IMG/VR virus record: IMGVR_UViG_3300040801_001224
Span: 264,097 to 328,096 of that record
Length of the DNA: 64,000 bases
Reading direction: 5' to 3' (one strand)
Source: a virus
Position 1 is the first letter of the stretch; every line of letters starts with the position of its first letter. Made by a program: the position numbers and the translations under genes. The notes under the pieces were generated by a model. That model was not told where the DNA came from and made no database searches. It worked only from the letters and a program-made list of their open reading frames with translations. Of this stretch, positions 1-64,000 are shown piece after piece.

Positions 1-153
1 CTACTGTTTGATAATCGAACACCATCCTATACGGAAATATCAGAGCATGTTGAGGAGAACTATTCAATGACGTCCTTCTCATACATGATTGAGGAACCTA
101 CCGAATATAATGGTCTGGTAAATCCTGGTATAGTGAGGGTAATTCAACAATGA
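1..153 (+). CDS. C-terminal part of a hypothetical protein
   Basis: Frame 1 is open from the window edge to TGA at 151-153 and gives the last 50 residues of a protein (ending NPGIVRVIQQ). The start lies outside the window. It shares an ATGA overlap with the next gene, which supports translation in an operon. I do not recognise the family. Confidence 0.6.
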   Translation, partial: LLFDNRTPSYTEISEHVEENYSMTSFSYMIEEPTEYNGLVNPGIVRVIQQ

Positions 154-332
154 AATTCCAAGTTACTGTAATAGAAAGCGAACGTGGCTGGGGTCAAAAG
201 ATTGACGAAGTCCGTGAGTTCAACAGTGCTGACAAAGCATGGAAATTTTACGATGAAGTAAACAGCAGAAATACAGAACGTACTGCTCCAGACATATACT
301 GGCAAGCACAGCCGCCAGTAAGAATAGAATAA
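150..332 (+). CDS. small hypothetical protein, 60 aa
   Basis: The ATG at 150 overlaps the stop of the upstream gene (ATGA), so translational coupling is likely. The product is short and soluble, with an N-terminal strand (KFQVTVIE) and a central W-rich helix. Two bases after its stop the tRNA array begins. No family was recognised. Confidence 0.6.
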   Translation: MKFQVTVIESERGWGQKIDEVREFNSADKAWKFYDEVNSRNTERTAPDIYWQAQPPVRIE

Positions 333-333
333 T

Positions 334-409
334 AGTCCCGTAGCTCAGTCAGGAGAGCGCAGAGCTGATAACTCTGAGGTCGCAGGAGCAAAGCCTGCCG
401 GGACTACCA
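334..409 (+). tRNA. tRNA-Ile (anticodon GAT)
   Basis: Acceptor stem 334-340/399-405 is fully paired. The anticodon stem CAGAG/CTCTG frames loop CTGATAA. CCA is encoded at 407-409. First visible member of the array. Confidence 0.93.
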
Positions 410-416
410 ATTTAAC

Positions 417-491
417 GCCGAGTGGTCTGGATGTTTAGGTGCTGGTCTGCAAAACCATGTTAACAGGGTTAGATTCCCTGACTCGGCTCCA
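417..491 (+). tRNA. tRNA-Cys (anticodon GCA)
   Basis: Acceptor 417-423 pairs with 481-487. The anticodon loop is CTGCAAA. The T-loop is TTAGATT, slightly off the TTCRANN consensus. Discriminator T and encoded CCA at 489-491. Confidence 0.88.
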
Positions 492-492
492 A

Positions 493-569
493 GCCCCTAT
501 AGCTTAACTGGTTAAAGCGTCGAGCTCATAACTCGGGGAGTCCTTGTTCGAATCAAGGTGGGGGCACCA
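493..569 (+). tRNA. tRNA-Met or lysidine-type tRNA-Ile2 (anticodon CAT)
   Basis: Acceptor 493-499/559-565 pairs, the anticodon loop is CTCATAA, and CCA is encoded. A CAT anticodon can be Met or, after lysidine modification, Ile(AUA). The sequence alone does not separate these; an Ile(GAT) gene lies just upstream. Confidence 0.88.
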
Positions 570-576
570 ATTTTTT

Positions 577-734
577 TAACTTGTGCCGGAACTGGTATAC
601 GGGGGTGTGGTCTCAGTCAATATGAATAGGGTTGTGAATAAAGAATAGCAACTCTTGTACCCAGGGCGAAAACCACCAGGCGGTAAGCAGTACAACGCAA
701 AACGCCATTGTAGGTTCAAATCCTACCAAGTTAA
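577..734 (+). ncRNA. oversized tRNA-like element
   Basis: A perfect 7-bp acceptor (TAACTTG 577-583 with CAAGTTA 727-733) and a perfect 5-bp T-arm (710-714/722-726, loop TTCAAAT) flank a D-arm-like start. About 110 nt then lie where a 17-nt anticodon arm should be. The insert contains complementary pieces GTGGT/ACCAC and GGCG/CGCC. No CCA is encoded, unlike the neighbouring tRNAs. It may be a tRNA carrying an insertion, a degraded tRNA, or a separate tRNA-mimic RNA. No anticodon can be assigned. Confidence 0.45.
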
Positions 735-806
735 TTATGCGCGGTCCACGTTCCTCGCTGTAACTTTTGTTACATAGGTTGTGATTATGGCGGCGCACCA
801 TTTTAT

Positions 807-880
807 AGGGTCATAGTGTAATGGTAACACCCGAGATTTTGATTCTCGTATTCCAGATTCGAGTTCTGGTGACCCTGCCA
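807..880 (+). tRNA. tRNA-Gln (anticodon TTG)
   Basis: Acceptor AGGGTCA 807-813 pairs with TGACCCT 870-876. The anticodon loop is TTTTGAT, with G73 and encoded CCA. The 70 bases before it end in a GCGCACCA string that could be a relic of another tRNA 3' end. Confidence 0.9.
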
Positions 881-909
881 ATTTTACGCAGTTCGTGGTA
901 AATACAGTT

Positions 910-1296
910 ATGTGTACCCTGACGAACTTTTGTGTATTAGATGACATCGACGGCATCACAATCATATGTTTAACAGACGATATGAGTCAACAAGATGCCA
1001 TGCTTCTTATCGATCACTTGAGGGAACACGAACTGTACCATTATCGTCTGTTGGATTTTAATCAGTATCCATGTCAGATGTCTTCAAAAGACATTGAAGC
1101 ACTTGCTGAATACGACAAGAAGTTTCCAGAAAAAAACTATGGTGCTCTGATTGCTAAAGACAACCTAACATATGGTTTAATGAGAAAATATGCGGCCCAT
1201 CGTGAAATGGATGATCTAGCAACTATACGTGTATTTAGGACCATGCGTGAAGGCATAGCGTGGTTAAAAAAGAAAAGACACGATCAAGATAAATAA
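910..1296 (+). CDS. SpoIIAA/STAS-like small protein, copy 1
   Basis: About 128 aa. I chose ATG 910 over an upstream GTG at 895 because it aligns with the start of the next gene, its tandem paralogue. Both share Y-x-Y-R-L-[LF]-D-F-[ND], then DYDKKFPEKNY, ALIA-D, and a C-terminal VFRTMREGIAWLKK. The ending resembles SpoIIAA-like (STAS-fold) proteins that finish with VF-x(4)-EA-x-WL. The fold call is tentative and the role unknown. The stop TAA lies inside the late promoter of the next gene. Confidence 0.6.
   Translation: MCTLTNFCVLDDIDGITIICLTDDMSQQDAMLLIDHLREHELYHYRLLDFNQYPCQMSSKDIEALAEYDKKFPEKNYGALIAKDNLTYGLMRKYAAHREMDDLATIRVFRTMREGIAWLKKKRHDQDK
1288..1295 (+). promoter_or_regulatory. late-type promoter GATAAATA, leaderless
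   Basis: GATAAATA ends exactly 5 nt before ATG 1301. It overlaps the stop codon of the upstream paralogue, so the second copy can be transcribed independently. Confidence 0.6.
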
Positions 1297-1300
1297 TACT

Positions 1301-1684
1301 ATGCTAATACATGACTTATACGACTTTAACTATGTCGATGGTATTCTTATGACTACCCTTAAACATAGCCCGACACTTGAGACAATCAGACAATTGGTTG
1401 ATTATCAGATCAAGACAGACCGTTATCGTTATCGTTTATTTGATTTTAATGGTTTTACTCCTGCTGAAATGAGGGCAAGTGAAGTCAGAAGATTAGCAGA
1501 CTATGATCGAGCATATCCAGAAGAAAGTTACTCAGCTATCATAGCTGATGACGCACTATTGTTTGGCATTGAACGCATGTTTGAAACCTACAGAGACCGC
1601 AGTGGTTATTCTCGAGTAAGAGTATTCAACGATAAAGAAAATGGTCTAACCTGGCTTAAATTACTACAAGCCAATAATTCTTAA
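1301..1684 (+). CDS. SpoIIAA/STAS-like small protein, copy 2
   Basis: 127 aa, tandem paralogue of the gene at 910. Shared blocks include RYRYRLFDFNGF, ADYDRAYPEESYSAIIADD and VFNDKENGLTWLKLL. It has no Shine-Dalgarno and starts directly behind a late-type promoter, which predicts a leaderless transcript. Function unknown; a STAS-like fold is an inference from the C-terminal pattern. Confidence 0.62.
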   Translation: MLIHDLYDFNYVDGILMTTLKHSPTLETIRQLVDYQIKTDRYRYRLFDFNGFTPAEMRASEVRRLADYDRAYPEESYSAIIADDALLFGIERMFETYRDRSGYSRVRVFNDKENGLTWLKLLQANNS

Positions 1685-1702
1685 AATCTTTTGAAAAAAA
1701 GG

Positions 1703-1731
1703 TTGACAAACCCATTATACTCTAGTATAAT
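1703..1731 (+). promoter_or_regulatory. sigma70-type promoter for the giant RNA
   Basis: TTGACA 1703-1708, 17-nt spacer, TATAAT 1726-1731, all consensus. No coding region follows; the predicted start near 1738 opens an 870-nt non-coding stretch. Confidence 0.8.
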
Positions 1732-1737
1732 ACAATT

Positions 1738-2605
1738 CAAAGTTAAGCAATGTCGCATATCGACGATAAGGCACTGAAAGGTGTCGAAGGATGGGAATCC
1801 AACAGCCCATCACCAGCAATGGTAGAGGTATGCAAGCCGAGACTCCAATAAGATATCAGTCATGCTGGTATTAGGAGACAAAGGCTCTCTTAGGGAAGTA
1901 CCCCCAGGCCAACGGTGAGGGGCGAAAGTAACAGGTGAAGCTGACTACCTAGGGTTCAAAGAGCTAAGTTGACAGAGTCAAAGGGTAGTGTTACTTGTAC
2001 AAGACTTAGCGGTCGAGTGCTGTGACGCAGTCTTATAGGTAGTGTCCACAACCAGGGCATAATATCTAGAAAGACAACTGAAAAGTAACCTTAGCGGGTG
2101 AAACAGTATTCGGTGTAGCGTATTCTGTACTCCAAAAGAGTATGGACCGTTTTAGAGGCGCACATCGAGGTTGGTTTAAGTTAGCTCAATTGGTTAGAGC
2201 AACGGCATTTTGGAGCCGTGGGTTCTTGGTTCAATTCCAAGACTTACATACAAAAACGCAAAGACGCCTCTACGTAGTAGTAACGATTAAATGACTTAAT
2301 TGTCCGTACACTCCGGTGAATACGGAATAGGTTGAACTCGCAAGGTGACGCCTAGTTTGTTTGAAGTCGCACATTGGATTTAGCGATCCTTAACTGCTCG
2401 CAAGGCAGATGGAACACTGACAGCAGAAACGACTACTATAAAAGTGTAAACGCCAGCACTATAAAATGGGCAGTCATGCTTGATACCGAAAGACGAGACC
2501 ACGGTCTGTCCAAGGGGAGTAGGGCTTAACTAGCAAGGTCGCACTTGTTAGGTACGAGTTCCGAATGATCAAGTGTAATACGTCCTAACTCTCAGACGTA
2601 TCTAA
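1738..2605 (+). ncRNA. giant structured RNA with embedded tRNA (GOLLD-like)
   Basis: There is no credible ORF over about 870 nt, yet the stretch has a consensus promoter and many local hairpins. Examples are GATGGG/CCCATC near 1793, CTGC/GCAG at the CTGCTCGCAAGGCAG motif, and CCGTA/TACGG around 2304-2325. An 8-bp perfect helix, TAGAGGCG 2153-2160 with CGCCTCTA 2265-2272, holds a whole tRNA in its loop. A 7-bp hairpin (ATACGTC 2578-2584/GACGTAT 2595-2601) closes the 3' end. Known background: GOLLD RNAs are about 0.8 kb, occur in phages near tRNAs, and some carry an internal tRNA. Assignment to GOLLD is by these features, not by a covariance model. Confidence 0.72.
2175..2248 (+). tRNA. tRNA-Pro-like (anticodon TGG) inside the giant RNA
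   Basis: D-arm GCTCAATTGGTTAGAGC and T-arm CTTGG-TTCAATT-CCAAG are canonical. The acceptor 2175-2181/2242-2248 has one T/C mismatch. The anticodon stem ACGGC/GCCGT encloses an 8-nt loop (ATTTTGGA), one base more than normal; TGG follows T33 in the most natural reading. CCA is not encoded. It sits in the loop of the 2153-2160/2265-2272 helix. Confidence 0.7.
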
Positions 2606-2658
2606 TTTATCATTTAGGCAAAAGTATTCATAAAGTTTTCAGTGTTAAATTTAAGATA

Positions 2659-2666
2659 GATAAATA
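2659..2666 (+). promoter_or_regulatory. late-type promoter GATAAATA
   Basis: GATAAATA 22 nt upstream of tRNA-Leu(TAG), behind the giant RNA. It would let the following tRNAs be transcribed late. Confidence 0.45.
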
Positions 2667-2687
2667 ACACTGTACTTAATAAGTAAT

Positions 2688-2774
2688 GCCGAGGTGGAGG
2701 AACTGGTAGACTCGCGGTCTTTAGGTGTCCGTTCCATATTTGGAGTGTGGGTTCGACTCCCACCCTCGGCACCA
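2688..2774 (+). tRNA. tRNA-Leu (anticodon TAG)
   Basis: Class II tRNA of 87 nt. Acceptor GCCGAGG/CCTCGGC, anticodon loop TTTAGGT, a long variable arm, T-arm GTGGG-TTCGACT-CCCAC, encoded CCA at 2772-2774. The anticodon stem has one T/T mismatch. Confidence 0.9.
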
Positions 2775-2790
2775 ATTGAAAAGTTTTAAT

Positions 2791-2866
2791 GCCACTATAG
2801 CTCAGCTGGTAGAGCGCCACACTTGTAATGTGGATGTCCCGTGTTCGATTCATGGTGGTGGCACCA
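2791..2866 (+). tRNA. tRNA-Thr (anticodon TGT)
   Basis: Acceptor 2791-2797/2856-2862 pairs with one G-T wobble. The anticodon loop is CTTGTAA and CCA is encoded at 2864-2866. Confidence 0.92.
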
Positions 2867-2994
2867 AACATAATGGTCCTGTTCCTATAATAGCAGGTAT
2901 TGGTGGTAGAAATGTGTAAACGGTTTAAGGGCACCACCCTTCCTTAAACTCCGGACGATACGTAACCGGCCATAAATTTAAGGAGAATATTAAG
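2867..2994 (+). other. spacer with hairpin between tRNA-Thr and tRNA-Ala
   Basis: No ORF or tRNA. An 8-bp hairpin GTTTAAGG 2923-2930/CCTTAAAC 2942-2949 is the only clear structure. Similar hairpin-bearing spacers follow other tRNAs in this array (3953-4067, 4142-4275, 11091-11188). They may be processing or stabilising elements. Confidence 0.35.
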
Positions 2995-3071
2995 GGGGCG
3001 GTAGCTCAATTTGGGAGAGCACCTGTTTTGCAGGCAGGCGGTTGCGGATTCAAGTTCCGCCCGCTCCACCA
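2995..3071 (+). tRNA. tRNA-Ala (anticodon TGC)
   Basis: Acceptor GGGGCGG 2995-3001 pairs with CCGCTCC 3061-3067. The anticodon stem CCTGT/GCAGG holds loop TTTGCAG. T-arm GCGGA-TTCAAGT-TCCGC, encoded CCA. Confidence 0.9.
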
Positions 3072-3108
3072 GTCCGACTCAATAAAACTCCACCAAAATT
3101 CCTATATA

Positions 3109-3116
3109 GATAAATA
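3109..3116 (+). promoter_or_regulatory. late-type promoter GATAAATA, leaderless
   Basis: Ends exactly 5 nt before ATG 3122 of the HNH endonuclease. Confidence 0.6.
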
Positions 3117-3121
3117 CTAAT

Positions 3122-3952
3122 ATGATAGGAAAATGCTCATGTGTTATATGTAAAAAACAGTACTCTGGAAAGGGGATACACACCCATGCCGACAGAACTC
3201 ATGGTGACGAAGAGACAAAAGCCAAATATAGTTCAGGATATAATGGCAGATACAATGATCCAGAACATATGAAAAACTTAAAAAAGTCATTAAAAAAGTT
3301 TTACGACAAAGAGTTAGGCCCTAAAAAAACATATAATGTTTCTTGCCATAAGTGTGGTAAAGATTTCGATGTAACCGAAAGAGAAAATCAATTTCCGTCT
3401 AAAGAAAAATATTTCTGTTCTGCAACTTGTAGAAATACTAGGTCGCATACAGAAGCCACAAAACAGAAAATAAAAAAATCACTCAGAAAATATAATGGGC
3501 CTGAAAAAATATATGAAAAGACATGCCCTTGGTGTAGTAAAATTCACACTACTAAGGAAAAAAATAAAAAATTCTGCTCGCGAGATTGTGCCACAAAACA
3601 TAAATCGGCAGAAGCCAGGAAACATCGTTCGGCATATAAGAACTACAGGGCAGATTGCGAATTTAGGTTTAATCTAAAAGATTATCCAGAAGAATTTAAT
3701 TTCGCACTTATTGAAGAGCATGGATGGTATAGTGCGGCCAATAGAGGAAATAATCTATATGGTGTGAGCCGAGATCACATAGTAAGTGTGAAATACGGCT
3801 TTGAGAATAATATAGATCCAGCTATTATATCTCATCCAGCAAATTGCCAGTTAATGATACATTCGGACAATGTATCAAAATATACGAATAACGATTTAAC
3901 AATCGACCAGCTTTTAGAGAAGATCGAAATCTGGAATAATAAATACATTTAA
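3122..3952 (+). CDS. HNH homing endonuclease with zinc fingers
   Basis: 276 aa. The N-terminal two thirds carry three Cys-rich fingers: CSCVICKKQY with H-x(3)-H near residues 5-28, VSCHKCGKDF with FCSATC near 74-100, and KTCPWCSK with FCSRDC near 133-153. The C-terminal nuclease part shows SRDHIVSVKYG followed by HPANCQLM and a late Lys, matching HNH enzymes. These are free-standing homing endonucleases that nick or cut phage DNA and spread into related phages; DNA recognition presumably uses the fingers. It lies between tRNA-Ala and tRNA-Gly and has its own leaderless late promoter. Confidence 0.85.
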   Translation: MIGKCSCVICKKQYSGKGIHTHADRTHGDEETKAKYSSGYNGRYNDPEHMKNLKKSLKKFYDKELGPKKTYNVSCHKCGKDFDVTERENQFPSKEKYFCSATCRNTRSHTEATKQKIKKSLRKYNGPEKIYEKTCPWCSKIHTTKEKNKKFCSRDCATKHKSAEARKHRSAYKNYRADCEFRFNLKDYPEEFNFALIEEHGWYSAANRGNNLYGVSRDHIVSVKYGFENNIDPAIISHPANCQLMIHSDNVSKYTNNDLTIDQLLEKIEIWNNKYI

Positions 3953-4067
3953 CAACACCTTCTAAGCCTCTGTTTACATGCTCACCCCGGGAGGTTACTT
4001 AAACGGCTCTCCAAGCCGCTCACGCTGAACAATTAGAGTTCATATGTCATGCTGTGGAGAGTTATTT

Positions 4068-4141
4068 GCGTCCATAGTTTAGTGGTAAAACGATAGCTTG
4101 CCATGCTGTAGTCCCGAGTTCGACTCTCGGTGGACGCTCCA
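4068..4141 (+). tRNA. tRNA-Gly (anticodon GCC)
   Basis: Acceptor GCGTCCA 4068-4074/TGGACGC 4131-4137, anticodon loop TTGCCAT, T-arm CCGAG-TTCGACT-CTCGG, T73 and encoded CCA. Confidence 0.92.
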
Positions 4142-4275
4142 AACACGATGGTGGTCCGGGCTGATAAACTGGACGCCACCCAGTGTATTGTGGTGGATAG
4201 GCTGGAACCCTTTTGGAGCATGGTCCCAAAACTCTGAATAGAACGATCCTCTGCTCACATCACATAGTTTATATT

Positions 4276-5301
4276 ATGATAAAATACATTCTATTACTCT
4301 TATTATTGGTTGGTTGCTCAGGTGATGATAACCCTGAGCCTGTTACTGAATTCGGCTTTACTATGCTTCAGCCCAATTCATACCAATTACAGTGGCCTGA
4401 AGATCCAGATGCCACATATTACGTCATAGAAACAAACACAACGTCCAATATACTTAACATTGACTTATCAACTGTTGAATTGACTGATAACAAATATGTG
4501 TTTGAGTGGGATGTATTATTCAACGGCTCAGTACATCATAGGATAACGGCATGTACGATGAGTGGCTGTAAGGAGCCTGGAGAATGGTTATTAATATTTG
4601 AAGTGCCCCAATTTCCGGATACGCCATATCAGATAGACGTTCTAGCTGTATATGACAATAGAGCGTTTGATATAGACAACGGTATCGCAACTAAAATAAA
4701 CAGGGACTTTGCTAAAATCAACGACATACTGCTCAATAACAATTTAGAGAGCTATGTAAAGTTTAACTTGGTGACAATGCGTCTGGACAGAACGTTTGAT
4801 TGGCCACGTGACAACACAAGTGCTAATGAAGCGTTAATAAACGATCCTGAAATACAGGCATTGCGTGATGATGCTGGTGCAGATATAGTTATAGGTATAA
4901 ACACTGATCCGGGTTTCCCTGGTGGTGGTACCGGCAAAATGTATATGGATTCGGATAGAAAACAATTCTTCACGTTTTACACATACACCGAAATAGAACA
5001 ACAGGCATACGCCACAGTAGCACAATATACGTTAGGTTCGGAAGATCACGTACTCTTACATGAGATGCTACACACATTTGGGTTACAGCATGACCTACAG
5101 ACAGCGTTCATAGACTTCAATGTCAGTGCTGAATATTCTTATGCTCATGGTTTGCAGAGTGAACGGGAATGTACTATTATGGCAAGGGCGTGTCCACGTA
5201 ATCTAATACTAGCAGATGAACCCACTAATACCGGTGGTTTTTCATCAAGTAACAAATTGCGTTTTATGGAAACAATTCCTGTTATAGCAGATTTTAGATA
5301 A
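4276..5301 (+). CDS. lipoprotein with metzincin-type metalloprotease domain
   Basis: 341 aa. ATG 4276 is chosen because it gives a clean lipoprotein signal (MIKYILLLLLLVGC, lipobox LVGC) and removes 21 unlikely N-terminal residues. Residues about 25-120 look like a fibronectin/Ig-type beta domain. The catalytic domain contains LLHEMLHTFGLQHD, an exact HExxHxxGxxH zinc site followed by D as in metzincins. Several Cys pairs (for example CTMSGC and CTIMARAC) fit an exported protein. It probably acts at the host outer membrane or periplasmic face after lipidation; the substrate is unknown. Envelope remodelling, receptor shaving or superinfection exclusion are possible roles. No strong ribosome-binding site is seen. 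Confidence 0.75.
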   Translation: MIKYILLLLLLVGCSGDDNPEPVTEFGFTMLQPNSYQLQWPEDPDATYYVIETNTTSNILNIDLSTVELTDNKYVFEWDVLFNGSVHHRITACTMSGCKEPGEWLLIFEVPQFPDTPYQIDVLAVYDNRAFDIDNGIATKINRDFAKINDILLNNNLESYVKFNLVTMRLDRTFDWPRDNTSANEALINDPEIQALRDDAGADIVIGINTDPGFPGGGTGKMYMDSDRKQFFTFYTYTEIEQQAYATVAQYTLGSEDHVLLHEMLHTFGLQHDLQTAFIDFNVSAEYSYAHGLQSERECTIMARACPRNLILADEPTNTGGFSSSNKLRFMETIPVIADFR

Positions 5302-5306
5302 AACTA

Positions 5307-5335
5307 TTGACAATCCCACTATCCTGTAGTATAAT
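5307..5335 (+). promoter_or_regulatory. sigma70-type promoter, leaderless
   Basis: TTGACA 5307-5312, N17, TATAAT 5330-5335. ATG 5342 follows after exactly 6 nt. Confidence 0.8.
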
Positions 5336-5341
5336 ACCTAT

Positions 5342-5677
5342 ATGAAAGTTACAGGAACGCAAACTAAAGAAGTTAAGATTGAAATTAGTGATTATCAGAT
5401 TGAAAAGATCATTAGAAAATCCAACTTACCCATTAAAGAATACGCAAATATATTAGAATCTAAATATATTAGAGAAGTATTCAAGGAAGATGGTTACAGC
5501 GAATCCAACTACCCAGTATATGATTATGAACGTAAAAAATGGGAAATATGGGTTGAAGCATATCATGGTAGTGATTGGACTAATCCTGTTCGTGATGCAA
5601 CAGAGAATGAAATTGCTGTAATGAATGCTATTCAAGAAATTAGAAATGTGTTCCTCGCAGAAGAGTTAATTAAATAA
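5342..5677 (+). CDS. hypothetical protein, 111 aa
   Basis: First gene of a three-gene unit driven by a consensus promoter whose predicted start is the ATG itself. Charged and soluble; the middle holds a W-rich segment (YERKKWEIWVEAYHGSDW). No family recognised. Its stop overlaps the next start as TAATG, so reinitiation is likely. Confidence 0.7.
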   Translation: MKVTGTQTKEVKIEISDYQIEKIIRKSNLPIKEYANILESKYIREVFKEDGYSESNYPVYDYERKKWEIWVEAYHGSDWTNPVRDATENEIAVMNAIQEIRNVFLAEELIK

Positions 5678-5880
5678 TGGATAGAATACCAACCATAAAT
5701 CATACGGACCGTCCGGTTGGCCATGATAAATATGATGACATGCTATTCCGTACTCTAGATGAATTTATGGAAATGCATGATCAAGACTATCTCACAATAT
5801 CTAGATTTGATGGTGAGCTAGTTGCTCGTGTAGGTATTGAAGATTTATTTAAGTACATGAAAGAGTACATGGATCGGTAA
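5677..5880 (+). CDS. hypothetical protein, 67 aa
   Basis: Sits between two TAATG overlaps (5675-5679 and 5878-5882). Acidic N-terminal half; C-terminal segment VARVGIEDLFKYMKEYM is probably helical. Unknown function. Confidence 0.65.
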   Translation: MDRIPTINHTDRPVGHDKYDDMLFRTLDEFMEMHDQDYLTISRFDGELVARVGIEDLFKYMKEYMDR

Positions 5881-6065
5881 TGTTCTTTTTAGAGTTACCT
5901 AGACCATGGTACACCTATACAGTCAAAGATCTAGGAGTGGTTGAAAGTACTGTTAAAAGGAATAGAAAGATTGTTTTTACGGCCATGATGGAGAGTGATA
6001 ATCCTGAATGGTTGAGAAAGTTAAAGCAACAGGAAAGGTTGCTTGAAAGATTAAAGGGTGCGTAA
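5880..6065 (+). CDS. hypothetical basic protein, 61 aa
   Basis: Coupled to the upstream gene by TAATG. The last ten bases of this gene (6056-6065) are also the 5' acceptor and first bases of tRNA-Asn, so its C-terminus is constrained by tRNA sequence. Processing of the tRNA would cut this mRNA at its 3' end. Helical, Lys/Arg-rich C-terminus. Confidence 0.6.
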   Translation: MFFLELPRPWYTYTVKDLGVVESTVKRNRKIVFTAMMESDNPEWLRKLKQQERLLERLKGA

Positions 6066-6130
6066 CTCAGTGGTAGAGTAGTCGGCTGTTAACCGATAGG
6101 TCGGATGTTCGAATCATCCCGTGCCCGCCA
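6056..6130 (+). tRNA. tRNA-Asn (anticodon GTT)
   Basis: Acceptor GGGTGCG 6056-6062/CGTGCCC 6120-6126 with wobble pairs, anticodon loop CTGTTAA, T-arm GGATG-TTCGAAT-CATCC, G73 and encoded CCA. Its 5' end overlaps a coding sequence by 10 nt. Confidence 0.9.
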
Positions 6131-6134
6131 AATT

Positions 6135-6213
6135 TTGAAGTACCCTAGAAGCAAGGGAAACCAAGTCGGAGACATTTTATATGTTGGTCAGGCGACAGGC
6201 GAGGGTACTTCAA
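6135..6213 (+). ncRNA. 79-nt closed hairpin RNA upstream of cheW
   Basis: A 12-bp perfect helix TTGAAGTACCCT 6135-6146 with AGGGTACTTCAA 6202-6213 closes a 55-nt loop region containing smaller hairpins. It starts 5 nt after tRNA-Asn and ends 20 nt before the cheW start. It could be a processed small RNA or a cis-acting leader for cheW; no riboswitch class was recognised. Confidence 0.55.
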
Positions 6214-6232
6214 TTTTATATTAAGGTAGAAC

Positions 6233-6655
6233 ATGCAGATATTAACATTCATAGAAGACAGGGAAGCGTATGCCATTGACATAATGCAGGTCAAAGAAAT
6301 TATACGTTTAGATGAAAGTGCTGTGCGTCCTGTGCCTGGTGAAGGACCAGAGCATTATGGTTTAATGTATTTGCGTGAGACACCAATCAGTGTATTTAAT
6401 GCCAACATTGTGTTAGGATTAGCCGACACTGAAATAACAGATGAAACCCGTATTATTATATTGGAAGACGACGGACAGTTATATGGATTTTCATGTGACT
6501 CAATACGTGAAATATATCGGGTAGATGAAGGGGATATACAGAACCCTGTGGAACGTAGTAGATTTATACGTGGGGTTATATACTGTAAGGAACGTGATGA
6601 AACAGTCGTAATACTGGATCACGAAAACTTATTTGAATCCTTTTCAGAAAGATAA
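6233..6655 (+). CDS. cheW: CheW-domain chemotaxis adaptor homologue
   Basis: 140 aa, essentially one CheW domain. ATG 6233 has AAGG 6 nt upstream. Family features are in order: YAIDIMQVKEIIR (residues 12-24), VRPVPGEGPEHYGLMYLR with the Gly-Leu-x-x-Leu-Arg turn near 40, RIIILEDDGQLYGF near 80, CDSIREIYRVDE, and FIRGVIYCKERDETVVILD toward the end. CheW couples chemoreceptors to the kinase CheA at the cytoplasmic array. A free-standing phage copy could compete with or rewire host signalling, for swimming or for a pilus (Chp-type) pathway. Gene context is tRNAs and a hairpin RNA, not chemotaxis genes, which points to acquisition from a host. Confidence 0.85.
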   Translation: MQILTFIEDREAYAIDIMQVKEIIRLDESAVRPVPGEGPEHYGLMYLRETPISVFNANIVLGLADTEITDETRIIILEDDGQLYGFSCDSIREIYRVDEGDIQNPVERSRFIRGVIYCKERDETVVILDHENLFESFSER

Positions 6656-6656
6656 T

Positions 6657-6713
6657 CGGGGTGTAGCTCAGTCTGGTAGTGTTCACTATTTGAGCAAATT
6701 TTTACTCCGACCA
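6657..6713 (+). pseudogene. 57-nt mini tRNA remnant
   Basis: CGGGGTG 6657-6663 pairs over 7 bp with TACTCCG 6703-6709, followed by A73 and encoded CCA. The start continues TA-GCTCAGTCTGGTA like a tRNA D-arm. T-arm and normal anticodon arm are missing, so a deletion of about 18-20 nt is likely. The late promoter of the HNH gene begins at the next base. Confidence 0.55.
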
Positions 6714-6721
6714 GATAAATA
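6714..6721 (+). promoter_or_regulatory. late-type promoter GATAAATA, leaderless
   Basis: Abuts the CCA of the mini tRNA and ends 5 nt before ATG 6727. Confidence 0.6.
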
Positions 6722-6726
6722 TATGT

Positions 6727-7326
6727 ATGGATTATAACGAATACATAAATGAAGATGGCACGTATACCTCTCCGAAAAACGGAAAAGTATATAAGTCAAA
6801 AAAAGCGTTAATATCGCATTTAAACTTTAAGAAATCTAAAACTACTGGATTCGCGGTAGTGAATAACACTAAAGTAAAATGTCAATATTGTGAGAAAGAA
6901 ACTACGCCACCGAATATTAAGAAGCATGAAGAATCATGTTATATGAATCCAAAAAATATTCGAGAATGTGTAGTTTGTGGGACGATCATTAAGAACAAGG
7001 AAAGTAAAGGAACTTGTTCACATGCTTGTTCAAACACGTATTACCGCCATGGTAAAGAAGGTGGAACGCAATATAAAACAGATGAAGAGCTTATATCAAG
7101 GAATAGATATCAAGACCTTTGTTTTAGGCACCATGGTAAAGAATGTATCGTGTGTGGTGAAAAAAAGATTGTAGCGGCACACCATATAAACCACGACCAC
7201 AATGATAATCGTGTAGAAAATTTAGTTCCTCTATGTCCGACGCATCATCAGTACATACACAGTAGGTACGCAGATGAAGTACAACCATACATAGATGAAT
7301 TTTTAGAAAAGTTAAACTCTCTGTAG
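6727..7326 (+). CDS. HNH homing endonuclease
   Basis: 199 aa. N-terminal region has a Lys-rich DNA-binding stretch and Cys/His fingers (CQYCEKE with H-x(4)-C, then CVVCGTI with CSHAC). The C-terminal HNH motif is classical: CIVCGEKKIVAAHHINHDHND, N-x-V-x-NLVPLCPTHHQYIH. Free-standing homing enzyme. Its end overlaps the acceptor of tRNA-Pro by 10 nt (7317-7326), and its promoter abuts a deleted tRNA, which suggests that insertion or drift of this gene damaged the tRNA beside it. Confidence 0.88.
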   Translation: MDYNEYINEDGTYTSPKNGKVYKSKKALISHLNFKKSKTTGFAVVNNTKVKCQYCEKETTPPNIKKHEESCYMNPKNIRECVVCGTIIKNKESKGTCSHACSNTYYRHGKEGGTQYKTDEELISRNRYQDLCFRHHGKECIVCGEKKIVAAHHINHDHNDNRVENLVPLCPTHHQYIHSRYADEVQPYIDEFLEKLNSL

Positions 7327-7392
7327 TGTAGTCTGGTAACACCCATGCTTTGGGAGCATGTATCTCAAGTTCGAATCTTGACAGAGAGACCA
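7317..7392 (+). tRNA. tRNA-Pro (anticodon TGG)
   Basis: Acceptor CTCTCTG 7317-7323 pairs perfectly with CAGAGAG 7382-7388. The anticodon stem CATGC/GCATG holds loop TTTGGGA; CCA is encoded. Overlaps the end of the HNH gene. Confidence 0.9.
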
Positions 7393-7399
7393 AAATTTA

Positions 7400-7476
7400 G
7401 GAACGGTAGTTCAGTTGGTTAGAATACCGGCCTGTCACGCCGGGGGTCGCGGGTTCGAATCCCGTCCGTTCCGCCA
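7400..7476 (+). tRNA. tRNA-Asp (anticodon GTC)
   Basis: Acceptor GGAACGG/CCGTTCC, anticodon stem CCGGC/GCCGG with loop CTGTCAC, T-arm GCGGG-TTCGAAT-CCCGT, encoded CCA at 7474-7476. Confidence 0.93.
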
Positions 7477-7503
7477 AATTTAACAACATAAGGAAATGAA
7501 ACA

Positions 7504-7836
7504 ATGAAATAGACTAAACCAACATTACGTTTGTGGAAATGGGGAGAAGATAGATTTTCCCATCTTGGATACAAAATATTCACAGTGTTTTACTGTAAGT
7601 ACTTTGACTTTTATATATTTAAATATCAACCAGGTGCCTATATACCAAAACACAAAGATCCAGGAAAATGGCATTACAGATTAAATTTTATATTTGGTGG
7701 TGATGGCAAGTTTATATGTAAAGGTGCGTTAATAAACACCAAGTACATAACACTGTTTAGAGCGGACAAGTATTACCATAAGACAACACCAACTTCCACG
7801 ACACGTTATGTTGTAAGTTTTGGTCTAAAGTTTTGA
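7504..7836 (+). CDS. 2OG-Fe(II) oxygenase-like protein with in-frame amber codon 3
   Basis: The only ATG with a good ribosome-binding site (AGGA 7491-7494) is at 7504, but codon 3 of that frame is TAG (7510-7512). The reading frame then stays open to TGA 7836. Without suppression, translation would have to begin at TTG 7531, which lacks a ribosome site. The product (about 109 aa) has H-x-D (PKHKDPGKWHYRLNFIF) and a distal His and Arg (KYYHKTT, RYVVSFG), the iron- and 2-oxoglutarate-binding pattern. Either the amber is read through, possibly by the CTA tRNA directly downstream, or this is a fresh pseudogene. Confidence 0.6.
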
Positions 7837-7903
7837 GCCATTGAGGCCAGCCTAAGGATTCTAAACCCAGAAGGCGCCGGTTCAAGTCCGGCATGGCTCA
7901 CCA
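7835..7903 (+). tRNA. atypical tRNA with CTA anticodon (candidate amber suppressor)
   Basis: Acceptor GAGCCAT 7835-7841 pairs perfectly with ATGGCTC 7893-7899; the T-arm GCCGG-TTCAAGT-CCGGC is perfect and CCA is encoded. Counting back from the T-arm with a normal 5-nt variable loop gives anticodon loop TTCTAAA, so positions 34-36 read CTA. The 5' half is defective: the D-loop is only about 2-4 nt and the 5' strand of the anticodon stem pairs poorly with CCCAG. Total is 69 nt, 5-8 short. It may be a decayed tRNA or a reduced suppressor. Confidence 0.5.
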
Positions 7904-7922
7904 AATTGTATAAGGAATGATA

Positions 7923-8192
7923 ATGGATAAATCATACGATATTTTAATTTATGGGCGACCGGGTTGTCCTTTTTGTACCCGAGCAGTTCAATTTGCAGAA
8001 GGTACATCAGAGTCAAATCCAAAGTTTAACTTTGAATACACTGATATCTGGAAAGAAGGCATCACAATGGAACACTTGAGTGAATGTGCAGGCAAAGATG
8101 TTAGAACAGTGCCACAGATATTTGCTAATGAAAAGCATGTTGGTGGCTGTGATGATTTTGAACGTTTCCTTATACAGGAAGATTTAATATAG
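7923..8192 (+). CDS. glutaredoxin
   Basis: 89 aa. ATG 7923 is preferred to 7917 because AAGGA abuts the latter. Thioredoxin-fold glutaredoxin with dithiol site C15-P-F-C18 after IYGRPG, the TVPQIF cis-proline loop, and the GGCDDFERF helix that binds glutathione. Likely reduces phage or host ribonucleotide reductase or protein disulfides in the cytoplasm. It follows the CTA tRNA by 19 nt. A second, divergent glutaredoxin is at 21779. Confidence 0.9.
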   Translation: MDKSYDILIYGRPGCPFCTRAVQFAEGTSESNPKFNFEYTDIWKEGITMEHLSECAGKDVRTVPQIFANEKHVGGCDDFERFLIQEDLI

Positions 8193-8193
8193 A

Positions 8194-8535
8194 ATATTTG
8201 CTCCTCGTTAAACACTAAGGTACCTGATGCGAGGCGAAGGGTTCAATTCCCGGGTGAGGACGTTGCACAACTATCCTTGCCTAGTACCAGAGCAAATTTT
8301 TTGATACTGAGATGTAAAAACATGCGTGACGAGAATCGCCCCTTAAATGGGCTTGGAGAGAGCGATTTCCCTTTCAGTATTAACTTTTTAATGCGTACAG
8401 ACCTCAAAGGTGTACCGCTGAAGCTTGGTCCAAGTAGACACGTAGAGCTTCATGTTGACTGGGTGAGAGGCCCTTTGCGTTGTAGGTAGGGATGCGGCCA
8501 CCGGCTTTGAGGAAACCTTCTACGCATTAATTTAT
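8194..8535 (+). ncRNA. about 340-nt structured RNA of unknown class
   Basis: Non-coding stretch between glutaredoxin and the next gene, with nested perfect helices. ATACTGA 8304-8310/TCAGTAT 8374-8380 encloses AATCGC 8334-8339/GCGATT 8362-8367 and the small hairpin ATGT-AAAA-ACAT. TTAATGCGTA 8388-8397/TACGCATTAA 8521-8530 (10 bp) encloses TCAAAG 8404-8409/CTTTGA 8505-8510 and TGAAGCT 8419-8425/AGCTTCA 8446-8452. The first 70 nt hold a T-arm-like GGG-TTCAATT-CCC and may be a degraded tRNA. No promoter is visible, so it probably derives from the array transcript. Confidence 0.6.
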
Positions 8536-8541
8536 TTTATT

Positions 8542-8805
8542 ATGAAAGAAATATACTTAGTTATAGCAGGCGTTGACCATGGACACTCATTCCTCATGGG
8601 TGCCTTCCCGGACCGGGATGAAGCACAGCGTTTACTCAATGAATTGGAATTTCACCAGAAAGTGGGCGTGGCACCTTCTGACATGCCTTACAGAGCTAAG
8701 TATTTCGATTATGTCTATATACACGAAACAACGTTATATGACAATCGCAAGCAATTGGAAGATTCGGCACAAGAGTTCGAACCAATTCCACCTTTTAGAA
8801 AATAA
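8542..8805 (+). CDS. hypothetical protein, 87 aa
   Basis: Begins 7 nt after the structured RNA, with no clear ribosome site. N-terminal strand KEIYLVIAGVDHGH, then a helix DEAQRLLNELEFHQK; ends in a Pro-rich tail. No family recognised. Followed at once by tRNA-Arg. Confidence 0.6.
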   Translation: MKEIYLVIAGVDHGHSFLMGAFPDRDEAQRLLNELEFHQKVGVAPSDMPYRAKYFDYVYIHETTLYDNRKQLEDSAQEFEPIPPFRK

Positions 8806-8810
8806 TTATT

Positions 8811-8888
8811 ACCCCTGTAGCTCAGTGGAATTAGAGCAAGCGGCTTCTACCCGCTCGGTCGGGAGTTCGAATCTCTCCGGGGGTGCCA
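8811..8888 (+). tRNA. tRNA-Arg (anticodon TCT)
   Basis: Acceptor ACCCCTG/CGGGGGT, anticodon stem AGCGG/CCGCT with loop CTTCTAC, T-arm GGGAG-TTCGAAT-CTCTC, G73, encoded CCA. Confidence 0.92.
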
Positions 8889-8896
8889 AACATTCA

Positions 8897-8904
8897 GATA
8901 AATA
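8897..8904 (+). promoter_or_regulatory. late-type promoter GATAAATA
   Basis: 22 nt before the lipoprotein ATG 8927; this one has a leader with an AAGGAG ribosome site. Confidence 0.5.
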
Positions 8905-8926
8905 TTAAAAACACAAGGAGAACGGC

Positions 8927-9832
8927 ATGAAACTAATCGTAATTTTATTCCTATCCTTATTCGTTGTATCCTGTGGGGGTGGAGGGAATAAGAGAGATGA
9001 TACCAGACAGCCTCCAGTAATACCACCGCAGAAACCCTTTGTGGAAATATTTCCTGAATACAGGACTTATTTAAAAATGTATGGAACCCAGGATCAAATA
9101 AACAAAAACTCATGGGTATTCACAAGTCATAAAATCGACTATGAAGAATGTGAACGAAACGACACATCTCCCTGTCGGAAGACCAAAAAGCTATATTACT
9201 ATGACGCAAACCATGTTCCTGGTCGTGAAACAAAATGGACTTTTAACTTAACTGTTAATAAGTATAACATAATTGATCCACCTTACTGGATTATCATATT
9301 CCAAGATTGGTTCGATTATGATCCGAATGATTTTACTCCATCAGGCGCACAAGGCGGTAATCCACCATTTCAGACATTGAAGCTAAAAGAGTTTAGGGGT
9401 GCCTTACATTTAGGTGTGTTCAACAACAGGTGGCAATGGAACTATGACTATAACAATCCATATAATCCAACCGACCCAAGTGCCAATGACATTGACAAGC
9501 GACCAGTAAATGAACTAACAGGTTCCATACCGTTAGTCGTTGGAAGAACGTATCCAGTTGAAATAATCATTAGAGATGGCATAACACTTGAGCGTGGCAG
9601 TGTACAGGTCAAGGTAAACGGTCGTCAGGTGAGCAACCAGTTTTACCGAACAAAGCCAGACAGATCTCCCCGCCCTGGTGCTGTTCAATTTGGACAATAC
9701 TGGGATAGAGAATACAATGGAAGAATTAATGGTTGTGTTGAAGCAACAGGCGAGTTAGAAAAGGACTGTAAGAGCAACACAGTAACTATAGAAAACTTCA
9801 GAGTATTTGAGCGGAACGCTTTAACACAATAA
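8927..9832 (+). CDS. lipoprotein with lectin/glucanase-like fold
   Basis: 301 aa. Lipoprotein signal MKLIVILFLSLFVVSC with the lipobox Cys followed by a Gly run. The rest is Trp/Tyr-rich beta sequence (WTFNLTV, WIIIFQDWFDY, ALHLGVFNNRWQW, VEIIIRD, GSVQVKVNGRQVS, GAVQFGQYWD). The layout resembles concanavalin-like jelly rolls of polysaccharide lyases such as the heparin-lyase group, but no catalytic set can be named. Late promoter plus AAGGAG. It would be displayed on the outer membrane of the infected cell. Confidence 0.6.
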   Translation: MKLIVILFLSLFVVSCGGGGNKRDDTRQPPVIPPQKPFVEIFPEYRTYLKMYGTQDQINKNSWVFTSHKIDYEECERNDTSPCRKTKKLYYYDANHVPGRETKWTFNLTVNKYNIIDPPYWIIIFQDWFDYDPNDFTPSGAQGGNPPFQTLKLKEFRGALHLGVFNNRWQWNYDYNNPYNPTDPSANDIDKRPVNELTGSIPLVVGRTYPVEIIIRDGITLERGSVQVKVNGRQVSNQFYRTKPDRSPRPGAVQFGQYWDREYNGRINGCVEATGELEKDCKSNTVTIENFRVFERNALTQ

Positions 9833-9852
9833 AAAAACATAAGGAGAACGTG

Positions 9853-10302
9853 ATGTTCGACGAAAGCAAATTAGCCGAACTTAAAGAAGCTATTCAAAAC
9901 TCAAGTAAGACTACAAAAGTTTATGTCGGTTCAGACAGCAAAAGAAACAAAGCAGGTAGAGTACGTTTCGCAACAATCGCAATTTTACATATAGATGGCA
10001 ATAAGGGTGGACAAGTGTTTAGCTTTATTGATCATGAAATGGATTATTCTCCAAATAAAAATCCACGCTTACGTCTTGTTATGGAAGCTTACAGAGCGGC
10101 TGATTTAGCGGCGGCTATCCTTCCTGAAGTTGGAGATCGTGACTTCGAAATACATCTTGACCTTAACTCTAATCCAGACTATAAGTCAAATACGGCTATA
10201 CGTGAAGCGGCTGGTTATGTATTAGGTATGACTGGCATCAAACCAAAAATGAAGCCCCAGGCTTGGGCAGCCAGCCATTGTGCTGACGTATACACCAAAT
10301 AA
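9853..10302 (+). CDS. RNase H-like protein of the YkuK/DUF458 type
   Basis: 149 aa. ATG 9853 preferred over the in-frame GTG at 9850; AAGGAG 6 nt upstream. The N-terminal VYVGSDSKRNKAGRVRFATIAIL matches the YkuK-type RNase H-like family (first acidic residue in GSDS). A second acidic cluster EIHLDLNSNPDYKSN and a C-terminal acidic position in SHCADVYTK fit a metal-binding nuclease fold. The substrate is unknown; RNA or R-loop removal is the likely guess. Confidence 0.65.
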   Translation: MFDESKLAELKEAIQNSSKTTKVYVGSDSKRNKAGRVRFATIAILHIDGNKGGQVFSFIDHEMDYSPNKNPRLRLVMEAYRAADLAAAILPEVGDRDFEIHLDLNSNPDYKSNTAIREAAGYVLGMTGIKPKMKPQAWAASHCADVYTK

Positions 10303-10324
10303 TTGTTTGTATTGAAGTCTAAGT

Positions 10325-10332
10325 GATAAATA
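10325..10332 (+). promoter_or_regulatory. late-type promoter GATAAATA, leaderless
   Basis: Ends exactly 5 nt before ATG 10338 of the GIY-YIG gene and supports that start. Confidence 0.6.
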
Positions 10333-10337
10333 AAAGT

Positions 10338-11090
10338 ATGGACAAACCATATCACTACGTTTATCGCATCACAAATCTCCTGGAGTCAAAACATTATTAT
10401 GGCTCCAGGAGTTCGATAAATAAACCACATGAAGATCTTGGAGTTGTGTATTTTTCGTCAAGTAGTGACGAGCAGTTCAAGAAGCTTCAGGTGTCACAGC
10501 CAGAAATATTTAAATATAAGGTAATAAAATCATTTAGTAGCAGAGAGGATGCGATTTTATTTGAAATAAAGTTACATAAAAGATTCAATGTCAGTAGTGA
10601 AGACAAGTTCTATAACAAAGCAATTCAGTTGACTTCTGGTTTCAGTAACTACGGAAATAAAGAGATAGGAGACAAAATTTCCGACAAAGCCATCGGCCGT
10701 TTTAAGGGGCAAACTTATGAAGAAATTTACGGTGAAAACAAAGCAACAGAACTAAGGAAATTGCGTTCTGAAAACATGAAAAGTCATTTGAAACAAAATC
10801 CAGGAATCAGAGACGGTGAAAAAAATCCAAATTATGGAAAAAAATGGAATGATGAAAAACGAAAAAAAATGTCTAAAAGACAACAGGGTGAAAACCACAC
10901 TCAATATGGTTACTTTTGGGTTACAGATGGCAAAATAAATAAAAAATTACCGCCGAACTCTGAAATACCCAACGGCTTCACAAAGGGAAGAACTTGGCCT
11001 ATTACACAATGTCCTCACTGTGGTTACGAAGGCCGTGGACCAAATATGAAAAGAATACACTTTGATAGATGTGAAGACAAAAATAAATAA
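10338..11090 (+). CDS. GIY-YIG homing endonuclease
   Basis: 250 aa. N-terminal catalytic module: HYVYRITNLLESKHYYGSR (variant GIY...YIG), with Arg and Glu further on (FEIKLHKRF). Two NUMOD3-type DNA-binding repeats follow (KNPNYGKKWNDEKRKKMS). A C-terminal zinc finger CPHCGYEG-x-H-x(4)-C closes the protein. The start at 10338 matches the promoter spacing rule better than the GTG at 10323. Free-standing homing enzyme beside a tRNA. Confidence 0.85.
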   Translation: MDKPYHYVYRITNLLESKHYYGSRSSINKPHEDLGVVYFSSSSDEQFKKLQVSQPEIFKYKVIKSFSSREDAILFEIKLHKRFNVSSEDKFYNKAIQLTSGFSNYGNKEIGDKISDKAIGRFKGQTYEEIYGENKATELRKLRSENMKSHLKQNPGIRDGEKNPNYGKKWNDEKRKKMSKRQQGENHTQYGYFWVTDGKINKKLPPNSEIPNGFTKGRTWPITQCPHCGYEGRGPNMKRIHFDRCEDKNK

Positions 11091-11188
11091 TTGCCCAATT
11101 AAGGGCGGGGGTCGTTTACACCAAACACCTTGAATGGTGACGGCCGGGGCATTGAAGGGGTGTCTGTACAAAGCCCTTCGCACTTTCT
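11091..11188 (+). other. hairpin-rich spacer before tRNA-Val
   Basis: GCCC-AATTAA-GGGC and CACC-TTGAAT-GGTG hairpins, no ORF and no intact tRNA. Function unknown. Confidence 0.3.
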
Positions 11189-11263
11189 AGTCCGGTAGCT
11201 CAGAGGCAGAGCACCTCGTTTACACCGAGGGGGTCGGGATCTCGGAATTCCCCCGGACTACCA
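11189..11263 (+). tRNA. tRNA-Val (anticodon TAC) with unusual T-loop
   Basis: Acceptor AGTCCGG 11189-11195/CCGGACT 11253-11259, D-arm GCTCAGAGGCAGAGC, anticodon stem CCTCG/CGAGG with loop TTTACAC, encoded CCA. The T-arm reads GGGAT-CTCGGAA-TTCCC and lacks the usual TTCRA in the loop, so function may be affected. Confidence 0.8.
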
Positions 11264-11271
11264 ATTTTTAC

Positions 11272-11279
11272 GATAAATA
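11272..11279 (+). promoter_or_regulatory. late-type promoter GATAAATA, leaderless
   Basis: Ends 5 nt before ATG 11285 and overlaps an alternative ATG at 11279. Confidence 0.6.
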
Positions 11280-11284
11280 TGAGC

Positions 11285-11881
11285 ATGAATACTCCTAACA
11301 CCATACTGTGTATGTTTTCCGGTGGATTAGATTCCACTGGCATGCTCTACCGTCTATTAACAGATCCAGAGTATGGTGAGTATAATATACATGTTCACCA
11401 CGTCAAGATGTGTAATAGAGAAAACCGCCAACAAGCAGAGTCGATTGCTGTTGAAAACATTATTGGATGGTTTCACAATAACGGCATGTCTAATTTTAGA
11501 TATACTGAAAACACCATTGATTTTGAATTCCTTAAACATGGAAACTTTCCCTGGGATTCGGATGTTACTAATTTTGTTGCCGGTAATATCGTTAAGAATA
11601 AGAAAAATACTTATAAGTATATCGCTTTTGGTAGAACTAAAAACGATACAAACAGGACTATTACGTCATTATCAAATGACATATTAGAAGGCGTCCTGAG
11701 AGGCCGTCCTGTTGAAAAAATATATCCTATAACTGACCTAACAAAGGAAGAGTTATGGGATTACCTTCCTGAGGAATTGCGGGAATACACGTGGTCATGC
11801 CGACGCCCCAAATATATTGACGGTGTCCCTACAGCATGTGGTCGCTGTGTTCCCTGCAAAGATCTAAAACATATCAAATAA
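11285..11881 (+). CDS. queC: QueC-like 7-cyano-7-deazaguanine synthase
   Basis: 198 aa. PP-loop SGGLDST at residues 12-18 binds ATP; a C-terminal zinc site SC-x(12)-C-x2-C-x2-C (TWSCRRP, ACGRCVPC) is typical of QueC, and the IYPITDLTKEELW block is also family-like. QueC turns 7-carboxy-7-deazaguanine into preQ0 with ATP and ammonia. In phages preQ0 can feed 7-deazaguanine DNA modification that protects against restriction. The partner genes folE, queD, queE and a transglycosylase are not in the window. Start 11285 fits the promoter spacing. Confidence 0.75.
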   Translation: MNTPNTILCMFSGGLDSTGMLYRLLTDPEYGEYNIHVHHVKMCNRENRQQAESIAVENIIGWFHNNGMSNFRYTENTIDFEFLKHGNFPWDSDVTNFVAGNIVKNKKNTYKYIAFGRTKNDTNRTITSLSNDILEGVLRGRPVEKIYPITDLTKEELWDYLPEELREYTWSCRRPKYIDGVPTACGRCVPCKDLKHIK

Positions 11882-11886
11882 ATTAT

Positions 11887-11960
11887 CCCCCGGCCAACTG
11901 GATGGAGCTCTGGCTACGAACTAGATGTGCGTGTAGGTTCGAATCCTACCTGGGGGGCCA
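11887..11960 (+). tRNA. tRNA-Arg (anticodon ACG)
   Basis: Acceptor CCCCCGG 11887-11893/CTGGGGG 11950-11956, anticodon loop CTACGAA, T-arm GTAGG-TTCGAAT-CCTAC, G73, encoded CCA. A34 would need deamination to inosine to read CGC. Confidence 0.88.
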
Positions 11961-11966
11961 AACAAT

Positions 11967-12043
11967 GCTGTCGTAGCCCAATTGGCAGAGGCGTGGGATT
12001 CAAAATCCCAATGTTGTGAGTTCGACTCTCACCGACAGTACCA
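11967..12043 (+). tRNA. tRNA-Leu-type (anticodon CAA) with short variable arm
   Basis: Acceptor GCTGTCG/CGACAGT, anticodon stem TGGGA/TCCCA with loop TTCAAAA, T-arm GTGAG-TTCGACT-CTCAC, encoded CCA. The anticodon would decode Leu UUG, yet the variable loop is only about 5 nt, whereas the other Leu tRNAs here are class II. Charging identity is therefore uncertain. Confidence 0.8.
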
Positions 12044-12049
12044 AACAAT

Positions 12050-12139
12050 GCCTAGGTGGTGGAATTCTGGTATACACATCGGGTTTAAATTTCGACGGCT
12101 GTAATGGCCATGAGGGTTCGAGTCCCTCCCTAGGCACCA
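12050..12139 (+). tRNA. tRNA-Leu (anticodon TAA)
   Basis: Class II, 90 nt. Acceptor GCCTAGG/CCTAGGC, anticodon loop TTTAAAT, long variable arm GGCTGTAATGGCC, T-arm GAGGG-TTCGAGT-CCCTC, encoded CCA. Second gene for this anticodon at 26743. Confidence 0.9.
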
Positions 12140-12142
12140 ATC

Positions 12143-12171
12143 TTGACACAACCACTCTTTTCCTGTACAAT
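12143..12171 (+). promoter_or_regulatory. sigma70-type promoter
   Basis: TTGACA 12143-12148, N17 with AACCACT, TACAAT 12166-12171. ATG 12201 follows with an AGGTG ribosome site. Confidence 0.75.
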
Positions 12172-12200
12172 ATAAACACAGTAAAAATATAGGTGAAACT

Positions 12201-12488
12201 ATGAAACTTAATATCCCACATTGTGGGCAAAAATTAGAATTAATAAACGGGAGGGATGTATTAATGGAAATAATAGAAAAGTCCTGGTTCAAGAGGCGTA
12301 AACCAACACAGGAGCCCAGGCCAGTAGACATAAGATTAGATGAATTTGAACAGGTACACAACCACTTGTGTATGATGTATGTTAAATTTGATAACGGTGC
12401 TGAAGCAGAATTTGTAGCACGAGTCATATACAATGACATGCAGGATGAGTGGATTGTGGATGCTGGGCATGTGGCAGTGAGATTATGA
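12201..12488 (+). CDS. hypothetical protein, 95 aa
   Basis: Has its own sigma70-type promoter and AGGTG site. Two Cys near the N-terminus and middle (PHCGQK, HNHLCMMYVKF), basic centre SWFKRRKP, C-terminal beta segments. Not recognised. Confidence 0.65.
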   Translation: MKLNIPHCGQKLELINGRDVLMEIIEKSWFKRRKPTQEPRPVDIRLDEFEQVHNHLCMMYVKFDNGAEAEFVARVIYNDMQDEWIVDAGHVAVRL

Positions 12489-12553
12489 GGACACAAATGA
12501 ATGAGACACAAGGAATATGTATTAGGTGCCCTAACCCACGCATTATTAGATAA
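12485..12553 (+). CDS. possible 22-aa ORF
   Basis: Starts as an ATGA overlap with the upstream gene and encodes a short peptide with CIRCPNP. Its end lies under the late promoter of the next gene. Overlap and position are the only support. Confidence 0.3.
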   Translation: MRTQMNETQGICIRCPNPRIIR

Positions 12554-12556
12554 ATA
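12549..12556 (+). promoter_or_regulatory. late-type promoter GATAAATA, leaderless
   Basis: Ends 5 nt before ATG 12562. Confidence 0.6.
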
Positions 12557-12561
12557 GTATT

Positions 12562-12969
12562 ATGAAAGTCAACGATATAATTAAAGAAGGTACTGAAATA
12601 TTCATCAACGGTGAAGACAATGCGTTTGCCAAGCGTATGTATGGTGGTCCGGAAAAAGGCGCCATTGTTAAAATGTTTGTCACACAGGATGAATGGGAAG
12701 ATATCCGAAAGAAACAAGCCAATGATGAAATTGGTTCTTATGATATTGCCAGTGCTGAAACGATTATATCTGATTTAGAGAATCAGGGCTATGGCATCGA
12801 GTGGCCAACATCAGCAAGCCTAAACCAATCAGCCCGAGACCTAGAACGTCTATCACAGGATCCACGTTACAAAGGCAACCAATATGGCCTTGGCATGGAA
12901 GACGAAGTAGCACAGCTACGTGATAGAGCCCGCAAGTTAGCCCGCCAGTCAATTAAACCGGTTGACTAA
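12562..12969 (+). CDS. hypothetical protein with capsid-targeting-like N-terminus
   Basis: 135 aa. The first residues MKVNDIIKEG resemble the short N-terminal sequences that send T4 internal proteins into the prohead and are cut after a Glu. A central alpha-rich part and a C-terminal coiled segment (EVAQLRDRARKLARQS) follow. Transcribed from a leaderless late promoter, which fits a virion or assembly role. Family not recognised; the targeting idea is inference. Confidence 0.6.
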   Translation: MKVNDIIKEGTEIFINGEDNAFAKRMYGGPEKGAIVKMFVTQDEWEDIRKKQANDEIGSYDIASAETIISDLENQGYGIEWPTSASLNQSARDLERLSQDPRYKGNQYGLGMEDEVAQLRDRARKLARQSIKPVD

Positions 12970-12990
12970 ACCACCTTTCTTTGTTATAAT
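12962..12990 (+). promoter_or_regulatory. sigma70-type promoter
   Basis: TTGACT 12962-12967, N17 with AACCACC, TATAAT 12985-12990. The -35 overlaps the last codons of the upstream gene. Confidence 0.75.
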
Positions 12991-13021
12991 ATACTTAACT
13001 TAAATTAACTGTGAGTTGAAA

Positions 13022-13249
13022 ATGAAAGTATTTGATGACATGATTCGCAATAAGGTAAACTACCATATCGTTGATCCCTGGGTTAACGGGCAAGATGCTT
13101 ACTTTGAAGAATTGGAAAAAAGTGATGTAAGCGGCAAGCTGGAATACGGTGGTGAAGTTTTCCATGTAGAATATCAATCTGGCGGTGGCCGTGGGATGGG
13201 AGAATACCCAGCCACATACACTATCGCAATGTTACGCAAATTTTACTAA
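13022..13249 (+). CDS. hypothetical protein, 75 aa
   Basis: ATG 13022 chosen over a TTG at 13016. 31-nt leader with GTGAG. Gly-rich turn GGGRGMGEYPATYT near the C-terminus. Unknown. Confidence 0.6.
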   Translation: MKVFDDMIRNKVNYHIVDPWVNGQDAYFEELEKSDVSGKLEYGGEVFHVEYQSGGGRGMGEYPATYTIAMLRKFY

Positions 13250-13269
13250 ATAAGTTTTATTCGCATTTA

Positions 13270-13277
13270 GGTAAATA
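13270..13277 (+). promoter_or_regulatory. late-type promoter GGTAAATA, leaderless
   Basis: Ends 5 nt before ATG 13283. Confidence 0.55.
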
Positions 13278-13282
13278 ATAGC

Positions 13283-13465
13283 ATGATAGTCTGTGTTTGC
13301 GCTAATAAACGTGAAAGAGAAATAATTGATTTTATTAGAGATGGCTCTACGTTTGAAGATCTACAGAAAGAACTGGGCGTATGCTGTAATTGTTGTTGCT
13401 GTAAAGAAGTACTAACTGAGATGATTGAAAAACATGGAAATATCGTCAACGGGCTACGAAGTTAA
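13283..13465 (+). CDS. bfd: bacterioferritin-associated ferredoxin (Bfd)-like [2Fe-2S] protein
   Basis: 60 aa. Starts MIVCVCANKREREI like the CxC of Bfd, has a central helix DGSTFEDLQKEL, then a Cys cluster GVCCNCCCCKEVL that supplies the second Cys pair, and a C-terminal helix. Bfd delivers electrons to bacterioferritin to release stored iron. A phage copy could mobilise host iron for its own Fe enzymes such as the 2OG oxygenase. The Cys cluster has six Cys, more than the four needed. Its last 32 bases overlap the next gene in another frame. Confidence 0.7.
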   Translation: MIVCVCANKREREIIDFIRDGSTFEDLQKELGVCCNCCCCKEVLTEMIEKHGNIVNGLRS

Positions 13466-13622
13466 ATTCAACACTGATTGGGGCATTGACAAAGATCAGG
13501 CATTCATCCTCCTTGAAGACTATCAGGATGACATTAAAAGCATAAGAGAATGCTCTGGTAATCTATATGTTAGGTTCAAGGATAACGAAACCAAATTGGC
13601 ATTCCTATTAGCACACCTCTAA
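13434..13622 (+). CDS. FKL-box family protein
   Basis: 62 aa. ATG 13434 lies inside the Bfd gene; an in-frame TTG at 13425 is less likely. Ends YVRFKDNETKLAFLLAHL, a divergent FKL box at the very C-terminus. Preceded by a helix (DQAFILLEDYQDD) and a strand, the usual order in this family. Confidence 0.6.
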   Translation: MEISSTGYEVKFNTDWGIDKDQAFILLEDYQDDIKSIRECSGNLYVRFKDNETKLAFLLAHL

Positions 13623-13629
13623 AATTATC

Positions 13630-13658
13630 TTGACAGAATTCACAAAATAGCGTATAAT
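13630..13658 (+). promoter_or_regulatory. sigma70-type promoter, leaderless
   Basis: TTGACA 13630-13635, N17, TATAAT 13653-13658; ATG 13665 follows after 6 nt. The spacer lacks the AACCACTT element. Confidence 0.8.
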
Positions 13659-13664
13659 AGACAT

Positions 13665-14465
13665 ATGAAAGTAGCAATTGTGGGCTATGGCTTTGTCGGG
13701 AGAGCTGTGGATGCCGCGTACATAAATACCGACGTTGAAATGCTTATTGTGGATCCCCACAGTTCTGACGCCACCCACACATTAGAACAAGCTTGTGCTG
13801 AAGCAGATGTGTTCTTTGTTTGTGTTCCTACCCCACCTAAAGAAGATGGTAGTTGTGATGCTAGTATAGTTGACGGAGTTTTACGCAAATTGAGCGCATG
13901 TAAGTGCCAGAAAAAACTGGTTATCCTAAAAAGCACATTAACGCCTGACTACCTGGAAGTAATGAAAGAGTACAAGCTTAAGCTCGTATATAATCCAGAG
14001 TTCTTGCGTGAAAGCCATTATGTTGAAGATTATTTGAATACAGAAGTACACATAATGGGTGGTCTCAAAGAACATGTTGACGAAGCAAAACAAATACTGG
14101 CACTGTCTAACTGTAGGAGCAACCGGGTATTCTGGTGCCACCAGGGAAACGCAAGTTTAGCAAAGTATGCGATAAACAGTTTTTTAGCTATGAAAACTGT
14201 GTTTATGAATGAGATGTACGAACTACAAAAAAATATTGAAACAAAAGGTTCTTATGAAGAGTTCATACAACTCATGAGCCTAGATTCCAGAATCGGAGAC
14301 AGTCACATGAATGTGCCGGGACCAGATGGTTATTATGGCTTTGGGGGCAAGTGTTTCCCAAAAGACACGAAGGCATTGATTGAATATGCCAAGAAGTTAG
14401 GCTGTGAAGTACAGACCATTGAGCAAGCATGTATTAAAAACGAAAAAATTAGAAAGAAAGCGTGA
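13665..14465 (+). CDS. ugd: UDP-glucose/nucleotide-sugar 6-dehydrogenase, short form
   Basis: 266 aa. NAD-binding G7-Y-G-F-V-G12, CVPTPPKEDGS, the LVYNPEFLRES block, central helix with AKYAINSFLAMK and catalytic Cys in YYGFGGKCFPKDT. It oxidises a UDP- or GDP-sugar to the uronate. Usual enzymes have 390-450 aa; here the C-terminal Rossmann domain that binds the nucleotide sugar is missing. Such truncated forms occur in large phages. Possible role: supplying uronic-acid sugar for virion or surface glycans, matching the glycosyltransferase-like gene at 48744. Confidence 0.85.
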   Translation: MKVAIVGYGFVGRAVDAAYINTDVEMLIVDPHSSDATHTLEQACAEADVFFVCVPTPPKEDGSCDASIVDGVLRKLSACKCQKKLVILKSTLTPDYLEVMKEYKLKLVYNPEFLRESHYVEDYLNTEVHIMGGLKEHVDEAKQILALSNCRSNRVFWCHQGNASLAKYAINSFLAMKTVFMNEMYELQKNIETKGSYEEFIQLMSLDSRIGDSHMNVPGPDGYYGFGGKCFPKDTKALIEYAKKLGCEVQTIEQACIKNEKIRKKA

Positions 14466-14496
14466 CATAGTTCACATTAAATTACACGGTATTATG

Positions 14497-14504
14497 GATA
14501 AATA
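14497..14504 (+). promoter_or_regulatory. late-type promoter GATAAATA
   Basis: 27 nt upstream of ATG 14531 (PilY1-like). Confidence 0.5.
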
Positions 14505-14530
14505 CGGGAAAGGTAACCAGGGAATTGGCA

Positions 14531-17500
14531 ATGAACAAGTTAAAACTACTGTTATTAACAGCATTTCTTACACTATCATTGGGTGCTGATGATACAGAAA
14601 TATATCAATCAAATGTAAATAATAATTCTGGCGAGAAACCAAAGGTCTTAATTATATTTGATAATTCATCAAGTATGGTGACTAACAACGTAACACAGCA
14701 AGCAGTTGCGTATAATCCAAGCATAGATTACAATGGCAGTTTTCGTGATGACCGAATATATTGGTCCACAACAGGGACACCATCTGGCAATAACTATTTT
14801 AATGCTGGCCGTAACCGTTGTGCTGAATCATACGGACCATTAGCGGCTGAAGGCTTCTTTCAGACCAGGGCGCAACGTTGGCGTAGTAGTGGGCGTTTTG
14901 GTGGGTCATGGCGAAACCTAAGTCGCCGGGTAACAACACCGGTTCACGTTGATTGTGAAGCAGATGTGATCGCTGGCAATGTTGGCAATGGCAGTGGACA
15001 GAGTGATGGTCTTCCCTCACCAACTGGTCCTTACGGCGGCACTGGTAACGTCAACTGGGGTGGCAACTCTTATACATTCTATACAGGCAACTACCTAAAC
15101 TGGTTCTTTAACGCCAGCACAGTTGAATCGACACGTTTAGCAGTAGCACAAGACGTAATACGTGACCTGGTATCTGCTAATACTGGCATTGATTTTGGCC
15201 TGATGATATTCAACAATAACTCTGACTCACGTTGGGACGGTGGTCGAATCGTTAACTCCATTGTAGAAGGTGACGACGGAACACAGAGACAGTCCATATT
15301 AAACAACATTGGACTGATAAATCCAAAAACCGGATCGCCATCTACCTTCACCCCACTATGTGAAACAACGTATGAAGCGTATCGTTATATGAGTGGACAG
15401 AGTGTTGTATTTGCCAATGAGATAAGATTAGGTGAAGACACTATACCCAAGGACCCTAAGGCTGAAAGCCCACTAGGTGTATACGATTCACCTGCTACGG
15501 ACTGTGCTTTTACGTATATCATTCTAATGACAGACGGACAGCCAACTCGCGATGAGTCAGCAAATCAGTTCATACGTGATCTGACAGGCAAGGATTGTCT
15601 AACATATGGTAATACCACAAGTTGTCTACCAATAATCGCAGAATACATGGCTAATACTGATCTAGACAATGACACAACTAATGGTAACCAGTATGCTATT
15701 ACGTATACCATTGGATTTACTACTGACCAGGAACTTTTACAGGATACAGCACGTTTGGGCAAGGGACAATACTTTACTGCTAATGATACAGCAAGTCTAA
15801 CGGCGGCTTTCCAGGGTGCTATTACAGCCATCCTATCCACTAATTCAGCATTCACTTCACCAGCAGTAGCAGTGGACACGTTCAGCCGAACAGAGTCACG
15901 TGACGATATATTCTTTGCTATGTTTGAGCCAAGTGACACAACTAACTGGCCAGGCAACATCAAACGTCTACGATTAGCAGATAGTTCTGGTGATAAAATA
16001 CTAGTGGATGTCAATGGAGATCCTGCCCTCGATCCTTCTACCGGACGTATCAGAGACACGGCACAGACGTACTGGTCACCAAACATAGATGGCAATCAGG
16101 TAACTGAGGGTGGTGTGGGTGAGCTATTAGCTAGGCGTGATCCTGATACTCGTGAGATTTACACTAACACTGGAACCGGTGGTTCATTAGAAGACTTTGA
16201 TGATGTTGCGTTCGATGTTGGTGCGTTTGGTGTCACAGATATAAATCAAGTGTATGATGAATTTAACGTAACTAACGCCATACAACTAACAGATTTGATC
16301 CTTTGGTCAGCTGGTTATGATGTTGATGACGAAAATAACAATGGTGACCGAACTGATGCGAGACCCTGGATACTTGCCGACATGCTACACTCAAAGCCTC
16401 TAGCTATCAACTATGGCGCAACAGGCGGTGTGTACGATAAAGACAACCCAAATATCAAGCTAGTAGTAGGCACTAATGGCGGTTTCTTCCACATGTTCAG
16501 CACTGACACCGGTGTAGAAGATTGGGCATTCTTCCCTAAAGAACTCAGCAGTATGTTGTTGGAAAGACGTGCTGAACGTGTGACTGCTGATAACGTATAT
16601 GGCATTGATGCTTCACCAGTTGTTTATATACTGGACAAAGAGCTTGACGGCACTATTGACGCCAGTGACGGTGACCGAGTTTATGTGTACTTTGGGTTAC
16701 GTAGAGGAGGTAGCATACTATACGCTTTAGATATCACTGACCCAGGTAGCCCAGAGTTCTTATTTAAAATCGACAGGAACACAACTGGTTTTAGTCTATT
16801 AGGACAAACTTGGAGTGAGCCATTGGTGACTACAATATCAGGACACGATGGTCCAGTGCTAATCTTTGGTGCTGGCTACGACACAAATAAGGACGCAACT
16901 GGCGTTGGTACGCCAGACAGTGTGGGCTTGGGTGTCTATGTCGTTGACGCAATCACCGGTCAACTGTTACGCAGTGTGACGCCAGCCGCTACAACTAACA
17001 CCAACCTACAAGCACCTATACAGCACAGTGTACCAAGTAATATTGCTGGCATAGATTCAAATGGTGGTGGTAATACCGACAGACTATACTTTGGTGACAC
17101 TGGCGGTAACTTATGGCGTGTGGATATGCTTGGTGACCTTGACGAACAGAAATGGCGTGTCACTAAACTGGCTGATGTTAATGACGGAACGACGGCTGGT
17201 GATAGACGTTTCTTCAACGAACCGGATGTTGTTAGAACTAAGAGTACGCTATGTTTAGACGACGAGTGTACCCAAGTCGCTAATGTAAACTATGATGCGG
17301 TATTGATCGGTAGTGGTGACAGGACAAATCCTAACGCCACTGATGTAGCCAACGAGTTCTATATGTTCCGTGACTTCCAAACTGGAGCTTACAGTACTGA
17401 CATAGCGGATTGCGATGATGACACAATCGTTGAATACAGATGCGACCTACCAATCACACCTGATGATTTGTATGACGCAACCACTGACATTGTTGGCACT

Positions 17501-17917
17501 GACGAAATAGCAGAAAAGAAACTACGTAAGTCTATGGGATGGCGTATTGGATTGAATGCTGTTGGTGAAAAAGCATTGTCCGAAAGTATAACGTTAGGCG
17601 GCACAGTGTTCTTCACAACGTTCTCACCAGACCCACAGTTAGTGAGTGTTTGTGTGCCATTGCCAGGACAGGGTCGCTTATATGCTGTTCGGGTTTCCGA
17701 TGCATCTGCAACCAAAGACTTCAACAATGACGGTAACTTGGATAGAGAGTCATTACTGGGTAGCTTAATACCAGATGCACCCAGCTTACACTTTGGTGAT
17801 GATGGGTTTATCCGTTTATTATTCCCGAGTGGCGGTGGTTTATCAGACACCAACCCTGTTAACAGTGGGGAGAGTTTGCCTGGCTTATATAGCATATACT
17901 GGTGGAGAGCTGAATGA
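14531..17917 (+). CDS. pilY1: PilY1/PilC-like type IV pilus adhesin homologue
   Basis: 1128 aa from ATG 14531, close to the roughly 1160 aa of bacterial PilY1. Signal peptide MNKLKLLLLTAFLTLSLGA. Residues about 38-440 form a VWA-like domain with a MIDAS-type FDNSSSM, TPLCETTYEAYRYM, and IILMTDGQPTRD. The C-terminal half is a PilY1-type beta-propeller: LILWSAGYDVDDENNNG, ILADMLHSKPLAINYG, VVGTNGGFFHMF, WAFFPKEL, YGIDASPVVY, VYVYFGLRRGG and LIFGAGYD. Acidic Asp/Asn loops may bind calcium. PilY1 primes pilus assembly, caps the tip and senses surfaces. In a phage it could act as a virion adhesin or alter host pili. No other pilus gene is nearby. Confidence 0.85.
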   Translation: MNKLKLLLLTAFLTLSLGADDTEIYQSNVNNNSGEKPKVLIIFDNSSSMVTNNVTQQAVAYNPSIDYNGSFRDDRIYWSTTGTPSGNNYFNAGRNRCAESYGPLAAEGFFQTRAQRWRSSGRFGGSWRNLSRRVTTPVHVDCEADVIAGNVGNGSGQSDGLPSPTGPYGGTGNVNWGGNSYTFYTGNYLNWFFNASTVESTRLAVAQDVIRDLVSANTGIDFGLMIFNNNSDSRWDGGRIVNSIVEGDDGTQRQSILNNIGLINPKTGSPSTFTPLCETTYEAYRYMSGQSVVFANEIRLGEDTIPKDPKAESPLGVYDSPATDCAFTYIILMTDGQPTRDESANQFIRDLTGKDCLTYGNTTSCLPIIAEYMANTDLDNDTTNGNQYAITYTIGFTTDQELLQDTARLGKGQYFTANDTASLTAAFQGAITAILSTNSAFTSPAVAVDTFSRTESRDDIFFAMFEPSDTTNWPGNIKRLRLADSSGDKILVDVNGDPALDPSTGRIRDTAQTYWSPNIDGNQVTEGGVGELLARRDPDTREIYTNTGTGGSLEDFDDVAFDVGAFGVTDINQVYDEFNVTNAIQLTDLILWSAGYDVDDENNNGDRTDARPWILADMLHSKPLAINYGATGGVYDKDNPNIKLVVGTNGGFFHMFSTDTGVEDWAFFPKELSSMLLERRAERVTADNVYGIDASPVVYILDKELDGTIDASDGDRVYVYFGLRRGGSILYALDITDPGSPEFLFKIDRNTTGFSLLGQTWSEPLVTTISGHDGPVLIFGAGYDTNKDATGVGTPDSVGLGVYVVDAITGQLLRSVTPAATTNTNLQAPIQHSVPSNIAGIDSNGGGNTDRLYFGDTGGNLWRVDMLGDLDEQKWRVTKLADVNDGTTAGDRRFFNEPDVVRTKSTLCLDDECTQVANVNYDAVLIGSGDRTNPNATDVANEFYMFRDFQTGAYSTDIADCDDDTIVEYRCDLPITPDDLYDATTDIVGTDEIAEKKLRKSMGWRIGLNAVGEKALSESITLGGTVFFTTFSPDPQLVSVCVPLPGQGRLYAVRVSDASATKDFNNDGNLDRESLLGSLIPDAPSLHFGDDGFIRLLFPSGGGLSDTNPVNSGESLPGLYSIYWWRAE

Positions 17918-18114
17918 TAACACTTAAATTCTGTAAAAATGTAGATATGTGTTTTTCTGAATATACTGCTTTTGTCAAACATTACAATATAGATGAGACA
18001 TGTGGCATTGACGAGGATGACCAGTATATACTCGTCACTGTTGATAAAGAATTCGCAGACGAAGATCTACTGGCTATGGCTCTAGTTCATGGAGTCATAG
18101 CTACAAGGGATTGA
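17914..18114 (+). CDS. FKL-box family protein, divergent
   Basis: 66 aa, ATGA overlap with pilY1. Acidic; EFADEDLLAMALVHG at residues 47-61 corresponds to the FKL box with M-A-L in place of F-K-L. Translation is probably coupled to the PilY1-like gene. Confidence 0.55.
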   Translation: MITLKFCKNVDMCFSEYTAFVKHYNIDETCGIDEDDQYILVTVDKEFADEDLLAMALVHGVIATRD

Positions 18115-18139
18115 CACAACCACTATAATGCTGTATAAT
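18111..18139 (+). promoter_or_regulatory. sigma70-type promoter for uvdE
   Basis: TTGACA 18111-18116, N17 with AACCACT, TATAAT 18134-18139. The -35 overlaps the stop of the upstream gene. Confidence 0.78.
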
Positions 18140-18168
18140 GTACTTATTGTATATTATGGAGTATTATA

Positions 18169-19203
18169 TTGACAACTAAACGTATCGGCTTTGCTTGTAA
18201 GTATATGGTTGAAGACCAGACGCAAACAAAGAAACTATTAGAAGAACAGCAACGTCCACTCAACACTCGCTCTACGACCAACACGTGGTTACAGAAGCAA
18301 TCATATGGTGATGCTATAGAACGTTTATACAGCATTGTTAACCATAACTTAGACAGTGTTAAACGCCAGTTAGAATACGTTGATTCTCTGGGCAACGATA
18401 ACCTACGCATGATGCGTATTAGCAGTGACTTACTGCCATTCTATACACACGCTGATTGGCGTGATTTGTACAAGAATCGCACTTTTTTAGACGTTATTGA
18501 GCGCAAATTTGCCGACATTGGTAAATATTCACGTGACAAAGACATACGCCTCAGTTTCCACCCAGGACAATTCACATGCCTTGCCAGTGACAGACCCGAA
18601 GTTGTTGAACGCTCTATTGAAGAGTTTGAATACCATGTTGACATGGTGCGCTGGATGGGTTATGGTCAACGATTCCAAGACTTTAAGTGTAACGTACATA
18701 TCGGCGGCCGTTTAGGTCCTGACGGTATTCGTGCCGTTTACCCACGTTTGAGTACAGAGGCTAAGAATGTCATCACGCTCGAGAATGACGAGATGTCATG
18801 GGGCTTAAACAGTGTCCTGTCACTGAGCGATATTATACCGGTGGTTATGGATCTACATCATCATTGGGTACGCAATGGTGAATATATACAGCCAGACGAT
18901 GACCGGGTAAAGCAGGTTATAGATTCGTGGCGTGGTGTACGTCCTACGATGCACTATAGTTATAGTAGAGACGAAGCATTGCCCGAAGGTTTTGACCATA
19001 CCACACTACCGGACATGGCCCAGTTACTTGAGCAAGGACATAAGAAGCAGAAGCTTAGAGCTCACAGTGATTTTTATCCGAACGAGTTGGCTAACCGGTG
19101 GGCGTTGAGCTTCTGGCCTTACTTTGACATTATGTGTGAGTCAAAGTGTAAGAACTTAGCAAGCATTAAATTGTATGAGTTCTGGGAAAATAACATAAAA
19201 TAA
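18169..19203 (+). CDS. uvsE: UV damage endonuclease (UvdE/UvsE)
   Basis: 344 aa. The start is TTG 18169 with ATGGAG 6-10 nt upstream; the next ATG would lose the conserved RIGFACKYM. Family blocks are in order: IGFACKYM, LYSIVNHNL, LRMMRISSDLLPFYTH, IRLSFHPGQFTCLAS, CNVHIGGRLGPDG, ITLENDEMSWGL, VVMDLHHHWV, HYSYSRDE and RAHSDFYPNELANRW. These carry the His/Glu/Asp residues of the trinuclear metal site in a TIM barrel. The enzyme nicks 5' to UV photoproducts, here protecting phage DNA in sunlit water. Own sigma70-type promoter. Confidence 0.92.
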   Translation: MTTKRIGFACKYMVEDQTQTKKLLEEQQRPLNTRSTTNTWLQKQSYGDAIERLYSIVNHNLDSVKRQLEYVDSLGNDNLRMMRISSDLLPFYTHADWRDLYKNRTFLDVIERKFADIGKYSRDKDIRLSFHPGQFTCLASDRPEVVERSIEEFEYHVDMVRWMGYGQRFQDFKCNVHIGGRLGPDGIRAVYPRLSTEAKNVITLENDEMSWGLNSVLSLSDIIPVVMDLHHHWVRNGEYIQPDDDRVKQVIDSWRGVRPTMHYSYSRDEALPEGFDHTTLPDMAQLLEQGHKKQKLRAHSDFYPNELANRWALSFWPYFDIMCESKCKNLASIKLYEFWENNIK

Positions 19204-19206
19204 GTA

Positions 19207-19235
19207 TTGACAAAACGTTATACTTGTAGTATAAT
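19207..19235 (+). promoter_or_regulatory. sigma70-type promoter
   Basis: TTGACA 19207-19212, N17, TATAAT 19230-19235; followed by an AAGGAG site and ATG 19261. Confidence 0.8.
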
Positions 19236-19260
19236 AGAATATAGAATTAAGGAGTGATAA

Positions 19261-19818
19261 ATGAAGATATCATTACGTAAGGCGAATGCCCTTCAGCATT
19301 CAATTAACGAGGTCATCCGTGACCTAGATTTTAACGCTGGTGTCAGCATTAACGAGTTCGAAGATTTTCGTACTCAAATTAACACTGCTAATGAGCAGTA
19401 TTCCACGAACTTTGATCGTCGTGAATCACTGTTAAATGTTTTATTTGGCATTCGCAAGCTGGTTGCGAGAGCAAACGTTGAAGCTGGAATTTCAGACAAG
19501 CTGGCGGATGTCGCTCTATTGGAGAAGCGCATCCAGAACAGCAATGAAGTCGCTACAAAGAACGCACGTTTAAGTGATGCTGTAATCGAGGGTAAAGTTG
19601 AAAAACTAAAGGCCAGTGAAGATCGTTACAGCTTCCGTGAAGGGGTTGACACCACTGTCTTTACAGACATTAACATATCGGATGCTCGTGACCGTGTGCG
19701 TAAGTTCAAGCGTCAGAAGCAACGATTACAGGACGAGCTATTAGAGCTCAATGTCCGAACTGAGATCGTTTTAGACGATGATTCAGTCAAAGTTTTAGAA
19801 GGCGAAAGCTTAATCTAA
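19261..19818 (+). CDS. coiled-coil hypothetical protein, 185 aa
   Basis: Own promoter and strong AAGGAG. Mostly helical, with heptad-like stretches (AVIEGKVEKLKASEDR, DRVRKFKRQKQRLQDELLEL). It looks like a small structural or scaffolding-type protein, but I recognise no family. Confidence 0.65.
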   Translation: MKISLRKANALQHSINEVIRDLDFNAGVSINEFEDFRTQINTANEQYSTNFDRRESLLNVLFGIRKLVARANVEAGISDKLADVALLEKRIQNSNEVATKNARLSDAVIEGKVEKLKASEDRYSFREGVDTTVFTDINISDARDRVRKFKRQKQRLQDELLELNVRTEIVLDDDSVKVLEGESLI

Positions 19819-20111
19819 AAACGGCTCTGCGGAGCCACCCGAGTCAGGCAAGAAACGAGGATAGACAACCGTGTAGTTACGGAGAGTGTTTACACTCTAT
19901 TAACTAATACATATGATGAGATCGAGCCTGTATGTATGTGTGCTTAGATGAATGAAGACTTGCACATTGCTACACACGAATAGGCAGGCCCCTGCACATT
20001 GCGTTTTGTGTATTGCGCGAACAGTTTTTGAAGCCGAGTGCCTTAAACTGCCGATTGCACCTTGCTTTGTCTATTACTCACTTGCCTTGACTCTTTTTAT
20101 TATGGTGTTGT
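19819..20111 (+). other. 293-bp gene-free region with phased GCA-N3-TGC repeats
   Basis: No ORF. A GC-rich hairpin GGCTC-TGCG-GAGCC (19823-19836) follows the upstream gene and may terminate its transcript. Then a hairpin AGAGTGT/ACACTCT near 19890-19905. Three copies of TGCA[C]NTTGC start at 19961, 19993 and 20056 (TGCACATTGC twice, TGCACCTTGC once). Each contains the inverted GCA-N3-TGC, spaced 32 and 63 bp, about 3 and 6 helical turns. This looks like a protein-binding array or a structured RNA. Confidence 0.45.
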
Positions 20112-20381
20112 ATGTTATACGTTTATGAATGGCAGTTTATTTTTGATGATCCCTTACATCTATTTAAACCAGGATATATCGAAGAACTAAGCAAAACTGC
20201 CAGCAAATATCATGGTCAGTTAGTTCTCGCAAGAGACGAAGACTATGCCCTTGTGGAATTTGAGACTAAACAAGATGTTATGGCATTTATAATGTCTACT
20301 GACGCAAAAGGGACGGCTGAACGTAATCCACATTACGACACAATACTTGAATATCAGAAAACACATAGGGTAGTTAAATGA
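20112..20381 (+). CDS. FKL-box family protein, divergent
   Basis: 89 aa. First gene of a seven-gene string ending at 21663. VEFETKQDVMAFIMSTD near residues 48-64 corresponds to the FKL box. The N-terminal half carries YVYEWQFIFDDP. Overlaps the next start as ATGA. Confidence 0.6.
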   Translation: MLYVYEWQFIFDDPLHLFKPGYIEELSKTASKYHGQLVLARDEDYALVEFETKQDVMAFIMSTDAKGTAERNPHYDTILEYQKTHRVVK

Positions 20382-20704
20382 GTGATTGGACACCAGATAG
20401 TTGGGTAGTAGTCAAACTACCAGATAGTATTGCGCCAGGAGCTTTCAAAGTAATAGGCGGTTGGTCTGGTGGCTATTTATATGGTGATAGTTGGCGTGTA
20501 AACAGTGGCATCAGCAAAGTTAAGCATGAAGGTGATTACTGGCTGTTTGAAGGATTTAGCGGTTCCACATATCGTTGCCACAAAGGCGCTTGCCGGGTGA
20601 CAATGGCAATGGGTGAACCAATTGCTACCTTTGAAAAACATGGTTCAGAAATAATGGAAGACCGGGATAATTGGTTAAGCCTTAATAAAGAAATTATAGC
20701 ATGA
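20378..20704 (+). CDS. hypothetical protein, 108 aa
   Basis: ATGA-coupled at both ends. Beta-rich with Trp/Gly (WSGGYLYGDSWRVNSG, YWLFEGFSGSTYRCHKG). Similar small proteins are common in T4-like phages, as far as I remember the pattern; function unknown. Confidence 0.65.
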   Translation: MSDWTPDSWVVVKLPDSIAPGAFKVIGGWSGGYLYGDSWRVNSGISKVKHEGDYWLFEGFSGSTYRCHKGACRVTMAMGEPIATFEKHGSEIMEDRDNWLSLNKEIIA

Positions 20705-20793
20705 GCAAACATGGCACAGAATTTTATAAACTTGCGACTAAGATATTAGTTGTGTTTATTGTCTGTGTCGTTATTATGGAGAGCTTGTTTTGA
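20701..20793 (+). CDS. 30-aa single-span membrane peptide
   Basis: ATGA overlap with upstream gene and TTGA overlap with the next. Sequence is a short basic head (MSKHGTEFYKLATK) and a hydrophobic span ILVVFIVCVVIM. Coupling at both ends supports it as a real gene. Confidence 0.55.
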   Translation: MSKHGTEFYKLATKILVVFIVCVVIMESLF

Positions 20794-20990
20794 ACGTAAA
20801 AGACGCCATTAAAATACTTGAAAAGTTAGATCCAGAATCCCAGTTACGCATAAAGACAAACGAGCCATCACTTGGTAGGCTATCTTCAACAGAAGTGTGT
20901 GGGATTGTCAATGGCATAGATTGGGATGCTGGCAAAGTTTTCTTTTATCCTGCCACACCATTGTATAAGGAGAAACCAGAATGCGAGTAA
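20790..20990 (+). CDS. hypothetical protein, 66 aa
   Basis: TTG start at 20790 with GGAGA 7-11 nt upstream and a 4-nt overlap with the previous stop. N-terminal helix DAIKILEKLDPESQLRI. Unknown. Confidence 0.6.
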   Translation: MNVKDAIKILEKLDPESQLRIKTNEPSLGRLSSTEVCGIVNGIDWDAGKVFFYPATPLYKEKPECE

Positions 20991-21193
20991 GGAGCTCAAT
21001 TGGAGAGGCTGAGAACCCCACAGTTACAAAATACAAGAAGATGTTAGAAGCGATGCATTCTGAAAATAAGTTACTGAAAGCTAAACTTGCTATTGCTGAG
21101 GATTTATGTCGTGGTGAAGGTGGCGATCTACATAAGAGATTCCGCTCACGCACTAGCAATAAACATTTCATTAAAAAACACCTTAAGGGATGA
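20981..21193 (+). CDS. hypothetical coiled-coil protein, 70 aa
   Basis: Overlaps the upstream gene by 10 nt with AAGGAG just before. Basic, central helix KKMLEAMHSENKLLKAKLAIAEDL. Unknown. Confidence 0.55.
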   Translation: MRVRSSIGEAENPTVTKYKKMLEAMHSENKLLKAKLAIAEDLCRGEGGDLHKRFRSRTSNKHFIKKHLKG

Positions 21194-21195
21194 TT

Positions 21196-21663
21196 ATGAG
21201 AGTAATAGACGAGGATGCCCGAACATTAGAAGATATTTTCACAAACTACACATCAGTGCCACTGCCCAATCAGATGACGCTTGGTGACATGATTAGAAAG
21301 TGTTACTATATTGGCGAAAAGCTAATGGAGAAAAAGTTGTCTGGTGAACCTTTCTGGGATAAGGTCAGCTTTGATTTCGGAAACTATTCTCCTTCCGGTC
21401 TATGTAGTTGGCGAGGTTCTTACGAAGAACTGTCAATTGAACATTCAAATGATAGAATCACTTTTATTGAATTTCAGAAGATGATTGAAAACGCCAAGGG
21501 GCAATCGTTCGAAGGATGGAAGGGCGGTGAGTATACAATGGATGAAAATACTCCGGTCTGGGTCGCTGAAGCAGGAACAATGGGACATACTGTGGTACAT
21601 GATATCATTCTAACTGAAAACAATGGTGTTATCATTGAGACTCGGTTTGGAGAATACTCATAG
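21196..21663 (+). CDS. hypothetical protein, 155 aa
   Basis: ATG 21196 preferred over 21190 by spacing from AAGGG. Contains FWDKVSFDFGNYSPSGLCSWRGSYEEL, a distinctive block that looks conserved, and a C-terminal TMGHTVVHDIILTEN. I recall no function for it. Last gene before the redox operon. Confidence 0.6.
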   Translation: MRVIDEDARTLEDIFTNYTSVPLPNQMTLGDMIRKCYYIGEKLMEKKLSGEPFWDKVSFDFGNYSPSGLCSWRGSYEELSIEHSNDRITFIEFQKMIENAKGQSFEGWKGGEYTMDENTPVWVAEAGTMGHTVVHDIILTENNGVIIETRFGEYS

Positions 21664-21717
21664 GTTTTGCCTATAGTCGCAATAGGAACAAACAGTTAAA
21701 AAACCCCTTTTAATAGG

Positions 21718-21751
21718 TTTTATTTATTATAAATATGTGTTATAATACACA
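21718..21751 (+). promoter_or_regulatory. promoter region of the glutaredoxin-peroxiredoxin operon
   Basis: TATAAT at 21741-21746 sits in TGTGT-TATAAT-ACACA, perfect 5-bp inverted arms around the -10 box. No good TTGACA at 17 nt, unlike every other promoter here. The palindrome could be an operator for a redox regulator or merely chance in AT-rich DNA. Confidence 0.4.
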
Positions 21752-21778
21752 CATAATTTATTAAAGGAGAAACTTATT

Positions 21779-22039
21779 ATGATCAGCCATAATTTAGACT
21801 TTAACCGAGGAACATATGTGATAGGACACTACAAGTATCCTAAATGCCCGAGCTGTGATGACGCTAAACAATTATTATTGGATAACGATATCCAATACAC
21901 TTTTGTTCAAGCAGACAAGCAATTGTTTGGTAAAGTGATAGGCGCAACAAAGTCACAAACAGTTCCGCAAATCTTCATGGACGGCGAGTTCATTGGAGGG
22001 TATGAAAACTTACAAGCTAAAATAGGAGAAAAGCAATGA
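21779..22039 (+). CDS. glutaredoxin
   Basis: 86 aa. AAAGGAG upstream. Active site C23-P-S-C26, TVPQIFMDGEFIGGYENL supplies the cis-Pro and glutathione-binding loop. Stop overlaps the peroxiredoxin start as ATGA. The pair mirrors natural Prx5-Grx fusions, so this Grx probably recycles the neighbouring peroxiredoxin with glutathione. Confidence 0.9.
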   Translation: MISHNLDFNRGTYVIGHYKYPKCPSCDDAKQLLLDNDIQYTFVQADKQLFGKVIGATKSQTVPQIFMDGEFIGGYENLQAKIGEKQ

Positions 22040-22548
22040 AACAAGTACCATCAGTAACATTTAAAACTCGTGTTCGTGACGAGTCAATTGGGGGTGATAA
22101 CCCATTCCGTTGGCAGGACGTAACTTCAGAAGACTACTTCGCAGGTAAGCGTTCTATTGTATTCGCACTACCAGGTGCTTATACTCCGACGTGTAGCAAT
22201 TTTCAATTGCCTAACTTTGAAAAGCTATATGAAGACTTTAAGGCTAAGGGCATTGACGAGATCTACTGCCTATCAGTCAATGACGCTTTCGTCATGTATC
22301 AGTGGGGTAAACAGCAGGGTGTTGAAAACATTAAACTAATCCCGGACGGCAACGGTGAATTCACTCGCAAGATGGGCATGTTAGTAGACAAGTCTAACCT
22401 AGGCTTTGGTATGCGCTCATGGCGTTATGCTATGGTTGTTAACGATATGGAAATTGAAAAGATCTTCTGTGAAGAAGGCTTTTGTGATCTAGCGCAAGAC
22501 GATCCATATGAGTTAAGCTCACCGGAAAATATCTTAGAAAACTTATAA
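22036..22548 (+). CDS. peroxiredoxin, Prx5 type
   Basis: 170 aa. Peroxidatic Cys53 in FALPGAYTPTCSNFQLP, Arg of the active site in the SWRYAMVV block, and the KGIDEIYCLSVNDAFVM segment typical of Prx5/AhpE-like enzymes. Reduces hydrogen and organic peroxides. Coupled to glutaredoxin by ATGA. Protects the infected cell from oxidative stress or from peroxide-based host responses. Confidence 0.92.
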   Translation: MKQVPSVTFKTRVRDESIGGDNPFRWQDVTSEDYFAGKRSIVFALPGAYTPTCSNFQLPNFEKLYEDFKAKGIDEIYCLSVNDAFVMYQWGKQQGVENIKLIPDGNGEFTRKMGMLVDKSNLGFGMRSWRYAMVVNDMEIEKIFCEEGFCDLAQDDPYELSSPENILENL

Positions 22549-22565
22549 AAAAGTGGTCTAAAAGG

Positions 22566-22594
22566 TTGACATAGTGGTCAACATTGTGTATAAT
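22566..22594 (+). promoter_or_regulatory. sigma70-type promoter
   Basis: TTGACA 22566-22571, N17, TATAAT 22589-22594. The spacer carries a GTGGTCAAC repeat of the -35 region. Confidence 0.75.
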
Positions 22595-22634
22595 GTATTT
22601 ATAAATTAATAAAACAGTACACGAAGGAACCACT

Positions 22635-23378
22635 ATGTCACTTAACTGGTATAACGAAGACGACAAAGACATCTTCATGTCCCTCAAGGGCCTTGTTAAT
22701 AACAACAACGGCTTCTGGAAATCTATTAAGCAACGTTCCTTCCTCATCGAAAAGAAAATGGGTGGCAAAATCCGAGAGCCACACTCATTCATCAAAGAAA
22801 ACTTTGGCATGGATTATCGTGATGGTCACCGTTATGTGATTGTTGACGCCATTGCTCAATGGTCCACGTATGGTTCACGTGGTCAAGTGCCAGTGTACTG
22901 GGGTTTCGAACTTGACGACTATGGTATCACTCGTCATTATAAGATTGGCAACAAGGGTAACCTACGTCAGGGGGCTCGTCCAGATGCTGGCAAAACAAAA
23001 TTGTTATGGGAACGTCCTGAAGAAGCCGTTTCAGAACTTAAAACTGAAATCGACGAAGCTGTTGAAGAGGCTCGTCTAGCAGAATTCAATCACCTAATGG
23101 GCATTCGTTATGGTGATCACATTGGTAACATTGGTGATAAGAAATACGAGTTCGGAACAGTAACACTTGTTGCTAAAAGCCAGACAACTAACTTCCGCGG
23201 TGAATACGTTACTTGGCAACGTTTCAAGGATTCTGACGGCAACCTTATCGACTACACAGGCAAAAGTCTGGGTCTTGAACGTGGTGACCAGGCCAACCTC
23301 ATTGGTAACATCAAAGCACATTTCGAATCAAAGAAAGACGAGTGTATCACACGCATTATCTATCCTAAAGTAGCGTAA
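22635..23378 (+). CDS. hypothetical protein, 247 aa
   Basis: Own consensus promoter and AAGGA site. Soluble, mixed charge; blocks such as HRYVIVDAIAQWSTYGSRGQVPVYWGFELDD and FGTVTLVAKSQTT could be conserved. A KOW/OB-like C-terminal part is possible. Codon use looks more regular than the tiny genes, suggesting a well-expressed protein. Not recognised. Confidence 0.65.
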   Translation: MSLNWYNEDDKDIFMSLKGLVNNNNGFWKSIKQRSFLIEKKMGGKIREPHSFIKENFGMDYRDGHRYVIVDAIAQWSTYGSRGQVPVYWGFELDDYGITRHYKIGNKGNLRQGARPDAGKTKLLWERPEEAVSELKTEIDEAVEEARLAEFNHLMGIRYGDHIGNIGDKKYEFGTVTLVAKSQTTNFRGEYVTWQRFKDSDGNLIDYTGKSLGLERGDQANLIGNIKAHFESKKDECITRIIYPKVA

Positions 23379-23394
23379 CTTTCGCAGTAACATA

Positions 23395-23402
23395 GATAAA
23401 TA
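23395..23402 (+). promoter_or_regulatory. late-type promoter GATAAATA
   Basis: 28 nt before ATG 23431; opens the group of proteins with capsid-targeting-like N-termini. Confidence 0.5.
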
Positions 23403-23430
23403 CAACTATAATAACTATAGGGTATTTACT

Positions 23431-23688
23431 ATGAATGACATGAGAAAATTAATGGAAGCAGTAGAATTAGACGAAGTCTATCACAAATCTATTGGCTACG
23501 AACAAGTTGAAAATTCAATCTACAAATTAAGAAAGGCTCTACGTCCCGACAGTGTTCTGTGTAGAAAAATTTCAGAAAATGCTGATAACGTTGAAGCTGA
23601 ATTTGCCGAAATGAGTCAAGCGATTGAACGAATCGCTGAGATATGGGATGAAGTAGATTATATCATTGGCATAAATGGAGAAGAGTGA
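23431..23688 (+). CDS. small protein with MRKLMEAVEL N-terminus, copy 1
   Basis: 85 aa. Starts MNDMRKLMEAVELDE, nearly the same as the next gene (MSDMRKLMEAVELNE). The rest is helical and acidic and differs. The shared leader resembles a removable prohead-targeting peptide. Late promoter upstream. Function unknown; internal virion protein is a hypothesis. Confidence 0.62.
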   Translation: MNDMRKLMEAVELDEVYHKSIGYEQVENSIYKLRKALRPDSVLCRKISENADNVEAEFAEMSQAIERIAEIWDEVDYIIGINGEE

Positions 23689-23689
23689 T

Positions 23690-23995
23690 ATGTCTGACAT
23701 GAGAAAACTAATGGAAGCAGTTGAACTTAATGAGTTCGATATGGAAGCTTCAGAAGCCGTACATGAGCTTGAAGACATCAAGCAACAAATCGCAAATCTA
23801 CTAGACGAAGCAAAGCAGGTTCTACGCAGTGTGGGTAACGAAGGTGTTTCAGAACGTGCGAGACGTACCTGGTTAGCGCATATGACTACCGCATTATCTA
23901 ATGATCATGAATGGATGGGTAGGGATATGAACACAATGCAGGATACTATCGAAGAACTCTACCAGATGAACGATGAGTCAGGTGAGGAATACTAG
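23690..23995 (+). CDS. small protein with MRKLMEAVEL N-terminus, copy 2
   Basis: 101 aa. ATG 23690 chosen (GGAG 9 nt upstream). N-terminus duplicated from the previous gene, remainder a helical bundle-like sequence (ELEDIKQQIANLLDEAKQVL). Probably packaged or assembly-related if the leader works as in T4. Confidence 0.62.
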   Translation: MSDMRKLMEAVELNEFDMEASEAVHELEDIKQQIANLLDEAKQVLRSVGNEGVSERARRTWLAHMTTALSNDHEWMGRDMNTMQDTIEELYQMNDESGEEY

Positions 23996-24427
23996 ATGCG
24001 TATATTTGAAATGACAGACTATGAGTTGGTTGAGGTAACACTAACTGAGTCAGCAGTTGTAGAAGACATCCCGGAGCCAGATGACCCGAATGCTATGGGC
24101 AAACATGAATTCTTCATTAAGCGTCCAAGTGGTGAGTCATCATATTACACAACAAAGGGTGACATGCCCTTCGCCAAAGCCAAAGAACTTGCCAAAAAAT
24201 TATCACAGGGTGGCGAAGTACAATACAGCTCAATGAATGCTGGCGGCTATGCTGATCCAATGGCTGATCAGTTCAGCATGAACCCACGTGATATAGAACC
24301 AGAATTTGAGAATCCAAAACCATCTGGCATGTTAGACCGAACTGGCATAAAGACTAAGAAAGTCCCAGCATCAACTAAAGCAGGACTGTTAGATCGTTTA
24401 CGTGCCGCAAAAAAGGAGATTGAATGA
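23996..24427 (+). CDS. hypothetical protein, 143 aa
   Basis: Begins at the base after the upstream stop. N-terminus MRIFEMTDYELVEVTLTESA may be a further targeting leader with cleavage after a Glu. Pro-rich middle (EDIPEPDDPNAMGKHEF), basic C-terminus. Unknown. Confidence 0.6.
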   Translation: MRIFEMTDYELVEVTLTESAVVEDIPEPDDPNAMGKHEFFIKRPSGESSYYTTKGDMPFAKAKELAKKLSQGGEVQYSSMNAGGYADPMADQFSMNPRDIEPEFENPKPSGMLDRTGIKTKKVPASTKAGLLDRLRAAKKEIE

Positions 24428-24660
24428 TGAGTGAACTACCAGGAAAAGATTTATCCGAAAAAGAATATAGCATTTGGAAAAAACTACAATCAAGACGATT
24501 CACAATGGCAATGCTTGTTATCATCGTTTCATCTCTAATGCTATACAAGGGACTTATACAGCCAGAAAACTATGAAACACTAATGATATGGATTAGTGGC
24601 ATCTACATTATTGGCAAACCATTCGGTGATATGATTGGTGAAATATTAGCAAAGAAATAA
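24427..24660 (+). CDS. two-span membrane protein, holin-like
   Basis: 77 aa. Two hydrophobic spans (MAMLVIIVSSLMLYKG; TLMIWISGIYIIG) separated by a short loop and flanked by charged ends. Size and topology fit a class II holin or another small phage membrane protein; no lysin gene adjoins, so holin is only one option. Confidence 0.55.
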   Translation: MSELPGKDLSEKEYSIWKKLQSRRFTMAMLVIIVSSLMLYKGLIQPENYETLMIWISGIYIIGKPFGDMIGEILAKK

Positions 24661-24661
24661 C

Positions 24662-26692
24662 ATGCGCCTAAACGACATCCTATTAGAACTAAACTTTAAC
24701 AAGAGTGATGTTCGCCAACTAGCACTTAACAGTAAAGTTGATTGCGGCTTTGAAGCTGAGTTAGTCTGGCCTATAGACGATGGCGGCATGGATTCATCAA
24801 CTATTCAAGATATGGACTGGGATGATCTGCAAAACGCCATATATAACCAGGAAGGGCAACGGGGTGTTGATTCAGTCAGACAAGTGTATGACCAATGGGT
24901 CATGGACTATGCGTATGATGAAGTATACTCTAGTCACCTTGAATCTATAATAGAGAATAATACCGAAAGCTGGCACTGGACCGAGTTCGTAGAAGAAGAC
25001 GAGGACAAGTTCAGGGACTGGTGCGAAGATAACGATAAAGAGTTTGACGTACAGGATCAGGCAACTATCGAAGAGTGGATAGAAGATGATGTCGTAGCAA
25101 ATGATGAATGGCGTGAATGGATTCGTGAAAAGCTAGACTATGATGGCACGTTATCGGATGCCATATTTGAAATCGTAAATGAAGAATACGATATAGACTA
25201 CTGGCTATCAAGAAATAATGTATATGATATTTTAAGCGATGCTGAAGTTTATGTGGACGAGTTTGATGAAGATGTTTATATAGAACAAATAGCAGAAGAA
25301 ATAGGCCCTATACTAGAACGCTATAGTCAGTTTGACAGTTACGTGTATGGTGGTTACCACAGCAACACGGGCTCAACAGCTATGTGGCGTATTGAAACTG
25401 ATAGCTCAATTGAATCGAACACGTATAGTGACGGTGAATTTGTCGGTGTAGAAATAATTAGTCCTGTATTTGAAACGCCTGGCGACATGTTGGAGGAAAT
25501 GGAAATGCTATTCAACAATCTGCCAGCCACAGTTGGAACAAATTCAAGCACAGGTTTACACGTTACAATGAGTATGCCACGTAAGACAGACTCTAAACCA
25601 AATAAACTAAAGATGGCCTTACTGTTGGGTGAGAAGTTTATCCTAGATATATTCAGCCGTCGTGGCAATTCATACACACTACCACATGGTGACAAAATCT
25701 TACAAAAACTACTACAAATGGATCCAGCTGAAATTAATGACTTGCGCTTTGAAAAGCTAGAAAAATTAGTTACAAGCCAAATGGAACAAGCCAAGTATAG
25801 CACTATTAACTTCAAGAGTGAAGAGAACGAATATGGCAATCAGCTTATTGAATTCCGTGTTGCGGGCGGAACAGACTACGAAGTATACATGGATAAAATT
25901 GAAAAGACTGTGGTGCGTTATGCGACTGTTATGCGAGCTGGCTATTCGGACTTTTACAAAGAAGATTACGCAAAGGCACTCACACGTTTTGTACACAAGA
26001 TATCAAAAGTTACCAAACAAGCTACTGGTGACGATCCTATCCTAAAGGCATTCGTTGCCATGGGCAGTCCAAATAATGCTAAATCTATTGACCAACAGTA
26101 TAAAGATGCTAAGGCAAACGAAATGGAAGGCTTCATGACTGAAGCTGAAGAAAGGCTGTATAACATGGTACGTGTGGCCCTGGAAAATGTTGATGTGCAG
26201 AAGTTTAAAAAGGACGTTAACCCTAGTGTGTCACGTGGTGTGAAAATGGCGTTTAAGCGTTTCAACGGCCATCCAAAGAGATTTTTAGAAAGGCACCCCA
26301 GAGCTCTAAAAGAATACTATGCCCTACAACGTGTATTCAGACAGCCAGATCAGATAGAAGCTTTCGTTGATAAGCCCTGGGAAAAAGTATTCATACTAAC
26401 TAACAATGCCCTGGAAAACTTAAAGCAGGGCAAGCCTGTTGGTTATGATCAGATCCATGTGGGACACAAGTCACTCATGTATTCCTGGGATGATGCCGTT
26501 AAGTTTAGACAGCACAATTCAGAAGACAAGGTAGAAAAATCTAAAAAAGAACTCACAGATAAATTCAATGTAGACTATGATTGGGATTTAACCGGTGAAC
26601 CGAACAAATGGGTAGTCATTGACGGTGGCCGTATAGACTCGAAGTTCATGCAGGCACTATTCATGATGAAAATATTAGTACTGAGTACTTGA
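24662..26692 (+). CDS. amidoligase-like (ATP-dependent COOH-NH2 ligase) protein
   Basis: 676 aa. N-terminus MRLNDILLEL resembles the targeting leaders of its neighbours. Then CGFEAELVWP, a strongly acidic alpha insert (about 40-190), WRIETDSSI, FVGVEIISPVF, and GTNSSTGLHVTMSM. These four blocks in this order match the catalytic core of the Amidoligase_2 branch of the glutamine synthetase-like ligases (substrate acid, metal Glu, ATP loop, HV-x-M strand). The C-terminal 250 aa are helical and unassigned. The product may ligate amines to a peptide or cell-wall substrate, or may be delivered with the virion. Confidence 0.6.
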   Translation: MRLNDILLELNFNKSDVRQLALNSKVDCGFEAELVWPIDDGGMDSSTIQDMDWDDLQNAIYNQEGQRGVDSVRQVYDQWVMDYAYDEVYSSHLESIIENNTESWHWTEFVEEDEDKFRDWCEDNDKEFDVQDQATIEEWIEDDVVANDEWREWIREKLDYDGTLSDAIFEIVNEEYDIDYWLSRNNVYDILSDAEVYVDEFDEDVYIEQIAEEIGPILERYSQFDSYVYGGYHSNTGSTAMWRIETDSSIESNTYSDGEFVGVEIISPVFETPGDMLEEMEMLFNNLPATVGTNSSTGLHVTMSMPRKTDSKPNKLKMALLLGEKFILDIFSRRGNSYTLPHGDKILQKLLQMDPAEINDLRFEKLEKLVTSQMEQAKYSTINFKSEENEYGNQLIEFRVAGGTDYEVYMDKIEKTVVRYATVMRAGYSDFYKEDYAKALTRFVHKISKVTKQATGDDPILKAFVAMGSPNNAKSIDQQYKDAKANEMEGFMTEAEERLYNMVRVALENVDVQKFKKDVNPSVSRGVKMAFKRFNGHPKRFLERHPRALKEYYALQRVFRQPDQIEAFVDKPWEKVFILTNNALENLKQGKPVGYDQIHVGHKSLMYSWDDAVKFRQHNSEDKVEKSKKELTDKFNVDYDWDLTGEPNKWVVIDGGRIDSKFMQALFMMKILVLST

Positions 26693-26717
26693 CAAACCAC
26701 TTCTACTATAGTATAAT
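26689..26717 (+). promoter_or_regulatory. sigma70-type promoter for tRNA-Leu and giant RNA 2
   Basis: TTGACA 26689-26694, N17 with AACCACTT, TATAAT 26712-26717. Confidence 0.8.
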
Positions 26718-26742
26718 ACTTCTATTAAATAAATAAACGTAT

Positions 26743-26829
26743 GCCGTCATGGAGAAATTGGTAGACTCAGGAGACTTAAAATCTCCCGCTGTTAAAGGCG
26801 TCCTGGTTCGAGTCCAGGTGGCGGCACCA
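26743..26829 (+). tRNA. tRNA-Leu (anticodon TAA), second copy
   Basis: Acceptor GCCGTCA 26743-26749/TGGCGGC 26819-26825, anticodon stem GGAGA/TCTCC with loop CTTAAAA, class II variable arm, encoded CCA. Lies alone, 14.6 kb from the main array, and heads the transcript of the second giant RNA. Confidence 0.92.
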
Positions 26830-27600
26830 AGAATTTAACAATGCGTCACAATTAGGACCAGGTAAGACTGGCGAGGAGCCGAACCCTTAATCTAGTAATA
26901 GGCAAGGCACACAAATCATAGGAACTTGACAGGTTCCCGTTGTTAAACAATTTAGCAGGGTTACATCAGTCGACGGGTGGCCTTTCGGTGGAGGAGATTT
27001 ACCTTTATGGGGAAAAACCGAACCTGCTAAAACTTATTTAAGTCCACATCCTTTAAATAGGACACGTCCGGCTGGTAGCGTTGAGAGTGGCATAAGTCTG
27101 TAAGGACAAGCCCGGTCGCTTTTTATTTTTGCTTATGTTGAGGTAGTTTAAGTGCGTAGTAACTGACTACGTATGTCGACTACAAAGTAGGTAAGGCAGG
27201 GAGGACCGTATCCTATATGTATCCAAAGGCCACGGAATACGCTAGGACTAATCTTGCTCATCAGAGTCGAAAAGTGAGCCAGAAGTAACATAGCAGTATG
27301 TTGCGAATATAAGCAAATATTTTTTTATTGAGTAGTAGTCGTGCTATGATCCGCCGGTCTTAAAGACGTGTAGATGGGGAGTATGTTAAATGGTTCATGG
27401 TAGCCAACGAGTTGACTTAGAGTCACCAGAAGCTAACCTATTAGTGGTTTAGAAGGTTACACGCCCGCTGAACATACTATTCAATAACTTATACTACAAT
27501 GGCGGTAGACCGCTGGGTTCACCAGAGCCGACTACAATGCTGGTACCGAAAGGGAAGATGCCATGATCAAATAAAATCGCCGGACTAGTTCCGGCGTCAT
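26830..27600 (+). ncRNA. second giant structured RNA (about 770 nt, ROOL/GOLLD-like)
   Basis: No credible ORF. Same transcript as tRNA-Leu. Helices visible: GGAAC/GTTCC near 26921-26938, TTTAGCAGG 26951-26959/CCTGCTAAA 27023-27031 (9 bp), CGTAGT/ACTACG near 27152-27170, AGTATGTT 27380-27387/AACATACT 27471-27478, TAACCT/AGGTTA inside it, and a terminator hairpin at 27578. Known background: ROOL and GOLLD are the large phage RNAs found beside tRNAs. Which class this is, if either, needs a covariance search. Confidence 0.68.
27578..27596 (+). terminator. terminator-like hairpin of giant RNA 2
   Basis: CGCCGG-ACTAGTT-CCGGCG followed by TCATCTTTC; the T-run is weak. Confidence 0.55.
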
Positions 27601-27605
27601 CTTTC

Positions 27606-27613
27606 GATAAATA
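27606..27613 (+). promoter_or_regulatory. late-type promoter GATAAATA, leaderless
   Basis: Ends 5 nt before ATG 27619. Confidence 0.6.
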
Positions 27614-27618
27614 TAGCT

Positions 27619-27879
27619 ATGGCTATGAGAAACAATCACTGGTTAAATAAAATAAGCATGGAGCTGATGCACAAGCTTGATGAGATCCCGTATTCAGAGG
27701 ATATGGATCAAATTAAGTCCGAGCTTATTAAAGAATATATGACTAAGGTTCCAGAATATATATTAGGCGGAGCATACGAGAATATTAAATTTCCGGAACC
27801 CGAGCCTGAACCAGAAAAACCCAAACCTTTTGATATATCCAAATTAAGTAGCAGTATCCTACGTCCAGTCAAAGATTGA
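27619..27879 (+). CDS. hypothetical protein, 86 aa
   Basis: Leaderless late start. Helical N-terminal half, then a PEPEPEPEKPKP spacer and a short C-terminal segment DISKLSSSIL, a layout of a binding peptide on a flexible arm. Its last codons overlap the -35 of the next promoter. Unknown. Confidence 0.6.
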   Translation: MAMRNNHWLNKISMELMHKLDEIPYSEDMDQIKSELIKEYMTKVPEYILGGAYENIKFPEPEPEPEKPKPFDISKLSSSILRPVKD

Positions 27880-27904
27880 CTCAACCACTTATTCATAGTA
27901 TAAT
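27876..27904 (+). promoter_or_regulatory. sigma70-type promoter, leaderless
   Basis: TTGACT 27876-27881, N17 with AACCACTT, TATAAT 27899-27904; ATG 27911 after 6 nt. Confidence 0.8.
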
Positions 27905-27910
27905 GTCACT

Positions 27911-28246
27911 ATGATTTTAAAAATACACAAAGACGAAAACACTTTGCTGATAGACCAGGAAAGACGTATTCTGATTACTAAGAACGACCGTCCGCCGCCT
28001 TACAATGGGCGTGGCTTACTTTCTTTTCATTCTAAGTCAGTTGCTAACATTATACTTGAATATAAGACGGGTGATTTGGCAAACTATTTTCAAGTACTCA
28101 AGAACAGAGACGAATACCCGCAGTACTTAATTGATTCCATATTTAATGCTTTTGGTTTTAAATTAAAGTGTAGTGCTGGTCCAAGTGAGAAATACTTTTT
28201 TGAATCCAAAGAAGATGAATTACTATTTAATTTAATGAAAGGTTGA
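27911..28246 (+). CDS. FKL-box family protein
   Basis: 111 aa, one of the longest members. C-terminus YFFESKEDELLFNLMKG is a clear FKL box. The preceding helix-Gly-strand (YLIDSIFNAFGFKLKC) also matches family layout. The stop sits in the -35 of the MoxR promoter. Confidence 0.68.
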   Translation: MILKIHKDENTLLIDQERRILITKNDRPPPYNGRGLLSFHSKSVANIILEYKTGDLANYFQVLKNRDEYPQYLIDSIFNAFGFKLKCSAGPSEKYFFESKEDELLFNLMKG

Positions 28247-28271
28247 CAGGACCACTTTTTTATAATATAAT
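28243..28271 (+). promoter_or_regulatory. sigma70-type promoter for the MoxR gene
   Basis: TTGACA 28243-28248, N17 with ACCACTT, TATAAT 28266-28271. Confidence 0.75.
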
Positions 28272-28318
28272 ACATACACTAACTAAACAAACAGACATTA
28301 ACAAAGAGGACAAAAACT

Positions 28319-29479
28319 ATGTCAGAACGAGAACGTTTCGTAAGACCTTCAGTAGCAAAGACACTTATATCTGTTGCTATGCGAGCCCGCCGCCCAGTTT
28401 TCCTATGGGGACCTCCTGGTATCGGTAAGTCAGACCTAATCGAACAGATTGGTCGTTCATTCCAACGCTTCAACGAGAATGGTGATGAGATTTCTAAGCC
28501 ACGTCCAATCGTTGACATGCGCTTACTCCTAATGGATCCTACAGACATCAAGGGTATTCCTTATTACAACCCTGAGTCTAAGACTATGATCTGGGCACAG
28601 CCTGGTGAACTTCCTACTGAGGAAAATGGCTTAGAGAACGCTATCTTGTTCCTGGACGAGATGAATGCGGCTCCACCAAGTGTACAGGCCGCGGCTTACC
28701 AGCTGATCCTGAACCGTCGTGTTGGTGAGTACGTTCTGCCAGAAGGCGTTGACATTGTTGCCGCTGGTAACCGTGAGTCGGATCGTGGTGTTACTTACCG
28801 TATGCCTAGCCCACTGGCTAACCGTTTTGTTCACTTAGATATGGAATCTAACTTTGAAGATTGGCAGTTATGGGCAATTGAAAACGGTGTTCATGAGGAC
28901 GTTGTTGGTTTCTTGAGTAAGCATACACAGAAACTGTTTACGTTTGACGCCAAGTCACCTGACAAGGCATTTGCTACTCCACGTTCATGGGTATTCGCAA
29001 GTGAACTGTTATTCGAAGCTATTGAAAGTGGCTTAGGTAATCAGGAGCAGACTACCCTGGTAGCCGGTACTGTTGGTGAAGGCTTAGCTATTGAGTTTAA
29101 CCAACACCGTAAGTTTGCGGCGCAACTGCCTGACCCAATCGACGTATTGGAAGGCAAGGTTAAGAACCTTAACGTTGAGGAAGTATCTGCACACTACTCA
29201 CTGGTTATTAGCTTATGCTACCGTTTGAAAGAGCTGGCTGGTATTGCTGGTGAGACTGAGGAAAACCGTCCGGAGAACCGTAAGGACCTGGATATGGACA
29301 AGTGGCATGAACTGGTTGACAACTTCCTGAAGTATATGTTGGACAACCTACAGCCAGAAATGGTTATCCTGGGTGCTCGTACAGCACTGAAAGACTTCAA
29401 ACTTCCGGTCAAGCACCGTAAGCTGAAGCACTTCACAACCCTGTTTAAAGAATATGGTGACATGGTCCTCGGTCACTAG
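28319..29479 (+). CDS. MoxR-type AAA+ ATPase
   Basis: 386 aa with an AGAGGA site. Walker A GPPGIGKS at 31-38, Walker B ILFLDEMN near 105-112, sensor-1 VAAGNRESD, and an arginine-finger region PSPLANRFVHLDME. The C-terminal 160 aa are helical. MoxR/NorQ-type ATPases remodel or activate partner proteins, usually together with a VWA protein. The VWA metallopeptidase at 39429 has the same promoter type and is the obvious partner. Ends before a bidirectional terminator. Confidence 0.88.
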   Translation: MSERERFVRPSVAKTLISVAMRARRPVFLWGPPGIGKSDLIEQIGRSFQRFNENGDEISKPRPIVDMRLLLMDPTDIKGIPYYNPESKTMIWAQPGELPTEENGLENAILFLDEMNAAPPSVQAAAYQLILNRRVGEYVLPEGVDIVAAGNRESDRGVTYRMPSPLANRFVHLDMESNFEDWQLWAIENGVHEDVVGFLSKHTQKLFTFDAKSPDKAFATPRSWVFASELLFEAIESGLGNQEQTTLVAGTVGEGLAIEFNQHRKFAAQLPDPIDVLEGKVKNLNVEEVSAHYSLVISLCYRLKELAGIAGETEENRPENRKDLDMDKWHELVDNFLKYMLDNLQPEMVILGARTALKDFKLPVKHRKLKHFTTLFKEYGDMVLGH

Positions 29480-29493
29480 TAGGGGGAGACAGA

Positions 29494-29518
29494 AAAGCCC
29501 GGGCAACCGGGCTTTTTT
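29494..29518. terminator. bidirectional intrinsic terminator
   Basis: AAAGCCCGG-GCAA-CCGGGCTTT followed by a T-run on plus and preceded by an A-run that serves the converging minus genes. Confidence 0.85.
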
Positions 29519-29534
29519 GTGGTTATCGGAAAGA

Positions 29535-29927
29535 TTAGTCTTTATCAATCATGTACCAGGGTTCACCGGACTCATAACCTGAAACAGCTACGAACTCATA
29601 ACCCTCATCTGTAAGCCAATCGTTACTAACAACTTGCTCATATCTATTATCTAATATCCAGCCTTCCACTTCTAATACAGCGTGGCCTTCACCTTCTTCT
29701 GTATAACAAAATACTAGGCGTGAATCCAAACCGGCGTCACGTACTAATTTACGACAAGCTAGAGCAAAGTCTTCGCAGTCACCAACAATACGTGATGATC
29801 CGTCATAATCAGCGTCTGGCATTACCCAATACTCATCCATGCCATATTGCTTCTCATCAAGCTTGTATGTAAATCTACGAAATACTTTGCGGTGTATTTT
29901 ATCCAGGGTGTCCAATAAGTCGCTCAT
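29535..29927 (-). CDS. transglutaminase-like cysteine peptidase (BTLCP type)
   Basis: 130 aa. Catalytic triad pattern is complete: Cys in RIVGDCEDFALACRKL, His in GHAVLEVEG, Asp in WILDNRY. Short length matches the bacterial BTLCP family, some of which cleave LapA-like adhesins in the periplasm. No signal peptide. Last gene of the minus-strand group 29535-31366, AAGGGA upstream. Confidence 0.8.
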   Translation of the reverse strand: MSDLLDTLDKIHRKVFRRFTYKLDEKQYGMDEYWVMPDADYDGSSRIVGDCEDFALACRKLVRDAGLDSRLVFCYTEEGEGHAVLEVEGWILDNRYEQVVSNDWLTDEGYEFVAVSGYESGEPWYMIDKD

Positions 29928-29936
29928 ATGATTCCC

Positions 29937-30464
29937 TTATAAAGTAACAACTACGTCTTCAAAGGCACTGGCTGGAGTTAATGGACCGATGTCAGTCCAG
30001 GATACTCCGTCATCTGAGTATTGTACTTGCCAACCTGATCCAGCAGGTTTGTCTGCCGGCCAACCTGGTGGTCTCCAACCATTAATTAAGTTCACACGTT
30101 TAATGTTTTTCTCATTACCAGCACCAAAATCTTGACCAACCCAACCTTGACCATCATTTCTTAATGAACTCCAGCGATTGCCACTTGCAACGACATTGCT
30201 TTTATCGATTACATCATTAAACGCATTTTCTTTTAAGAATCTACTATCTAATTCACTGTCAGCAATAGCAAATGAAGTGCCAGTTACATCTGAGCCACCC
30301 GTAGTCTGTTCAAACATCTCAATCTCAATGATATCTAAGTCATTACTGCCTGCGTCAGGTATCCCATTAATTCTCCAATAACGGTGAGCACCACCTGATG
30401 ATCCCTCTGCTATTGACTTTGTTTGGCCGCTCTGTTTAATCTGCCCTGCTATTTTTATACTCAT
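29937..30464 (-). CDS. F5/8C (discoidin)-like surface protein
   Basis: 175 aa. N-terminus MSIKIAGQIKQSGQTKS resembles that of the 30692 protein, perhaps a shared attachment peptide. Blocks HRYWRINGIPDAGSND, IIEIEMFE, IKRVNLINGWRPPG and WQVQYSDDGVSWTDIG fit a discoidin-type carbohydrate-binding beta-sandwich. Likely a virion decoration or fibre accessory. AAGGA upstream. Confidence 0.65.
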   Translation of the reverse strand: MSIKIAGQIKQSGQTKSIAEGSSGGAHRYWRINGIPDAGSNDLDIIEIEMFEQTTGGSDVTGTSFAIADSELDSRFLKENAFNDVIDKSNVVASGNRWSSLRNDGQGWVGQDFGAGNEKNIKRVNLINGWRPPGWPADKPAGSGWQVQYSDDGVSWTDIGPLTPASAFEDVVVTL

Positions 30465-30477
30465 ATTTTATTTTTCC

Positions 30478-30678
30478 TTAGCAATCAGCTACCTTTGGTT
30501 TCTTATCTGGATTCTTTTCATTCCATTCTTTTACACGTTTCTTTAGATCTTCACAACCCTGAAGCTTAATTGTTTCTTCTGTAGTCTGAAATTGTGTGGG
30601 TGTGGTTCGCTTCTTGCTCGGGTTAGTACCACAAGCTACGAGCGTGAATATTAATAATAGTGTAACCAGTATTTTCAT
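30478..30678 (-). CDS. small lipoprotein, 66 aa
   Basis: Lipoprotein signal MKILVTLLLIFTLVAC (lipobox LVAC), then a short Thr-rich and helical part with two Cys (GCEDLKKR, VADC). Size and type fit an outer-membrane spanin subunit or an exclusion lipoprotein. Confidence 0.65.
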   Translation of the reverse strand: MKILVTLLLIFTLVACGTNPSKKRTTPTQFQTTEETIKLQGCEDLKKRVKEWNEKNPDKKPKVADC

Positions 30679-30691
30679 TATTTATTTTGTT

Positions 30692-31366
30692 CTAACTTGC
30701 AGGCCAACCCGCTGTAAAGCCTGATGGCACAGTATAAACAAAAGGCGAATCCCCAAAGTTTATAGTCTGTGTAAAACCGAGTGAGTTTGACGAAGTGTCT
30801 GACAGAGCAATATGATATGGAACATCCGCTACTGGGTTTGTCGTTGTTGTTTTGTTGGCAGTATTACCTGCTTCAATTTCAGATATAGTTGCGCCTTCCA
30901 AATAAACACCATTGCGTGATAGCCATATAGCATTATTGTCTAAGTCGATCGCCAATCCGAATACATCTCCTGCAACTGCCTGCAAGATAGAGTCGATATC
31001 TCTACCCACGCCAGTGCCTAGGTCATGTATGCCAAAGGATGCCCAATTACTCTGTGTGCCTGAATACAGATACCCTGTGGTACGTACAAGACCAAACCAC
31101 AGACTGTTATCTGGGTTAGTGTCCAGCGTGAGCTCCACATAGTATTTGCCAGTTTCGTAAGTTGACACTGACCGAACTCCGCCGCGGCCGCCACCCACTT
31201 TGCTTGCCTGTAATCCTGACACAGACCAGTAGTCTGTTGGGCTGGGGAATGCTCCGGCTGGAGCTGGATAATCCCATGAATCTCCTGATGGTGGTGGTGG
31301 TGGCTGATCACCTGCTTTAAAGCTTCCCGATGGTACCTTGAAGCTTCCTGATAATTTTAAAGTCAT
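30692..31366 (-). CDS. SPRY-domain surface protein
   Basis: 224 aa. N-terminus MTLKLSGSFKVPSGSFKAGD and a PPPPP spacer precede a SPRY/B30.2-like domain: TGKYYVELTLD, LWFGLVRTTGY, GDVFGLAIDLDNNAIWLSRNG, IALSDTSSN, INFGDSPFVY, PSGFTAGWP. Such domains appear on phage tails and fibres. First gene of the minus group, with a late promoter at 31395. Confidence 0.75.
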   Translation of the reverse strand: MTLKLSGSFKVPSGSFKAGDQPPPPPSGDSWDYPAPAGAFPSPTDYWSVSGLQASKVGGGRGGVRSVSTYETGKYYVELTLDTNPDNSLWFGLVRTTGYLYSGTQSNWASFGIHDLGTGVGRDIDSILQAVAGDVFGLAIDLDNNAIWLSRNGVYLEGATISEIEAGNTANKTTTTNPVADVPYHIALSDTSSNSLGFTQTINFGDSPFVYTVPSGFTAGWPAS

Positions 31367-31394
31367 AGTTTGTTCCTCTTGGTTATGTTACACT

Positions 31395-31402
31395 TATTTA
31401 TC
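31395..31402 (-). promoter_or_regulatory. late-type promoter GATAAATA (minus strand)
   Basis: 29 nt upstream of the SPRY gene start on the minus strand; diverges from the plus-strand late promoter at 31448. Confidence 0.55.
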
Positions 31403-31447
31403 ATAAAAACGCATAACCCATCAGGAAAGCTATATTACAAGACTTTA

Positions 31448-31455
31448 GATAAATA
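31448..31455 (+). promoter_or_regulatory. late-type promoter GATAAATA
   Basis: 27 nt before ATG 31483. Confidence 0.5.
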
Positions 31456-31482
31456 CTACTATTATTAACGGGTTTTATTTAT

Positions 31483-32085
31483 ATGTTTAGATTTACTGGC
31501 CGTAACAATGTTACAGGCGGACAAGTATTTGTCAAGTCACAACAATTTATAACTACATTCGATGGTGAGGTGCTGACATTCTCAACACCCAGCAACTGGA
31601 CTGAACCGGACGTGGTTGAATTTACTGTGTCATTTCCTGACGCAGTGGCCAGATCAGACTTCTATTCACTAGGCGGTCAAACTCGTGTCAGCTTATCGCA
31701 GACTGACGCCACGCCTAACCAACAAAACGCATCTATCGAATCGATGCTGGACTCAATTGGCCTAATTATATTTGGTGATGATGATACCATCAACTCTGGC
31801 GTAAACGGTGTGAGTGCCGGGTTAGGGTTCATTGACTTAACGACAGCTTACCAGACTATCTTTAGCGCAACATCAATTGTTGGTGGTAACTATGTGAACG
31901 ACAGCATCACAATTGACGCAAGACTCGACAATGACAACTTTGCTGTCGTATTCAGAATCACAATCGTTGATGGCTTTGATGGTGTTATTGACGAGCCAGT
32001 TGACGGCACCTTAAACGTATTTGTTGATGAGCGTAGATTCTACGCACAGCCAAGCCCAACATATACTATTGGTCTACTCCCATAG
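31483..32085 (+). CDS. beta-rich hypothetical protein, probably virion-associated
   Basis: 200 aa, Thr/Ser/Asn-rich with alternating beta strands (VEFTVSFPDAVAR, INSGVNGVSAGLGFIDLT, DNFAVVFRITIVDGFDG). Nearly no Lys after the first 40 residues. Late promoter. Composition fits a tail or capsid decoration protein; no family identified. Confidence 0.6.
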   Translation: MFRFTGRNNVTGGQVFVKSQQFITTFDGEVLTFSTPSNWTEPDVVEFTVSFPDAVARSDFYSLGGQTRVSLSQTDATPNQQNASIESMLDSIGLIIFGDDDTINSGVNGVSAGLGFIDLTTAYQTIFSATSIVGGNYVNDSITIDARLDNDNFAVVFRITIVDGFDGVIDEPVDGTLNVFVDERRFYAQPSPTYTIGLLP

Positions 32086-32103
32086 ACACTCCTTGATTCC
32101 TAT

Positions 32104-32132
32104 TTGACATAACCACTTTATCGTGCTATAAT
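32104..32132 (+). promoter_or_regulatory. sigma70-type promoter, leaderless
   Basis: TTGACA 32104-32109, N17 with AACCACTT, TATAAT 32127-32132; ATG 32139 after 6 nt. Confidence 0.8.
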
Positions 32133-32138
32133 ATGGCT

Positions 32139-32534
32139 ATGAGTATGATACATGGTGACAATAAATATCGTCCTAGGCGCAAGTCTAAAAAGATGAAAGC
32201 TAAAGAGCAAGAGCTTAAGGCCATACAGCGTCAACGAGCTCGTGAGCGTAAGGACGATATCAAGAATATGAAAACATGGACGCCATCTGCCGGCAACTAT
32301 CGCCGTGATGCTGGAGTACATATCCCCTCGCACCAGAGGCGTGAAACAGCACAGCAGGATAAGCTAAAAACGGCACAACACAATACACTGGAAATGAGTC
32401 CGGAAATGATTGAACGTGAAGAAGCCGCGCAGGCTGAGATAGAACGTAAAAAGAAATGTGTTGCTCCGCTATATAACAAAGGAACATACCAACCTGTATG
32501 GACTGAAGATCAAGCTAAGGACGTAGGCCGGTGA
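32139..32534 (+). CDS. basic hypothetical protein, 131 aa
   Basis: Start 32139 chosen by the 6-nt rule rather than the ATG that abuts TATAAT at 32133. Highly basic N-terminus (YRPRRKSKKMKAKEQELK) and long charged helices, suggesting nucleic-acid binding. Stop overlaps the next start (GTGA). Confidence 0.65.
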   Translation: MSMIHGDNKYRPRRKSKKMKAKEQELKAIQRQRARERKDDIKNMKTWTPSAGNYRRDAGVHIPSHQRRETAQQDKLKTAQHNTLEMSPEMIEREEAAQAEIERKKKCVAPLYNKGTYQPVWTEDQAKDVGR

Positions 32535-32740
32535 TTGACGATTACACAATATACTACAAGCCAGCACCAATAGGCTCGTCAACACATACGATACGAGACG
32601 GCTACCTGGGTATGTTGGATTGGAGAGATGACAACAAGGTTGATATGAAAATATTCGCTCCAAACAAGCGCAAGGGTTATAGGTTAGTATTTAAGAATAA
32701 AGAAGACCTACTAGCATTCAAATTGACATTTAGTGTGTGA
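32531..32740 (+). CDS. FKL-box family protein
   Basis: 69 aa, GTG start coupled to the upstream gene. C-terminus YRLVFKNKEDLLAFKLTFSV is one of the clearest FKL boxes. Confidence 0.68.
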   Translation: MIDDYTIYYKPAPIGSSTHTIRDGYLGMLDWRDDNKVDMKIFAPNKRKGYRLVFKNKEDLLAFKLTFSV

Positions 32741-32760
32741 AATAAATTAAAAGGTGAATA

Positions 32761-33843
32761 ATGGAAACTATATTACTGTTAGTATTTATACCAATCACTA
32801 TTGCCATCATAGCAAAGGTGTGGCTTAAAGCTACTATTACATGGCAAGAGTTTGCTATACAAGCAGTGGCTTGTTTTGTGATTATTGCTGTCGTGTACGG
32901 CTTAGGACGTTTCGGACAAACGATGGACACACAATTAATTACAGGTGAAGTAGTGGATAAAGTGAGGCATCACGACTCCTATGTCCGATCTTATCGATGT
33001 AATTGTTATACGACATGCTCTGGCAGTGGTAATAACAGGACTTGTACTGAGACATGTAGCACTTGCTATGAAGACCGGTACACGGTGGACTGGTATTTGA
33101 AGACTACCATTGGACGTATTAATATTGACTCACTTGATAGATCCAGCAGAAGCGTTTATAATAGGCCAGACCCATCAGCGTATACCAATGCTGTCATTGG
33201 TGAAGCGTGTTCAAAGACTGATATGTATACAAACTATATTAAGGCAGTGCCTGAAAGCTTGTTTAGTAAGGAATCTGCTATCGATGACTCACAGTTTTCA
33301 CTACCGGAATACCCACGGGTGCATTCAATCTATAAGGTAAATCGTGTTATTGGAGCTGGTTCAACTAAAGAGTTACGTGATCGCTTGGATGAACATATGA
33401 AAACCATTGGCCCTAACAAGCAGGCCAACATAATTTTTGTGGGTACCAATAGTCCCGACCCAAGTTACCGATATGCTCTAGAGCGCAAGTGGGTTGGTGG
33501 TAAGAAAAATGACCTCATTGTTGTCGTTGGCTTAGATGATAAAAAAATAACCTGGGCAGATGTCATTACACTAGGCGGCAACGCGGGTAACGAATTAACC
33601 ACTGTTAAAATACGTGATATCCTAACAGGCACAAACTATAGCACAAAATCTATTGACGATGTCGCTGATATCGTCACAAAGCATTTCGATAGGAAGCCAA
33701 TGGCTGACTACGAATACCTAAAGGATGAGATTGAACCACCAACATGGGTATTGGTCTTAGCCTTTATATTAGGAACAATTGTTAGCATAGGCCTAACATA
33801 TGTTTTCCATGTAAATGATATCAGAAACTACAGGAGATACTGA
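32761..33843 (+). CDS. membrane protein with TPM-like domain, LemA partner
   Basis: 360 aa. Two N-terminal spans (about 3-18 and 30-48), an exported Cys-rich loop with eight Cys (CNCYTTC ... CTETCSTC), and a C-terminal span LVLAFILGTIVSIGLTYVF. Residues about 210-310 (ANIIFVGTNSPDP, YALERKWVGGKKNDLIVVVGLDDK) resemble the TPM domain of YgcG-type proteins, which often pair with LemA. The next gene is LemA-like and abuts (1-nt overlap). AAGGTG upstream. The TPM call is tentative. Confidence 0.55.
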   Translation: METILLLVFIPITIAIIAKVWLKATITWQEFAIQAVACFVIIAVVYGLGRFGQTMDTQLITGEVVDKVRHHDSYVRSYRCNCYTTCSGSGNNRTCTETCSTCYEDRYTVDWYLKTTIGRINIDSLDRSSRSVYNRPDPSAYTNAVIGEACSKTDMYTNYIKAVPESLFSKESAIDDSQFSLPEYPRVHSIYKVNRVIGAGSTKELRDRLDEHMKTIGPNKQANIIFVGTNSPDPSYRYALERKWVGGKKNDLIVVVGLDDKKITWADVITLGGNAGNELTTVKIRDILTGTNYSTKSIDDVADIVTKHFDRKPMADYEYLKDEIEPPTWVLVLAFILGTIVSIGLTYVFHVNDIRNYRRY

Positions 33844-34400
33844 TGAAAACCGCACTATTTGGAGTTATTGGATTTATTGTATTACTTATTGGCGTTGTTG
33901 TGACAAGCTACATTAGCAACTATAACTATGGTAATCGAATTGAAAAGCAAATTGAAGCTGAGTACGAGAATACACAGAACATCTTGTCACAGTATTCAAA
34001 CAAAATTGCTGAGATTGCCCAGGTACCAGGCATGGCACGTGACGACCTTAAAGAAGTTTACACTGAGGTAATGGGTGGACGTTATGGCGACAATGGTTCT
34101 AAGGCTATGATGCAATGGATCACTGAGCAGAACCCACAACTAGATGCGTCACTGTACACAAACATCCAGCAAGCTATGGAAGCTGGACGTACCAAATTTG
34201 AGAACGCACAGACTAAATTGATTGATCACAAACGACAGTATGAAACTAACCTGGGTTACTTGTGGAAAGGTACTTGGTTACGTATTGCCGGTTATCCTAA
34301 ACTTGATTTAGATGAGATTAAGATCATTAAGAGTGATTACTCAAACGAAGCATACGAGTCTGGTGTTGAAAACGGCATCCAGTTACGCAAGGAGCAGTAA
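33843..34400 (+). CDS. lemA: LemA-family membrane protein
   Basis: 185 aa. One N-terminal span (LFGVIGFIVLLIGVVVTSYI), then long helices with IEKQIEAEYENTQNILSQYSNKIAEIA and FENAQTKLIDHKRQYE, plus a terminal AGYP, all LemA-like. Known LemA proteins are N-terminally anchored helical bundles with an unclear envelope role. Forms an operon with the TPM-like gene; overlaps by 1 nt at both ends. Confidence 0.75.
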   Translation: MKTALFGVIGFIVLLIGVVVTSYISNYNYGNRIEKQIEAEYENTQNILSQYSNKIAEIAQVPGMARDDLKEVYTEVMGGRYGDNGSKAMMQWITEQNPQLDASLYTNIQQAMEAGRTKFENAQTKLIDHKRQYETNLGYLWKGTWLRIAGYPKLDLDEIKIIKSDYSNEAYESGVENGIQLRKEQ

Positions 34401-34765
34401 TGGACTTTGAGTCTGTCGGCGATGATATGCTGGACACCATATTAATTTTTATTGTGTATGGGTATCATCCTGGCAGTTGCGCTGAAGCTCTATTGCGTGA
34501 AGATTTAGAAGGCGCCATGGCCAAGGCACATCCCTGGCTTAAGCATAGAGCAGACAAACACGATACTTATGTAGAATACTACCTTGATATTGTGAAAAGT
34601 TGTGTTCCAGACTATTGTAAGAAGGAAAACTTTGATACATGGCGTGGTTTTGATGGAAACAAATCTAAGGCGTTAGAAGAAGAAGTATTCGTTGAAATGT
34701 TAAATGGTATGAGTAAATCAGAAGCAGTATTACACGTATTAATTGAAGAGGGTAGAATAGAATGA
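34400..34765 (+). CDS. hypothetical protein, 121 aa
   Basis: TAATG coupling to the LemA-like gene and ATGA to the next. Helical, acidic; contains HPGSCAEALLREDLEGAM. Unknown. Confidence 0.6.
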   Translation: MDFESVGDDMLDTILIFIVYGYHPGSCAEALLREDLEGAMAKAHPWLKHRADKHDTYVEYYLDIVKSCVPDYCKKENFDTWRGFDGNKSKALEEEVFVEMLNGMSKSEAVLHVLIEEGRIE

Positions 34766-35211
34766 GATGTTATCATTTTGGTAATATGTATATGTCAAGT
34801 ATACAACAGGGCATACAAGCGGCCCACGCACAAATGGAGTTATTTGTGAAGTATAATCCTTGTGGTCAGTCTGAAGATCCGCATTTTGACCAGGCACTAA
34901 GTTCATTGTATGATTGGGCTGAGAGCTACAAGACAATGATCTGTCTGAATGGTGGCATGGATTTGAATCTAAAGGAGATTAAGGAATATTTTGAACTTCC
35001 GGAAAATCCTTATCCTTGGGCATACTTTAATGAAAGCCACGACGCAATGGATGGCATGCTAACAAATGTTGCCATTGTTTTGCCTGAAGAGATTTATGAA
35101 GCCGCAAAAGAAGCCAAAAAGAATGGTGACGGTACGTTACTGTATAAGGGATTGAAATCTTATGATCTGGGGATCATAAGATTACTCAATGGTTGTGGGC
35201 TGGCTCGATAA
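34762..35211 (+). CDS. hypothetical protein, 149 aa
   Basis: ATGA start. Begins MRCYHFGNMYMSSIQQGIQAAHAQMELFVKY and has a helical Lys-rich part (EEIYEAAKEAKKNGDG). The N-terminal pattern looks conserved among phages, but I can give no function. Confidence 0.6.
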   Translation: MRCYHFGNMYMSSIQQGIQAAHAQMELFVKYNPCGQSEDPHFDQALSSLYDWAESYKTMICLNGGMDLNLKEIKEYFELPENPYPWAYFNESHDAMDGMLTNVAIVLPEEIYEAAKEAKKNGDGTLLYKGLKSYDLGIIRLLNGCGLAR

Positions 35212-35241
35212 GCTTGGCTTTAAGTGAATATAGGAGATATC

Positions 35242-35874
35242 ATGAGACGTTTTAGAATAGATGGCGGGAAATATGGTGGCGAGATAGTGTTAGGCACTGT
35301 GTCTGCTGAGTTTGTGGAGTATTGGCAAGGTCGTGACCCAGAAGAATTAGTTGAGTACATCCAAACTGAGGGTGAATCAGATCCTGACAGCCCTGAACTA
35401 GATGGCTACATCTGGGACTGTGACGATTACGAGCATGTCAGCACAGTGTACGCAGATGGTGAATTGTTCGTCACTGAGGTTCCAGCAGATGGTTCAGACG
35501 ATTGGGATTACGGTGAAGTACTAACCCGCTCAAATATGTTTGAATCACACTACTCACGTGAAGCATACCATTATGAAGAACCAGTGAACGACAGCGATGA
35601 TCCAATCGTGGCTTATCATAGTTCAGAAAAAGGTGACCACGTATCCTGGTTCCTAGACGCCGAGGATTTCGATCCAGAGTTGATCACGTTAGGTGTTGTC
35701 GAAACTGAGTTTGGTGAATTCATCGAAGCATTATATTATGATGGCATAGAACTTGACATGAACTTGGATAATGCGGGAACTCACACCAACTATGTTGTTG
35801 CAGGTGTTGGTTACATGAATCGCGAAGATCATGAGTCACAAGAAGATGCGCTGGAGTGGTTGGAAGATGAGTGA
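35242..35874 (+). CDS. very acidic hypothetical protein, 210 aa
   Basis: ATG 35242 has TAGGAG upstream and is preferred over GTG 35224. More than a quarter Asp/Glu; Tyr-rich, low Lys. Such acidity could mark a DNA mimic or an inhibitor, but nothing specific is visible. Ends ALEWLEDE. Confidence 0.6.
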   Translation: MRRFRIDGGKYGGEIVLGTVSAEFVEYWQGRDPEELVEYIQTEGESDPDSPELDGYIWDCDDYEHVSTVYADGELFVTEVPADGSDDWDYGEVLTRSNMFESHYSREAYHYEEPVNDSDDPIVAYHSSEKGDHVSWFLDAEDFDPELITLGVVETEFGEFIEALYYDGIELDMNLDNAGTHTNYVVAGVGYMNREDHESQEDALEWLEDE

Positions 35875-36103
35875 AACATTAATGAAGGCCAAGTTAGAAG
35901 GCGTCCGGCTCTGCGAAATTGTTATTGATGGCGACCTCATGACTATTGAAGAATATGATGACTGTTTGCGAGATGGGTGCATCATACCAAGTGATGGTGT
36001 CGGCACTTATGTAATTGATAATATGGAATCCGATGTCTGGGCTTCATTTACTGTAGGTGACCATCCTGACTGGGCAACACATGTGTTATGGTTTAACACA
36101 TAA
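35867..36103 (+). CDS. hypothetical protein, 78 aa
   Basis: ATG 35867 overlaps the upstream gene by 8 nt. Acidic, with C-terminal SFTVGDHPDWATHVLWFNT. May be a distant FKL relative, but the box is not convincing. Confidence 0.5.
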   Translation: MSETLMKAKLEGVRLCEIVIDGDLMTIEEYDDCLRDGCIIPSDGVGTYVIDNMESDVWASFTVGDHPDWATHVLWFNT

Positions 36104-36423
36104 TGGTAGCATCTGATTGTAATCCAGCAGTTATTGAAACGATAACTCAGAACGTAGAAAAGCTCAAAAGGTTTCAGGTATATGAGCAGACCTTTGAATT
36201 TGAAAGATCAGATACCCTGGAAAAATATGTAACACTTGTGACACCGGGGTTGTATTGTGTAACAACTCACATGGATATCCTTCCACTTGTAACATTTTTA
36301 CATGAATCGGCCATAAGCTTGTGGGCAGTAGGTGCTTATAAGGACTCAGATCCCTTGACGGCTGTATTCACTAATCCGGAAGATACGTTCTTATTTAAGA
36401 TACTGGGGGGTGGCATTAAATGA
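36103..36423 (+). CDS. FKL-box family protein
   Basis: 106 aa, TAATG coupling. C-terminus AVFTNPEDTFLFKILGG. Overlaps the next family member as ATGA. Confidence 0.65.
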   Translation: MVASDCNPAVIETITQNVEKLKRFQVYEQTFEFERSDTLEKYVTLVTPGLYCVTTHMDILPLVTFLHESAISLWAVGAYKDSDPLTAVFTNPEDTFLFKILGGGIK

Positions 36424-36623
36424 AACGCATTGTGTTTAACAGTAAATCACAAAAAGAATGTATGGGAGTAATAGAACATCTTGAAGAAGCAGGAATAGAC
36501 TTTGCCCCCTACAACATGGATTATGTCGCAACGGGCAAGTGGGCATTAAAGCTTACATTTAGAACTAAAGAAGATGAATTCTTATTTAAGATGATGTATA
36601 AGTCTAAGTCACTCTTACCTTGA
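36420..36623 (+). CDS. FKL-box family protein
   Basis: 67 aa, paralogue directly after another. Helix-Gly-strand (CMGVIEHLEEAGIDFAPY), then LTFRTKEDEFLFKMMYK. The stop lies in the -35 of the next promoter. Confidence 0.68.
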   Translation: MKRIVFNSKSQKECMGVIEHLEEAGIDFAPYNMDYVATGKWALKLTFRTKEDEFLFKMMYKSKSLLP

Positions 36624-36648
36624 CAAGATCACTTTTCTATTGTATAAT
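36620..36648 (+). promoter_or_regulatory. sigma70-type promoter for the NAD operon
   Basis: TTGACA 36620-36625, N17 with ATCACTT, TATAAT 36643-36648. Confidence 0.78.
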
Positions 36649-36658
36649 GTATACATTA

Positions 36659-36666
36659 GATAAATA
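36659..36666 (+). promoter_or_regulatory. late-type promoter GATAAATA
   Basis: Just downstream of the sigma70-type promoter, so the NAD genes can be on early and late. Confidence 0.5.
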
Positions 36667-36724
36667 ATATTAGTAAAGGGATAGACCCATTACTAATCAA
36701 AACATTAATTATAGGGAGTCTATA

Positions 36725-37771
36725 ATGTCTAAACAATACGATCTAATCGTCTTTATAGGGCGATGTGAGCCTAACCATATAGGTCACAATAAAATTATCC
36801 GCAAAGCTACAGAAATGTCCAACAGTGTTCTAGTACTGTTGGGAAGCGCAAATCGACCACGTTCAATTAAAAACCCATTTACTTTTGAAGAAAGAAAGAA
36901 GTTCATCCAAAGAATATTTGGTTCTGCTAAAGTTGAAGGTATCATTGATTACGACTACCAGGATACACTGTGGACTGAGCAAGTCTACCAAGCAGTAGAC
37001 AACAACCTTAAGGACCGTGGGTTAAATCCACGTGATGCTAAAATTGCTGTCCTTGGTCATGAGAAAGATGAATCATCATACTACTTACAATTATTTCCTA
37101 CCTGGAAGTTCTTAGACTTTGGAAAGTTTACTGGAGATGGTAATCAATTAATCGACGCCACCAAAATACGTGAACTTTACTTTGAAGGTCATTTAGAATA
37201 TTTGCGTGGTGTACTTGATCGCACTACTTATAACGAAATGTCTGCTTTTATGATTACCAAAGAGTATAAGCAGTTGGTTAAAGAGTATGAGTTCATTAAA
37301 AAGTATAAAGAGCAATGGGCCGATAGTCCTTATCCACCAACATTTATGACTGTGGATGCCATTGTTATTCAAGGCAGTCACGTACTACTCATCAAGCGTA
37401 AGTCAGAACCAGGCAAAGGGCTGTGGGCCATGCCAGGTGGTTTCATACAGCCTTATGAAGTATGTAAGGATGCTATGTTGCGTGAGCTTAAGGAAGAAAC
37501 AAAGCTAAAAGTACCTACTCCAATATTAGAAAAGAGCATTGTACACCAGCAATTGTTTGATGATCCAGGCCGTTCAACGCGGGGGAGAACATTCACACAG
37601 GCGTTCTTAATTCATCTAACAGGCGGTAACGGTGAGTTACCAAAAGTCAAAGGTGCTGACGATGCTGAAGAAGCACGTTGGGTTCCACTACACGAATTTG
37701 AGAACATGAGTGCAGAAATGTATGAGGATCATTACTCAATTGTACACTTAATGAAAGGTTTTATAAACTAA
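36725..37771 (+). CDS. nadM: bifunctional NMN adenylyltransferase / Nudix hydrolase
   Basis: 348 aa. N-terminal nucleotidyltransferase: FIGRCEPNHIGHNKII with the H-x-G-H motif, VLLGSANRPRS, and a late RELYF block. C-terminal Nudix domain from about 200: GLWAMPGGFIQPYE and the Nudix box ending LRELKEETKL. The first domain makes NAD+ from NMN and ATP; the second hydrolyses ADP-ribose or related compounds. With the next gene it forms a complete nicotinamide-to-NAD+ route. GGGAG site upstream. Confidence 0.93.
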   Translation: MSKQYDLIVFIGRCEPNHIGHNKIIRKATEMSNSVLVLLGSANRPRSIKNPFTFEERKKFIQRIFGSAKVEGIIDYDYQDTLWTEQVYQAVDNNLKDRGLNPRDAKIAVLGHEKDESSYYLQLFPTWKFLDFGKFTGDGNQLIDATKIRELYFEGHLEYLRGVLDRTTYNEMSAFMITKEYKQLVKEYEFIKKYKEQWADSPYPPTFMTVDAIVIQGSHVLLIKRKSEPGKGLWAMPGGFIQPYEVCKDAMLRELKEETKLKVPTPILEKSIVHQQLFDDPGRSTRGRTFTQAFLIHLTGGNGELPKVKGADDAEEARWVPLHEFENMSAEMYEDHYSIVHLMKGFIN

Positions 37772-37820
37772 AGTCCTAAGAATAGACTTGGGCAATCAAC
37801 CAATAAAGGGAGACTTTATT

Positions 37821-39317
37821 ATGAAAAACTTCGAAAACGGCCTACTGAGCCAAATCAGAAACACATATGGTATCGCAAGCGATACTGACTCTTACAAACT
37901 ATCTCACCACGTCCAATACAAGTTGGGTGCTGACATGATGATTTCATATATTGAATCACGTGGCGGTGAGTTTGATGAAACTGTATGGTTTGGCCTACAG
38001 TTAATCATTAAAGAATACTTGATGCAACCTATTACCAGCGAACAAGTTGATAACATGATTGCGTTTGAAAAAACACACCTTGGCGGTAACGTTACTGGTG
38101 ACTTGGAAATTGCTCTACGCACTGTAGTCGAAGATTATGATGGCATGTTGCCAATTCGCATACGTGCTGTGGAAGAAGGTTCAATCATCCCAGTTAAAAA
38201 TGTGCTGGCAACCATTGAAACCAGTGTTCCAGACCCACGCATCTTTAGCTTAGTTTCTTACTTTGAGACTAAGATCCTACGTGTTTGGGCACCAACTACT
38301 GTAGCCACTATGAGCTACAATATCCGCAAGCATATCCTTGCTGGCTTAGAACTAACGAGTGAAGATCCACAAGGACAAATTCCATTCAAGTTACACGACT
38401 TCGGTGCTCGAGGTGTGAGCTCATTGGAGACTGCGGCATTTGCTGGTGCTGGACACTTAGTTTCATTCCTGGGTAGTGATACAACCATTGCTATCATGGC
38501 CGCTAACTTGGGGTACAATGAAGAAATGAGTGCTTTTAGCATCCCAGCTTCAGAACACAGCACAACCACAATGTGGGGTCCTGATGGTGAGCAAGCGTTC
38601 GTAGACAACATGTTTAAGAACTACGCTAAAGAAGGAGCTATCTTTGCTACAGTAGCAGACAGCTTTGATATTCTTAACTTCGTAGATCGGATTGCGCCTA
38701 AGATGAAAGACCGTTTGATTGAGTCTGGTGCTACATGGGTTATACGCCCTGACAGTGGTGATCCAGTACTCACTCCGATTAACGTTGTTGAAAAGCTCGC
38801 CGAACACTTTGGTTACGAAGTCAATGCTAAGGGCTTTAAAGTTCTTAACAATGTACGTGTTATCCAGGGTGACGGCATCAATATTGATGATGTACGTGAC
38901 ATTGTTGATATCATGATCCAGAAGGGTTGGAGTATTGACAACATTGCGTTTGGTATGGGCGGTGGCCTGTTACAAAAGAACAACCGTGATACACAGAAGT
39001 TCGCAATGAAATGCTGTGCCGCACGTATTGATGGCGAATGGGTTGATGTGTACAAAGACCCTAAGATCTACGATCCAAACACTTGGGGCGTAATCAACAA
39101 GCAGGGTGACAACGGCTTTAAAACATCCAAGAAAGGACGCTTAGAGCTTATGTACAACTCACAGACTGACACTTGGGAGACTATGCCTAAGAGTATTGCC
39201 AACGATTACAATGGCAAGTTTGGGTGGACTAAGAAGCTGGAAACAGTATATGAAAACGGCAGATTAGTCAAAGACCTAACCCTGGCGCAGGTCCGTGCCA
39301 ACGCCGGAACATTCTAA
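37821..39317 (+). CDS. nadV: nicotinamide phosphoribosyltransferase (NAMPT/NadV)
   Basis: 498 aa from ATG 37821 (GGGAG upstream), the usual NAMPT length. Blocks: ASDTDSYKLSHHVQY, YIESRGG, LHDFGARGVSSLETAAFAGAGHLVSFLGSDT, IPASEHSTTTMWG, WVIRPDSGDP, VIQGDGI, FGMGGGLLQ. Converts nicotinamide and PRPP to NMN. Together with nadM this equals the phage NAD+ reconstitution type 2 route, which counters defences that destroy NAD+. Confidence 0.95.
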   Translation: MKNFENGLLSQIRNTYGIASDTDSYKLSHHVQYKLGADMMISYIESRGGEFDETVWFGLQLIIKEYLMQPITSEQVDNMIAFEKTHLGGNVTGDLEIALRTVVEDYDGMLPIRIRAVEEGSIIPVKNVLATIETSVPDPRIFSLVSYFETKILRVWAPTTVATMSYNIRKHILAGLELTSEDPQGQIPFKLHDFGARGVSSLETAAFAGAGHLVSFLGSDTTIAIMAANLGYNEEMSAFSIPASEHSTTTMWGPDGEQAFVDNMFKNYAKEGAIFATVADSFDILNFVDRIAPKMKDRLIESGATWVIRPDSGDPVLTPINVVEKLAEHFGYEVNAKGFKVLNNVRVIQGDGINIDDVRDIVDIMIQKGWSIDNIAFGMGGGLLQKNNRDTQKFAMKCCAARIDGEWVDVYKDPKIYDPNTWGVINKQGDNGFKTSKKGRLELMYNSQTDTWETMPKSIANDYNGKFGWTKKLETVYENGRLVKDLTLAQVRANAGTF

Positions 39318-39336
39318 ATCTCCGGTAACCACTCGA

Positions 39337-39363
39337 AATGGGAGGGTAATTTATCCTCCCATT
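39337..39363 (+). terminator. hairpin terminator candidate
   Basis: AATGGGAGG-GTAATTTAT-less loop-CCTCCCATT, 9-bp stem after nadV; no long T-run follows. Confidence 0.5.
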
Positions 39364-39366
39364 CCC

Positions 39367-39395
39367 TTGACATAACCACTTTTCTGTAGTATAAT
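39367..39395 (+). promoter_or_regulatory. sigma70-type promoter for the VWA gene
   Basis: TTGACA 39367-39372, N17 with AACCACTT, TATAAT 39390-39395. Confidence 0.8.
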
Positions 39396-39398
39396 ATG

Positions 39399-39406
39399 TA
39401 TAAATA
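39399..39406 (+). promoter_or_regulatory. late-type promoter TATAAATA (exact T4 consensus)
   Basis: Directly behind the sigma70-type promoter; ATG 39429 has AGAGGA. Confidence 0.55.
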
Positions 39407-39428
39407 ATATTAAAGAGGACTTTATTAT

Positions 39429-40658
39429 ATGGCAACTTACGGCAAATCAGGACTATCACCAGAGATGGAACGTACCATCATATCAGCTCGTGTACGTATG
39501 CTGATTAGTGCTCCTTTCTTTGGTACCCTTGCCACACGCCTAATCATCAAGAAAGCTGGTGATTGGTGCCCTACATTTGCTACTGATGGCAAATATCTGT
39601 ATGTTAATCCAGAGTTTATGAAAGAGCTCGACAAGCATGAATTAGAGTTTGTTGTTGGTCATGAGGTGATGCACTGTGTTTATGACCACATGGGCCGACG
39701 TGGTGGACGTGATCCCAAGCTATGGAATGCGGCCGCAGACTTTGTTATTAACCTTGAGCTTGTAGATCAGAACGTTGGCAAAATGCCCAAGATGGGTCTG
39801 CTGGACGAGAAGTATCGTGGCTTAAGTTCAGACGAGGTTTACGAACTGCTTGAAGAAGAGCAAGACAAGAACGGCGACCAGGGTTATGAAACACTGGACG
39901 TTCACATGGAGCCTAACAGTGGTGGTGGTGATGGTGATGGTGATGGTGATGCTACCAACGGTCCTATCTCAATCTCAGAAGAAGAGCGTAAAGCTTTAAG
40001 CGATGAAATTAAACAGGCTGTGATGGAAGCCGCTAAGGCCGCCGGTGCTGGCAATGTTCCAGGTGGTGTCAAGCGTATGATTAAAGATTTGGTTGAGCCT
40101 GAAATGGACTGGCGTGAGCTATTACAAGCTGAACTGCCAAGCATGTTTAAAGATGACTTTACTTTCTCACGTCCTTCACGTAAGAATAGTTCTTTAGGTG
40201 GTATCTACTTGCCTGGACAGGACCAAGCTAATCGTGTAGAATGTGCTATTGCTATTGACACATCAGGTTCCATTGGTGAGTCAATGCTACGTGACTTTAT
40301 TTCAGAAATTAAAGGCATCATGGACCAGTTCGATGACTTTGTTATCACCATGTGGTTCTTTGATACGCAGACATACACCGTACACAAGTTCAATCCAGAT
40401 AACTTACATGACATTCTGGAAGTTGAAATTGAAGGTGGCGGTGGTACTGACTTCGTCTGTAACTTTGACTTAATGAAAGAAATGGATTTAGTTCCTGAGA
40501 AGTATATTTGCTTTACAGATGGATTTCCGTGGGACAGTTGGGGTGATCCGGATTATTGCTCCACAATCTTTGTAGTACATGGGAGTCCAGATATCACTGC
40601 TCCTTTCGGACAGACCGTTTACTACGATCACAAGAAAGAAGGAACAACTAAGGGTTAA
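39429..40658 (+). CDS. VWA metallopeptidase, DUF2201-type, MoxR partner
   Basis: 409 aa. N-terminal zinc-peptidase-like region with H78-E-V-M-H82 in ELEFVVGHEVMHCVYDHMGRR. Low-complexity Gly/Asp linker (GGGDGDGDGDA, near 160). C-terminal VWA domain with MIDAS DTSGSIGES near 278, then EGGGGTDF and CFTDGFPW. This domain pair belongs to proteins that work with MoxR ATPases. Partner is most likely the ATPase at 28319; the two genes are 10 kb apart but share the same promoter class. Substrate unknown. Confidence 0.85.
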   Translation: MATYGKSGLSPEMERTIISARVRMLISAPFFGTLATRLIIKKAGDWCPTFATDGKYLYVNPEFMKELDKHELEFVVGHEVMHCVYDHMGRRGGRDPKLWNAAADFVINLELVDQNVGKMPKMGLLDEKYRGLSSDEVYELLEEEQDKNGDQGYETLDVHMEPNSGGGDGDGDGDATNGPISISEEERKALSDEIKQAVMEAAKAAGAGNVPGGVKRMIKDLVEPEMDWRELLQAELPSMFKDDFTFSRPSRKNSSLGGIYLPGQDQANRVECAIAIDTSGSIGESMLRDFISEIKGIMDQFDDFVITMWFFDTQTYTVHKFNPDNLHDILEVEIEGGGGTDFVCNFDLMKEMDLVPEKYICFTDGFPWDSWGDPDYCSTIFVVHGSPDITAPFGQTVYYDHKKEGTTKG

Positions 40659-40662
40659 AACC

Positions 40663-40682
40663 AAAGGGCCGTCAGGCCCTTT
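40663..40682. terminator. bidirectional terminator
   Basis: AAAGGGCC-GTCA-GGCCCTTT between converging genes; the minus gene's last codons lie inside it. Confidence 0.8.
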
Positions 40683-41667
40683 TCCATCCTTTGTAATATT
40701 CTTGTTTTCCATTCCACACCAAACCTAATCCATTTGGTTTTAACTCGGGAAACTCACGTACTATATCTTTAATCATTCTGCCATATATCATATCGCCGTC
40801 ATCATTTATAAACTTGTATTTACTGTAACTACATTCTTCATAAGGGATACCGATCAACCTTTCGTCATATTTTCTCCAGCCTTTATATTCTAATCGGGCA
40901 CCGGTATTAATTGAACTCAAAACGCTGAGACTCATAGGAAGTTTATTGGACAACTCAGTTAGATTGGCCACCACAACTACATTGCCTTCAGGATCAATGA
41001 ACTTATACTCATTGGTTTCTATACGACCAGGAACACATTTAGGTGGGCATGAAAATTCAATATAGTTCCTTTCGCCATCATTATACCATTTCTTGCCACT
41101 GTTTAGATCTCCTCCCGACCCATTTTCTTTGGATCGTATGCTACAGGCCTTTCTAAATTCTTCTGATCGCTTCAAATCCTTGTTTGCTTTGGAAATCTTT
41201 TGTTTGGTTTCTTCGGTGTGAGACCTTTTTGGATTTGATTCATTGTGTTTTTTAACTTTTTCAGATATCAAAGTCCTTGTTTCCTGACTATGTGACTTGC
41301 CATACATTGGATTTCCTTTCCCTGAGAGTGTCTTAGAGCATTGCTCCCTAATGTAATCATATGTTCTACTGTTGGGAACATAACGGTTACCATTGTGTGT
41401 AATACTACTTGATAGCATTTTAGAGATAGCCAATACCATTTTACTTCGGGCTTTTCCTTTTGTCATTTTAGTTAAAAGTCTATGACATATAAAATGTTCC
41501 CTGGCCGTTAGCAGGATCATGTTATCTTTAACATCCTCACCACCCAGTGATTTAGGTATAATATGGTGTCCCTCATAGTATCTTTCACCACGGGTACGGT
41601 TTTCTTGTTGAGCTTTTTGAATAATCGAATAATATGTTCGAGTGTATTTGTTTTGTATAAATAACAT
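40672..41667 (-). CDS. HNH homing endonuclease with NUMOD3 repeats
   Basis: 331 aa. N-terminal HNH: GHHIIPKSLGGEDVKDNMILLTAREHFICHRLL. Then NUMOD3-type repeats (GKGNPMYGKSHSQETRTLIS, KRSHTEETKQKISKANKDL) and a C-terminal helix-turn-helix-like part (ELSNKLPMSLSVLSSINTG). Free-standing, with AGGAG upstream. Its gene lies opposite to all neighbours, consistent with recent insertion. Confidence 0.87.
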   Translation of the reverse strand: MLFIQNKYTRTYYSIIQKAQQENRTRGERYYEGHHIIPKSLGGEDVKDNMILLTAREHFICHRLLTKMTKGKARSKMVLAISKMLSSSITHNGNRYVPNSRTYDYIREQCSKTLSGKGNPMYGKSHSQETRTLISEKVKKHNESNPKRSHTEETKQKISKANKDLKRSEEFRKACSIRSKENGSGGDLNSGKKWYNDGERNYIEFSCPPKCVPGRIETNEYKFIDPEGNVVVVANLTELSNKLPMSLSVLSSINTGARLEYKGWRKYDERLIGIPYEECSYSKYKFINDDGDMIYGRMIKDIVREFPELKPNGLGLVWNGKQEYYKGWKRA

Positions 41668-41742
41668 TGCTGATACTCCTGTTTAGTATTAGAGTAGTCG
41701 GAACTGCCATTCGCGGACTACACTTCTATTTACCACTTCTAC

Positions 41743-41771
41743 TTGACATAACCACTATTTCCTGCTATAAT
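41743..41771 (+). promoter_or_regulatory. sigma70-type promoter
   Basis: TTGACA 41743-41748, N17 with AACCACT, TATAAT 41766-41771. Opens the small-gene string 41803-44586. Confidence 0.8.
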
Positions 41772-41802
41772 ATACATAATATAAATTAACAGTGAGTATT
41801 CA

Positions 41803-42096
41803 ATGAGAACTCAATTCCAAATACAGAAAGACATTAATGCCGTTTCAAGACAGATCGGAGAGCTTGAAGCTGAACTTGAATCCCTAATGGATGAAATGAA
41901 TCAGGTAAAATTAGCACAGCCATCGGCACCATTGAATGAATCAGAACAGCATTTATTCGATTGGCTTGAAGTAGAAGATAGTGAATTACTATTAGCATGT
42001 ATGGCGATGCGAAAGCAACGAGATGGCTGGGATCTAATGGACTGCTGTGACGATCTTGACTCCCGAACTTATCATGAATACTGCGAGGGATGGTAG
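41803..42096 (+). CDS. coiled-coil hypothetical protein, 97 aa
   Basis: N-terminal coiled coil (DINAVSRQIGELEAELESLMDEMNQVK) and a Cys-containing acidic C-terminus (DCCDDLDSRTYHEYCEGW). Unknown. Confidence 0.62.
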   Translation: MRTQFQIQKDINAVSRQIGELEAELESLMDEMNQVKLAQPSAPLNESEQHLFDWLEVEDSELLLACMAMRKQRDGWDLMDCCDDLDSRTYHEYCEGW

Positions 42097-42614
42097 AGAC
42101 CATGGATTATCTTAGGAACCATTGCTGGTGCAGTAGTTCACACTGGGATAACAAAATGTTTGATTGCCAGATTATGGTCTCACTTTTTTCTTACAAACAC
42201 GGGTATAAAGAAGATTGGAATAACCTAACACGTGAAGTTGAGGCGTTTAGTCAGGATAGAGCAGACCTACATGCCCGAGCAGTAGAAGCTATGAGGGAAC
42301 AAGGGTTTGATTGTCCAGATGATCCTAAAGCAGGATACGTTAGAATAAGAAAGCTCAAGCCTGAAGTGATCGAATGGTTAGAGAACAATGTTGAAGACTA
42401 CGAGGGTGGCAAGGGTTGGTGTGTTGGTAGTGATGAATATATCGTAGGTGATTCCAGTACAAGCTTGTCAGTGTTCCTACAACGCAGGAAAGATGCTATG
42501 AACTTCATTAAAACGTGGAGCAAGTATAAGAAGCCTATTAACTACTGTCAGTATTTCACAGACGTTCGTAAGCGACTTAACTTGGAAACTCTAAAGTATG
42601 AGATAATACAATGA
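42090..42614 (+). CDS. hypothetical protein, 174 aa
   Basis: Overlaps the upstream gene by 7 nt. N-terminus has several Cys/His (HCWCSSSHWDNKMFDC) that might bind zinc. Near the C-terminus FLQRRKDAMNFIKTW is reminiscent of, but not convincingly, the FKL box. Unknown. Confidence 0.6.
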   Translation: MVETMDYLRNHCWCSSSHWDNKMFDCQIMVSLFSYKHGYKEDWNNLTREVEAFSQDRADLHARAVEAMREQGFDCPDDPKAGYVRIRKLKPEVIEWLENNVEDYEGGKGWCVGSDEYIVGDSSTSLSVFLQRRKDAMNFIKTWSKYKKPINYCQYFTDVRKRLNLETLKYEIIQ

Positions 42615-42820
42615 CCGAATTGGATATTGATAAAGTTAAAGACTACATGGATAAGCAACCTACCATTGATGAAATGGCGGCTGACTTTGCTGATGAGAGC
42701 AAGTGTTCTAATTGTGGTAGAGAGATTAAAGATCCAAGACAAGCACATAAGATTATGGGTGGTTTAGTTGTTATATGTAATCACCGTAAAGGTGCATTCA
42801 ACAGAATGACAGGAGTTTAA
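42611..42820 (+). CDS. small zinc-ribbon-like protein, 69 aa
   Basis: ATGA start. CSNCGREI near residue 32 and a distal Cys/His (VICNHRKG) give a C-x2-C ... C-x-H ribbon. Role unknown. Confidence 0.6.
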   Translation: MTELDIDKVKDYMDKQPTIDEMAADFADESKCSNCGREIKDPRQAHKIMGGLVVICNHRKGAFNRMTGV

Positions 42821-42822
42821 CA

Positions 42823-42993
42823 ATGAAAGAACTTATTGAAAGAATTAATACTCTCAAAGAAAATAGAGAGAATGGTGAACGAGGTTTGGATCCAGCGATT
42901 GAATTTTATGAGCGTATCGCTACAGAGATTGCTGGTTTAGAATCTGAAATTGAAAGACTTAGAAATACATGCGAGGGTAGAGACAAAGAATGA
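42823..42993 (+). CDS. coiled-coil peptide, 56 aa
   Basis: AGGAG 8-12 nt before ATG 42823; ATGA overlap with the next start. Almost entirely helical (ELIERINTLKENREN, IATEIAGLESEIERLRN). Confidence 0.6.
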   Translation: MKELIERINTLKENRENGERGLDPAIEFYERIATEIAGLESEIERLRNTCEGRDKE

Positions 42994-43205
42994 TTACTAT
43001 TACGCTATTTGAAGGCATTAAGCAATTTGAATGTGACCTTCCTGAATTGCCGGAAGCCGGTATTCCTATTCGGGTAAAAGCATATAGGCCTGGTGACGAC
43101 GACAATCCTGTGGTTATTGATGCGATAATCGAAACCTACCTTGGTGTAGACTATGTTGAAAACACAGCTATGGCCAAGTGTGGATTAATTAAAGCAGTGG
43201 GATAA
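42990..43205 (+). CDS. hypothetical protein, 71 aa
   Basis: ATGA start. Acidic beta-rich sequence with DLPELPEAGIPIRVKAYRPGDDD. Unknown. Confidence 0.58.
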   Translation: MITITLFEGIKQFECDLPELPEAGIPIRVKAYRPGDDDNPVVIDAIIETYLGVDYVENTAMAKCGLIKAVG

Positions 43206-43214
43206 TAACTTACA

Positions 43215-43391
43215 ATGAATGAATATCAAAAAATTGCTGGCAAGGTCGCCACTGTAAACAAGCCTGGAGCTGTTACTCACGGAAAGCAATGTGTTGTTGA
43301 AGCATATGACAAAGAAGCAAAGAAATACAGGGTGGGATTTGATGAGTCGTGGCAGGGCTGGTACAAGAGAAGTGAGTTGGAGATAGAGTAA
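43215..43391 (+). CDS. SH3/KOW-like small protein, 58 aa
   Basis: ATG 43215; TAATG overlap with the next gene. Strand-rich layout AGKVATVNKPGAVTHGKQCVVEAY, then YRVGFDESWQGWYKRSEL, typical of an SH3-like barrel such as those with a W-x-G-W-x-x. Function unknown. Confidence 0.58.
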   Translation: MNEYQKIAGKVATVNKPGAVTHGKQCVVEAYDKEAKKYRVGFDESWQGWYKRSELEIE

Positions 43392-43663
43392 TGAGTTTTC
43401 AACCTGTAGGCTATACGCCTGAAGTTAAAGAAGCCATTAAAAAGGCTCACGACCGTATCGCATCACTCAGAGGCGAGAGAAATACATTTCGTGGTCAGTG
43501 TAAGTCACTTGAAGCACAGCTTAAAGAAGCTAATGATCGCATTCAAATATTAAACTTAGCACTGGGTGAAGCAGTTAAAGATATGCCTTATGAAAGTGAT
43601 ACTTATTGTGTATCACTTGATTGCAAGTATAGTGATATATTAATTAATGATGAAGACAAATGA
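43391..43663 (+). CDS. coiled-coil hypothetical protein, 90 aa
   Basis: TAATG start. Central coiled coil (CKSLEAQLKEANDRIQILN). C-terminal Cys pair (YCVSLDCKY). Unknown. Confidence 0.58.
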   Translation: MSFQPVGYTPEVKEAIKKAHDRIASLRGERNTFRGQCKSLEAQLKEANDRIQILNLALGEAVKDMPYESDTYCVSLDCKYSDILINDEDK

Positions 43664-43860
43664 ACGAACCTCTAAAAATTGTTATTAGTGTAGACGAATA
43701 TGAACATTTCAAAAATCTTTTGAATGGGCACGGTATTGAGTTCAAAGCATACCAGGGTCCTAAGATTTCATTGATGGTGATAGAGATTGAAGATGAGCAG
43801 GATGCCGCATTTGTTAAACTTAAATATTTTGGAAAGAGTGACGGATTTTATGGTGGATGA
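43660..43860 (+). CDS. FKL-box family protein
   Basis: 66 aa, ATGA start. HFKNLLNGHGIEFKAY (helix-Gly-strand), then IEIEDEQDAAFVKLKYF. Confidence 0.65.
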   Translation: MNEPLKIVISVDEYEHFKNLLNGHGIEFKAYQGPKISLMVIEIEDEQDAAFVKLKYFGKSDGFYGG

Positions 43861-44080
43861 AGAATTATTATATAAAACGTTGGCTGGGTTCACAGCCATC
43901 GAAGACGACGGTTACTTACTTGACAACGGTTATTTAAAACATATATCAAGTGATAACTTTTTTAGTGCCGGCAATTTCATAGAATACAAAGCCCTTAAAG
44001 ACTTTACGTTTAATGGCATAACTGTATTGGAAGGTAACCGGGTCAACATATATTCAGATGGATCAATATTAGTAAAATGA
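43850..44080 (+). CDS. NGYLK-type small protein, copy 1
   Basis: 76 aa, ATG 43850 inside the previous gene. Shares a plan with the genes at 51942 and 60197: an N-terminal EELLYKTLAG helix, NGYLK, then a K-x-F-x-x-x-G block and a Gly-Asn/Asp turn (VLEGNRVNIY). A second small paralogous family. Confidence 0.55.
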   Translation: MVDEELLYKTLAGFTAIEDDGYLLDNGYLKHISSDNFFSAGNFIEYKALKDFTFNGITVLEGNRVNIYSDGSILVK

Positions 44081-44304
44081 GAATGACAATAACAGTTGAC
44101 GGACATAGAGTCCCAGCAATCTTAGACCAAATGCCATGTGGCGGGACACCAATATTTGACCATGAGTCAGGTACATATTCCTACAGATGTGATTCATGCT
44201 TTGCGGTGATCGGTAGCATAGGCCAGCCACAGTCCTGTAAAGACATAAATGAGTTTGCAGAGAAAATGGGTTTTGAAAATGCTAACAGTACCGCATGTGA
44301 TTAG
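44077..44304 (+). CDS. hypothetical Cys-containing protein, 75 aa
   Basis: ATGA start. MPCGGTP and YRCDSCFAVIG give three Cys that could bind a metal. Unknown. Confidence 0.56.
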   Translation: MRMTITVDGHRVPAILDQMPCGGTPIFDHESGTYSYRCDSCFAVIGSIGQPQSCKDINEFAEKMGFENANSTACD

Positions 44305-44368
44305 ATACCACATACACTTTGGTGATCAGTTGCCACTGTTTAGTATTTATGATTGGGAGTTTGATTGA
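44279..44368 (+). CDS. 29-aa ORF
   Basis: Overlaps the end of the previous gene and couples to the next as TGATG. Encodes VPHVIRYHIHFGDQLPLF-like sequence. Fills an otherwise empty 60-nt gap. Confidence 0.4.
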   Translation: MLTVPHVIRYHIHFGDQLPLFSIYDWEFD

Positions 44369-44586
44369 TGGCAGTGATAATGGCCACAATACCAAGTGAC
44401 CGAAGTCCCGGTTGCTGGGCTAGAGTTAAAGAAGCTCTTAAGGAGCAAGGGTATAATGTAGATCGATACTTCATTAACCACAGAAACATGATGGTATTCG
44501 ATACAGATCCTGAATCAGCACTGGCGTTTAAATTAACATACGGCAGTAACAGCACAGTTAACGCCGATGATATACTAGATAAATAG
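44368..44586 (+). CDS. FKL-box family protein
   Basis: 72 aa from ATG 44368. ARVKEALKEQGYNVDRYF then VFDTDPESALAFKLTYGS. The gene end overlaps the next late promoter. Confidence 0.66.
   Translation: MAVIMATIPSDRSPGCWARVKEALKEQGYNVDRYFINHRNMMVFDTDPESALAFKLTYGSNSTVNADDILDK
44578..44585 (+). promoter_or_regulatory. late-type promoter GATAAATA, leaderless
   Basis: Ends 5 nt before ATG 44591. Confidence 0.6.
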
Positions 44587-44590
44587 AGTT

Positions 44591-44770
44591 ATGGAAGTAC
44601 AACAAACTAATTCAACAGCTAATACTCCACCGCCAACAGCGTCGACTGACAATGTCCAGAAAGAAGCTGAGATTGCGGTCGATGTTCAGCGCAAGCGTGA
44701 ACAGGTAGAAGAAGTGACTGAAGCCAGTTCTGACAGCCAACTCGGCACAAACATTGACGTATACGCCTAA
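44591..44770 (+). CDS. small disordered protein, 59 aa
   Basis: Leaderless late start. Thr/Pro-rich head, a helix EAEIAVDVQRKREQVEEV, and the tail LGTNIDVYA. Similar short tails occur in small bacterial motility-type proteins, but the resemblance is weak. Confidence 0.55.
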   Translation: MEVQQTNSTANTPPPTASTDNVQKEAEIAVDVQRKREQVEEVTEASSDSQLGTNIDVYA

Positions 44771-44778
44771 TAATCTTC

Positions 44779-44807
44779 TTGACAATCCGTCCTTTGTATA
44801 GTATAAT
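44779..44807 (+). promoter_or_regulatory. sigma70-type promoter, nearly leaderless
   Basis: TTGACA 44779-44784, N17, TATAAT 44802-44807; ATG 44813 after 5 nt. Confidence 0.78.
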
Positions 44808-44812
44808 AACGT

Positions 44813-45493
44813 ATGACTTATTGGAATCATAGAGAACTGACAACCGAACAGCCCTGGGCCAACAATAGACGGGCATGGGTTCAGGCCATTTATGATGGTA
44901 ACACAACAATACTTGACTTGCTCCCAGAAGCTCTCCCAAAAATGAAAGTTTCATATTTAAACTTCATTATGGAATATGGGATTAATCGTAGACAATGGGC
45001 TCAAAGGAAACAGGAAATCTGCGATAAAGTCAAAATATTAATCTTTGACGAATATAAAAGACGTGACCATAGAGTGCCAGTTGTCTCTCAGGACCAAGCA
45101 GAACTTATCATAACTCGAGGACTCAAGTGGGATCATTTCACAAACGTCAGTGGCATTGTTAATCTCTATTATAAGTTTAAGCAACTAGGGTTCAAGGACC
45201 AGGCTGATGAAGCGTTTAATATGATTATGAACTTTAAGCCTGGGCAGGTTAAGAAACTATTGAAAACGTGGCCAGACTTTGTACAGTATGCTGAAGAAGG
45301 CAAGTTCCATGAGAAGATGGATAACATTAAAATACTCAGCGTATACTATAGAAACCCAGAGTTACGCAAACATCTAAACAAAGAATACTACGAGCTACTC
45401 AAATCAGGCACATTTGCTGAGGCTTTAACTGCTGATAAGAAACGAACATATAGAGAAATAAAGTTCTTTGATAAGGAGTTTGGTTGTGAGTGA
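44813..45493 (+). CDS. helical hypothetical protein, 226 aa
   Basis: Mostly alpha, basic, with repeated aromatic helices (IVNLYYKFKQLGFKDQADEAFNMI, YYRNPELRKHLNKEYYELL). Could be an all-alpha scaffold with TPR-like pieces. Not recognised. Confidence 0.62.
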   Translation: MTYWNHRELTTEQPWANNRRAWVQAIYDGNTTILDLLPEALPKMKVSYLNFIMEYGINRRQWAQRKQEICDKVKILIFDEYKRRDHRVPVVSQDQAELIITRGLKWDHFTNVSGIVNLYYKFKQLGFKDQADEAFNMIMNFKPGQVKKLLKTWPDFVQYAEEGKFHEKMDNIKILSVYYRNPELRKHLNKEYYELLKSGTFAEALTADKKRTYREIKFFDKEFGCE

Positions 45494-45746
45494 TAACTTT
45501 ATTAAAATTACGAAGCGTAACGCAATACACAGAAGCGACTTCCTGGGGCTCATAGAAGACCCGGCCACCCACGTCAGGTTCCTACGCTTCAGGATACTGA
45601 TTGAGACTAACACTGATATACAGGACGTCTTAGAAGAGATTGAAGAGCTTTCAACAGATATATATTATGTAGACATGGTTAACGCAAACACTACTGCCTA
45701 CGTTTATTTTTACAGCGAAAAAGACTTCGCACAATTCAGGAGATAA
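45486..45746 (+). CDS. FKL-box-related protein
   Basis: 86 aa, GTG 45486 overlapping upstream by 8 nt. Ends TTAYVYFYSEKDFAQFRR, which looks like an FKL box cut short after F-R. Confidence 0.55.
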   Translation: MSDNFIKITKRNAIHRSDFLGLIEDPATHVRFLRFRILIETNTDIQDVLEEIEELSTDIYYVDMVNANTTAYVYFYSEKDFAQFRR

Positions 45747-45747
45747 T

Positions 45748-46101
45748 ATGGATACCCTACAGAAATATGAGTTCTTTGCTATTATGGCCTTCACCAATGG
45801 CGTCATGGGAATGCTTAACTTACTAGGCCAAGGCTTTAACGCTGAAGGGCTCATGGTCATATGTATTGCTATTGCGTGTCAGTTAGTGGCAGGCACAATG
45901 AAAGACAAAGCCATGTTAATCCGTATCATCAAACGTGCTGGCAAAGTAGCAGAAAAATCCTGTGAACCAGGATTTACTAAAGCACAATACAGACAAGCAT
46001 ATCAAAATGAACTGGAAATTCTCCTAGAAGAGAAAGGTTATGAGAATCCCCGCCAATTGGCTAGGGAGTTAGTTCAAGGATCCAGCGAATCATCCGAATA
46101 A
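45748..46101 (+). CDS. membrane-associated hypothetical protein, 117 aa
   Basis: Hydrophobic first half (FFAIMAFTNGVMGMLNLLG, GLMVICIAIACQLVAG) could form two spans; basic helical C-terminus. Holin-like topology is possible. AGGAG upstream. Confidence 0.58.
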   Translation: MDTLQKYEFFAIMAFTNGVMGMLNLLGQGFNAEGLMVICIAIACQLVAGTMKDKAMLIRIIKRAGKVAEKSCEPGFTKAQYRQAYQNELEILLEEKGYENPRQLARELVQGSSESSE

Positions 46102-46137
46102 TTTACTCAGTTTTATCAGGCTTTCGTACAGGTATCT

Positions 46138-46145
46138 GGTAAATA
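46138..46145 (+). promoter_or_regulatory. late-type promoter GGTAAATA
   Basis: 58 nt before ATG 46204. Confidence 0.42.
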
Positions 46146-46203
46146 ATATTGAATCGGAGCAGAAATGCTCTGGAATGCCAACATACTACACAAGGAGAAG
46201 GAA

Positions 46204-46518
46204 ATGGCAAAGGAAAAAGCAAAAGTTGAAGAAACAGAAGTTGACGCAACTGAAACGGTAGAAGTAACTGACGCACCAGAAGTTGGCGCAGATGCTACTC
46301 TAGAGCCAGTTCAATTACAGATCGCAGACCTACAGGGTCTTGGTCAGATTATTGATCTAGCATTTAAGCGTGGCGCATTCGCGGCTAATGAAGCGGCAGT
46401 GATCGGTACAGCTTACAATAAACTAAATGCTTTCTTAGGCTACGTTGCGTCTCAGCAGTCACTTGCTAAAGGTGAAGAGAACGCTGACGGTGAAGAAGCA
46501 ACTACAGAGTCTGAGTAA
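46204..46518 (+). CDS. acidic phage protein, 104 aa
   Basis: ATG 46204 with AAGGAGAAGG. Acidic Thr/Val-rich head; core LGQIIDLAFKRGAFAANEAAVIGTAYNKLNAF resembles a helical pair common in T4-like phage hypothetical proteins; acidic tail. Confidence 0.65.
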   Translation: MAKEKAKVEETEVDATETVEVTDAPEVGADATLEPVQLQIADLQGLGQIIDLAFKRGAFAANEAAVIGTAYNKLNAFLGYVASQQSLAKGEENADGEEATTESE

Positions 46519-46543
46519 GGGAAAATTCATAAGGAGGTGACTT

Positions 46544-47317
46544 ATGGCTAAGTTAACCAGACATGTAGGAAGATTAAGTAATAGTGGTGTACGCTGTGCG
46601 GTTGTATTTCGTTCACTACCTGACGAGCCAGATAACTGTTTAGTTATTGAGACTGACGCATTATCAGATATGCTACAGGACGATTTAATGAAGATAGTTG
46701 AAGGCAAAGTATCACAAGAAGAAGTTGATTTATATAAGGCTTTAGAGCGTTCACAATTAACAGGTGGCGCAAATGCTCTAACTTATATGCACCAGGCTGG
46801 ACACATTAAGAAAGTGCCAATCTCTAACGTTGAGATGATACCTTTCCCAAATCGTCCAGTACCTTTAGCGGACATCAACGCACAGATTGATGGCACTACG
46901 CCAGTAGAAGAAGTGGTAACTGCTTCTACTCAAACTGAAGCTGATGTAACTGCCCAGGAAGCTCCGGCTAACGCTGGAACTGACGAAGGCAAGGCCCAAG
47001 CGGCAAGTCTTATTAGACAAGCTGAAATGATGGAAGATGATGCGGCTAAGAAGCGTGAAGCGGCTTACCAATTGGATCCTTCATTGAAGCCTACTAAGAC
47101 TAAGACTAAAGCTAAGACTAAAGCAGAAACTAAGACAACTCAAAAAAAAGATAAGCGTGTAAAAAGCGAAGCTGAAAAGCAAGCCACACGTGAAGCTCGT
47201 AATGAGCGTAGACGTCAAGCATATGCGGCTAAGAAAGCCTCAGAAACAGATGCTAAGATTGAAGCGCAAATTGCTGAAAAAGTTGTTCGTGATGCAGAGA
47301 GAGTAGACGCGGAATAA
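46544..47317 (+). CDS. conserved phage protein with basic C-terminus, 257 aa
   Basis: AAGGAGG site. N-terminal domain MAKLTRHVGRLSNSGVRCAVVF with LPDEPDNCLVIET recurs in T4-like marine phages as far as I recall. Middle is helical; C-terminal 80 aa are KTKTKAKTK-rich and likely disordered, nucleic-acid binding. Ends before a strong terminator. Confidence 0.65.
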   Translation: MAKLTRHVGRLSNSGVRCAVVFRSLPDEPDNCLVIETDALSDMLQDDLMKIVEGKVSQEEVDLYKALERSQLTGGANALTYMHQAGHIKKVPISNVEMIPFPNRPVPLADINAQIDGTTPVEEVVTASTQTEADVTAQEAPANAGTDEGKAQAASLIRQAEMMEDDAAKKREAAYQLDPSLKPTKTKTKAKTKAETKTTQKKDKRVKSEAEKQATREARNERRRQAYAAKKASETDAKIEAQIAEKVVRDAERVDAE

Positions 47318-47340
47318 CATCCGTTTACTATTATATTGAA

Positions 47341-47366
47341 AAAACCCACTTCATGTGGGTTTTTTT
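47341..47366 (+). terminator. intrinsic terminator
   Basis: AAAACCCAC-TTCAT-GTGGGTTTT with a T-run to 47366. Confidence 0.85.
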
Positions 47367-47368
47367 AT

Positions 47369-47376
47369 GATAAATA
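47369..47376 (+). promoter_or_regulatory. late-type promoter GATAAATA
   Basis: 23 nt before ATG 47400; AGGAGGA site in the leader. Confidence 0.5.
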
Positions 47377-47399
47377 TTAATAGCAGTTAGGAGGAATGT

Positions 47400-47729
47400 A
47401 TGTCCGAAAAAGGTCGCGTTGATCGTATGATGAAAAACATTGGCAAGCCTAACATATACAATGAGCTTATAAAGCAGATAACACCCACACAAATACCAGC
47501 AGAGCTTGTCCAATCCGTCATTATTTTTTATAAGAATGGCACAACATTTGAATTGAGTGGCACAGACTTAACGGAGCCTGTACCAGTTAAACACAAGCAG
47601 TCGCCTGAAGAAAGGGGACAGACACGTGAAAACATAGATGATATTAAAATATACGTTAATACAGAAATGTTAGCAGAAAAAATTGATCCTGTAATTAATG
47701 AATTATTTGATGAATTAAATCTTCTTTAA
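47400..47729 (+). CDS. hypothetical phage protein, 109 aa
   Basis: Strong AGGAGGA. Contains PAELVQS VIIFYKNGTTFELSG-type strand, then a basic KHKQSPEERG and a helical acidic tail. Converges with the minus gene, overlapping by 15 nt. Confidence 0.62.
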   Translation: MSEKGRVDRMMKNIGKPNIYNELIKQITPTQIPAELVQSVIIFYKNGTTFELSGTDLTEPVPVKHKQSPEERGQTRENIDDIKIYVNTEMLAEKIDPVINELFDELNLL

Positions 47730-48167
47730 AACATAGACATTCTGCCCAAAGGTATCCCTATACCAATCACTGACTATTTCAAATCCAAACTTTAGATAGG
47801 CATAGTGTGAACCTTTACGTGGGTAAGACCATATTCTATCACAGCCTTCTTCTCGAGCTTGCTCCTCTAATGCTTTGAATAATAGTTGAGCAATGCCTTG
47901 CTTGCGAAAATTTGAAGCCACCCATATGCCACGTGATCTATACAAGGTGTCTTCTGTTCGGAATCCAGAATTAACACCAACTATCTGATTGTCATCGGTA
48001 TAAACGCCCCAGAAGGTTGGCTTATAGTTGTTATATATATCCATACTGTAACCATCTGGATTATTATAAACCATAGAACTCATTGGCTTTACATCATAAC
48101 GGCCTGGCCATAAGTTATGTTGCCATTGGAATTTAATTGTTTCCCATTTAATCTTTTTAACTATCAT
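47715..48167 (-). CDS. GNAT acetyltransferase
   Basis: 150 aa. Acetyl-CoA loop in RGIWVASNFRKQGIAQLLFKALEEQ (motif A), YLKFGFEIVSDW (motif B). Start overlaps the methyltransferase stop as ATGA. In this operon it probably acetylates an amino-sugar or a protein; target unknown. Confidence 0.85.
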   Translation of the reverse strand: MIVKKIKWETIKFQWQHNLWPGRYDVKPMSSMVYNNPDGYSMDIYNNYKPTFWGVYTDDNQIVGVNSGFRTEDTLYRSRGIWVASNFRKQGIAQLLFKALEEQAREEGCDRIWSYPRKGSHYAYLKFGFEIVSDWYRDTFGQNVYVLKKI

Positions 48168-48769
48168 ACTCTACCTATAAGCGTGAATCGAGTGTACAGG
48201 GGCATATGTAATTCATCTTCTATAATACAGACACTCAATCCAGCCTTCTCCTTAAATTCCTCAATGCTTTCAACACAATTAACGTGTCCTTCACCTTCTA
48301 AATAATTATTAGACTGTAGGGCAACCATTGTGCCTGTTGGCACAGCACCTAGCCAGTCTTTTATATCTTCAATATGTTCACAGCTTGTATTGATGACTAA
48401 GTCGTAATCTGAATAGTCATGTATATACATGTCGTCAACAACATGCTCAAAAGGAATATAACGATTAACATGTGATGCGACTTCAGCTACATCTGGATCA
48501 ATATCAATGCCCACATACTCAGAACCAATACCACCACGGTGTAGCATAGTGGCTAACTGACCGTACCAGGAGCCACATATAGCGACACGCTCTGACTTAC
48601 CCACAAAGTGTAGAAGGTTAACTAACTTGATCTTACTTAACATCTGACACTTACTCAGACTATCTGGGTTAAAGTTCTCGAAGCGTAGAGCTTCTATGAT
48701 CCAGCGAACACCCAAGTCCACTTTAGTATGCTCTAGCTGTTTATCAATATCCGACCAAGTCAGTTCCAT
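48164..48769 (-). CDS. class I SAM-dependent methyltransferase
   Basis: 201 aa, ATG at 48769 (GGAG upstream). Motif I VAICGSWYGQLATMLHRGG, motif II YVGIDIDPDVAEVA, motif IV region DLVINTSCEHIED. The first Gly motif is E/D-x-G-free (GSWYG) yet the acidic end of strand 2 is present. Overlaps the upstream gene by 26 nt. Confidence 0.78.
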   Translation of the reverse strand: MELTWSDIDKQLEHTKVDLGVRWIIEALRFENFNPDSLSKCQMLSKIKLVNLLHFVGKSERVAICGSWYGQLATMLHRGGIGSEYVGIDIDPDVAEVASHVNRYIPFEHVVDDMYIHDYSDYDLVINTSCEHIEDIKDWLGAVPTGTMVALQSNNYLEGEGHVNCVESIEEFKEKAGLSVCIIEDELHMPLYTRFTLIGRV

Positions 48770-50534
48770 TTTCAAATTGCTCCTTTAACCAATCATAATC
48801 GTTCACTCGCTTTAGATGTACTGGACTACCAAAATGCTTCTGTCCATACAAGTACCCCAACTGTGCGCCATCCTTACTCTCTTCAGCAAATGGCACCGGG
48901 AGAGCTACTTGTGTCCATGCTGTTACCCGATTCATTGTCTCTTCACTTACTTGACGTGCTATGACGCCCGATGACAGCTTGACGCCTTCCCTAAACCCTG
49001 AACGCCATGCTGTGAACGCATCGGTATTATATGCTGTTACGTTACTGACCTCGGGCATTGCCTTAAAGTTTTCAGATACAGATGTCGTAAAGTCTACTGA
49101 CCATTCATCTATATCACGAACAGCTTTGGTTGGGAACAGCTTAACACCACCGTAACCATATTCTAAGCCATTACATGGATTGTGCGAACGCCATGTATAC
49201 ACACAATCTCTATCATATATATTTGGGTATAAGTCAAAGTTAAAACTGTCTAATATCTCTGCGTCACCATCAACAACATAAAACATTGGTGTGCCAGCTA
49301 GGTGTGCCGCGGCCTTATGGGCGTTAAATATGCCTTTGATGCCGTCTAAACGTTTGGCTCGTGGGAAACGCTTTTTTAGTTTCGCATAGTTCTCATCAGC
49401 ATTTAATTCACCATAACTCATGAACACTATATCTAACTCACCGAACTCTAACTTGTCGTCATATACAGATTTAATATCTGTAATAGCATTTAGGATAGCT
49501 TGGTCAGTAAAATAGCTGGCTCGTTCGAGCAAGGTGTCACGTTTAATTAAACGTAGAGCATCACTGTCATTCCATAGGTGCATGTACTGTTCATCATACT
49601 CGGGCATCTTATATGAGAAATCAAAGTTGCCAACATAATTATTAGCAACAAATATATACTCTGAATGGCATCGGTCCAATATCTCATGTACTTCTTTTAA
49701 ACCAAAGTCAAAAGAATCAACGTGTATTACCTCACCATATTCCGTTGCCATTCTCTGACACCAATCAGGCCAGCCACGAGTTAATAACACTAAGTCGTAA
49801 TCCTTGTATTCAATCTTACTCTCTTTTAATCCAATTTCAAGGTCCGTGTCAACAATATTAGCTACGTCTTTTATCTCACCATTCCACCAAGCATCGTCTG
49901 TAAACCCTTTAATGTTTTCAAATACCTTATCACTCCTAAACAATCTTATCGAATCATCGTCATTCCAAAATGTTAGTGCCATTTCATAGTCTTCTACTTT
50001 CTCTGAAAAATCTAAATTAGATTCAACATCACCTTTTATGACATAAAAATAAGGTGTCTTACATGTGCGTTTGATAACATTCAACGAATGTAACGTTAGG
50101 CGGTCGTTGTGTAGGGGAATAGCGTCTGGTATATCAGTGCCTTTAGCAAGGACGTAGGTAGTTGCTTCATACGATTTAATGTGACCGAGATCTTTAAATG
50201 GAAACTTTCCTTCAGTCATTGCGTCGTCAGTAAAATTATCGGGATAAGCTTTTACTGAGTCCGTCTTAAATAACATTATGCCAACTTTACCATCCCACAT
50301 ATGAACGTAATCTTCATCAGTGTCAAAGTTCCAGGGAAACCGGGATAAGTCTTCTATTGGTAAGTCATACTTTTCTTGTATTACAAAGAAATAATCACTC
50401 TTAACATTGGCGAGTATAGATTCAATTGTTTCACTATTTAATTCTTCGCCTGGAACATGATTTACGTCTTCAGTGTATTTTTTAACTTTCTCATATAGAT
50501 CAGTAGTGTTAGCAATGACAAAAACGTCTGACAT
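48744..50534 (-). CDS. glycosyltransferase-like protein with four internal repeats
   Basis: 596 aa. Four related units, each with a [YF]-F-V-[IV] strand, a DFS-type turn, W-[ND]-D-x-D and a FTDDA-like block: near SDYFFVIQEKY, TPYFYVIKGDVESNLDFS, SEYIFVANNYVGNFDFS and TPMFYVVDGDAEILDSF. The last unit carries DGDAE, a possible DxD site, and SYGELNADENYAKLKKRFP. This plan matches putative GT-A-like glycosyltransferases in marine T4-like phages. With the methyltransferase and GNAT it may modify phage glycans. GGAG upstream; late promoter at 50565. Confidence 0.6.
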   Translation of the reverse strand: MSDVFVIANTTDLYEKVKKYTEDVNHVPGEELNSETIESILANVKSDYFFVIQEKYDLPIEDLSRFPWNFDTDEDYVHMWDGKVGIMLFKTDSVKAYPDNFTDDAMTEGKFPFKDLGHIKSYEATTYVLAKGTDIPDAIPLHNDRLTLHSLNVIKRTCKTPYFYVIKGDVESNLDFSEKVEDYEMALTFWNDDDSIRLFRSDKVFENIKGFTDDAWWNGEIKDVANIVDTDLEIGLKESKIEYKDYDLVLLTRGWPDWCQRMATEYGEVIHVDSFDFGLKEVHEILDRCHSEYIFVANNYVGNFDFSYKMPEYDEQYMHLWNDSDALRLIKRDTLLERASYFTDQAILNAITDIKSVYDDKLEFGELDIVFMSYGELNADENYAKLKKRFPRAKRLDGIKGIFNAHKAAAHLAGTPMFYVVDGDAEILDSFNFDLYPNIYDRDCVYTWRSHNPCNGLEYGYGGVKLFPTKAVRDIDEWSVDFTTSVSENFKAMPEVSNVTAYNTDAFTAWRSGFREGVKLSSGVIARQVSEETMNRVTAWTQVALPVPFAEESKDGAQLGYLYGQKHFGSPVHLKRVNDYDWLKEQFENGTDLVGY

Positions 50535-50564
50535 TTATTTCTCCAATTAACGTATGCTTTAACA

Positions 50565-50572
50565 TATTTATC
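50565..50572 (-). promoter_or_regulatory. late-type promoter GATAAATA (minus strand)
   Basis: 31 nt upstream of the minus-strand operon start; diverges from the GH6 promoter 30 bp away. Confidence 0.55.
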
Positions 50573-50601
50573 AGCATATTGATGGGGTCACTGGAATTCA
50601 C

Positions 50602-50609
50602 GGTAAATA
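50602..50609 (+). promoter_or_regulatory. late-type promoter GGTAAATA, leaderless
   Basis: Ends 5 nt before ATG 50615. Confidence 0.58.
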
Positions 50610-50614
50610 TTGAC

Positions 50615-51418
50615 ATGGGTGTAATTAATCACAAATTTTGGGTACAGGACTTTGACCGTTCAGGCAGAGGTTCTCCGATATATCAACAACCACTAGCACG
50701 TTGGTTTACCCGAACTAACTGTGGCGGCAAAAGTATGCGTCGTTACCTAAAACGTGCGGCTCCTGATGATGCCATCGTTGTATTATACAATATACCTGAT
50801 AGAGACTTAGGCCAATGGAGCAAAGGTGGCCATGAGAACTATGAGGACTATATGAACTGGATTGAAGAGATGGTGGATGCTATACGTGGCTACAACCCGA
50901 TTATTATCTTTGAGCCTGACGCTCTACCTCATGTTAAAGACAAGCATTGTGACCTACGAATTGCCATAATGAAGTTAGCCTTAGAGCGTCTGTGTACTGT
51001 TTGTAGCAAGGTATATGTAGACATTGGACATTGCCACTGGCTAACTGTAAGTGAAGCTATAGAGCTCCTACATGCTGTCTATAACCCAGACATACGTGGG
51101 TTCAGCCTTAACGTAAGTAACTTCCAGGATACACAGTTCAGCATTGGATATGGCCATGCTATATGTGAGAACTCAATGAAGTACAAGCATTTCGTTGTCG
51201 ACACAAGTCGCAACGGTGCTGGCCCAGCCCTAGACGGCGAGTGGTGTAATCCACCTGGACGCAAGATTGGTGAGTATCCACGTCTTTATCCTGAAATACC
51301 AGCACTTGATGCTACACTCTGGATTAAAGTGCCTGGTGAATCAGACGGTAAGAAGAACGGTGGACCACGGGCTGGTCGATGGTTCACAGACTATGCGGAG
51401 GAGTTATTGCGTGAGTAA
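50615..51418 (+). CDS. glycoside hydrolase family 6 (cellulase)-like protein
   Basis: 267 aa, start set by the late promoter spacing. GH6 landmarks: VVLYNIPDRDLGQWSKGG (58-72), IIIFEPDALPHV with the EPD general-acid Asp near 102, KVYVDIGHCHWL, FSLNVSNFQ, HFVVDTSRNGAGP, EWCNPPGRKIGEYP and LWIKVPGESDG. Inverting beta-1,4-glucanase. No signal peptide, so it either works after lysis, is virion-borne, or acts inside. Cellulose is a biofilm polymer, so a depolymerase role is plausible. Length is close to a bare GH6 domain. Confidence 0.85.
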   Translation: MGVINHKFWVQDFDRSGRGSPIYQQPLARWFTRTNCGGKSMRRYLKRAAPDDAIVVLYNIPDRDLGQWSKGGHENYEDYMNWIEEMVDAIRGYNPIIIFEPDALPHVKDKHCDLRIAIMKLALERLCTVCSKVYVDIGHCHWLTVSEAIELLHAVYNPDIRGFSLNVSNFQDTQFSIGYGHAICENSMKYKHFVVDTSRNGAGPALDGEWCNPPGRKIGEYPRLYPEIPALDATLWIKVPGESDGKKNGGPRAGRWFTDYAEELLRE

Positions 51419-51602
51419 TGAAAAGTTCATGATGCGATTACTCAAAGAAGAATTTGAAGCTTCAGATCGTGAAGAACTCATACAACGTGGGTATATCAAT
51501 AAGCTCGGCATCATGTATGTTGCCGCACAAGACTTCACACTATGTAACACGTTTTATGAAAAAGAAGAGATAATACAGCTAAAACATTTGGGCATCAAAT
51601 AA
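51411..51602 (+). CDS. hypothetical protein, 63 aa
   Basis: GTG 51411 overlaps the GH6 stop by 8 nt. Helical charged N-terminus, C-terminal YEKEEIIQLKHLGIK. Unknown. Confidence 0.5.
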   Translation: MSNEKFMMRLLKEEFEASDREELIQRGYINKLGIMYVAAQDFTLCNTFYEKEEIIQLKHLGIK

Positions 51603-51612
51603 CGTAAAAAAG

Positions 51613-51620
51613 CATAAATA
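51613..51620 (+). promoter_or_regulatory. late-type promoter CATAAATA, leaderless
   Basis: Ends 5 nt before ATG 51626. Confidence 0.55.
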
Positions 51621-51625
51621 CTATT

Positions 51626-51910
51626 ATGCTTCTAGTAGAAAACTACTATGCTCACAAAGAGTTTTTAAAACCTTTTATACCATACAACATAATGATGCAG
51701 ACAGGACCCACTGTCAACACATACAGCATCTACAATGTTGATCGGCACGATCTATTCGAGATGGCATTAATTCACAACTTTACGGTTGAAACATTCATAG
51801 CAAGTAATAGTTTCCACGACTTAATTAAGCTTGAAGTATCTAAACGTATACGTGACTTTATAATTGAAGAGTCAAGCATACTCAAATTATACACCACCGT
51901 TACACATTGA
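51626..51910 (+). CDS. possible divergent FKL-box protein, 94 aa
   Basis: Leaderless late start. YNVDRHDLFEMALIHNF near residues 36-52 resembles the box but lies mid-protein; a helical tail follows. Assignment uncertain. Confidence 0.5.
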   Translation: MLLVENYYAHKEFLKPFIPYNIMMQTGPTVNTYSIYNVDRHDLFEMALIHNFTVETFIASNSFHDLIKLEVSKRIRDFIIEESSILKLYTTVTH

Positions 51911-51935
51911 CTCCACCACTTCTTTATGTTATAAT
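51907..51935 (+). promoter_or_regulatory. sigma70-type promoter, leaderless
   Basis: TTGACT 51907-51912, N17 with CACCACTT, TATAAT 51930-51935; ATG 51942 after 6 nt. Confidence 0.8.
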
Positions 51936-51941
51936 GTTACT

Positions 51942-52196
51942 ATGACTAGAGAAGACCTCTTTGCGTGTATACTAACAGGTGATACCTGGACTTATGAAGT
52001 AGCCAAGTTTGTTGCTGATAAGTCCGGCTGGGTTGAGCCTATAGCGGATCACAAAGATCGATTCGAAGTCATAAAACCTTTTATGATGAGGGGACGTCAG
52101 GTTAATGTTGGTGATATACTCATGTTAGCTCCGATTCCCGGCACTAACACAAATGTAATGATATACACTAATGACACACAGGACATATGGTTTTAG
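51942..52196 (+). CDS. NGYLK-type small protein, copy 2
   Basis: 84 aa. Begins MTREDLFACILTGD, close to KKEDIFVAVVTGH of the gene at 60197, and continues with a DKSGWVEP segment and KPFMMRGRQVNVGDIL. Leaderless sigma70-type transcript. Confidence 0.58.
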   Translation: MTREDLFACILTGDTWTYEVAKFVADKSGWVEPIADHKDRFEVIKPFMMRGRQVNVGDILMLAPIPGTNTNVMIYTNDTQDIWF

Positions 52197-52204
52197 GAAT
52201 AGAA

Positions 52205-52381
52205 ATGGTTATTGATTTATCAAATTATAGAAAAGATTTTAGAGAATATTTAGCAAGTATCGAGGATACGAATACTCGTTTATCCGAAACAAAAAATGTG
52301 GCACGTCAGATAGAACGAAAGCCCGACTTATACTCCGAAGAAGATATAGATTGGGCTCGTCAAGTTTTGCGTAATTGCTAA
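52205..52381 (+). CDS. hypothetical protein, 58 aa
   Basis: ATG 52205 with TAGGA about 9 nt upstream. Helical, charged. Unknown; could be an antitoxin-like or regulatory peptide, no partner seen. Confidence 0.52.
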   Translation: MVIDLSNYRKDFREYLASIEDTNTRLSETKNVARQIERKPDLYSEEDIDWARQVLRNC

Positions 52382-52396
52382 GTTATAGTGGTGAGA

Positions 52397-52879
52397 TTAG
52401 ATACCACCGCCACCACCGAGTACTTCAACGTCTAGCTGGAATAAAAAGTTAATTGACTCAGGTGTCTGTGTTCCTGCGGCGTCGTTTGTGATAGTAATGT
52501 TGTATGTAAAAGTTCCTATTGTATCGTCAGTACTAGTTGATAGTGAAAACGATCTGTTAGAACCCAAGGTTGCTGAACCATTTGAACTTGGACTAGCAAT
52601 GACTCCTGGCCCAGGGAAACCAATCGCTGTCCAGCTAATAGTGTAGTTCGATCCACCCTGCCAGCCAGCACCTGTTTCAACCCATTGCGTAGCAGTACCC
52701 GCACCATTGTTTCCCACTTGAGTGATAGTGCCGTCTGAGTTAAAGATAACGTTAGCAAATGCCAATCCTGGTGAAGGAGTAACATCGTTGGCAAATACCG
52801 TGCCGTTTAGTCCTAGATCACCTTTAGCATTATATATAACCCCATTGTGTTCTACTGAGTCTGTTACAATAATAGACAT
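52397..52879 (-). CDS. NAKGDL beta-sandwich protein, copy A
   Basis: 160 aa. N-terminal GVIYNAKGDLGLNGTVFANDVTPSPG, central Trp-rich QWVETGAGWQGGSNYTISW, C-terminal TYNITITNDAAGTQTPESI. Strongly similar to the plus-strand gene at 54393. Fold looks Ig/fibronectin-like. Late promoter suggests a virion surface protein. Confidence 0.65.
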   Translation of the reverse strand: MSIIVTDSVEHNGVIYNAKGDLGLNGTVFANDVTPSPGLAFANVIFNSDGTITQVGNNGAGTATQWVETGAGWQGGSNYTISWTAIGFPGPGVIASPSSNGSATLGSNRSFSLSTSTDDTIGTFTYNITITNDAAGTQTPESINFLFQLDVEVLGGGGGI

Positions 52880-52907
52880 ATAAAAATTCCCCTGTTGTTG
52901 ATAAAAG

Positions 52908-52915
52908 TATTTATC
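52908..52915 (-). promoter_or_regulatory. late-type promoter GATAAATA (minus strand)
   Basis: 29 nt upstream of the minus gene; diverges from the promoter at 52945. Confidence 0.52.
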
Positions 52916-52944
52916 ATAATTTGCGTGAAATCGTTCAGGAGCCC

Positions 52945-52952
52945 GGTAAATA
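52945..52952 (+). promoter_or_regulatory. late-type promoter GGTAAATA, leaderless
   Basis: Ends 5 nt before ATG 52958. Confidence 0.58.
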
Positions 52953-52957
52953 TTGGC

Positions 52958-53866
52958 ATGAGTAAATACCTTTCACCATCACATGATGAGTTTGTAGCAA
53001 TGGGCAATGGTCACTGTGACTTTGCCTGGGACAAGGTGGAAAACGCCTGTGAGTTTCTATTTGGTGGTGAGATGACTCGCGAACCAATGAGCTTGAAAGA
53101 AGAATACATTGATATTCTAAAAGGGTTAACTGACGTTTGTGTGCCAATGTCAGGTGGCGTGGACAGTGAAACTATCGCTGAAGCGTGTGTTGATGCTGGC
53201 ATTGAATGGCGTCCGGTGATTATGCGCTACATGGTCAATGGACGCTGTCTTAACACACATGACATCCAGTACGCTGAATTATTTTGTGAAGAGAACGACA
53301 AGTACCCTGGCTACATTGATTTAGACATTGAAGAGTTTTTGGGCAGTGAGGAGTTCTGGCAAATATGTAAGATGTATTACTGTGTGAGCCCACAGCTTGC
53401 TTGCCACTTATGGATGTTAACTAAATTAACTAAGTACACGCCAGTCATACCCGGAGACTTCCTATACACGTCACAGAACAGATTGTCCGTGAATGTGTTT
53501 AAATATCACTGCTATGATTTCTACTTTGATAAACGTCCGGTACGTGGCATTGCTAAATTATTGAGCCATACACCAGAGATCATAGCCAGTCAGATATTAT
53601 TACAGAAGGAAATCACTGAAGCAGAAGGCAACTATGACAAGAAGTGTAAACTGTACCAGGCAGGTGGTTTCAGAATCAAGCCACGTCCATACAAATACAC
53701 CGGCTTTGAAGAAGTGCTGAAGCACTATCAGATGAAATACGATGGCAATCACTTGTACCAGGTATTCAACGACCGTTACAGGAAGCCTCTAGTAGAAAAG
53801 ATACAACAACCTGAACACATTCATGTTTGGGTAAATGATGAATTACAGGAATATTTAGATAAATAG
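52958..53866 (+). CDS. PP-loop ATPase, asparagine-synthetase-like
   Basis: 302 aa, start set by the promoter rule. PP-loop VPMSGGVDSETIAEA near residue 60, an ATP-pyrophosphatase signature; downstream helical part with CVSPQLACHLWMLTKL. No glutaminase domain, no C-x2-C zinc site. Such proteins in marine T4-like phages are often labelled asparagine synthase-like; the amidation or thiolation substrate is unknown. Confidence 0.7.
   Translation: MSKYLSPSHDEFVAMGNGHCDFAWDKVENACEFLFGGEMTREPMSLKEEYIDILKGLTDVCVPMSGGVDSETIAEACVDAGIEWRPVIMRYMVNGRCLNTHDIQYAELFCEENDKYPGYIDLDIEEFLGSEEFWQICKMYYCVSPQLACHLWMLTKLTKYTPVIPGDFLYTSQNRLSVNVFKYHCYDFYFDKRPVRGIAKLLSHTPEIIASQILLQKEITEAEGNYDKKCKLYQAGGFRIKPRPYKYTGFEEVLKHYQMKYDGNHLYQVFNDRYRKPLVEKIQQPEHIHVWVNDELQEYLDK
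53858..53865 (+). promoter_or_regulatory. late-type promoter GATAAATA, leaderless
   Basis: Ends 5 nt before ATG 53871 and overlaps the previous stop. Confidence 0.6.
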
Positions 53867-53870
53867 TATT

Positions 53871-54371
53871 ATGAAAATTAACGTAATATCGACAAGCGAA
53901 CAGGATAATGGCGTTGTATTTAATGCCAAAGGAGACTTGACTGGGTCGAACTTCAGTCAAAGCGCATTAGCCTTTAACGCTGGCGACCCCGTTGAGGGGA
54001 TCGTCGAGTTAGATCGTGCGTCTGGTGCCGCTATAGGCAGACGTATCCTAAATGGTATTGAGCAAGCACAATCACCATTGGGTGATTGGGTAGAGACTGG
54101 CCCAACACCCCCACCGTGGAACGGAATATATGACATACGCTGGGATGCTCCAGTAGCTATACAAGGCATCAACACTAATACTGCCAGTGCTACAGGTGCA
54201 GGTAACGGCAATCAAGCATGGACTACATTCACAAGTGACATTGAATTTAGTGTTACTACTAGTGGTCCGGAGTACGAAATTCAATGGCCAGTTTATTTAA
54301 GGAAGAACAATGGCACACCAGAGCCTGAAGTGCCTTTTACCATAACAATAACCGTGTCATCGGCACTATAA
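53871..54371 (+). CDS. NAKGDL beta-sandwich protein, copy B
   Basis: 166 aa. Divergent member: GVVFNAKGDLTGSNFSQSALAF, WVETGPTPPPWNGIYDIRW and PFTITITVSSAL. Shares head, Trp segment and tail with copies A and C. Confidence 0.64.
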   Translation: MKINVISTSEQDNGVVFNAKGDLTGSNFSQSALAFNAGDPVEGIVELDRASGAAIGRRILNGIEQAQSPLGDWVETGPTPPPWNGIYDIRWDAPVAIQGINTNTASATGAGNGNQAWTTFTSDIEFSVTTSGPEYEIQWPVYLRKNNGTPEPEVPFTITITVSSAL

Positions 54372-54392
54372 TATCAAAAAGGTAAAAAAATT

Positions 54393-54857
54393 ATGAGAAT
54401 GATATCTAACATGAAAGGAGCCAATGGCGTTGTGTACAACGCTAAGGGTGATCTAGGTCTTAACGGTACTGTATTTGCCAACGATGTCACGCCATCTCCT
54501 GGCAATGCCAACCCAACTGTTACATTTAACTCAGACGGTACCATCACACAGTCAGGCAATAATGGCACAGGTACTGCTACGCAGTGGGTAGAAACAGGCC
54601 CAACACCACCAGCATGGCAAGGTGGAGCAAACTACACTATCAGCTGGACAGTGTTTGGAGATACTGCTTTTTCTAGCCCTAACGCCAACGGTTCTGCCAC
54701 TTTGGGCTCACCGCAGATATTTTCACTATTCATCGATGGTCTGTCAACTAACCCAGCTCAAGTCACTTACAGTATCACTATTACAAACGATGCTCCGGGA
54801 ACACAAACACCTGAGTCAATCATCTTCATACTATCACTTGACGCAGAAGTACCTTAA
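54393..54857 (+). CDS. NAKGDL beta-sandwich protein, copy C
   Basis: 154 aa. GVVYNAKGDLGLNGTVFANDVTPSPG is nearly identical to copy A, as are DGTITQ-GNNG-GTATQWVETG and NDAPGTQTPESI. DNA has diverged at synonymous sites, so the duplication is old and protein-selected. Confidence 0.66.
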   Translation: MRMISNMKGANGVVYNAKGDLGLNGTVFANDVTPSPGNANPTVTFNSDGTITQSGNNGTGTATQWVETGPTPPAWQGGANYTISWTVFGDTAFSSPNANGSATLGSPQIFSLFIDGLSTNPAQVTYSITITNDAPGTQTPESIIFILSLDAEVP

Positions 54858-54867
54858 TATCCATTAC

Positions 54868-54896
54868 TTGACAAAACCTCCTTCTCATGTTATAAT
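54868..54896 (+). promoter_or_regulatory. sigma70-type promoter
   Basis: TTGACA 54868-54873, N17, TATAAT 54891-54896. Opens the small-gene string 54928-56332. Confidence 0.78.
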
Positions 54897-54927
54897 ATTG
54901 GATAGCATGTAGAAGTGAGGTTTTCTT

Positions 54928-55266
54928 GTGAAAGGACTATTATTTGTTTTATTATTGATGCCATCATTATTGTTGGCAGATACACTTAAGCGTGGACAGT
55001 TCTGGAAGGCATGTACTGAAACAGTAGAGCCAGCCTGTATCTATTCACGTATAATCAAAATAGAAAATGGTTACGTCACACACTACTTCAGCACTGAAGC
55101 CAAGTTCAAACTAAAGCTACAGTCAACAACTAGTGTCAGTGACTACAAGAAACGCTTCACAGAACAATATCTATCAGAGTATGACTTTGTGGATCATTCT
55201 TTTCTACAGCTAGACAACATGATTTACCGTGTTTATTTTGACAGCAGGTATACTAACGCGGTATGA
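54928..55266 (+). CDS. exported small protein, G-x2-W-x2-C type, copy 1
   Basis: 112 aa, GTG start with GTGAGG upstream. Signal peptide MKGLLFVLLLMPSLLLA. Mature part LKRGQFWKACTETVEPAC resembles VKVGEVWRSCTGD at 61466. Two Cys could form a disulfide. Periplasmic or secreted; unknown role. Confidence 0.6.
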   Translation: MKGLLFVLLLMPSLLLADTLKRGQFWKACTETVEPACIYSRIIKIENGYVTHYFSTEAKFKLKLQSTTSVSDYKKRFTEQYLSEYDFVDHSFLQLDNMIYRVYFDSRYTNAV

Positions 55267-55517
55267 GTTACACCCTCAGATATCCAGACCAACACATGGA
55301 CATGTTAGTCCGCTGTTGGGATGATATAGGAGCAAGATTAGATGAACTGGGCATAGGAAACATACAAGCTGACTGTACACTCACTGATGAGAGTGGCATG
55401 GTAGAAATTGTTTTTGATAACGAACAGGACGCGATGCTTTTTAAGCTACACTATCCGTCATTGGAAGACTTAATAAATGATTCATTACAAGAAAGACACA
55501 CAGCAGGTAAGAATTAA
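55263..55517 (+). CDS. FKL-box family protein
   Basis: 84 aa, ATGA start. ARLDELGIGNIQADC then VEIVFDNEQDAMLFKLHYPSL; a helix follows the box. Overlaps the next gene by 41 nt. Confidence 0.68.
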   Translation: MSYTLRYPDQHMDMLVRCWDDIGARLDELGIGNIQADCTLTDESGMVEIVFDNEQDAMLFKLHYPSLEDLINDSLQERHTAGKN

Positions 55518-55722
55518 TACGCCAAAACCTTTCGCTAAATCTGTGAATGATTGTGTTAAAATTGAAGGCTTTCTACGTGACAAAGGATATGGTCCCGTTA
55601 AGGTATACTTTGATAGGGATACAGTAGTTATACAACTGTGTGACGTTGAGGATTTAACGCGATTCTCTATTGAATACGGCAATAGGCCACGTAACTTCAC
55701 AGATGATCTCGCTGTATTATAA
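55477..55722 (+). CDS. FKL-box family protein
   Basis: 81 aa; the true start may be later than 55477 because of the long overlap. GFLRDKGYGPVKVYF then IQLCDVEDLTRFSIEYGN. Confidence 0.6.
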   Translation: MIHYKKDTQQVRINTPKPFAKSVNDCVKIEGFLRDKGYGPVKVYFDRDTVVIQLCDVEDLTRFSIEYGNRPRNFTDDLAVL

Positions 55723-55725
55723 ATA
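55718..55725 (+). promoter_or_regulatory. late-type promoter TATAAATA, leaderless
   Basis: Exact T4 late consensus; ends 5 nt before ATG 55731. Confidence 0.65.
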
Positions 55726-55730
55726 CATGT

Positions 55731-56003
55731 ATGCGTGAAAAGAGCGATATACCTATTGAATATGATGAGAAGGAAATTAAAGTTACACTGGACTTAACAG
55801 AGTTTAGTTTACAACTTTCAGCATACTTTTCTTCAAGAAGAAGACAGCAAGTATTCAATGTTATCACTGATATCTTAGAAAAGTACGAGTGTACTGGAAT
55901 CCTACAGGACGAAACAGATCCAGTTAAAACTTACATAACATTTGTCAGTCTAGAAGAGCTGTTTCGTTTTAAACTAGAATATGGAGAAAAGATAGTAGCA
56001 TGA
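55731..56003 (+). CDS. FKL-box family protein
   Basis: 90 aa, leaderless late start. FNVITDILEKYECTGIL then ITFVSLEELFRFKLEYGE. ATGA overlap with the next. Confidence 0.68.
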   Translation: MREKSDIPIEYDEKEIKVTLDLTEFSLQLSAYFSSRRRQQVFNVITDILEKYECTGILQDETDPVKTYITFVSLEELFRFKLEYGEKIVA

Positions 56004-56332
56004 CATGGTGTCCCAACGCAGAATACAAAAAGAATTTAGAACGTGACAACATGTTACAAATCGCACGTGGTAGTGAAATACTGTACCACGAGTATGACGA
56101 CGACTATGGCTGGGTTGATGTATATTTCTATCCCTATATTGATAGTCAAGCAAGGTATATACATAATCTAGACCACTACCTAAAAGAAAACCACAATTGC
56201 CGCTTAAGACGTGCTACCCATCAAGATACCATCACAGTACAATTTAAATCCAAAGAAGACATGTTTGAGTTTAAGCTATTAAATGGTGATATAGACTTAA
56301 GTGATCTATTATCTTCCAAGTGGCAAGATTAA
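56000..56332 (+). CDS. FKL-box family protein
   Basis: 110 aa, ATGA start. C-terminal VQFKSKEDMFEFKLLNGD. Long Tyr-rich N-terminal part (YHEYDDDYGWVDVYFYPY). Confidence 0.68.
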   Translation: MTWCPNAEYKKNLERDNMLQIARGSEILYHEYDDDYGWVDVYFYPYIDSQARYIHNLDHYLKENHNCRLRRATHQDTITVQFKSKEDMFEFKLLNGDIDLSDLLSSKWQD

Positions 56333-56340
56333 GATAAATA
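56333..56340 (+). promoter_or_regulatory. late-type promoter GATAAATA
   Basis: 25 nt before ATG 56366. Confidence 0.5.
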
Positions 56341-56365
56341 CTGATAGCGCATCAGGAACAGATCA

Positions 56366-57442
56366 ATGGCAATCGAAATATTAAACGGACAACTAAGAGT
56401 AACCCAGGGTGAACTGGTCATTAAACCAGAACGAAACGTTCCATCGACTCCATTGGGTGCCAGCGTAGACGTAGATACTTACACTGAAGTTGTCGTTAAC
56501 GGTACCAACGTTCCAACTACCGGTGGACCTATTGCTAGTGCTAGTGGTGGATCAGGCAATTATGATTACAACTGGTCATTCCAGTCTGGTTCAGCCAATC
56601 TCATCGTTATAGATGGCAATACAGATTCGCCAACATTCCAATCAACAGGAACTAATCAATTAAACGAAGCAGTATACAGAGTAACTGTTACTGATAATGT
56701 CACAGCAGAAGTTATTGATATTGATGTCACTGTTATCATTAACAACGGCGACACAGCAATGTTACACTACCTAACAGCAGAAAATCCAGGAGCAAGCTTT
56801 GAAGTTGATCAGGGTACAGCAGGTGGTACGTGGAACGTTAACGACAGTGTCGTACAACGTCTACCAGGGCCTGACGGCAACTACTTTGATGTCATTACGC
56901 CACAAGCAAACCCTATACGTAAGAACCCATCTTCCGGAGCCGTTACATATACTGTCTCATTCTGGATGCGTATGATAGGTACAGAAGTTGTAGTTGGCAA
57001 TGGTAGTGGACTTGAAGCGCAATTTATGGGATTCCATTGTGATTGGTCAACACGCGGCACATTCATTCGATTACAGACAAATGCTGTAGGAAGAGCAAGA
57101 CTACTTGTATCCATGGGTAACTTCACTTCTTACACTACGGCCGCACTCGGAACAAATGATCGCTTTATAGACGATAACTGGCACCATGTTGGTTTCACTT
57201 ATAACGACACCACAAAAGAATCTAAACTATATGAGAACGGTCAGCTAATAGACACTAGAACCTCAATCACTAATTATGTTCCTGATCAAGTGCCGGCCGA
57301 AATACAATTATTGGGACGCAACCGCGCACAAGAAAGTCCAAGTAACATTGACTTAGACGAGTTCCGTTATACTAACAGAGACTTATCTGAATCAGAGATG
57401 TTAATAGAGTATACTCGCCGAGCAGACCTATTCCAGCCTTGA
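56366..57442 (+). CDS. LamG/concanavalin-like surface protein with PKD-like head
   Basis: 358 aa. Residues 30-125 resemble a PKD/Ig domain (ASGGSGNYDYNWSFQSGSANL, YRVTVTDN). Residues about 130-350 form a LamG-like jelly roll (VTYTVSFWMRMIG, WHHVGFTYNDTTKESKLYENGQLID, NIDLDEFRYTNRDLSESEM). Typical of phage fibres that bind glycans. Late promoter and short head NGQLRVTQGELVI, perhaps an attachment peptide. Confidence 0.72.
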   Translation: MAIEILNGQLRVTQGELVIKPERNVPSTPLGASVDVDTYTEVVVNGTNVPTTGGPIASASGGSGNYDYNWSFQSGSANLIVIDGNTDSPTFQSTGTNQLNEAVYRVTVTDNVTAEVIDIDVTVIINNGDTAMLHYLTAENPGASFEVDQGTAGGTWNVNDSVVQRLPGPDGNYFDVITPQANPIRKNPSSGAVTYTVSFWMRMIGTEVVVGNGSGLEAQFMGFHCDWSTRGTFIRLQTNAVGRARLLVSMGNFTSYTTAALGTNDRFIDDNWHHVGFTYNDTTKESKLYENGQLIDTRTSITNYVPDQVPAEIQLLGRNRAQESPSNIDLDEFRYTNRDLSESEMLIEYTRRADLFQP

Positions 57443-57467
57443 CAAACCACAACAATGAGTGTATAAT
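57439..57467 (+). promoter_or_regulatory. sigma70-type promoter, leaderless
   Basis: TTGACA 57439-57444, N17 with AACCACA, TATAAT 57462-57467; ATG 57474 after 6 nt. The start junction is TACTTATGA, as between the tandem YL genes downstream. Confidence 0.8.
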
Positions 57468-57473
57468 ATACTT

Positions 57474-57680
57474 ATGACTGAACTAGACGAAGACAAATAT
57501 GACCATATTGGCAGTGCTTTACATCTGCCAGATAGGTTTTTTGATGATATGTTGATACTGGGTCATTTCAAAGGATCATGGCGTGAGTACAATCCATCAA
57601 AAACTGGGTCATGGGTTACTGGTAAGGAACTGAAATTGACTTCAGAAGAGAAACTGTACTTGAGTATGAAATACTTATGA
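57474..57680 (+). CDS. FKL-box family, YIG/YL subtype
   Basis: 68 aa, leaderless. Head LDEDKYDHIGSAL; C-terminus LTSEEKLYLSMKYL ends exactly in YL-stop, overlapping the next ATG (TTATGA). Confidence 0.67.
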   Translation: MTELDEDKYDHIGSALHLPDRFFDDMLILGHFKGSWREYNPSKTGSWVTGKELKLTSEEKLYLSMKYL

Positions 57681-57868
57681 TTAAAATACCACTCATTTGT
57701 AGACCACAGGAAAATGGCCACACCGTTGCCAGTATATTGCGAGCCTTGAAGCGACATGGCATTGACCCTGTGGAACATAGAATAATGTGGATTGGTAGAA
57801 AGAAATATGAACTACAACTCTTCTTAACTAACGAAGATGAATTAGCGTACAGGCTTAGATATGGATGA
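57677..57868 (+). CDS. FKL-box family protein
   Basis: 63 aa, ATGA start. ILRALKRHGIDPVEH then LFLTNEDELAYRLRYG. Confidence 0.67.
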   Translation: MIKIPLICRPQENGHTVASILRALKRHGIDPVEHRIMWIGRKKYELQLFLTNEDELAYRLRYG

Positions 57869-58187
57869 TATGATTAAGCTTGATGTCCTCAAACTAATGT
57901 ATAAGAATAATGAAAACTATGTGTATGCTGAAGGAACCCTACCCTATTATTCCCTGGCAGTCTATGATATGTTCGGGGAAGATTATAATATCGCTCACAT
58001 TGAAAACGAATACATCTATTTCGATACTGAAGAGGATGCGCTTGCGTTCAAACTGTCTGTAGACTTATCTGAACATACTGATGAGATATGGACTAAGGTA
58101 TGGGATGAAGAAGCGAAAGAACGATTAGAAGAAGTTAGCCGTTACTTTACCCAAACACTAAAAGAAAAGTTAAACGCAAAGTCCTAA
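57861..58187 (+). CDS. FKL-box family protein with helical tail
   Basis: 108 aa, 8-nt overlap. IYFDTEEDALAFKLSVD mid-protein, then a 45-residue charged helix. Confidence 0.66.
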   Translation: MDDMIKLDVLKLMYKNNENYVYAEGTLPYYSLAVYDMFGEDYNIAHIENEYIYFDTEEDALAFKLSVDLSEHTDEIWTKVWDEEAKERLEEVSRYFTQTLKEKLNAKS

Positions 58188-58209
58188 TGCCACTATTATT
58201 TGCCTTGCC

Positions 58210-58217
58210 GGTAAATA
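58210..58217 (+). promoter_or_regulatory. late-type promoter GGTAAATA, leaderless
   Basis: Ends 5 nt before ATG 58223 and argues against the in-frame ATG at 58187. Confidence 0.58.
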
Positions 58218-58222
58218 ATATT

Positions 58223-58480
58223 ATGCCCCTTCTAAAACTATCAATGATGGATCTCAAGTTGAACCCGTTCACACAGGGCGAAAAACTAATAGAAGATATC
58301 CTGCAGAATAGAGGCTACAAAGTAGACATACAGTTTGAAGTGCTACAAAGCAGTTCAGGCTATTGCCAAGCTATCCTGGACTTCAAACGTCCGGAAGACC
58401 TACTCCAATTTACGTTAGAATACGACAACAATCTACAAAACGTTCTAAACGACTACCACCAAAACATAAGGCCTAATTGA
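58223..58480 (+). CDS. FKL-box family protein
   Basis: 85 aa. EKLIEDILQNRGYKVDIQFEV (helix-Gly-strand), then LDFKRPEDLLQFTLEYDN and a helix. TGATG coupling with the next. Confidence 0.67.
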   Translation: MPLLKLSMMDLKLNPFTQGEKLIEDILQNRGYKVDIQFEVLQSSSGYCQAILDFKRPEDLLQFTLEYDNNLQNVLNDYHQNIRPN

Positions 58481-58707
58481 TGGGTGAAACATTAGTCTAC
58501 AGATACAACTACATAGATAATACAATAAACGACTTACACACCCTGGTAGTCAAGTTCTGGATTGAAGAACGTTATTGTTGTAGATGTACTGAAGAGCCTG
58601 GAGAGTTTAAGGTCACGTTCCTAAATAAGGATGATGCGTTTATGGTTCGCCTAAAGTACAACACTATCCATGATCTCGTTCGCACAGCCCTCGGGAGAAA
58701 CCAATAA
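58480..58707 (+). CDS. FKL-box family protein
   Basis: 75 aa. VKFWIEERYCCRCTEE then VTFLNKDDAFMVRLKYN. Three Cys in the strand region are unusual. Confidence 0.66.
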   Translation: MGETLVYRYNYIDNTINDLHTLVVKFWIEERYCCRCTEEPGEFKVTFLNKDDAFMVRLKYNTIHDLVRTALGRNQ

Positions 58708-58712
58708 ATCAC

Positions 58713-58741
58713 TTGCTCTAACCACTTTCCTGTGTTATAAT
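58713..58741 (+). promoter_or_regulatory. sigma70-type promoter, weak -35
   Basis: TTGCTC 58713-58718, N17 with AACCACTT, TATAAT 58736-58741. The conserved spacer element supports it. Confidence 0.68.
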
Positions 58742-58774
58742 AGTAGAACTATAAGAAAGCATGGGAGAAAAACC

Positions 58775-59440
58775 ATGGAAACTTTTGACGTTAAAGAATA
58801 TTACACCCTAGCAGTATTGGCTGGCAAAACACACAAGTTCAGATGGTCTGGTACAACTGATGTTGACAGTGATTTTATTGACAATAACCCAATCTATGTA
58901 CATGTTACAAAAGGCATGAGTGAAGGTAGTTGCGGTAGAGTCGTTAATTTCAGCAAAACTGAACGCGATAGATATAGTATTGGATATATATTTGATGAGT
59001 CCCTTGAACACAATCCCGATTCCGATGTATATATGATAAGCCAGAAGGATGTAAGGAAAGCCACAAATACTAACTCAGTATTAACCTACGAACGTCCAGA
59101 GAAATTCAAATATATCAACAGAAGTAAAGCACGATTCAAAAAATATAGGCACTGGAACTTCCTGGGTGATGAAATTAAAGTGGGTGACTGGGTTATTTTT
59201 AATCCAATTGAAATGGATTTTTCTCGTCTTGTTATAGGTGAAGTAACAAAGATGAGCAGGGTGCGAGTTACAGTGGAAGCTGGTGGCAATAAATTTACCG
59301 GACACTCAGACCAGATGATACACGTCGACAAGGATAAGGTTGGGCCTGCGTTAATGGAAAAGTCTTTGCGTGATGGCACAATTAACTGGTGGAATTCACG
59401 CACAGTTTCAGGCAAGATAGAGATGGTAAAGGATGACTGA
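58775..59440 (+). CDS. hypothetical protein with KOW-like segment, 221 aa
   Basis: ATG 58775 with GGGAG upstream. Beta-rich; NFLGDEIKVGDWVIFNPIEMDF and IGEVTKMSRVRVTVEAGG look like an SH3/KOW barrel in the C-terminal half. Heads the string 58775-61158. Confidence 0.6.
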   Translation: METFDVKEYYTLAVLAGKTHKFRWSGTTDVDSDFIDNNPIYVHVTKGMSEGSCGRVVNFSKTERDRYSIGYIFDESLEHNPDSDVYMISQKDVRKATNTNSVLTYERPEKFKYINRSKARFKKYRHWNFLGDEIKVGDWVIFNPIEMDFSRLVIGEVTKMSRVRVTVEAGGNKFTGHSDQMIHVDKDKVGPALMEKSLRDGTINWWNSRTVSGKIEMVKDD

Positions 59441-59684
59441 AATTGTAGTTGATTTAGTTGAGTATGGTGAAAGGATATATGTGCCTGCCGCATCATTCTA
59501 TAGCGATCACCGGAATAATGTAATAAAAGCATTGTTCGATTGTATTGAACAGGAAGTTGGTGATTACGCAGAATGTATTGTGAATTTCCTATCAGCAGAG
59601 GTGATAGTCAAGTTTTATAGTCCAGAGGATTATATGATGTACGTATTGAAAGACGCAAGACAGGATAGACTAAGCATATTATGA
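59433..59684 (+). CDS. FKL-box family protein, divergent
   Basis: 83 aa, 8-nt overlap. VIKALFDCIEQEVGDYAEC then VKFYSPEDYMMYVLKDA. Confidence 0.64.
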   Translation: MTEIVVDLVEYGERIYVPAASFYSDHRNNVIKALFDCIEQEVGDYAECIVNFLSAEVIVKFYSPEDYMMYVLKDARQDRLSIL

Positions 59685-59920
59685 TAGAAGAAAAGGAAGT
59701 GTTACTACACTGGATAGATGTGTGGATTGAAGACTCTTATCAGGTATCACTAAAACTATTAGATTATGAATATGAAGCGCATGCCATTACAACTGTAATC
59801 GATGGGCAGGAAAGATTTTTACACAAGCGTTTTACATTCCGGAACGAAGAAGCTCTGAGGTTTAAGTTGGAATATGGAGAAGATCCTTACCAAACATTGG
59901 GGATAACACAAGCATGGTAG
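59681..59920 (+). CDS. FKL-box family protein
   Basis: 79 aa, ATGA start. FTFRNEEALRFKLEYGEDP near the C-terminus. Confidence 0.67.
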   Translation: MIEEKEVLLHWIDVWIEDSYQVSLKLLDYEYEAHAITTVIDGQERFLHKRFTFRNEEALRFKLEYGEDPYQTLGITQAW

Positions 59921-60204
59921 CAGTAAATTTCCCAATTGCCACAAGCATAACCTCCATTGAAAACTTCCTGTACAGACATAGGATAGAATGGCTTAAGACG
60001 TACAGATGTGAAACCCACGTGACAGTACTACTGGATGACGAGAACCACTTCAGATTTAGGTTATTGTTTGGTGATGATCATGTGTCAGCATACCATTCAG
60101 AAACAAAGAGTTATATGGAAAAGATAAATGAGACACTTAAACAAAAAATAGTTGATAAAGAACAAGTGCTAAAACAACTAAAGGAAATAATGAAAAATGC
60201 TTAA
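59914..60204 (+). CDS. FKL-box family protein with helical tail
   Basis: 96 aa, 7-nt overlap. NFLYRHRIEWLKTY then VLLDDENHFRFRLLFGDD and a Lys-rich helix. Confidence 0.66.
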   Translation: MVAVNFPIATSITSIENFLYRHRIEWLKTYRCETHVTVLLDDENHFRFRLLFGDDHVSAYHSETKSYMEKINETLKQKIVDKEQVLKQLKEIMKNA

Positions 60205-60463
60205 ATCATTTATGCTACGCTGTATGTATGGCGTAAAGAAAGAAGATATATTTGTGGCGGTGGTAACCGGACACTTTGGTGATCTCAGAGAAAAGCTACC
60301 GACTCGAACACTATTCCATGTACTTGAAGACAACGGATATTTGAAAGTTGACGGTGATGATGTAACTGTACTCGCAAAGTTCAGGATAGGCAATGACATA
60401 TATGAACAAGGTGCCCATGGTTACCACAGTGATTTCATGTTTGACTTAGGCGGCTGGGACTAG
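60197..60463 (+). CDS. NGYLK-type small protein, copy 3
   Basis: 88 aa, 8-nt overlap. KKEDIFVAVVTGHF, DNGYLKVDGDDV, AKFRIGNDIYEQG, matching the plan of the genes at 43850 and 51942. Confidence 0.58.
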   Translation: MLKSFMLRCMYGVKKEDIFVAVVTGHFGDLREKLPTRTLFHVLEDNGYLKVDGDDVTVLAKFRIGNDIYEQGAHGYHSDFMFDLGGWD

Positions 60464-60464
60464 T

Positions 60465-60710
60465 ATGAGTTGGAGAGAACCTAAACAAAATTTTATAGAA
60501 CATGCTATACTGAATCACTTGGGGCTTGAAATAGTATACCTGGGTGGTTACGAGTATGAATCTCTTGATCCAGAGCGTGAGATGTATCTCGAATTAAAGT
60601 ACGGCAAGGGTGTTGTGAAGCAATACATAGATGTTGCTACCACTGATTGGCACTATAGTGAAATGCGTGGAGGCCAGGCGAAATGGAAGAAGATCTTAAA
60701 CAACATATAA
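60465..60710 (+). CDS. FKL-box family protein
   Basis: 81 aa. IEHAILNHLGLEIVYL then LDPEREMYLELKYGKG; helix follows. Paralogue of the next gene by layout; they overlap 28 nt. Confidence 0.64.
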   Translation: MSWREPKQNFIEHAILNHLGLEIVYLGGYEYESLDPEREMYLELKYGKGVVKQYIDVATTDWHYSEMRGGQAKWKKILNNI

Positions 60711-60910
60711 GACATTATATATTCAAAGAGTGTGGCGTTAAGATCACTGTGGTTGAACAGGGTAAGTTTACATTCGACGACAAAATTGAACAAATGGATT
60801 ATACCCTACGCCACGGTAAAGAGGGCCTTGAAGAGTTATGTAGAGAAGTGAAGGTTGCTGAACTGCTCTACGAAATGGGTGCCTTGTCTATGAATATCAG
60901 AGACAGATAA
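60683..60910 (+). CDS. FKL-box family protein
   Basis: 75 aa. IRHYIFKECGVKITVV then FTFDDKIEQMDYTLRHGKEG and a helix. TAATG coupling with the next. Confidence 0.64.
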   Translation: MEEDLKQHIRHYIFKECGVKITVVEQGKFTFDDKIEQMDYTLRHGKEGLEELCREVKVAELLYEMGALSMNIRDR

Positions 60911-61158
60911 TGGAACTCGTAATAATCACTAATCAAGAAAATCTACTTGCCACACATGCTGTGATGCACCGGCATTTAAACTACGTTCCCCTGTACTCCA
61001 TAGGAGACCGTTTATATAAGGACCAATTGGTTGTCGGGTATAAGATTAACGATGAAGACTTGTTGTTCCTGGAATTAGCTGGTGAGGACGATGACTTTGA
61101 ACAAGAGCTAGAGCATATGGCCAAAGCAACTATCTGGGGTATAGTTGAGGAAGGCTAA
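60910..61158 (+). CDS. FKL-box family protein
   Basis: 82 aa. YKINDEDLLFLELAGED in the second half with an acidic helical tail. Converges with the minus-strand member, 4-nt overlap. Confidence 0.64.
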   Translation: MELVIITNQENLLATHAVMHRHLNYVPLYSIGDRLYKDQLVVGYKINDEDLLFLELAGEDDDFEQELEHMAKATIWGIVEEG

Positions 61159-61376
61159 ATGGCATTACGCAATAGATCATCAACAAGCTCATTAACAACC
61201 ATATCTAAGAACTTTATCTGGTTACCAAACACCAGGGTAAACAGCAACTCATCCTCACCCGTAATATTATATTCTACACGATTGTAATCTATTTCCCTGT
61301 ACTGAAAACCAATTCCGTTTTCGTTAAGGTGTCTGTCAATTATCTCAGCGTGTACGACATCAGTTAAAAAATTCAT
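61155..61376 (-). CDS. FKL-box family protein on the minus strand
   Basis: 73 aa. IIDRHLNENGIGFQYREI then YNITGEDELLFTLVFGNQ and a helix. The only minus-strand member seen, so the family moves or inverts independently of the array. Confidence 0.65.
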   Translation of the reverse strand: MNFLTDVVHAEIIDRHLNENGIGFQYREIDYNRVEYNITGEDELLFTLVFGNQIKFLDMVVNELVDDLLRNAI

Positions 61377-61411
61377 AGCCTAGTGTAGCACATATATGTA
61401 CGATTGTCAAC

Positions 61412-61440
61412 TTGACTTCACCACTTTTCTCATGTATAAT
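61412..61440 (+). promoter_or_regulatory. sigma70-type promoter
   Basis: TTGACT 61412-61417, N17 with CACCACTT, TATAAT 61435-61440; drives the terminal array. Confidence 0.8.
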
Positions 61441-61465
61441 AGTAGTATAAATTATAGGAGACATC

Positions 61466-61762
61466 ATGAATTCAAAACCAGTAAAGATTGTAGTGTGGAT
61501 TGGCATTTTTACCCTCTGGGGATTTTTATTAAATGATATGTATCTACCCTTCAAACAAGTGAAGGTGGGTGAAGTATGGCGGAGCTGTACTGGTGATGCT
61601 GACAATCCATTTGAAGGCGAAAATTGTAGAGACTACACCGTTGTAGATGTGAAAGACGACTTTGTTCTGTATTCATACCCATTAGGTCGCAGTACCGTAC
61701 AACACTCAGACAGCCGCAGGAACTTTGTTAGATTTAAAAACAAGGTAAAAGACGTTGATTGA
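61466..61762 (+). CDS. membrane-anchored small protein, G-x2-W-x2-C type, copy 2
   Basis: 98 aa, TAGGAG site. N-terminal span VKIVVWIGIFTLWGFLL, then VKVGEVWRSCTGD and a second Cys. Paralogue of the exported protein at 54928, here with an uncleaved anchor. Confidence 0.6.
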   Translation: MNSKPVKIVVWIGIFTLWGFLLNDMYLPFKQVKVGEVWRSCTGDADNPFEGENCRDYTVVDVKDDFVLYSYPLGRSTVQHSDSRRNFVRFKNKVKDVD

Positions 61763-62150
61763 AGGCACTGAATACCCCAAACGATTTTTTCCGGTAGTAG
61801 CACAGGTAGCAGTATATACTATATTGACCTACTTTTATTTTATGTTTGTTACCGAAGAGTCAATATACAGTATGATTGGCATTGTCAGTTCGTTAACCCT
61901 GCAACTATGCTTAACTAACGTGTTAGAAAAACATTTTGAGGCGGGTAAGTACTTACACTGGTTTAGTCCAGTACCACTAAAGATCGGAGACCATTGGTAT
62001 TTCCGTTACGTCTATGTTGATGCCGGCCATGCCATGTCAAGGGGTGATTTACTCGTAGCAAAGATATCAAACGAACCTGTGAACTCTATAGAAAGGCTTG
62101 AAGCCGCTCATAGAGAATTTAAAGAATTAGGAAAGAAATGGCAAGTATGA
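61755..62150 (+). CDS. membrane protein, 131 aa
   Basis: TTG start at 61755 with AAGG upstream and 8-nt overlap. Two spans (VVAQVAVYTILTYFYFMFV; MIGIVSSLTLQLCLTNVL) and a soluble C-terminal half. Unknown. Confidence 0.58.
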   Translation: MIEGTEYPKRFFPVVAQVAVYTILTYFYFMFVTEESIYSMIGIVSSLTLQLCLTNVLEKHFEAGKYLHWFSPVPLKIGDHWYFRYVYVDAGHAMSRGDLLVAKISNEPVNSIERLEAAHREFKELGKKWQV

Positions 62151-62350
62151 AAGTAGACTTAGACGAAATTGATGTGATCGGAATATATCCGATGGACTTT
62201 GACGACATAAACATAGAGTCTTCGTTAGAGTACGCACGTGATAGAGATGATTGGTTATATTTCAATTTTAAGAGTGTTTACGCAGAACGAGGTGTGCCTG
62301 TAGATCTCACGCCAGAACAAGAAATGTATTTGAGGTTAACATACTTATGA
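62147..62350 (+). CDS. FKL-box family, YIG/YL subtype
   Basis: 67 aa; ATG 62147 (ATGA) preferred over 62138. LDEIDVIGIYP head, DLTPEQEMYLRLTYL tail. Confidence 0.67.
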   Translation: MKVDLDEIDVIGIYPMDFDDINIESSLEYARDRDDWLYFNFKSVYAERGVPVDLTPEQEMYLRLTYL

Positions 62351-62583
62351 ACTTAGACAAGTACGATTATATATGTGGCGAAAGCACCATTAAAGGTGGT
62401 CTTGGTCCAGAGGTATATAGAAAATTAACAGAGCTAAAAAAGCTCACCATACTTCGTCACCTTAACAAACATGGTTGGGATGAAATAGTTATGGAATGCA
62501 CTGATTGCTTCAAAATAGTCAAACAGGAAAAGCTAGATATATCTGAAGATTTAGACATGTACTTAAGGTTAACATACTTATGA
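62347..62583 (+). CDS. FKL-box family, YIG/YL subtype
   Basis: 78 aa. NLDKYDYICGES head, LDISEDLDMYLRLTYL tail; TTATGA junctions both sides. Confidence 0.67.
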   Translation: MNLDKYDYICGESTIKGGLGPEVYRKLTELKKLTILRHLNKHGWDEIVMECTDCFKIVKQEKLDISEDLDMYLRLTYL

Positions 62584-62768
62584 TAGATGAAAGTAGGTAC
62601 GACTACATAGGCATAGTAAAGAATATGGATTCTTGGGATCACATCACACTGGAATACCATCCGGATATAGACAGGTGGATCGAGTATAGTTTTAAAGATG
62701 GGTTTGAAAGAACTGACATGGCCTTCAGTGACGAAGACAAATTATACATGAAGATGATGTACTTATGA
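62580..62768 (+). CDS. FKL-box family, YIG/YL subtype
   Basis: 62 aa. IDESRYDYIGIV head, AFSDEDKLYMKMMYL tail; TTATGA junctions. Confidence 0.67.
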   Translation: MIDESRYDYIGIVKNMDSWDHITLEYHPDIDRWIEYSFKDGFERTDMAFSDEDKLYMKMMYL

Positions 62769-63040
62769 AAGAATTATTAGAACCAGTTAAGAATGCGAAT
62801 GTAGGATACTGCCAAGACACAATGAACTTTTTCAATTACTTTGAACAAGACGGTGATCTTTTCGCAATTAAGGGCAAGCCCTTCACCGGCATATTGGGTG
62901 ATAATAGTAGTAAGGGTATGTTATTTATTGTTGATGGTGATGACTATGAACCAGAACATTACCTCGCAATACTAAAGGATACGTTTAGTATAGAGTTTGA
63001 CGAACAAGACGAAATGGCATTTAGGCTGAAATACTTATGA
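62765..63040 (+). CDS. FKL-box family protein, YL ending
   Basis: 91 aa. Head differs from its neighbours (MKELLEPVKNANVGYCQD); tail IEFDEQDEMAFRLKYL. TTATGA junctions. Confidence 0.67.
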   Translation: MKELLEPVKNANVGYCQDTMNFFNYFEQDGDLFAIKGKPFTGILGDNSSKGMLFIVDGDDYEPEHYLAILKDTFSIEFDEQDEMAFRLKYL

Positions 63041-63231
63041 CTATAGACGAAAGCAAATATAATTACATAGGCCATTATTTTAACGATAATGATGTTAGCT
63101 TACCTACACTGGAGTACCTTGATAGCACTTGGATTGAAATATCATGGGATAAAGATAGGTCTGCCTTAGTTGAAACGCCCATTAGTATCGATGATGAAAC
63201 AGACCTATATCTGAGGATGAAGTACTTATGA
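63037..63231 (+). CDS. FKL-box family, YIG/YL subtype
   Basis: 64 aa. IDESKYNYIGHYF head, ISIDDETDLYLRMKYL tail; TTATGA junctions. Confidence 0.67.
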   Translation: MTIDESKYNYIGHYFNDNDVSLPTLEYLDSTWIEISWDKDRSALVETPISIDDETDLYLRMKYL

Positions 63232-63467
63232 ATGATATAGACATACACTCACTAGAACATAGTCGTTTAGGCATAATGGAGTTCCTGGATAAGCATGACA
63301 TTGACTATATAACCCTGTTTGAGGATAAACGCAATCCAAGAAAAGGTATTGCTACGCACAGAATATACAGTGAAGAGTCACAGTTGTTATTTAAATTGAA
63401 GTTTAACGACTATAAGGGTTTTGTTGACGCATTGATAGCTGAAGAAAACGAGGGACTTCATGATTGA
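63228..63467 (+). CDS. FKL-box family protein
   Basis: 79 aa. MEFLDKHDIDYITLF then RIYSEESQLLFKLKFND and a helix. 8-nt overlap with the next. Confidence 0.67.
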   Translation: MNDIDIHSLEHSRLGIMEFLDKHDIDYITLFEDKRNPRKGIATHRIYSEESQLLFKLKFNDYKGFVDALIAEENEGLHD

Positions 63468-63714
63468 CGGCGAAGAGATTAGGGTAGAATACATGCCATA
63501 TGCTGACTTAGCGTGGGATGATATTGGCGACACGGTGGAAGGATTAAACGATGAAGGCCCTTATATACTAAGTTTTGATCCTTTCGGTAACGAACGTTTA
63601 TATGCTAGAATAGACGATACAGCGTACGAAGGGTTAGCATCCTACATGGTGCTTGCTCCGGAGTCCTTAATCAGCGAAGAAGAGCTGTTATTCTATAGGT
63701 TAAAGTATGCTTGA
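63460..63714 (+). CDS. FKL-box family protein
   Basis: 84 aa. Acidic; tail LISEEELLFYRLKYA at the C-terminus. Confidence 0.66.
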   Translation: MIDGEEIRVEYMPYADLAWDDIGDTVEGLNDEGPYILSFDPFGNERLYARIDDTAYEGLASYMVLAPESLISEEELLFYRLKYA

Positions 63715-63931
63715 GATAGAGTTCATGAGCGCATATGAAGCGGCACACCGGAAAGTGTTAGACGACTATGGCATACGTTACACACGGGGGGATAGCATTA
63801 AGACGGTGAACGGCTCTTCATTAGGAAAGTTTCGTATTAATGATGAGGATGAAATGTTATTCAAGTTAATATTTAACGGTGTGAACGACTTCAAACGACA
63901 AGTACAGCAATCACACACTGAGAGAAGATAA
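63707..63931 (+). CDS. FKL-box family protein
   Basis: 74 aa. HRKVLDDYGIRYTRG then RINDEDEMLFKLIFNG and a helix. TAATG coupling with the next gene. Confidence 0.67.
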   Translation: MLEIEFMSAYEAAHRKVLDDYGIRYTRGDSIKTVNGSSLGKFRINDEDEMLFKLIFNGVNDFKRQVQQSHTERR

Positions 63932-64000
63932 TGGCAAGAATACTTGAAGTTTTGGAATATAGGGACAATAAAATAGAAGGACAGTTTCCCGGCGTAGATG
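63931..64000 (+). CDS. start of a further small gene, cut by the window edge
   Basis: ATG at 63931 overlaps the upstream stop (TAATG). 23 residues are visible (MARILEVLEYRDNKIEG...). Probably another gene of the array; too short to classify. Confidence 0.5.
   Translation, partial: MARILEVLEYRDNKIEGQFPGVD

What the first reader, a model, noticed from the sequence alone, without database searches (positions are those of the whole stretch)
1703..2605. Giant non-coding RNA with an entire tRNA in a helix loop
An 870-nt gene-free stretch has a perfect promoter, dense hairpins and a closing 3' hairpin. A complete tRNA-Pro-like sequence sits inside an 8-bp perfect helix (2153-2160/2265-2272). This fits GOLLD RNAs, which are large, phage-associated, tRNA-adjacent and sometimes tRNA-containing; large RNAs of this kind have been reported to form multimers. 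The tRNA has an 8-nt anticodon loop and no CCA, so it may be a structural part rather than a decoding tRNA.
Basis: partly seen in the sequence, partly recalled or inferred. Interest (0 to 1): 0.75.

Follow-up and report, generated by a model that had tools for sequence, protein, structure and literature searches.

The report
Phage GOLLD RNA carrying a tRNA mimic
This jumbo-phage stretch encodes a large GOLLD RNA (a family known to build hollow RNA cages) whose loop holds a tRNA look-alike; across 146 viral relatives most carry such a look-alike, nearly all without the end needed to become a working tRNA, so it is probably tethered bait or a docking part rather than a tRNA.

Summary
Window 1703-1731 is a perfect TTGACA-17-TATAAT promoter. 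No ORF of 60 aa or more lies in 1685-2613. The helix 2153-2160/2265-2272 and a tRNA-like cloverleaf at 2175-2249 are present. The RNA is a divergent GOLLD: the Rfam model matches end to end (81.8 bits, E 2e-21) but below the 150-bit gathering score. Profiles built without the window match its 5' domain (1.3e-12) and both halves of its 3' domain (8e-7, 1.2e-19). ROOL does not match. The 8-bp helix is one arm of a conserved pseudoknot.

Of 146 distinct GOLLD 3' domains, 128 hold a cloverleaf at the same place. Its acceptor is usually only 4-5 bp: positions 4-7 pair in 90-97%, positions 1-3 roughly at chance. CCA follows in 1/128, against 622/655 free tRNAs in the same loci (16/16 in the window). 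Elbow features and U33 are kept (121-128/128). Anticodons vary, and the module can be swapped as a block while the cage stays identical. Isolated phages show the same; three are annotated there as real tRNAs.

tRNA inside GOLLD is published, so this is a new member of a known kind. The acceptor-less, exchangeable tRNA-mimic pattern I did not find described. Function is inferred: most likely bait for tRNA-binding host factors.

The parts
1703..1731 (+). sigma-70 type promoter TTGACA-17-TATAAT; transcription start expected near 1738
   Evidence: 12/12 consensus match; promoter-like sites also lie about 380-600 nt before the 3' domain in many relatives
1738..2109 (+). GOLLD 5' domain (cap of the cage in the solved relative)
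   Evidence: nhmmer profile of 71 relatives' upstream regions, window excluded: 1765-2042, E 1.3e-12, next hit E 1.3; reversed window best 0.71
2110..2598 (+). GOLLD 3' domain
   Evidence: Rfam RF02032, 81.8 bits, model 1-416 of 416, E 2.3e-21; window-free profiles 2119-2166 E 8.1e-7 and 2289-2539 E 1.2e-19
2153..2160 (+). 5' arm of the conserved pseudoknot helix (TAGAGGCG)
   Evidence: pairs with 2265-2272; corresponding helix found in all but a few of 86 relatives, mean 9.4 bp against 6.6 in mismatched controls, with many different sequences
2265..2272 (+). 3' arm of the pseudoknot helix (CGCCTCTA)
2175..2249 (+). tRNA-like module in the GOLLD linker: acceptor 6/7 pairs (mismatch 2-71), D arm, anticodon arm, T arm, no CCA
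   Evidence: Rfam tRNA 49 bits; ARAGORN; own cloverleaf parser; nearest relative another embedded module, L218, 79%
2207..2214 (+). 8-nt anticodon loop AUUUUGGA
   Evidence: loops other than 7 nt in 16/128 embedded against 3/655 free
2257..2266 (+). conserved linker end CGCAAAGACG; module-swap boundary in relatives
2578..2601 (+). terminal hairpin of GOLLD (ATACGTC / GACGTAT, loop CTAACTCTCA; family consensus UAAUCUCA)

Best explanation
Window 1738-about 2601 is the gene of a phage GOLLD RNA transcribed from its own strong promoter. In its variable linker, which in the one solved GOLLD points into the hollow of a 14-mer RNA cage, it carries a tRNA-mimic module. The module keeps the tRNA elbow (D and T arms) and an anticodon arm, but lacks CCA and in most relatives lacks a pairable outer acceptor stem, so it should not be matured, charged or used in decoding. 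It stays tethered. Shown here: GOLLD membership, the position, the conserved 4-bp acceptor in relatives, loss of CCA, maintained elbow and stems, variable anticodons, and block exchange of the module between near-identical cages. Inferred: assembly into a cage and module inside it (from the homologue). Most likely function, inferred (about 0.3): bait or docking site that holds tRNA-binding host factors, for example tRNA-cutting defence enzymes that read the anticodon arm, in or at the cage, with anticodon variety tracking different hosts.
For: GOLLD. Module at the same place in 128 of 146 viral GOLLDs. Acceptor positions 4-7 pair in 96/90/91/97% (shuffled 41-70%) with 4-5 pair types each; positions 1-3 in 52/38/55% (shuffled 46/36/44%). 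CCA 1/128 against 622/655 free tRNAs; 7-bp acceptor 8/128 against 534/655; U33 121/128, GG in D loop 125, TTC in T loop 125, A58 128. At least one mismatch in positions 1-3: 117/128 against 87/655. Modules form their own family: 73/82 are nearest to another embedded module. Block swap: L237/L239 have identical flanks and 3' domain but a 64%-identical module; L249/L260 differ almost only in the anticodon loop. Isolates Phaeobacter MD18, DSS3_MAL1, Mesorhizobium Cp1R7A-A1 and Sinorhizobium Phosso carry it; DSS3P8, XacN1, Vibrio D69 and D419 have GOLLD without it. A mycobacterial GOLLD 'pseudo tRNA' gave no separate transcript on northern blots (PMC6582537). Cage and linker: PMC12286853.
Against: The window's own acceptor has 6 of 7 pairs, so its maturation defect is milder than in most relatives. 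The Rfam score is below gathering. About 10% of GOLLDs lack the module, so it is not needed for the cage. Nothing here shows binding to any defence enzyme. The anticodon skew (GUU, CUU, UUU, UCU) may partly reflect shared ancestry. Fisher tests ignore phylogeny, although thinning to 82 gives the same picture. The sample was drawn by sequence patterns that favour some GOLLD lineages.
Confidence: 0.82

Rival explanations
1. It is an ordinary phage tRNA gene that happens to sit inside GOLLD and is cut out by RNase P and 3' processing, with CCA added later, to decode codons.
For: Cloverleaf and U33 are kept; phage records annotate it as tRNA-Arg or tRNA-Leu; the window copy has 6/7 acceptor pairs; one module, L082, looks like a normal tRNA with CCA.
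Against: CCA in 1/128 although free tRNAs of the same loci encode it in 95%; outer acceptor pairs roughly at chance; 8- and 6-nt loops; no separate transcript in Mycobacterium (PMC6582537).
Confidence: 0.08
2. The module is a decaying captured tRNA without function in a free-to-vary linker.
For: Linker is the most variable part of GOLLD; some linkers hold only fragments or nothing; L082 and L073 look like recent captures with CCA.
Against: D, T, anticodon and inner acceptor stems stay paired through many double changes; A58 128/128, U33 121/128; linker length mostly 81-94 nt. Decay would not spare these while only the acceptor end is lost.
Confidence: 0.1
3. The module is a docking element for the ribosome or a translation factor: the tethered elbow and anticodon arm occupy a tRNA site, holding ribosomes or factors at the cage.
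For: Ribosomes were reported to bind GOLLD in pull-downs (cited in PMC12286853); elbow and anticodon arm kept.
Against: No CCA end for the peptidyl-transferase centre; a 4-bp acceptor inside an RNA cage is hard to reconcile with the ribosomal A or P site; GOLLDs without the module exist.
Confidence: 0.15
4. The module is only a folded spacer that positions the pseudoknot arms and keeps the linker compact during cage assembly.
For: It sits between the two arms of the conserved pseudoknot; length is tightly held.
Against: Linkers of 42-73 nt without any cloverleaf keep the same pseudoknot; a spacer needs no conserved U33 or varied anticodon loops.
Confidence: 0.2

Closest known systems
GOLLD RNA (Rfam RF02032)
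   Same: Full-length covariance-model match, 5' and 3' domains, pseudoknot, terminal UAAUCUCA-type hairpin, tRNA-rich phage setting; tRNAs in the linker have been reported
   Different: Scores 81.8 bits against a gathering score of 150; carries an 8-nt-loop tRNA mimic; the acceptor-less, exchangeable nature of the linker module was not described in the papers I could read
Pseudo-tRNA in mycobacterial GOLLD (PMC6582537)
   Same: tRNA-like sequence inside a GOLLD gene within a tRNA cluster; no separate transcript seen
   Different: Reported for one clade as a pseudogene; here a maintained module in 128 viral GOLLDs, with covariation
Bacterial Y RNA YrlA
   Same: Non-coding RNA with a tRNA-mimic domain used to bind a protein partner (PNPase) while the rest tethers another (PMC8394870)
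   Different: YrlA is 90-150 nt, keeps D, T and acceptor arms and works with Rsr; no sequence relation tested or seen
tmRNA
   Same: Large RNA with a tRNA-like domain, also carried by some of these phages
   Different: tmRNA keeps the acceptor and CCA and is charged; this module has lost both
ROOL RNA
   Same: Large phage RNA forming a cage, near tRNA islands
   Different: No Rfam match in the window at E up to 10
Phage tRNAs that resist anticodon nucleases (PMC10264068)
   Same: Anticodon-loop changes tied to tRNA-cutting defences
   Different: Those are free, decoding tRNAs; this is tethered and cannot be expected to decode

Membership tests
GOLLD (RF02032) | Match to the covariance model of the 3' domain | tested here: met
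   Full model 1-416, 81.8 bits, E 2.3e-21
GOLLD (RF02032) | Score above Rfam's gathering threshold (150 bits) | tested here: not met
   81.8 bits. This is a conservative curation cut-off, not a structural feature; independent window-free profiles match
GOLLD (RF02032) | 5' domain collinear upstream | tested here: met
   1765-2042, E 1.3e-12, window excluded from the profile
GOLLD (RF02032) | Pseudoknot across the variable linker, varying with base pairing kept | tested here: met
   8 bp in the window, 5-13 bp in 86 relatives with many sequences
GOLLD (RF02032) | Phage origin, near tRNA genes | tested here: met
   328-kb virus record; 16 further tRNAs in the window
GOLLD (RF02032) | Homo-oligomeric RNA cage | not testable with these tools
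   Shown for env-38 GOLLD in PMC12286853; needs cryo-EM or mass photometry
ROOL | Match to the ROOL model | tested here: not met
   No ROOL among matches with E up to 10
Functional tRNA | Seven-pair acceptor stem | tested here: not met
   Window 6/7 pairs, mismatch 2-71; relatives 8/128 with 7/7
Functional tRNA | Encoded CCA, as in the other tRNAs of the window | tested here: not met
   Absent here, present in 16/16 others
Functional tRNA | Seven-nt anticodon loop with U33 | tested here: inconclusive
   U33 present but the loop has 8 nt; 8-nt loops occur in frameshift-suppressor tRNAs (own knowledge)
Functional tRNA | Processed and aminoacylated | not testable with these tools
   Needs RNA from infected cells
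tmRNA | tmRNA covariance-model match at this place | tested here: not met
   None in window 1-12500 at E up to 0.1; ARAGORN finds none

The most novel reading that the evidence does not exclude
Viral GOLLD cages carry, as a rule, an acceptor-less tRNA mimic as exchangeable cargo whose anticodon arm is under diversifying change: a caged RNA decoy or sponge that captures host tRNA-cutting defence enzymes or other tRNA readers.
Probability: 0.27. Interest if true: 0.92.

Novelty: new member of a known kind. Interest (0 to 1): 0.6.

Why it matters
GOLLD's function is open. If most viral GOLLDs hold a tether-bound tRNA mimic with a worn-off acceptor and varied anticodons, the question narrows to 'what reads a tRNA elbow and anticodon arm in an infected cell', which is testable in phages that grow on laboratory marine hosts. 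It also warns that some annotated phage tRNAs are not tRNAs, which matters for studies that count phage tRNAs to infer codon use or defence escape.

Tried and rejected
Gathering-threshold Rfam scan shows only tRNA at this place; permissive mode was needed. Single-sequence folding cannot show the pseudoknot or the full cloverleaf. BLASTN of the region against phages finds almost only tRNA pieces, apart from a weak XacN1 hit that led to GOLLD. A GOLLD from L125 found nothing in phages. The genome-contig scan gave no GOLLD in bacterial genomes, and a phylum-wide search failed technically, so prophage GOLLDs were not sampled. ROOL, tmRNA and a plain maturable tRNA were considered and rejected. The first profile scores for the window were circular because its own copy was in the training set; they were redone without it. 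The divergence test on pairs chosen by 3' domain similarity is biased towards a conserved cage; repeated with pairs chosen on the 5' domain, the module remains most divergent (3.8% 5' domain, 8.8% 3' domain, 16.4% module; 14 of 19 pairs).

Full report
Observation. The interval has a perfect sigma-70 type promoter at 1703-1731, no ORF of 60 aa or more between 1684 and 2614, the 8-bp helix 2153-2160/2265-2272 exactly as stated and a tRNA-like sequence at 2174-2251 with an 8-nt anticodon loop (Rfam tRNA 49 bits). The fold is more stable than 20 shuffles (z -2.9). The window is the last 64 kb of a 328-kb virus record, with sixteen other ARAGORN tRNAs, all ending in CCA; the embedded one does not.

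What it is. At gathering thresholds Rfam reports only tRNA. In permissive mode GOLLD (RF02032) matches 2110-2598 over its whole length, 81.8 bits, E 2.3e-21, with the tRNA lying in the model's unpaired variable linker; ROOL does not appear. The score is under the 150-bit gathering cut-off, so I tested membership independently. From viral contigs and phage records I collected GOLLDs, most of those scored with Rfam being above gathering. Profiles built without the window find it as the one clear hit in 64 kb for the 5' domain (1765-2042, E 1.3e-12), the first part of the 3' domain (2119-2166, 8.1e-7) and the rest (2289-2539, 1.2e-19), in order. The helix is found in nearly all of 86 relatives, 5-13 bp, with many different sequences.

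The module in relatives. Of 146 distinct GOLLD 3' domains, 13 have linkers of 42-73 nt without a cloverleaf, and the rest have linkers of 81-115 nt; 128 give a clear cloverleaf. I located each cloverleaf by its D, anticodon and T arms only, so the acceptor was not used for finding it. Acceptor positions 4-7 pair in 96/90/91/97% of modules (shuffled partners 41-70%) with several pair types; positions 1, 2 and 3 pair in 52, 38 and 55% (shuffled 46, 36 and 44%; only position 3 is clearly above its shuffles). So the acceptor is in most cases a 4-5 bp stub. CCA follows in one of 128; among 655 free tRNAs of the same loci in 622. Seven-pair acceptors: 8/128 against 534/655. Loops other than 7 nt: 16/128 against 3/655. 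Yet U33 (121/128), GG in the D loop (125), TTC in the T loop (125) and A58 (128) are kept. The Fisher tests ignore phylogeny; thinning to 82 lineages gives the same fractions. The parser rewards GG and TTC in both classes alike. The window's own module is milder than most: 6/7 acceptor pairs with a mismatch at 2-71.

Exchange. The modules are a family of their own: 73 of 82 are closest to another embedded module rather than to any of 655 free tRNAs. L237 and L239 have identical flanks and 3' domains but 64%-identical modules, a clean block replacement. L249 and L260 are near-identical except in the anticodon loop (ATTGATAA against ATTTTGA) plus one D-loop base. L231/L233 and L281/L320 are further swaps. 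With pairs chosen on the 5' domain, mean divergence is 3.8% (5' domain), 8.8% (3' domain) and 16.4% (module); the module exceeds the 3' domain in 14 of 19 pairs, one-sided p 0.03. Commonest anticodons after thinning: GUU 20, CUU 13, UUU 9, UCU 6, UAG 5; 8-nt loops 9. Shared ancestry may explain part of the skew.

Isolates. GOLLD is found in Phaeobacter phage MD18, phage DSS3_MAL1, Mesorhizobium phage Cp1R7A-A1 and Sinorhizobium phage Phosso with a module that has a shortened acceptor and no CCA, annotated as tRNA-Arg or tRNA-Leu in three of them; Roseobacter phage DSS3P8, Xanthomonas phage XacN1 and Vibrio phages D69 and D419 have GOLLD without it. This removes metagenome assembly as an explanation. 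L082 (ordinary-looking, with CCA) and L073 (a circularly permuted tRNA with CCA) look like recent captures.

Known or new. [quoted passage not shown] A 'pseudo tRNA' in a mycobacterial GOLLD, with no separate transcript on northern blots, is published too (PMC6582537). I found no held paper describing the systematic acceptor loss, the maintained elbow, or the exchange of modules between near-identical cages; the 2009 founding paper and the 2020 mycobacterial paper were not readable here, so this is not proof of novelty.

How it probably works. Shown: a GOLLD gene with a maintained tRNA mimic that lacks what maturation and charging need. Inferred from the solved homologue: oligomeric cage with the linker inside. 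Inferred, about 0.3: the mimic binds host proteins that read tRNA elbow and anticodon arm. tRNA-cutting defences are the best candidates, because phage tRNA anticodon loops have been argued to be shaped by them (PMC10264068) and because the anticodon loop changes while the cage does not. Docking of ribosomes or factors (0.15) and a mere folded spacer (0.2) remain open.

Noticed in passing
L073, linker of the GOLLD at G042:C1:27904-28393 (L135): The linker holds what looks like a circularly permuted tRNA: T arm, ACTCCCC and CCA first, then TAAATTTAT, then GGGGAGT, D arm and anticodon arm (loop ATGATAA). Rejoined in tRNA order, ARAGORN accepts it as tRNA-Ile(GAU) with a perfect 7-bp acceptor and CCA. 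One case only.
   Followed up: partly
L122 1385-1804, L356 2041-2456, L357 1887-2303, L359 1304-1690: Phages XacN1, MD18, DSS3_MAL1 and DSS3P8 carry a tmRNA near GOLLD; these places also match Rfam's permuted tmRNA model above its cut-off.
   Followed up: no
window 584-738: Looks like a tRNA with a 7-bp acceptor (TAACTTG/CAAGTTA), D arm and T arm but a very long insert in the anticodon region and no CCA; neither ARAGORN nor Rfam calls it. Possibly another tRNA-like RNA.
   Followed up: no
AP018399 (XacN1) 38570-38983 and 357365-357778: Two GOLLD copies with identical scores 319 kb apart, perhaps in terminal repeats.
   Followed up: no
L358, L362 and about 290 Vibrio phage records: GOLLD is present unannotated or covered by small 'hypothetical protein' ORFs in Vibrio phages D69 and D419; about 290 Vibrio phage records hold DNA similar to the D69 GOLLD region.
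   Followed up: partly
window 895-1296 and 1301-1684: Two adjacent, apparently paralogous small ORFs between tRNA genes and GOLLD; not identified.
   Followed up: no
window 36725-39317: NAD salvage pair: a cytidylyltransferase/NUDIX protein (348 aa) followed by a nicotinamide phosphoribosyltransferase (509 aa).
   Followed up: no
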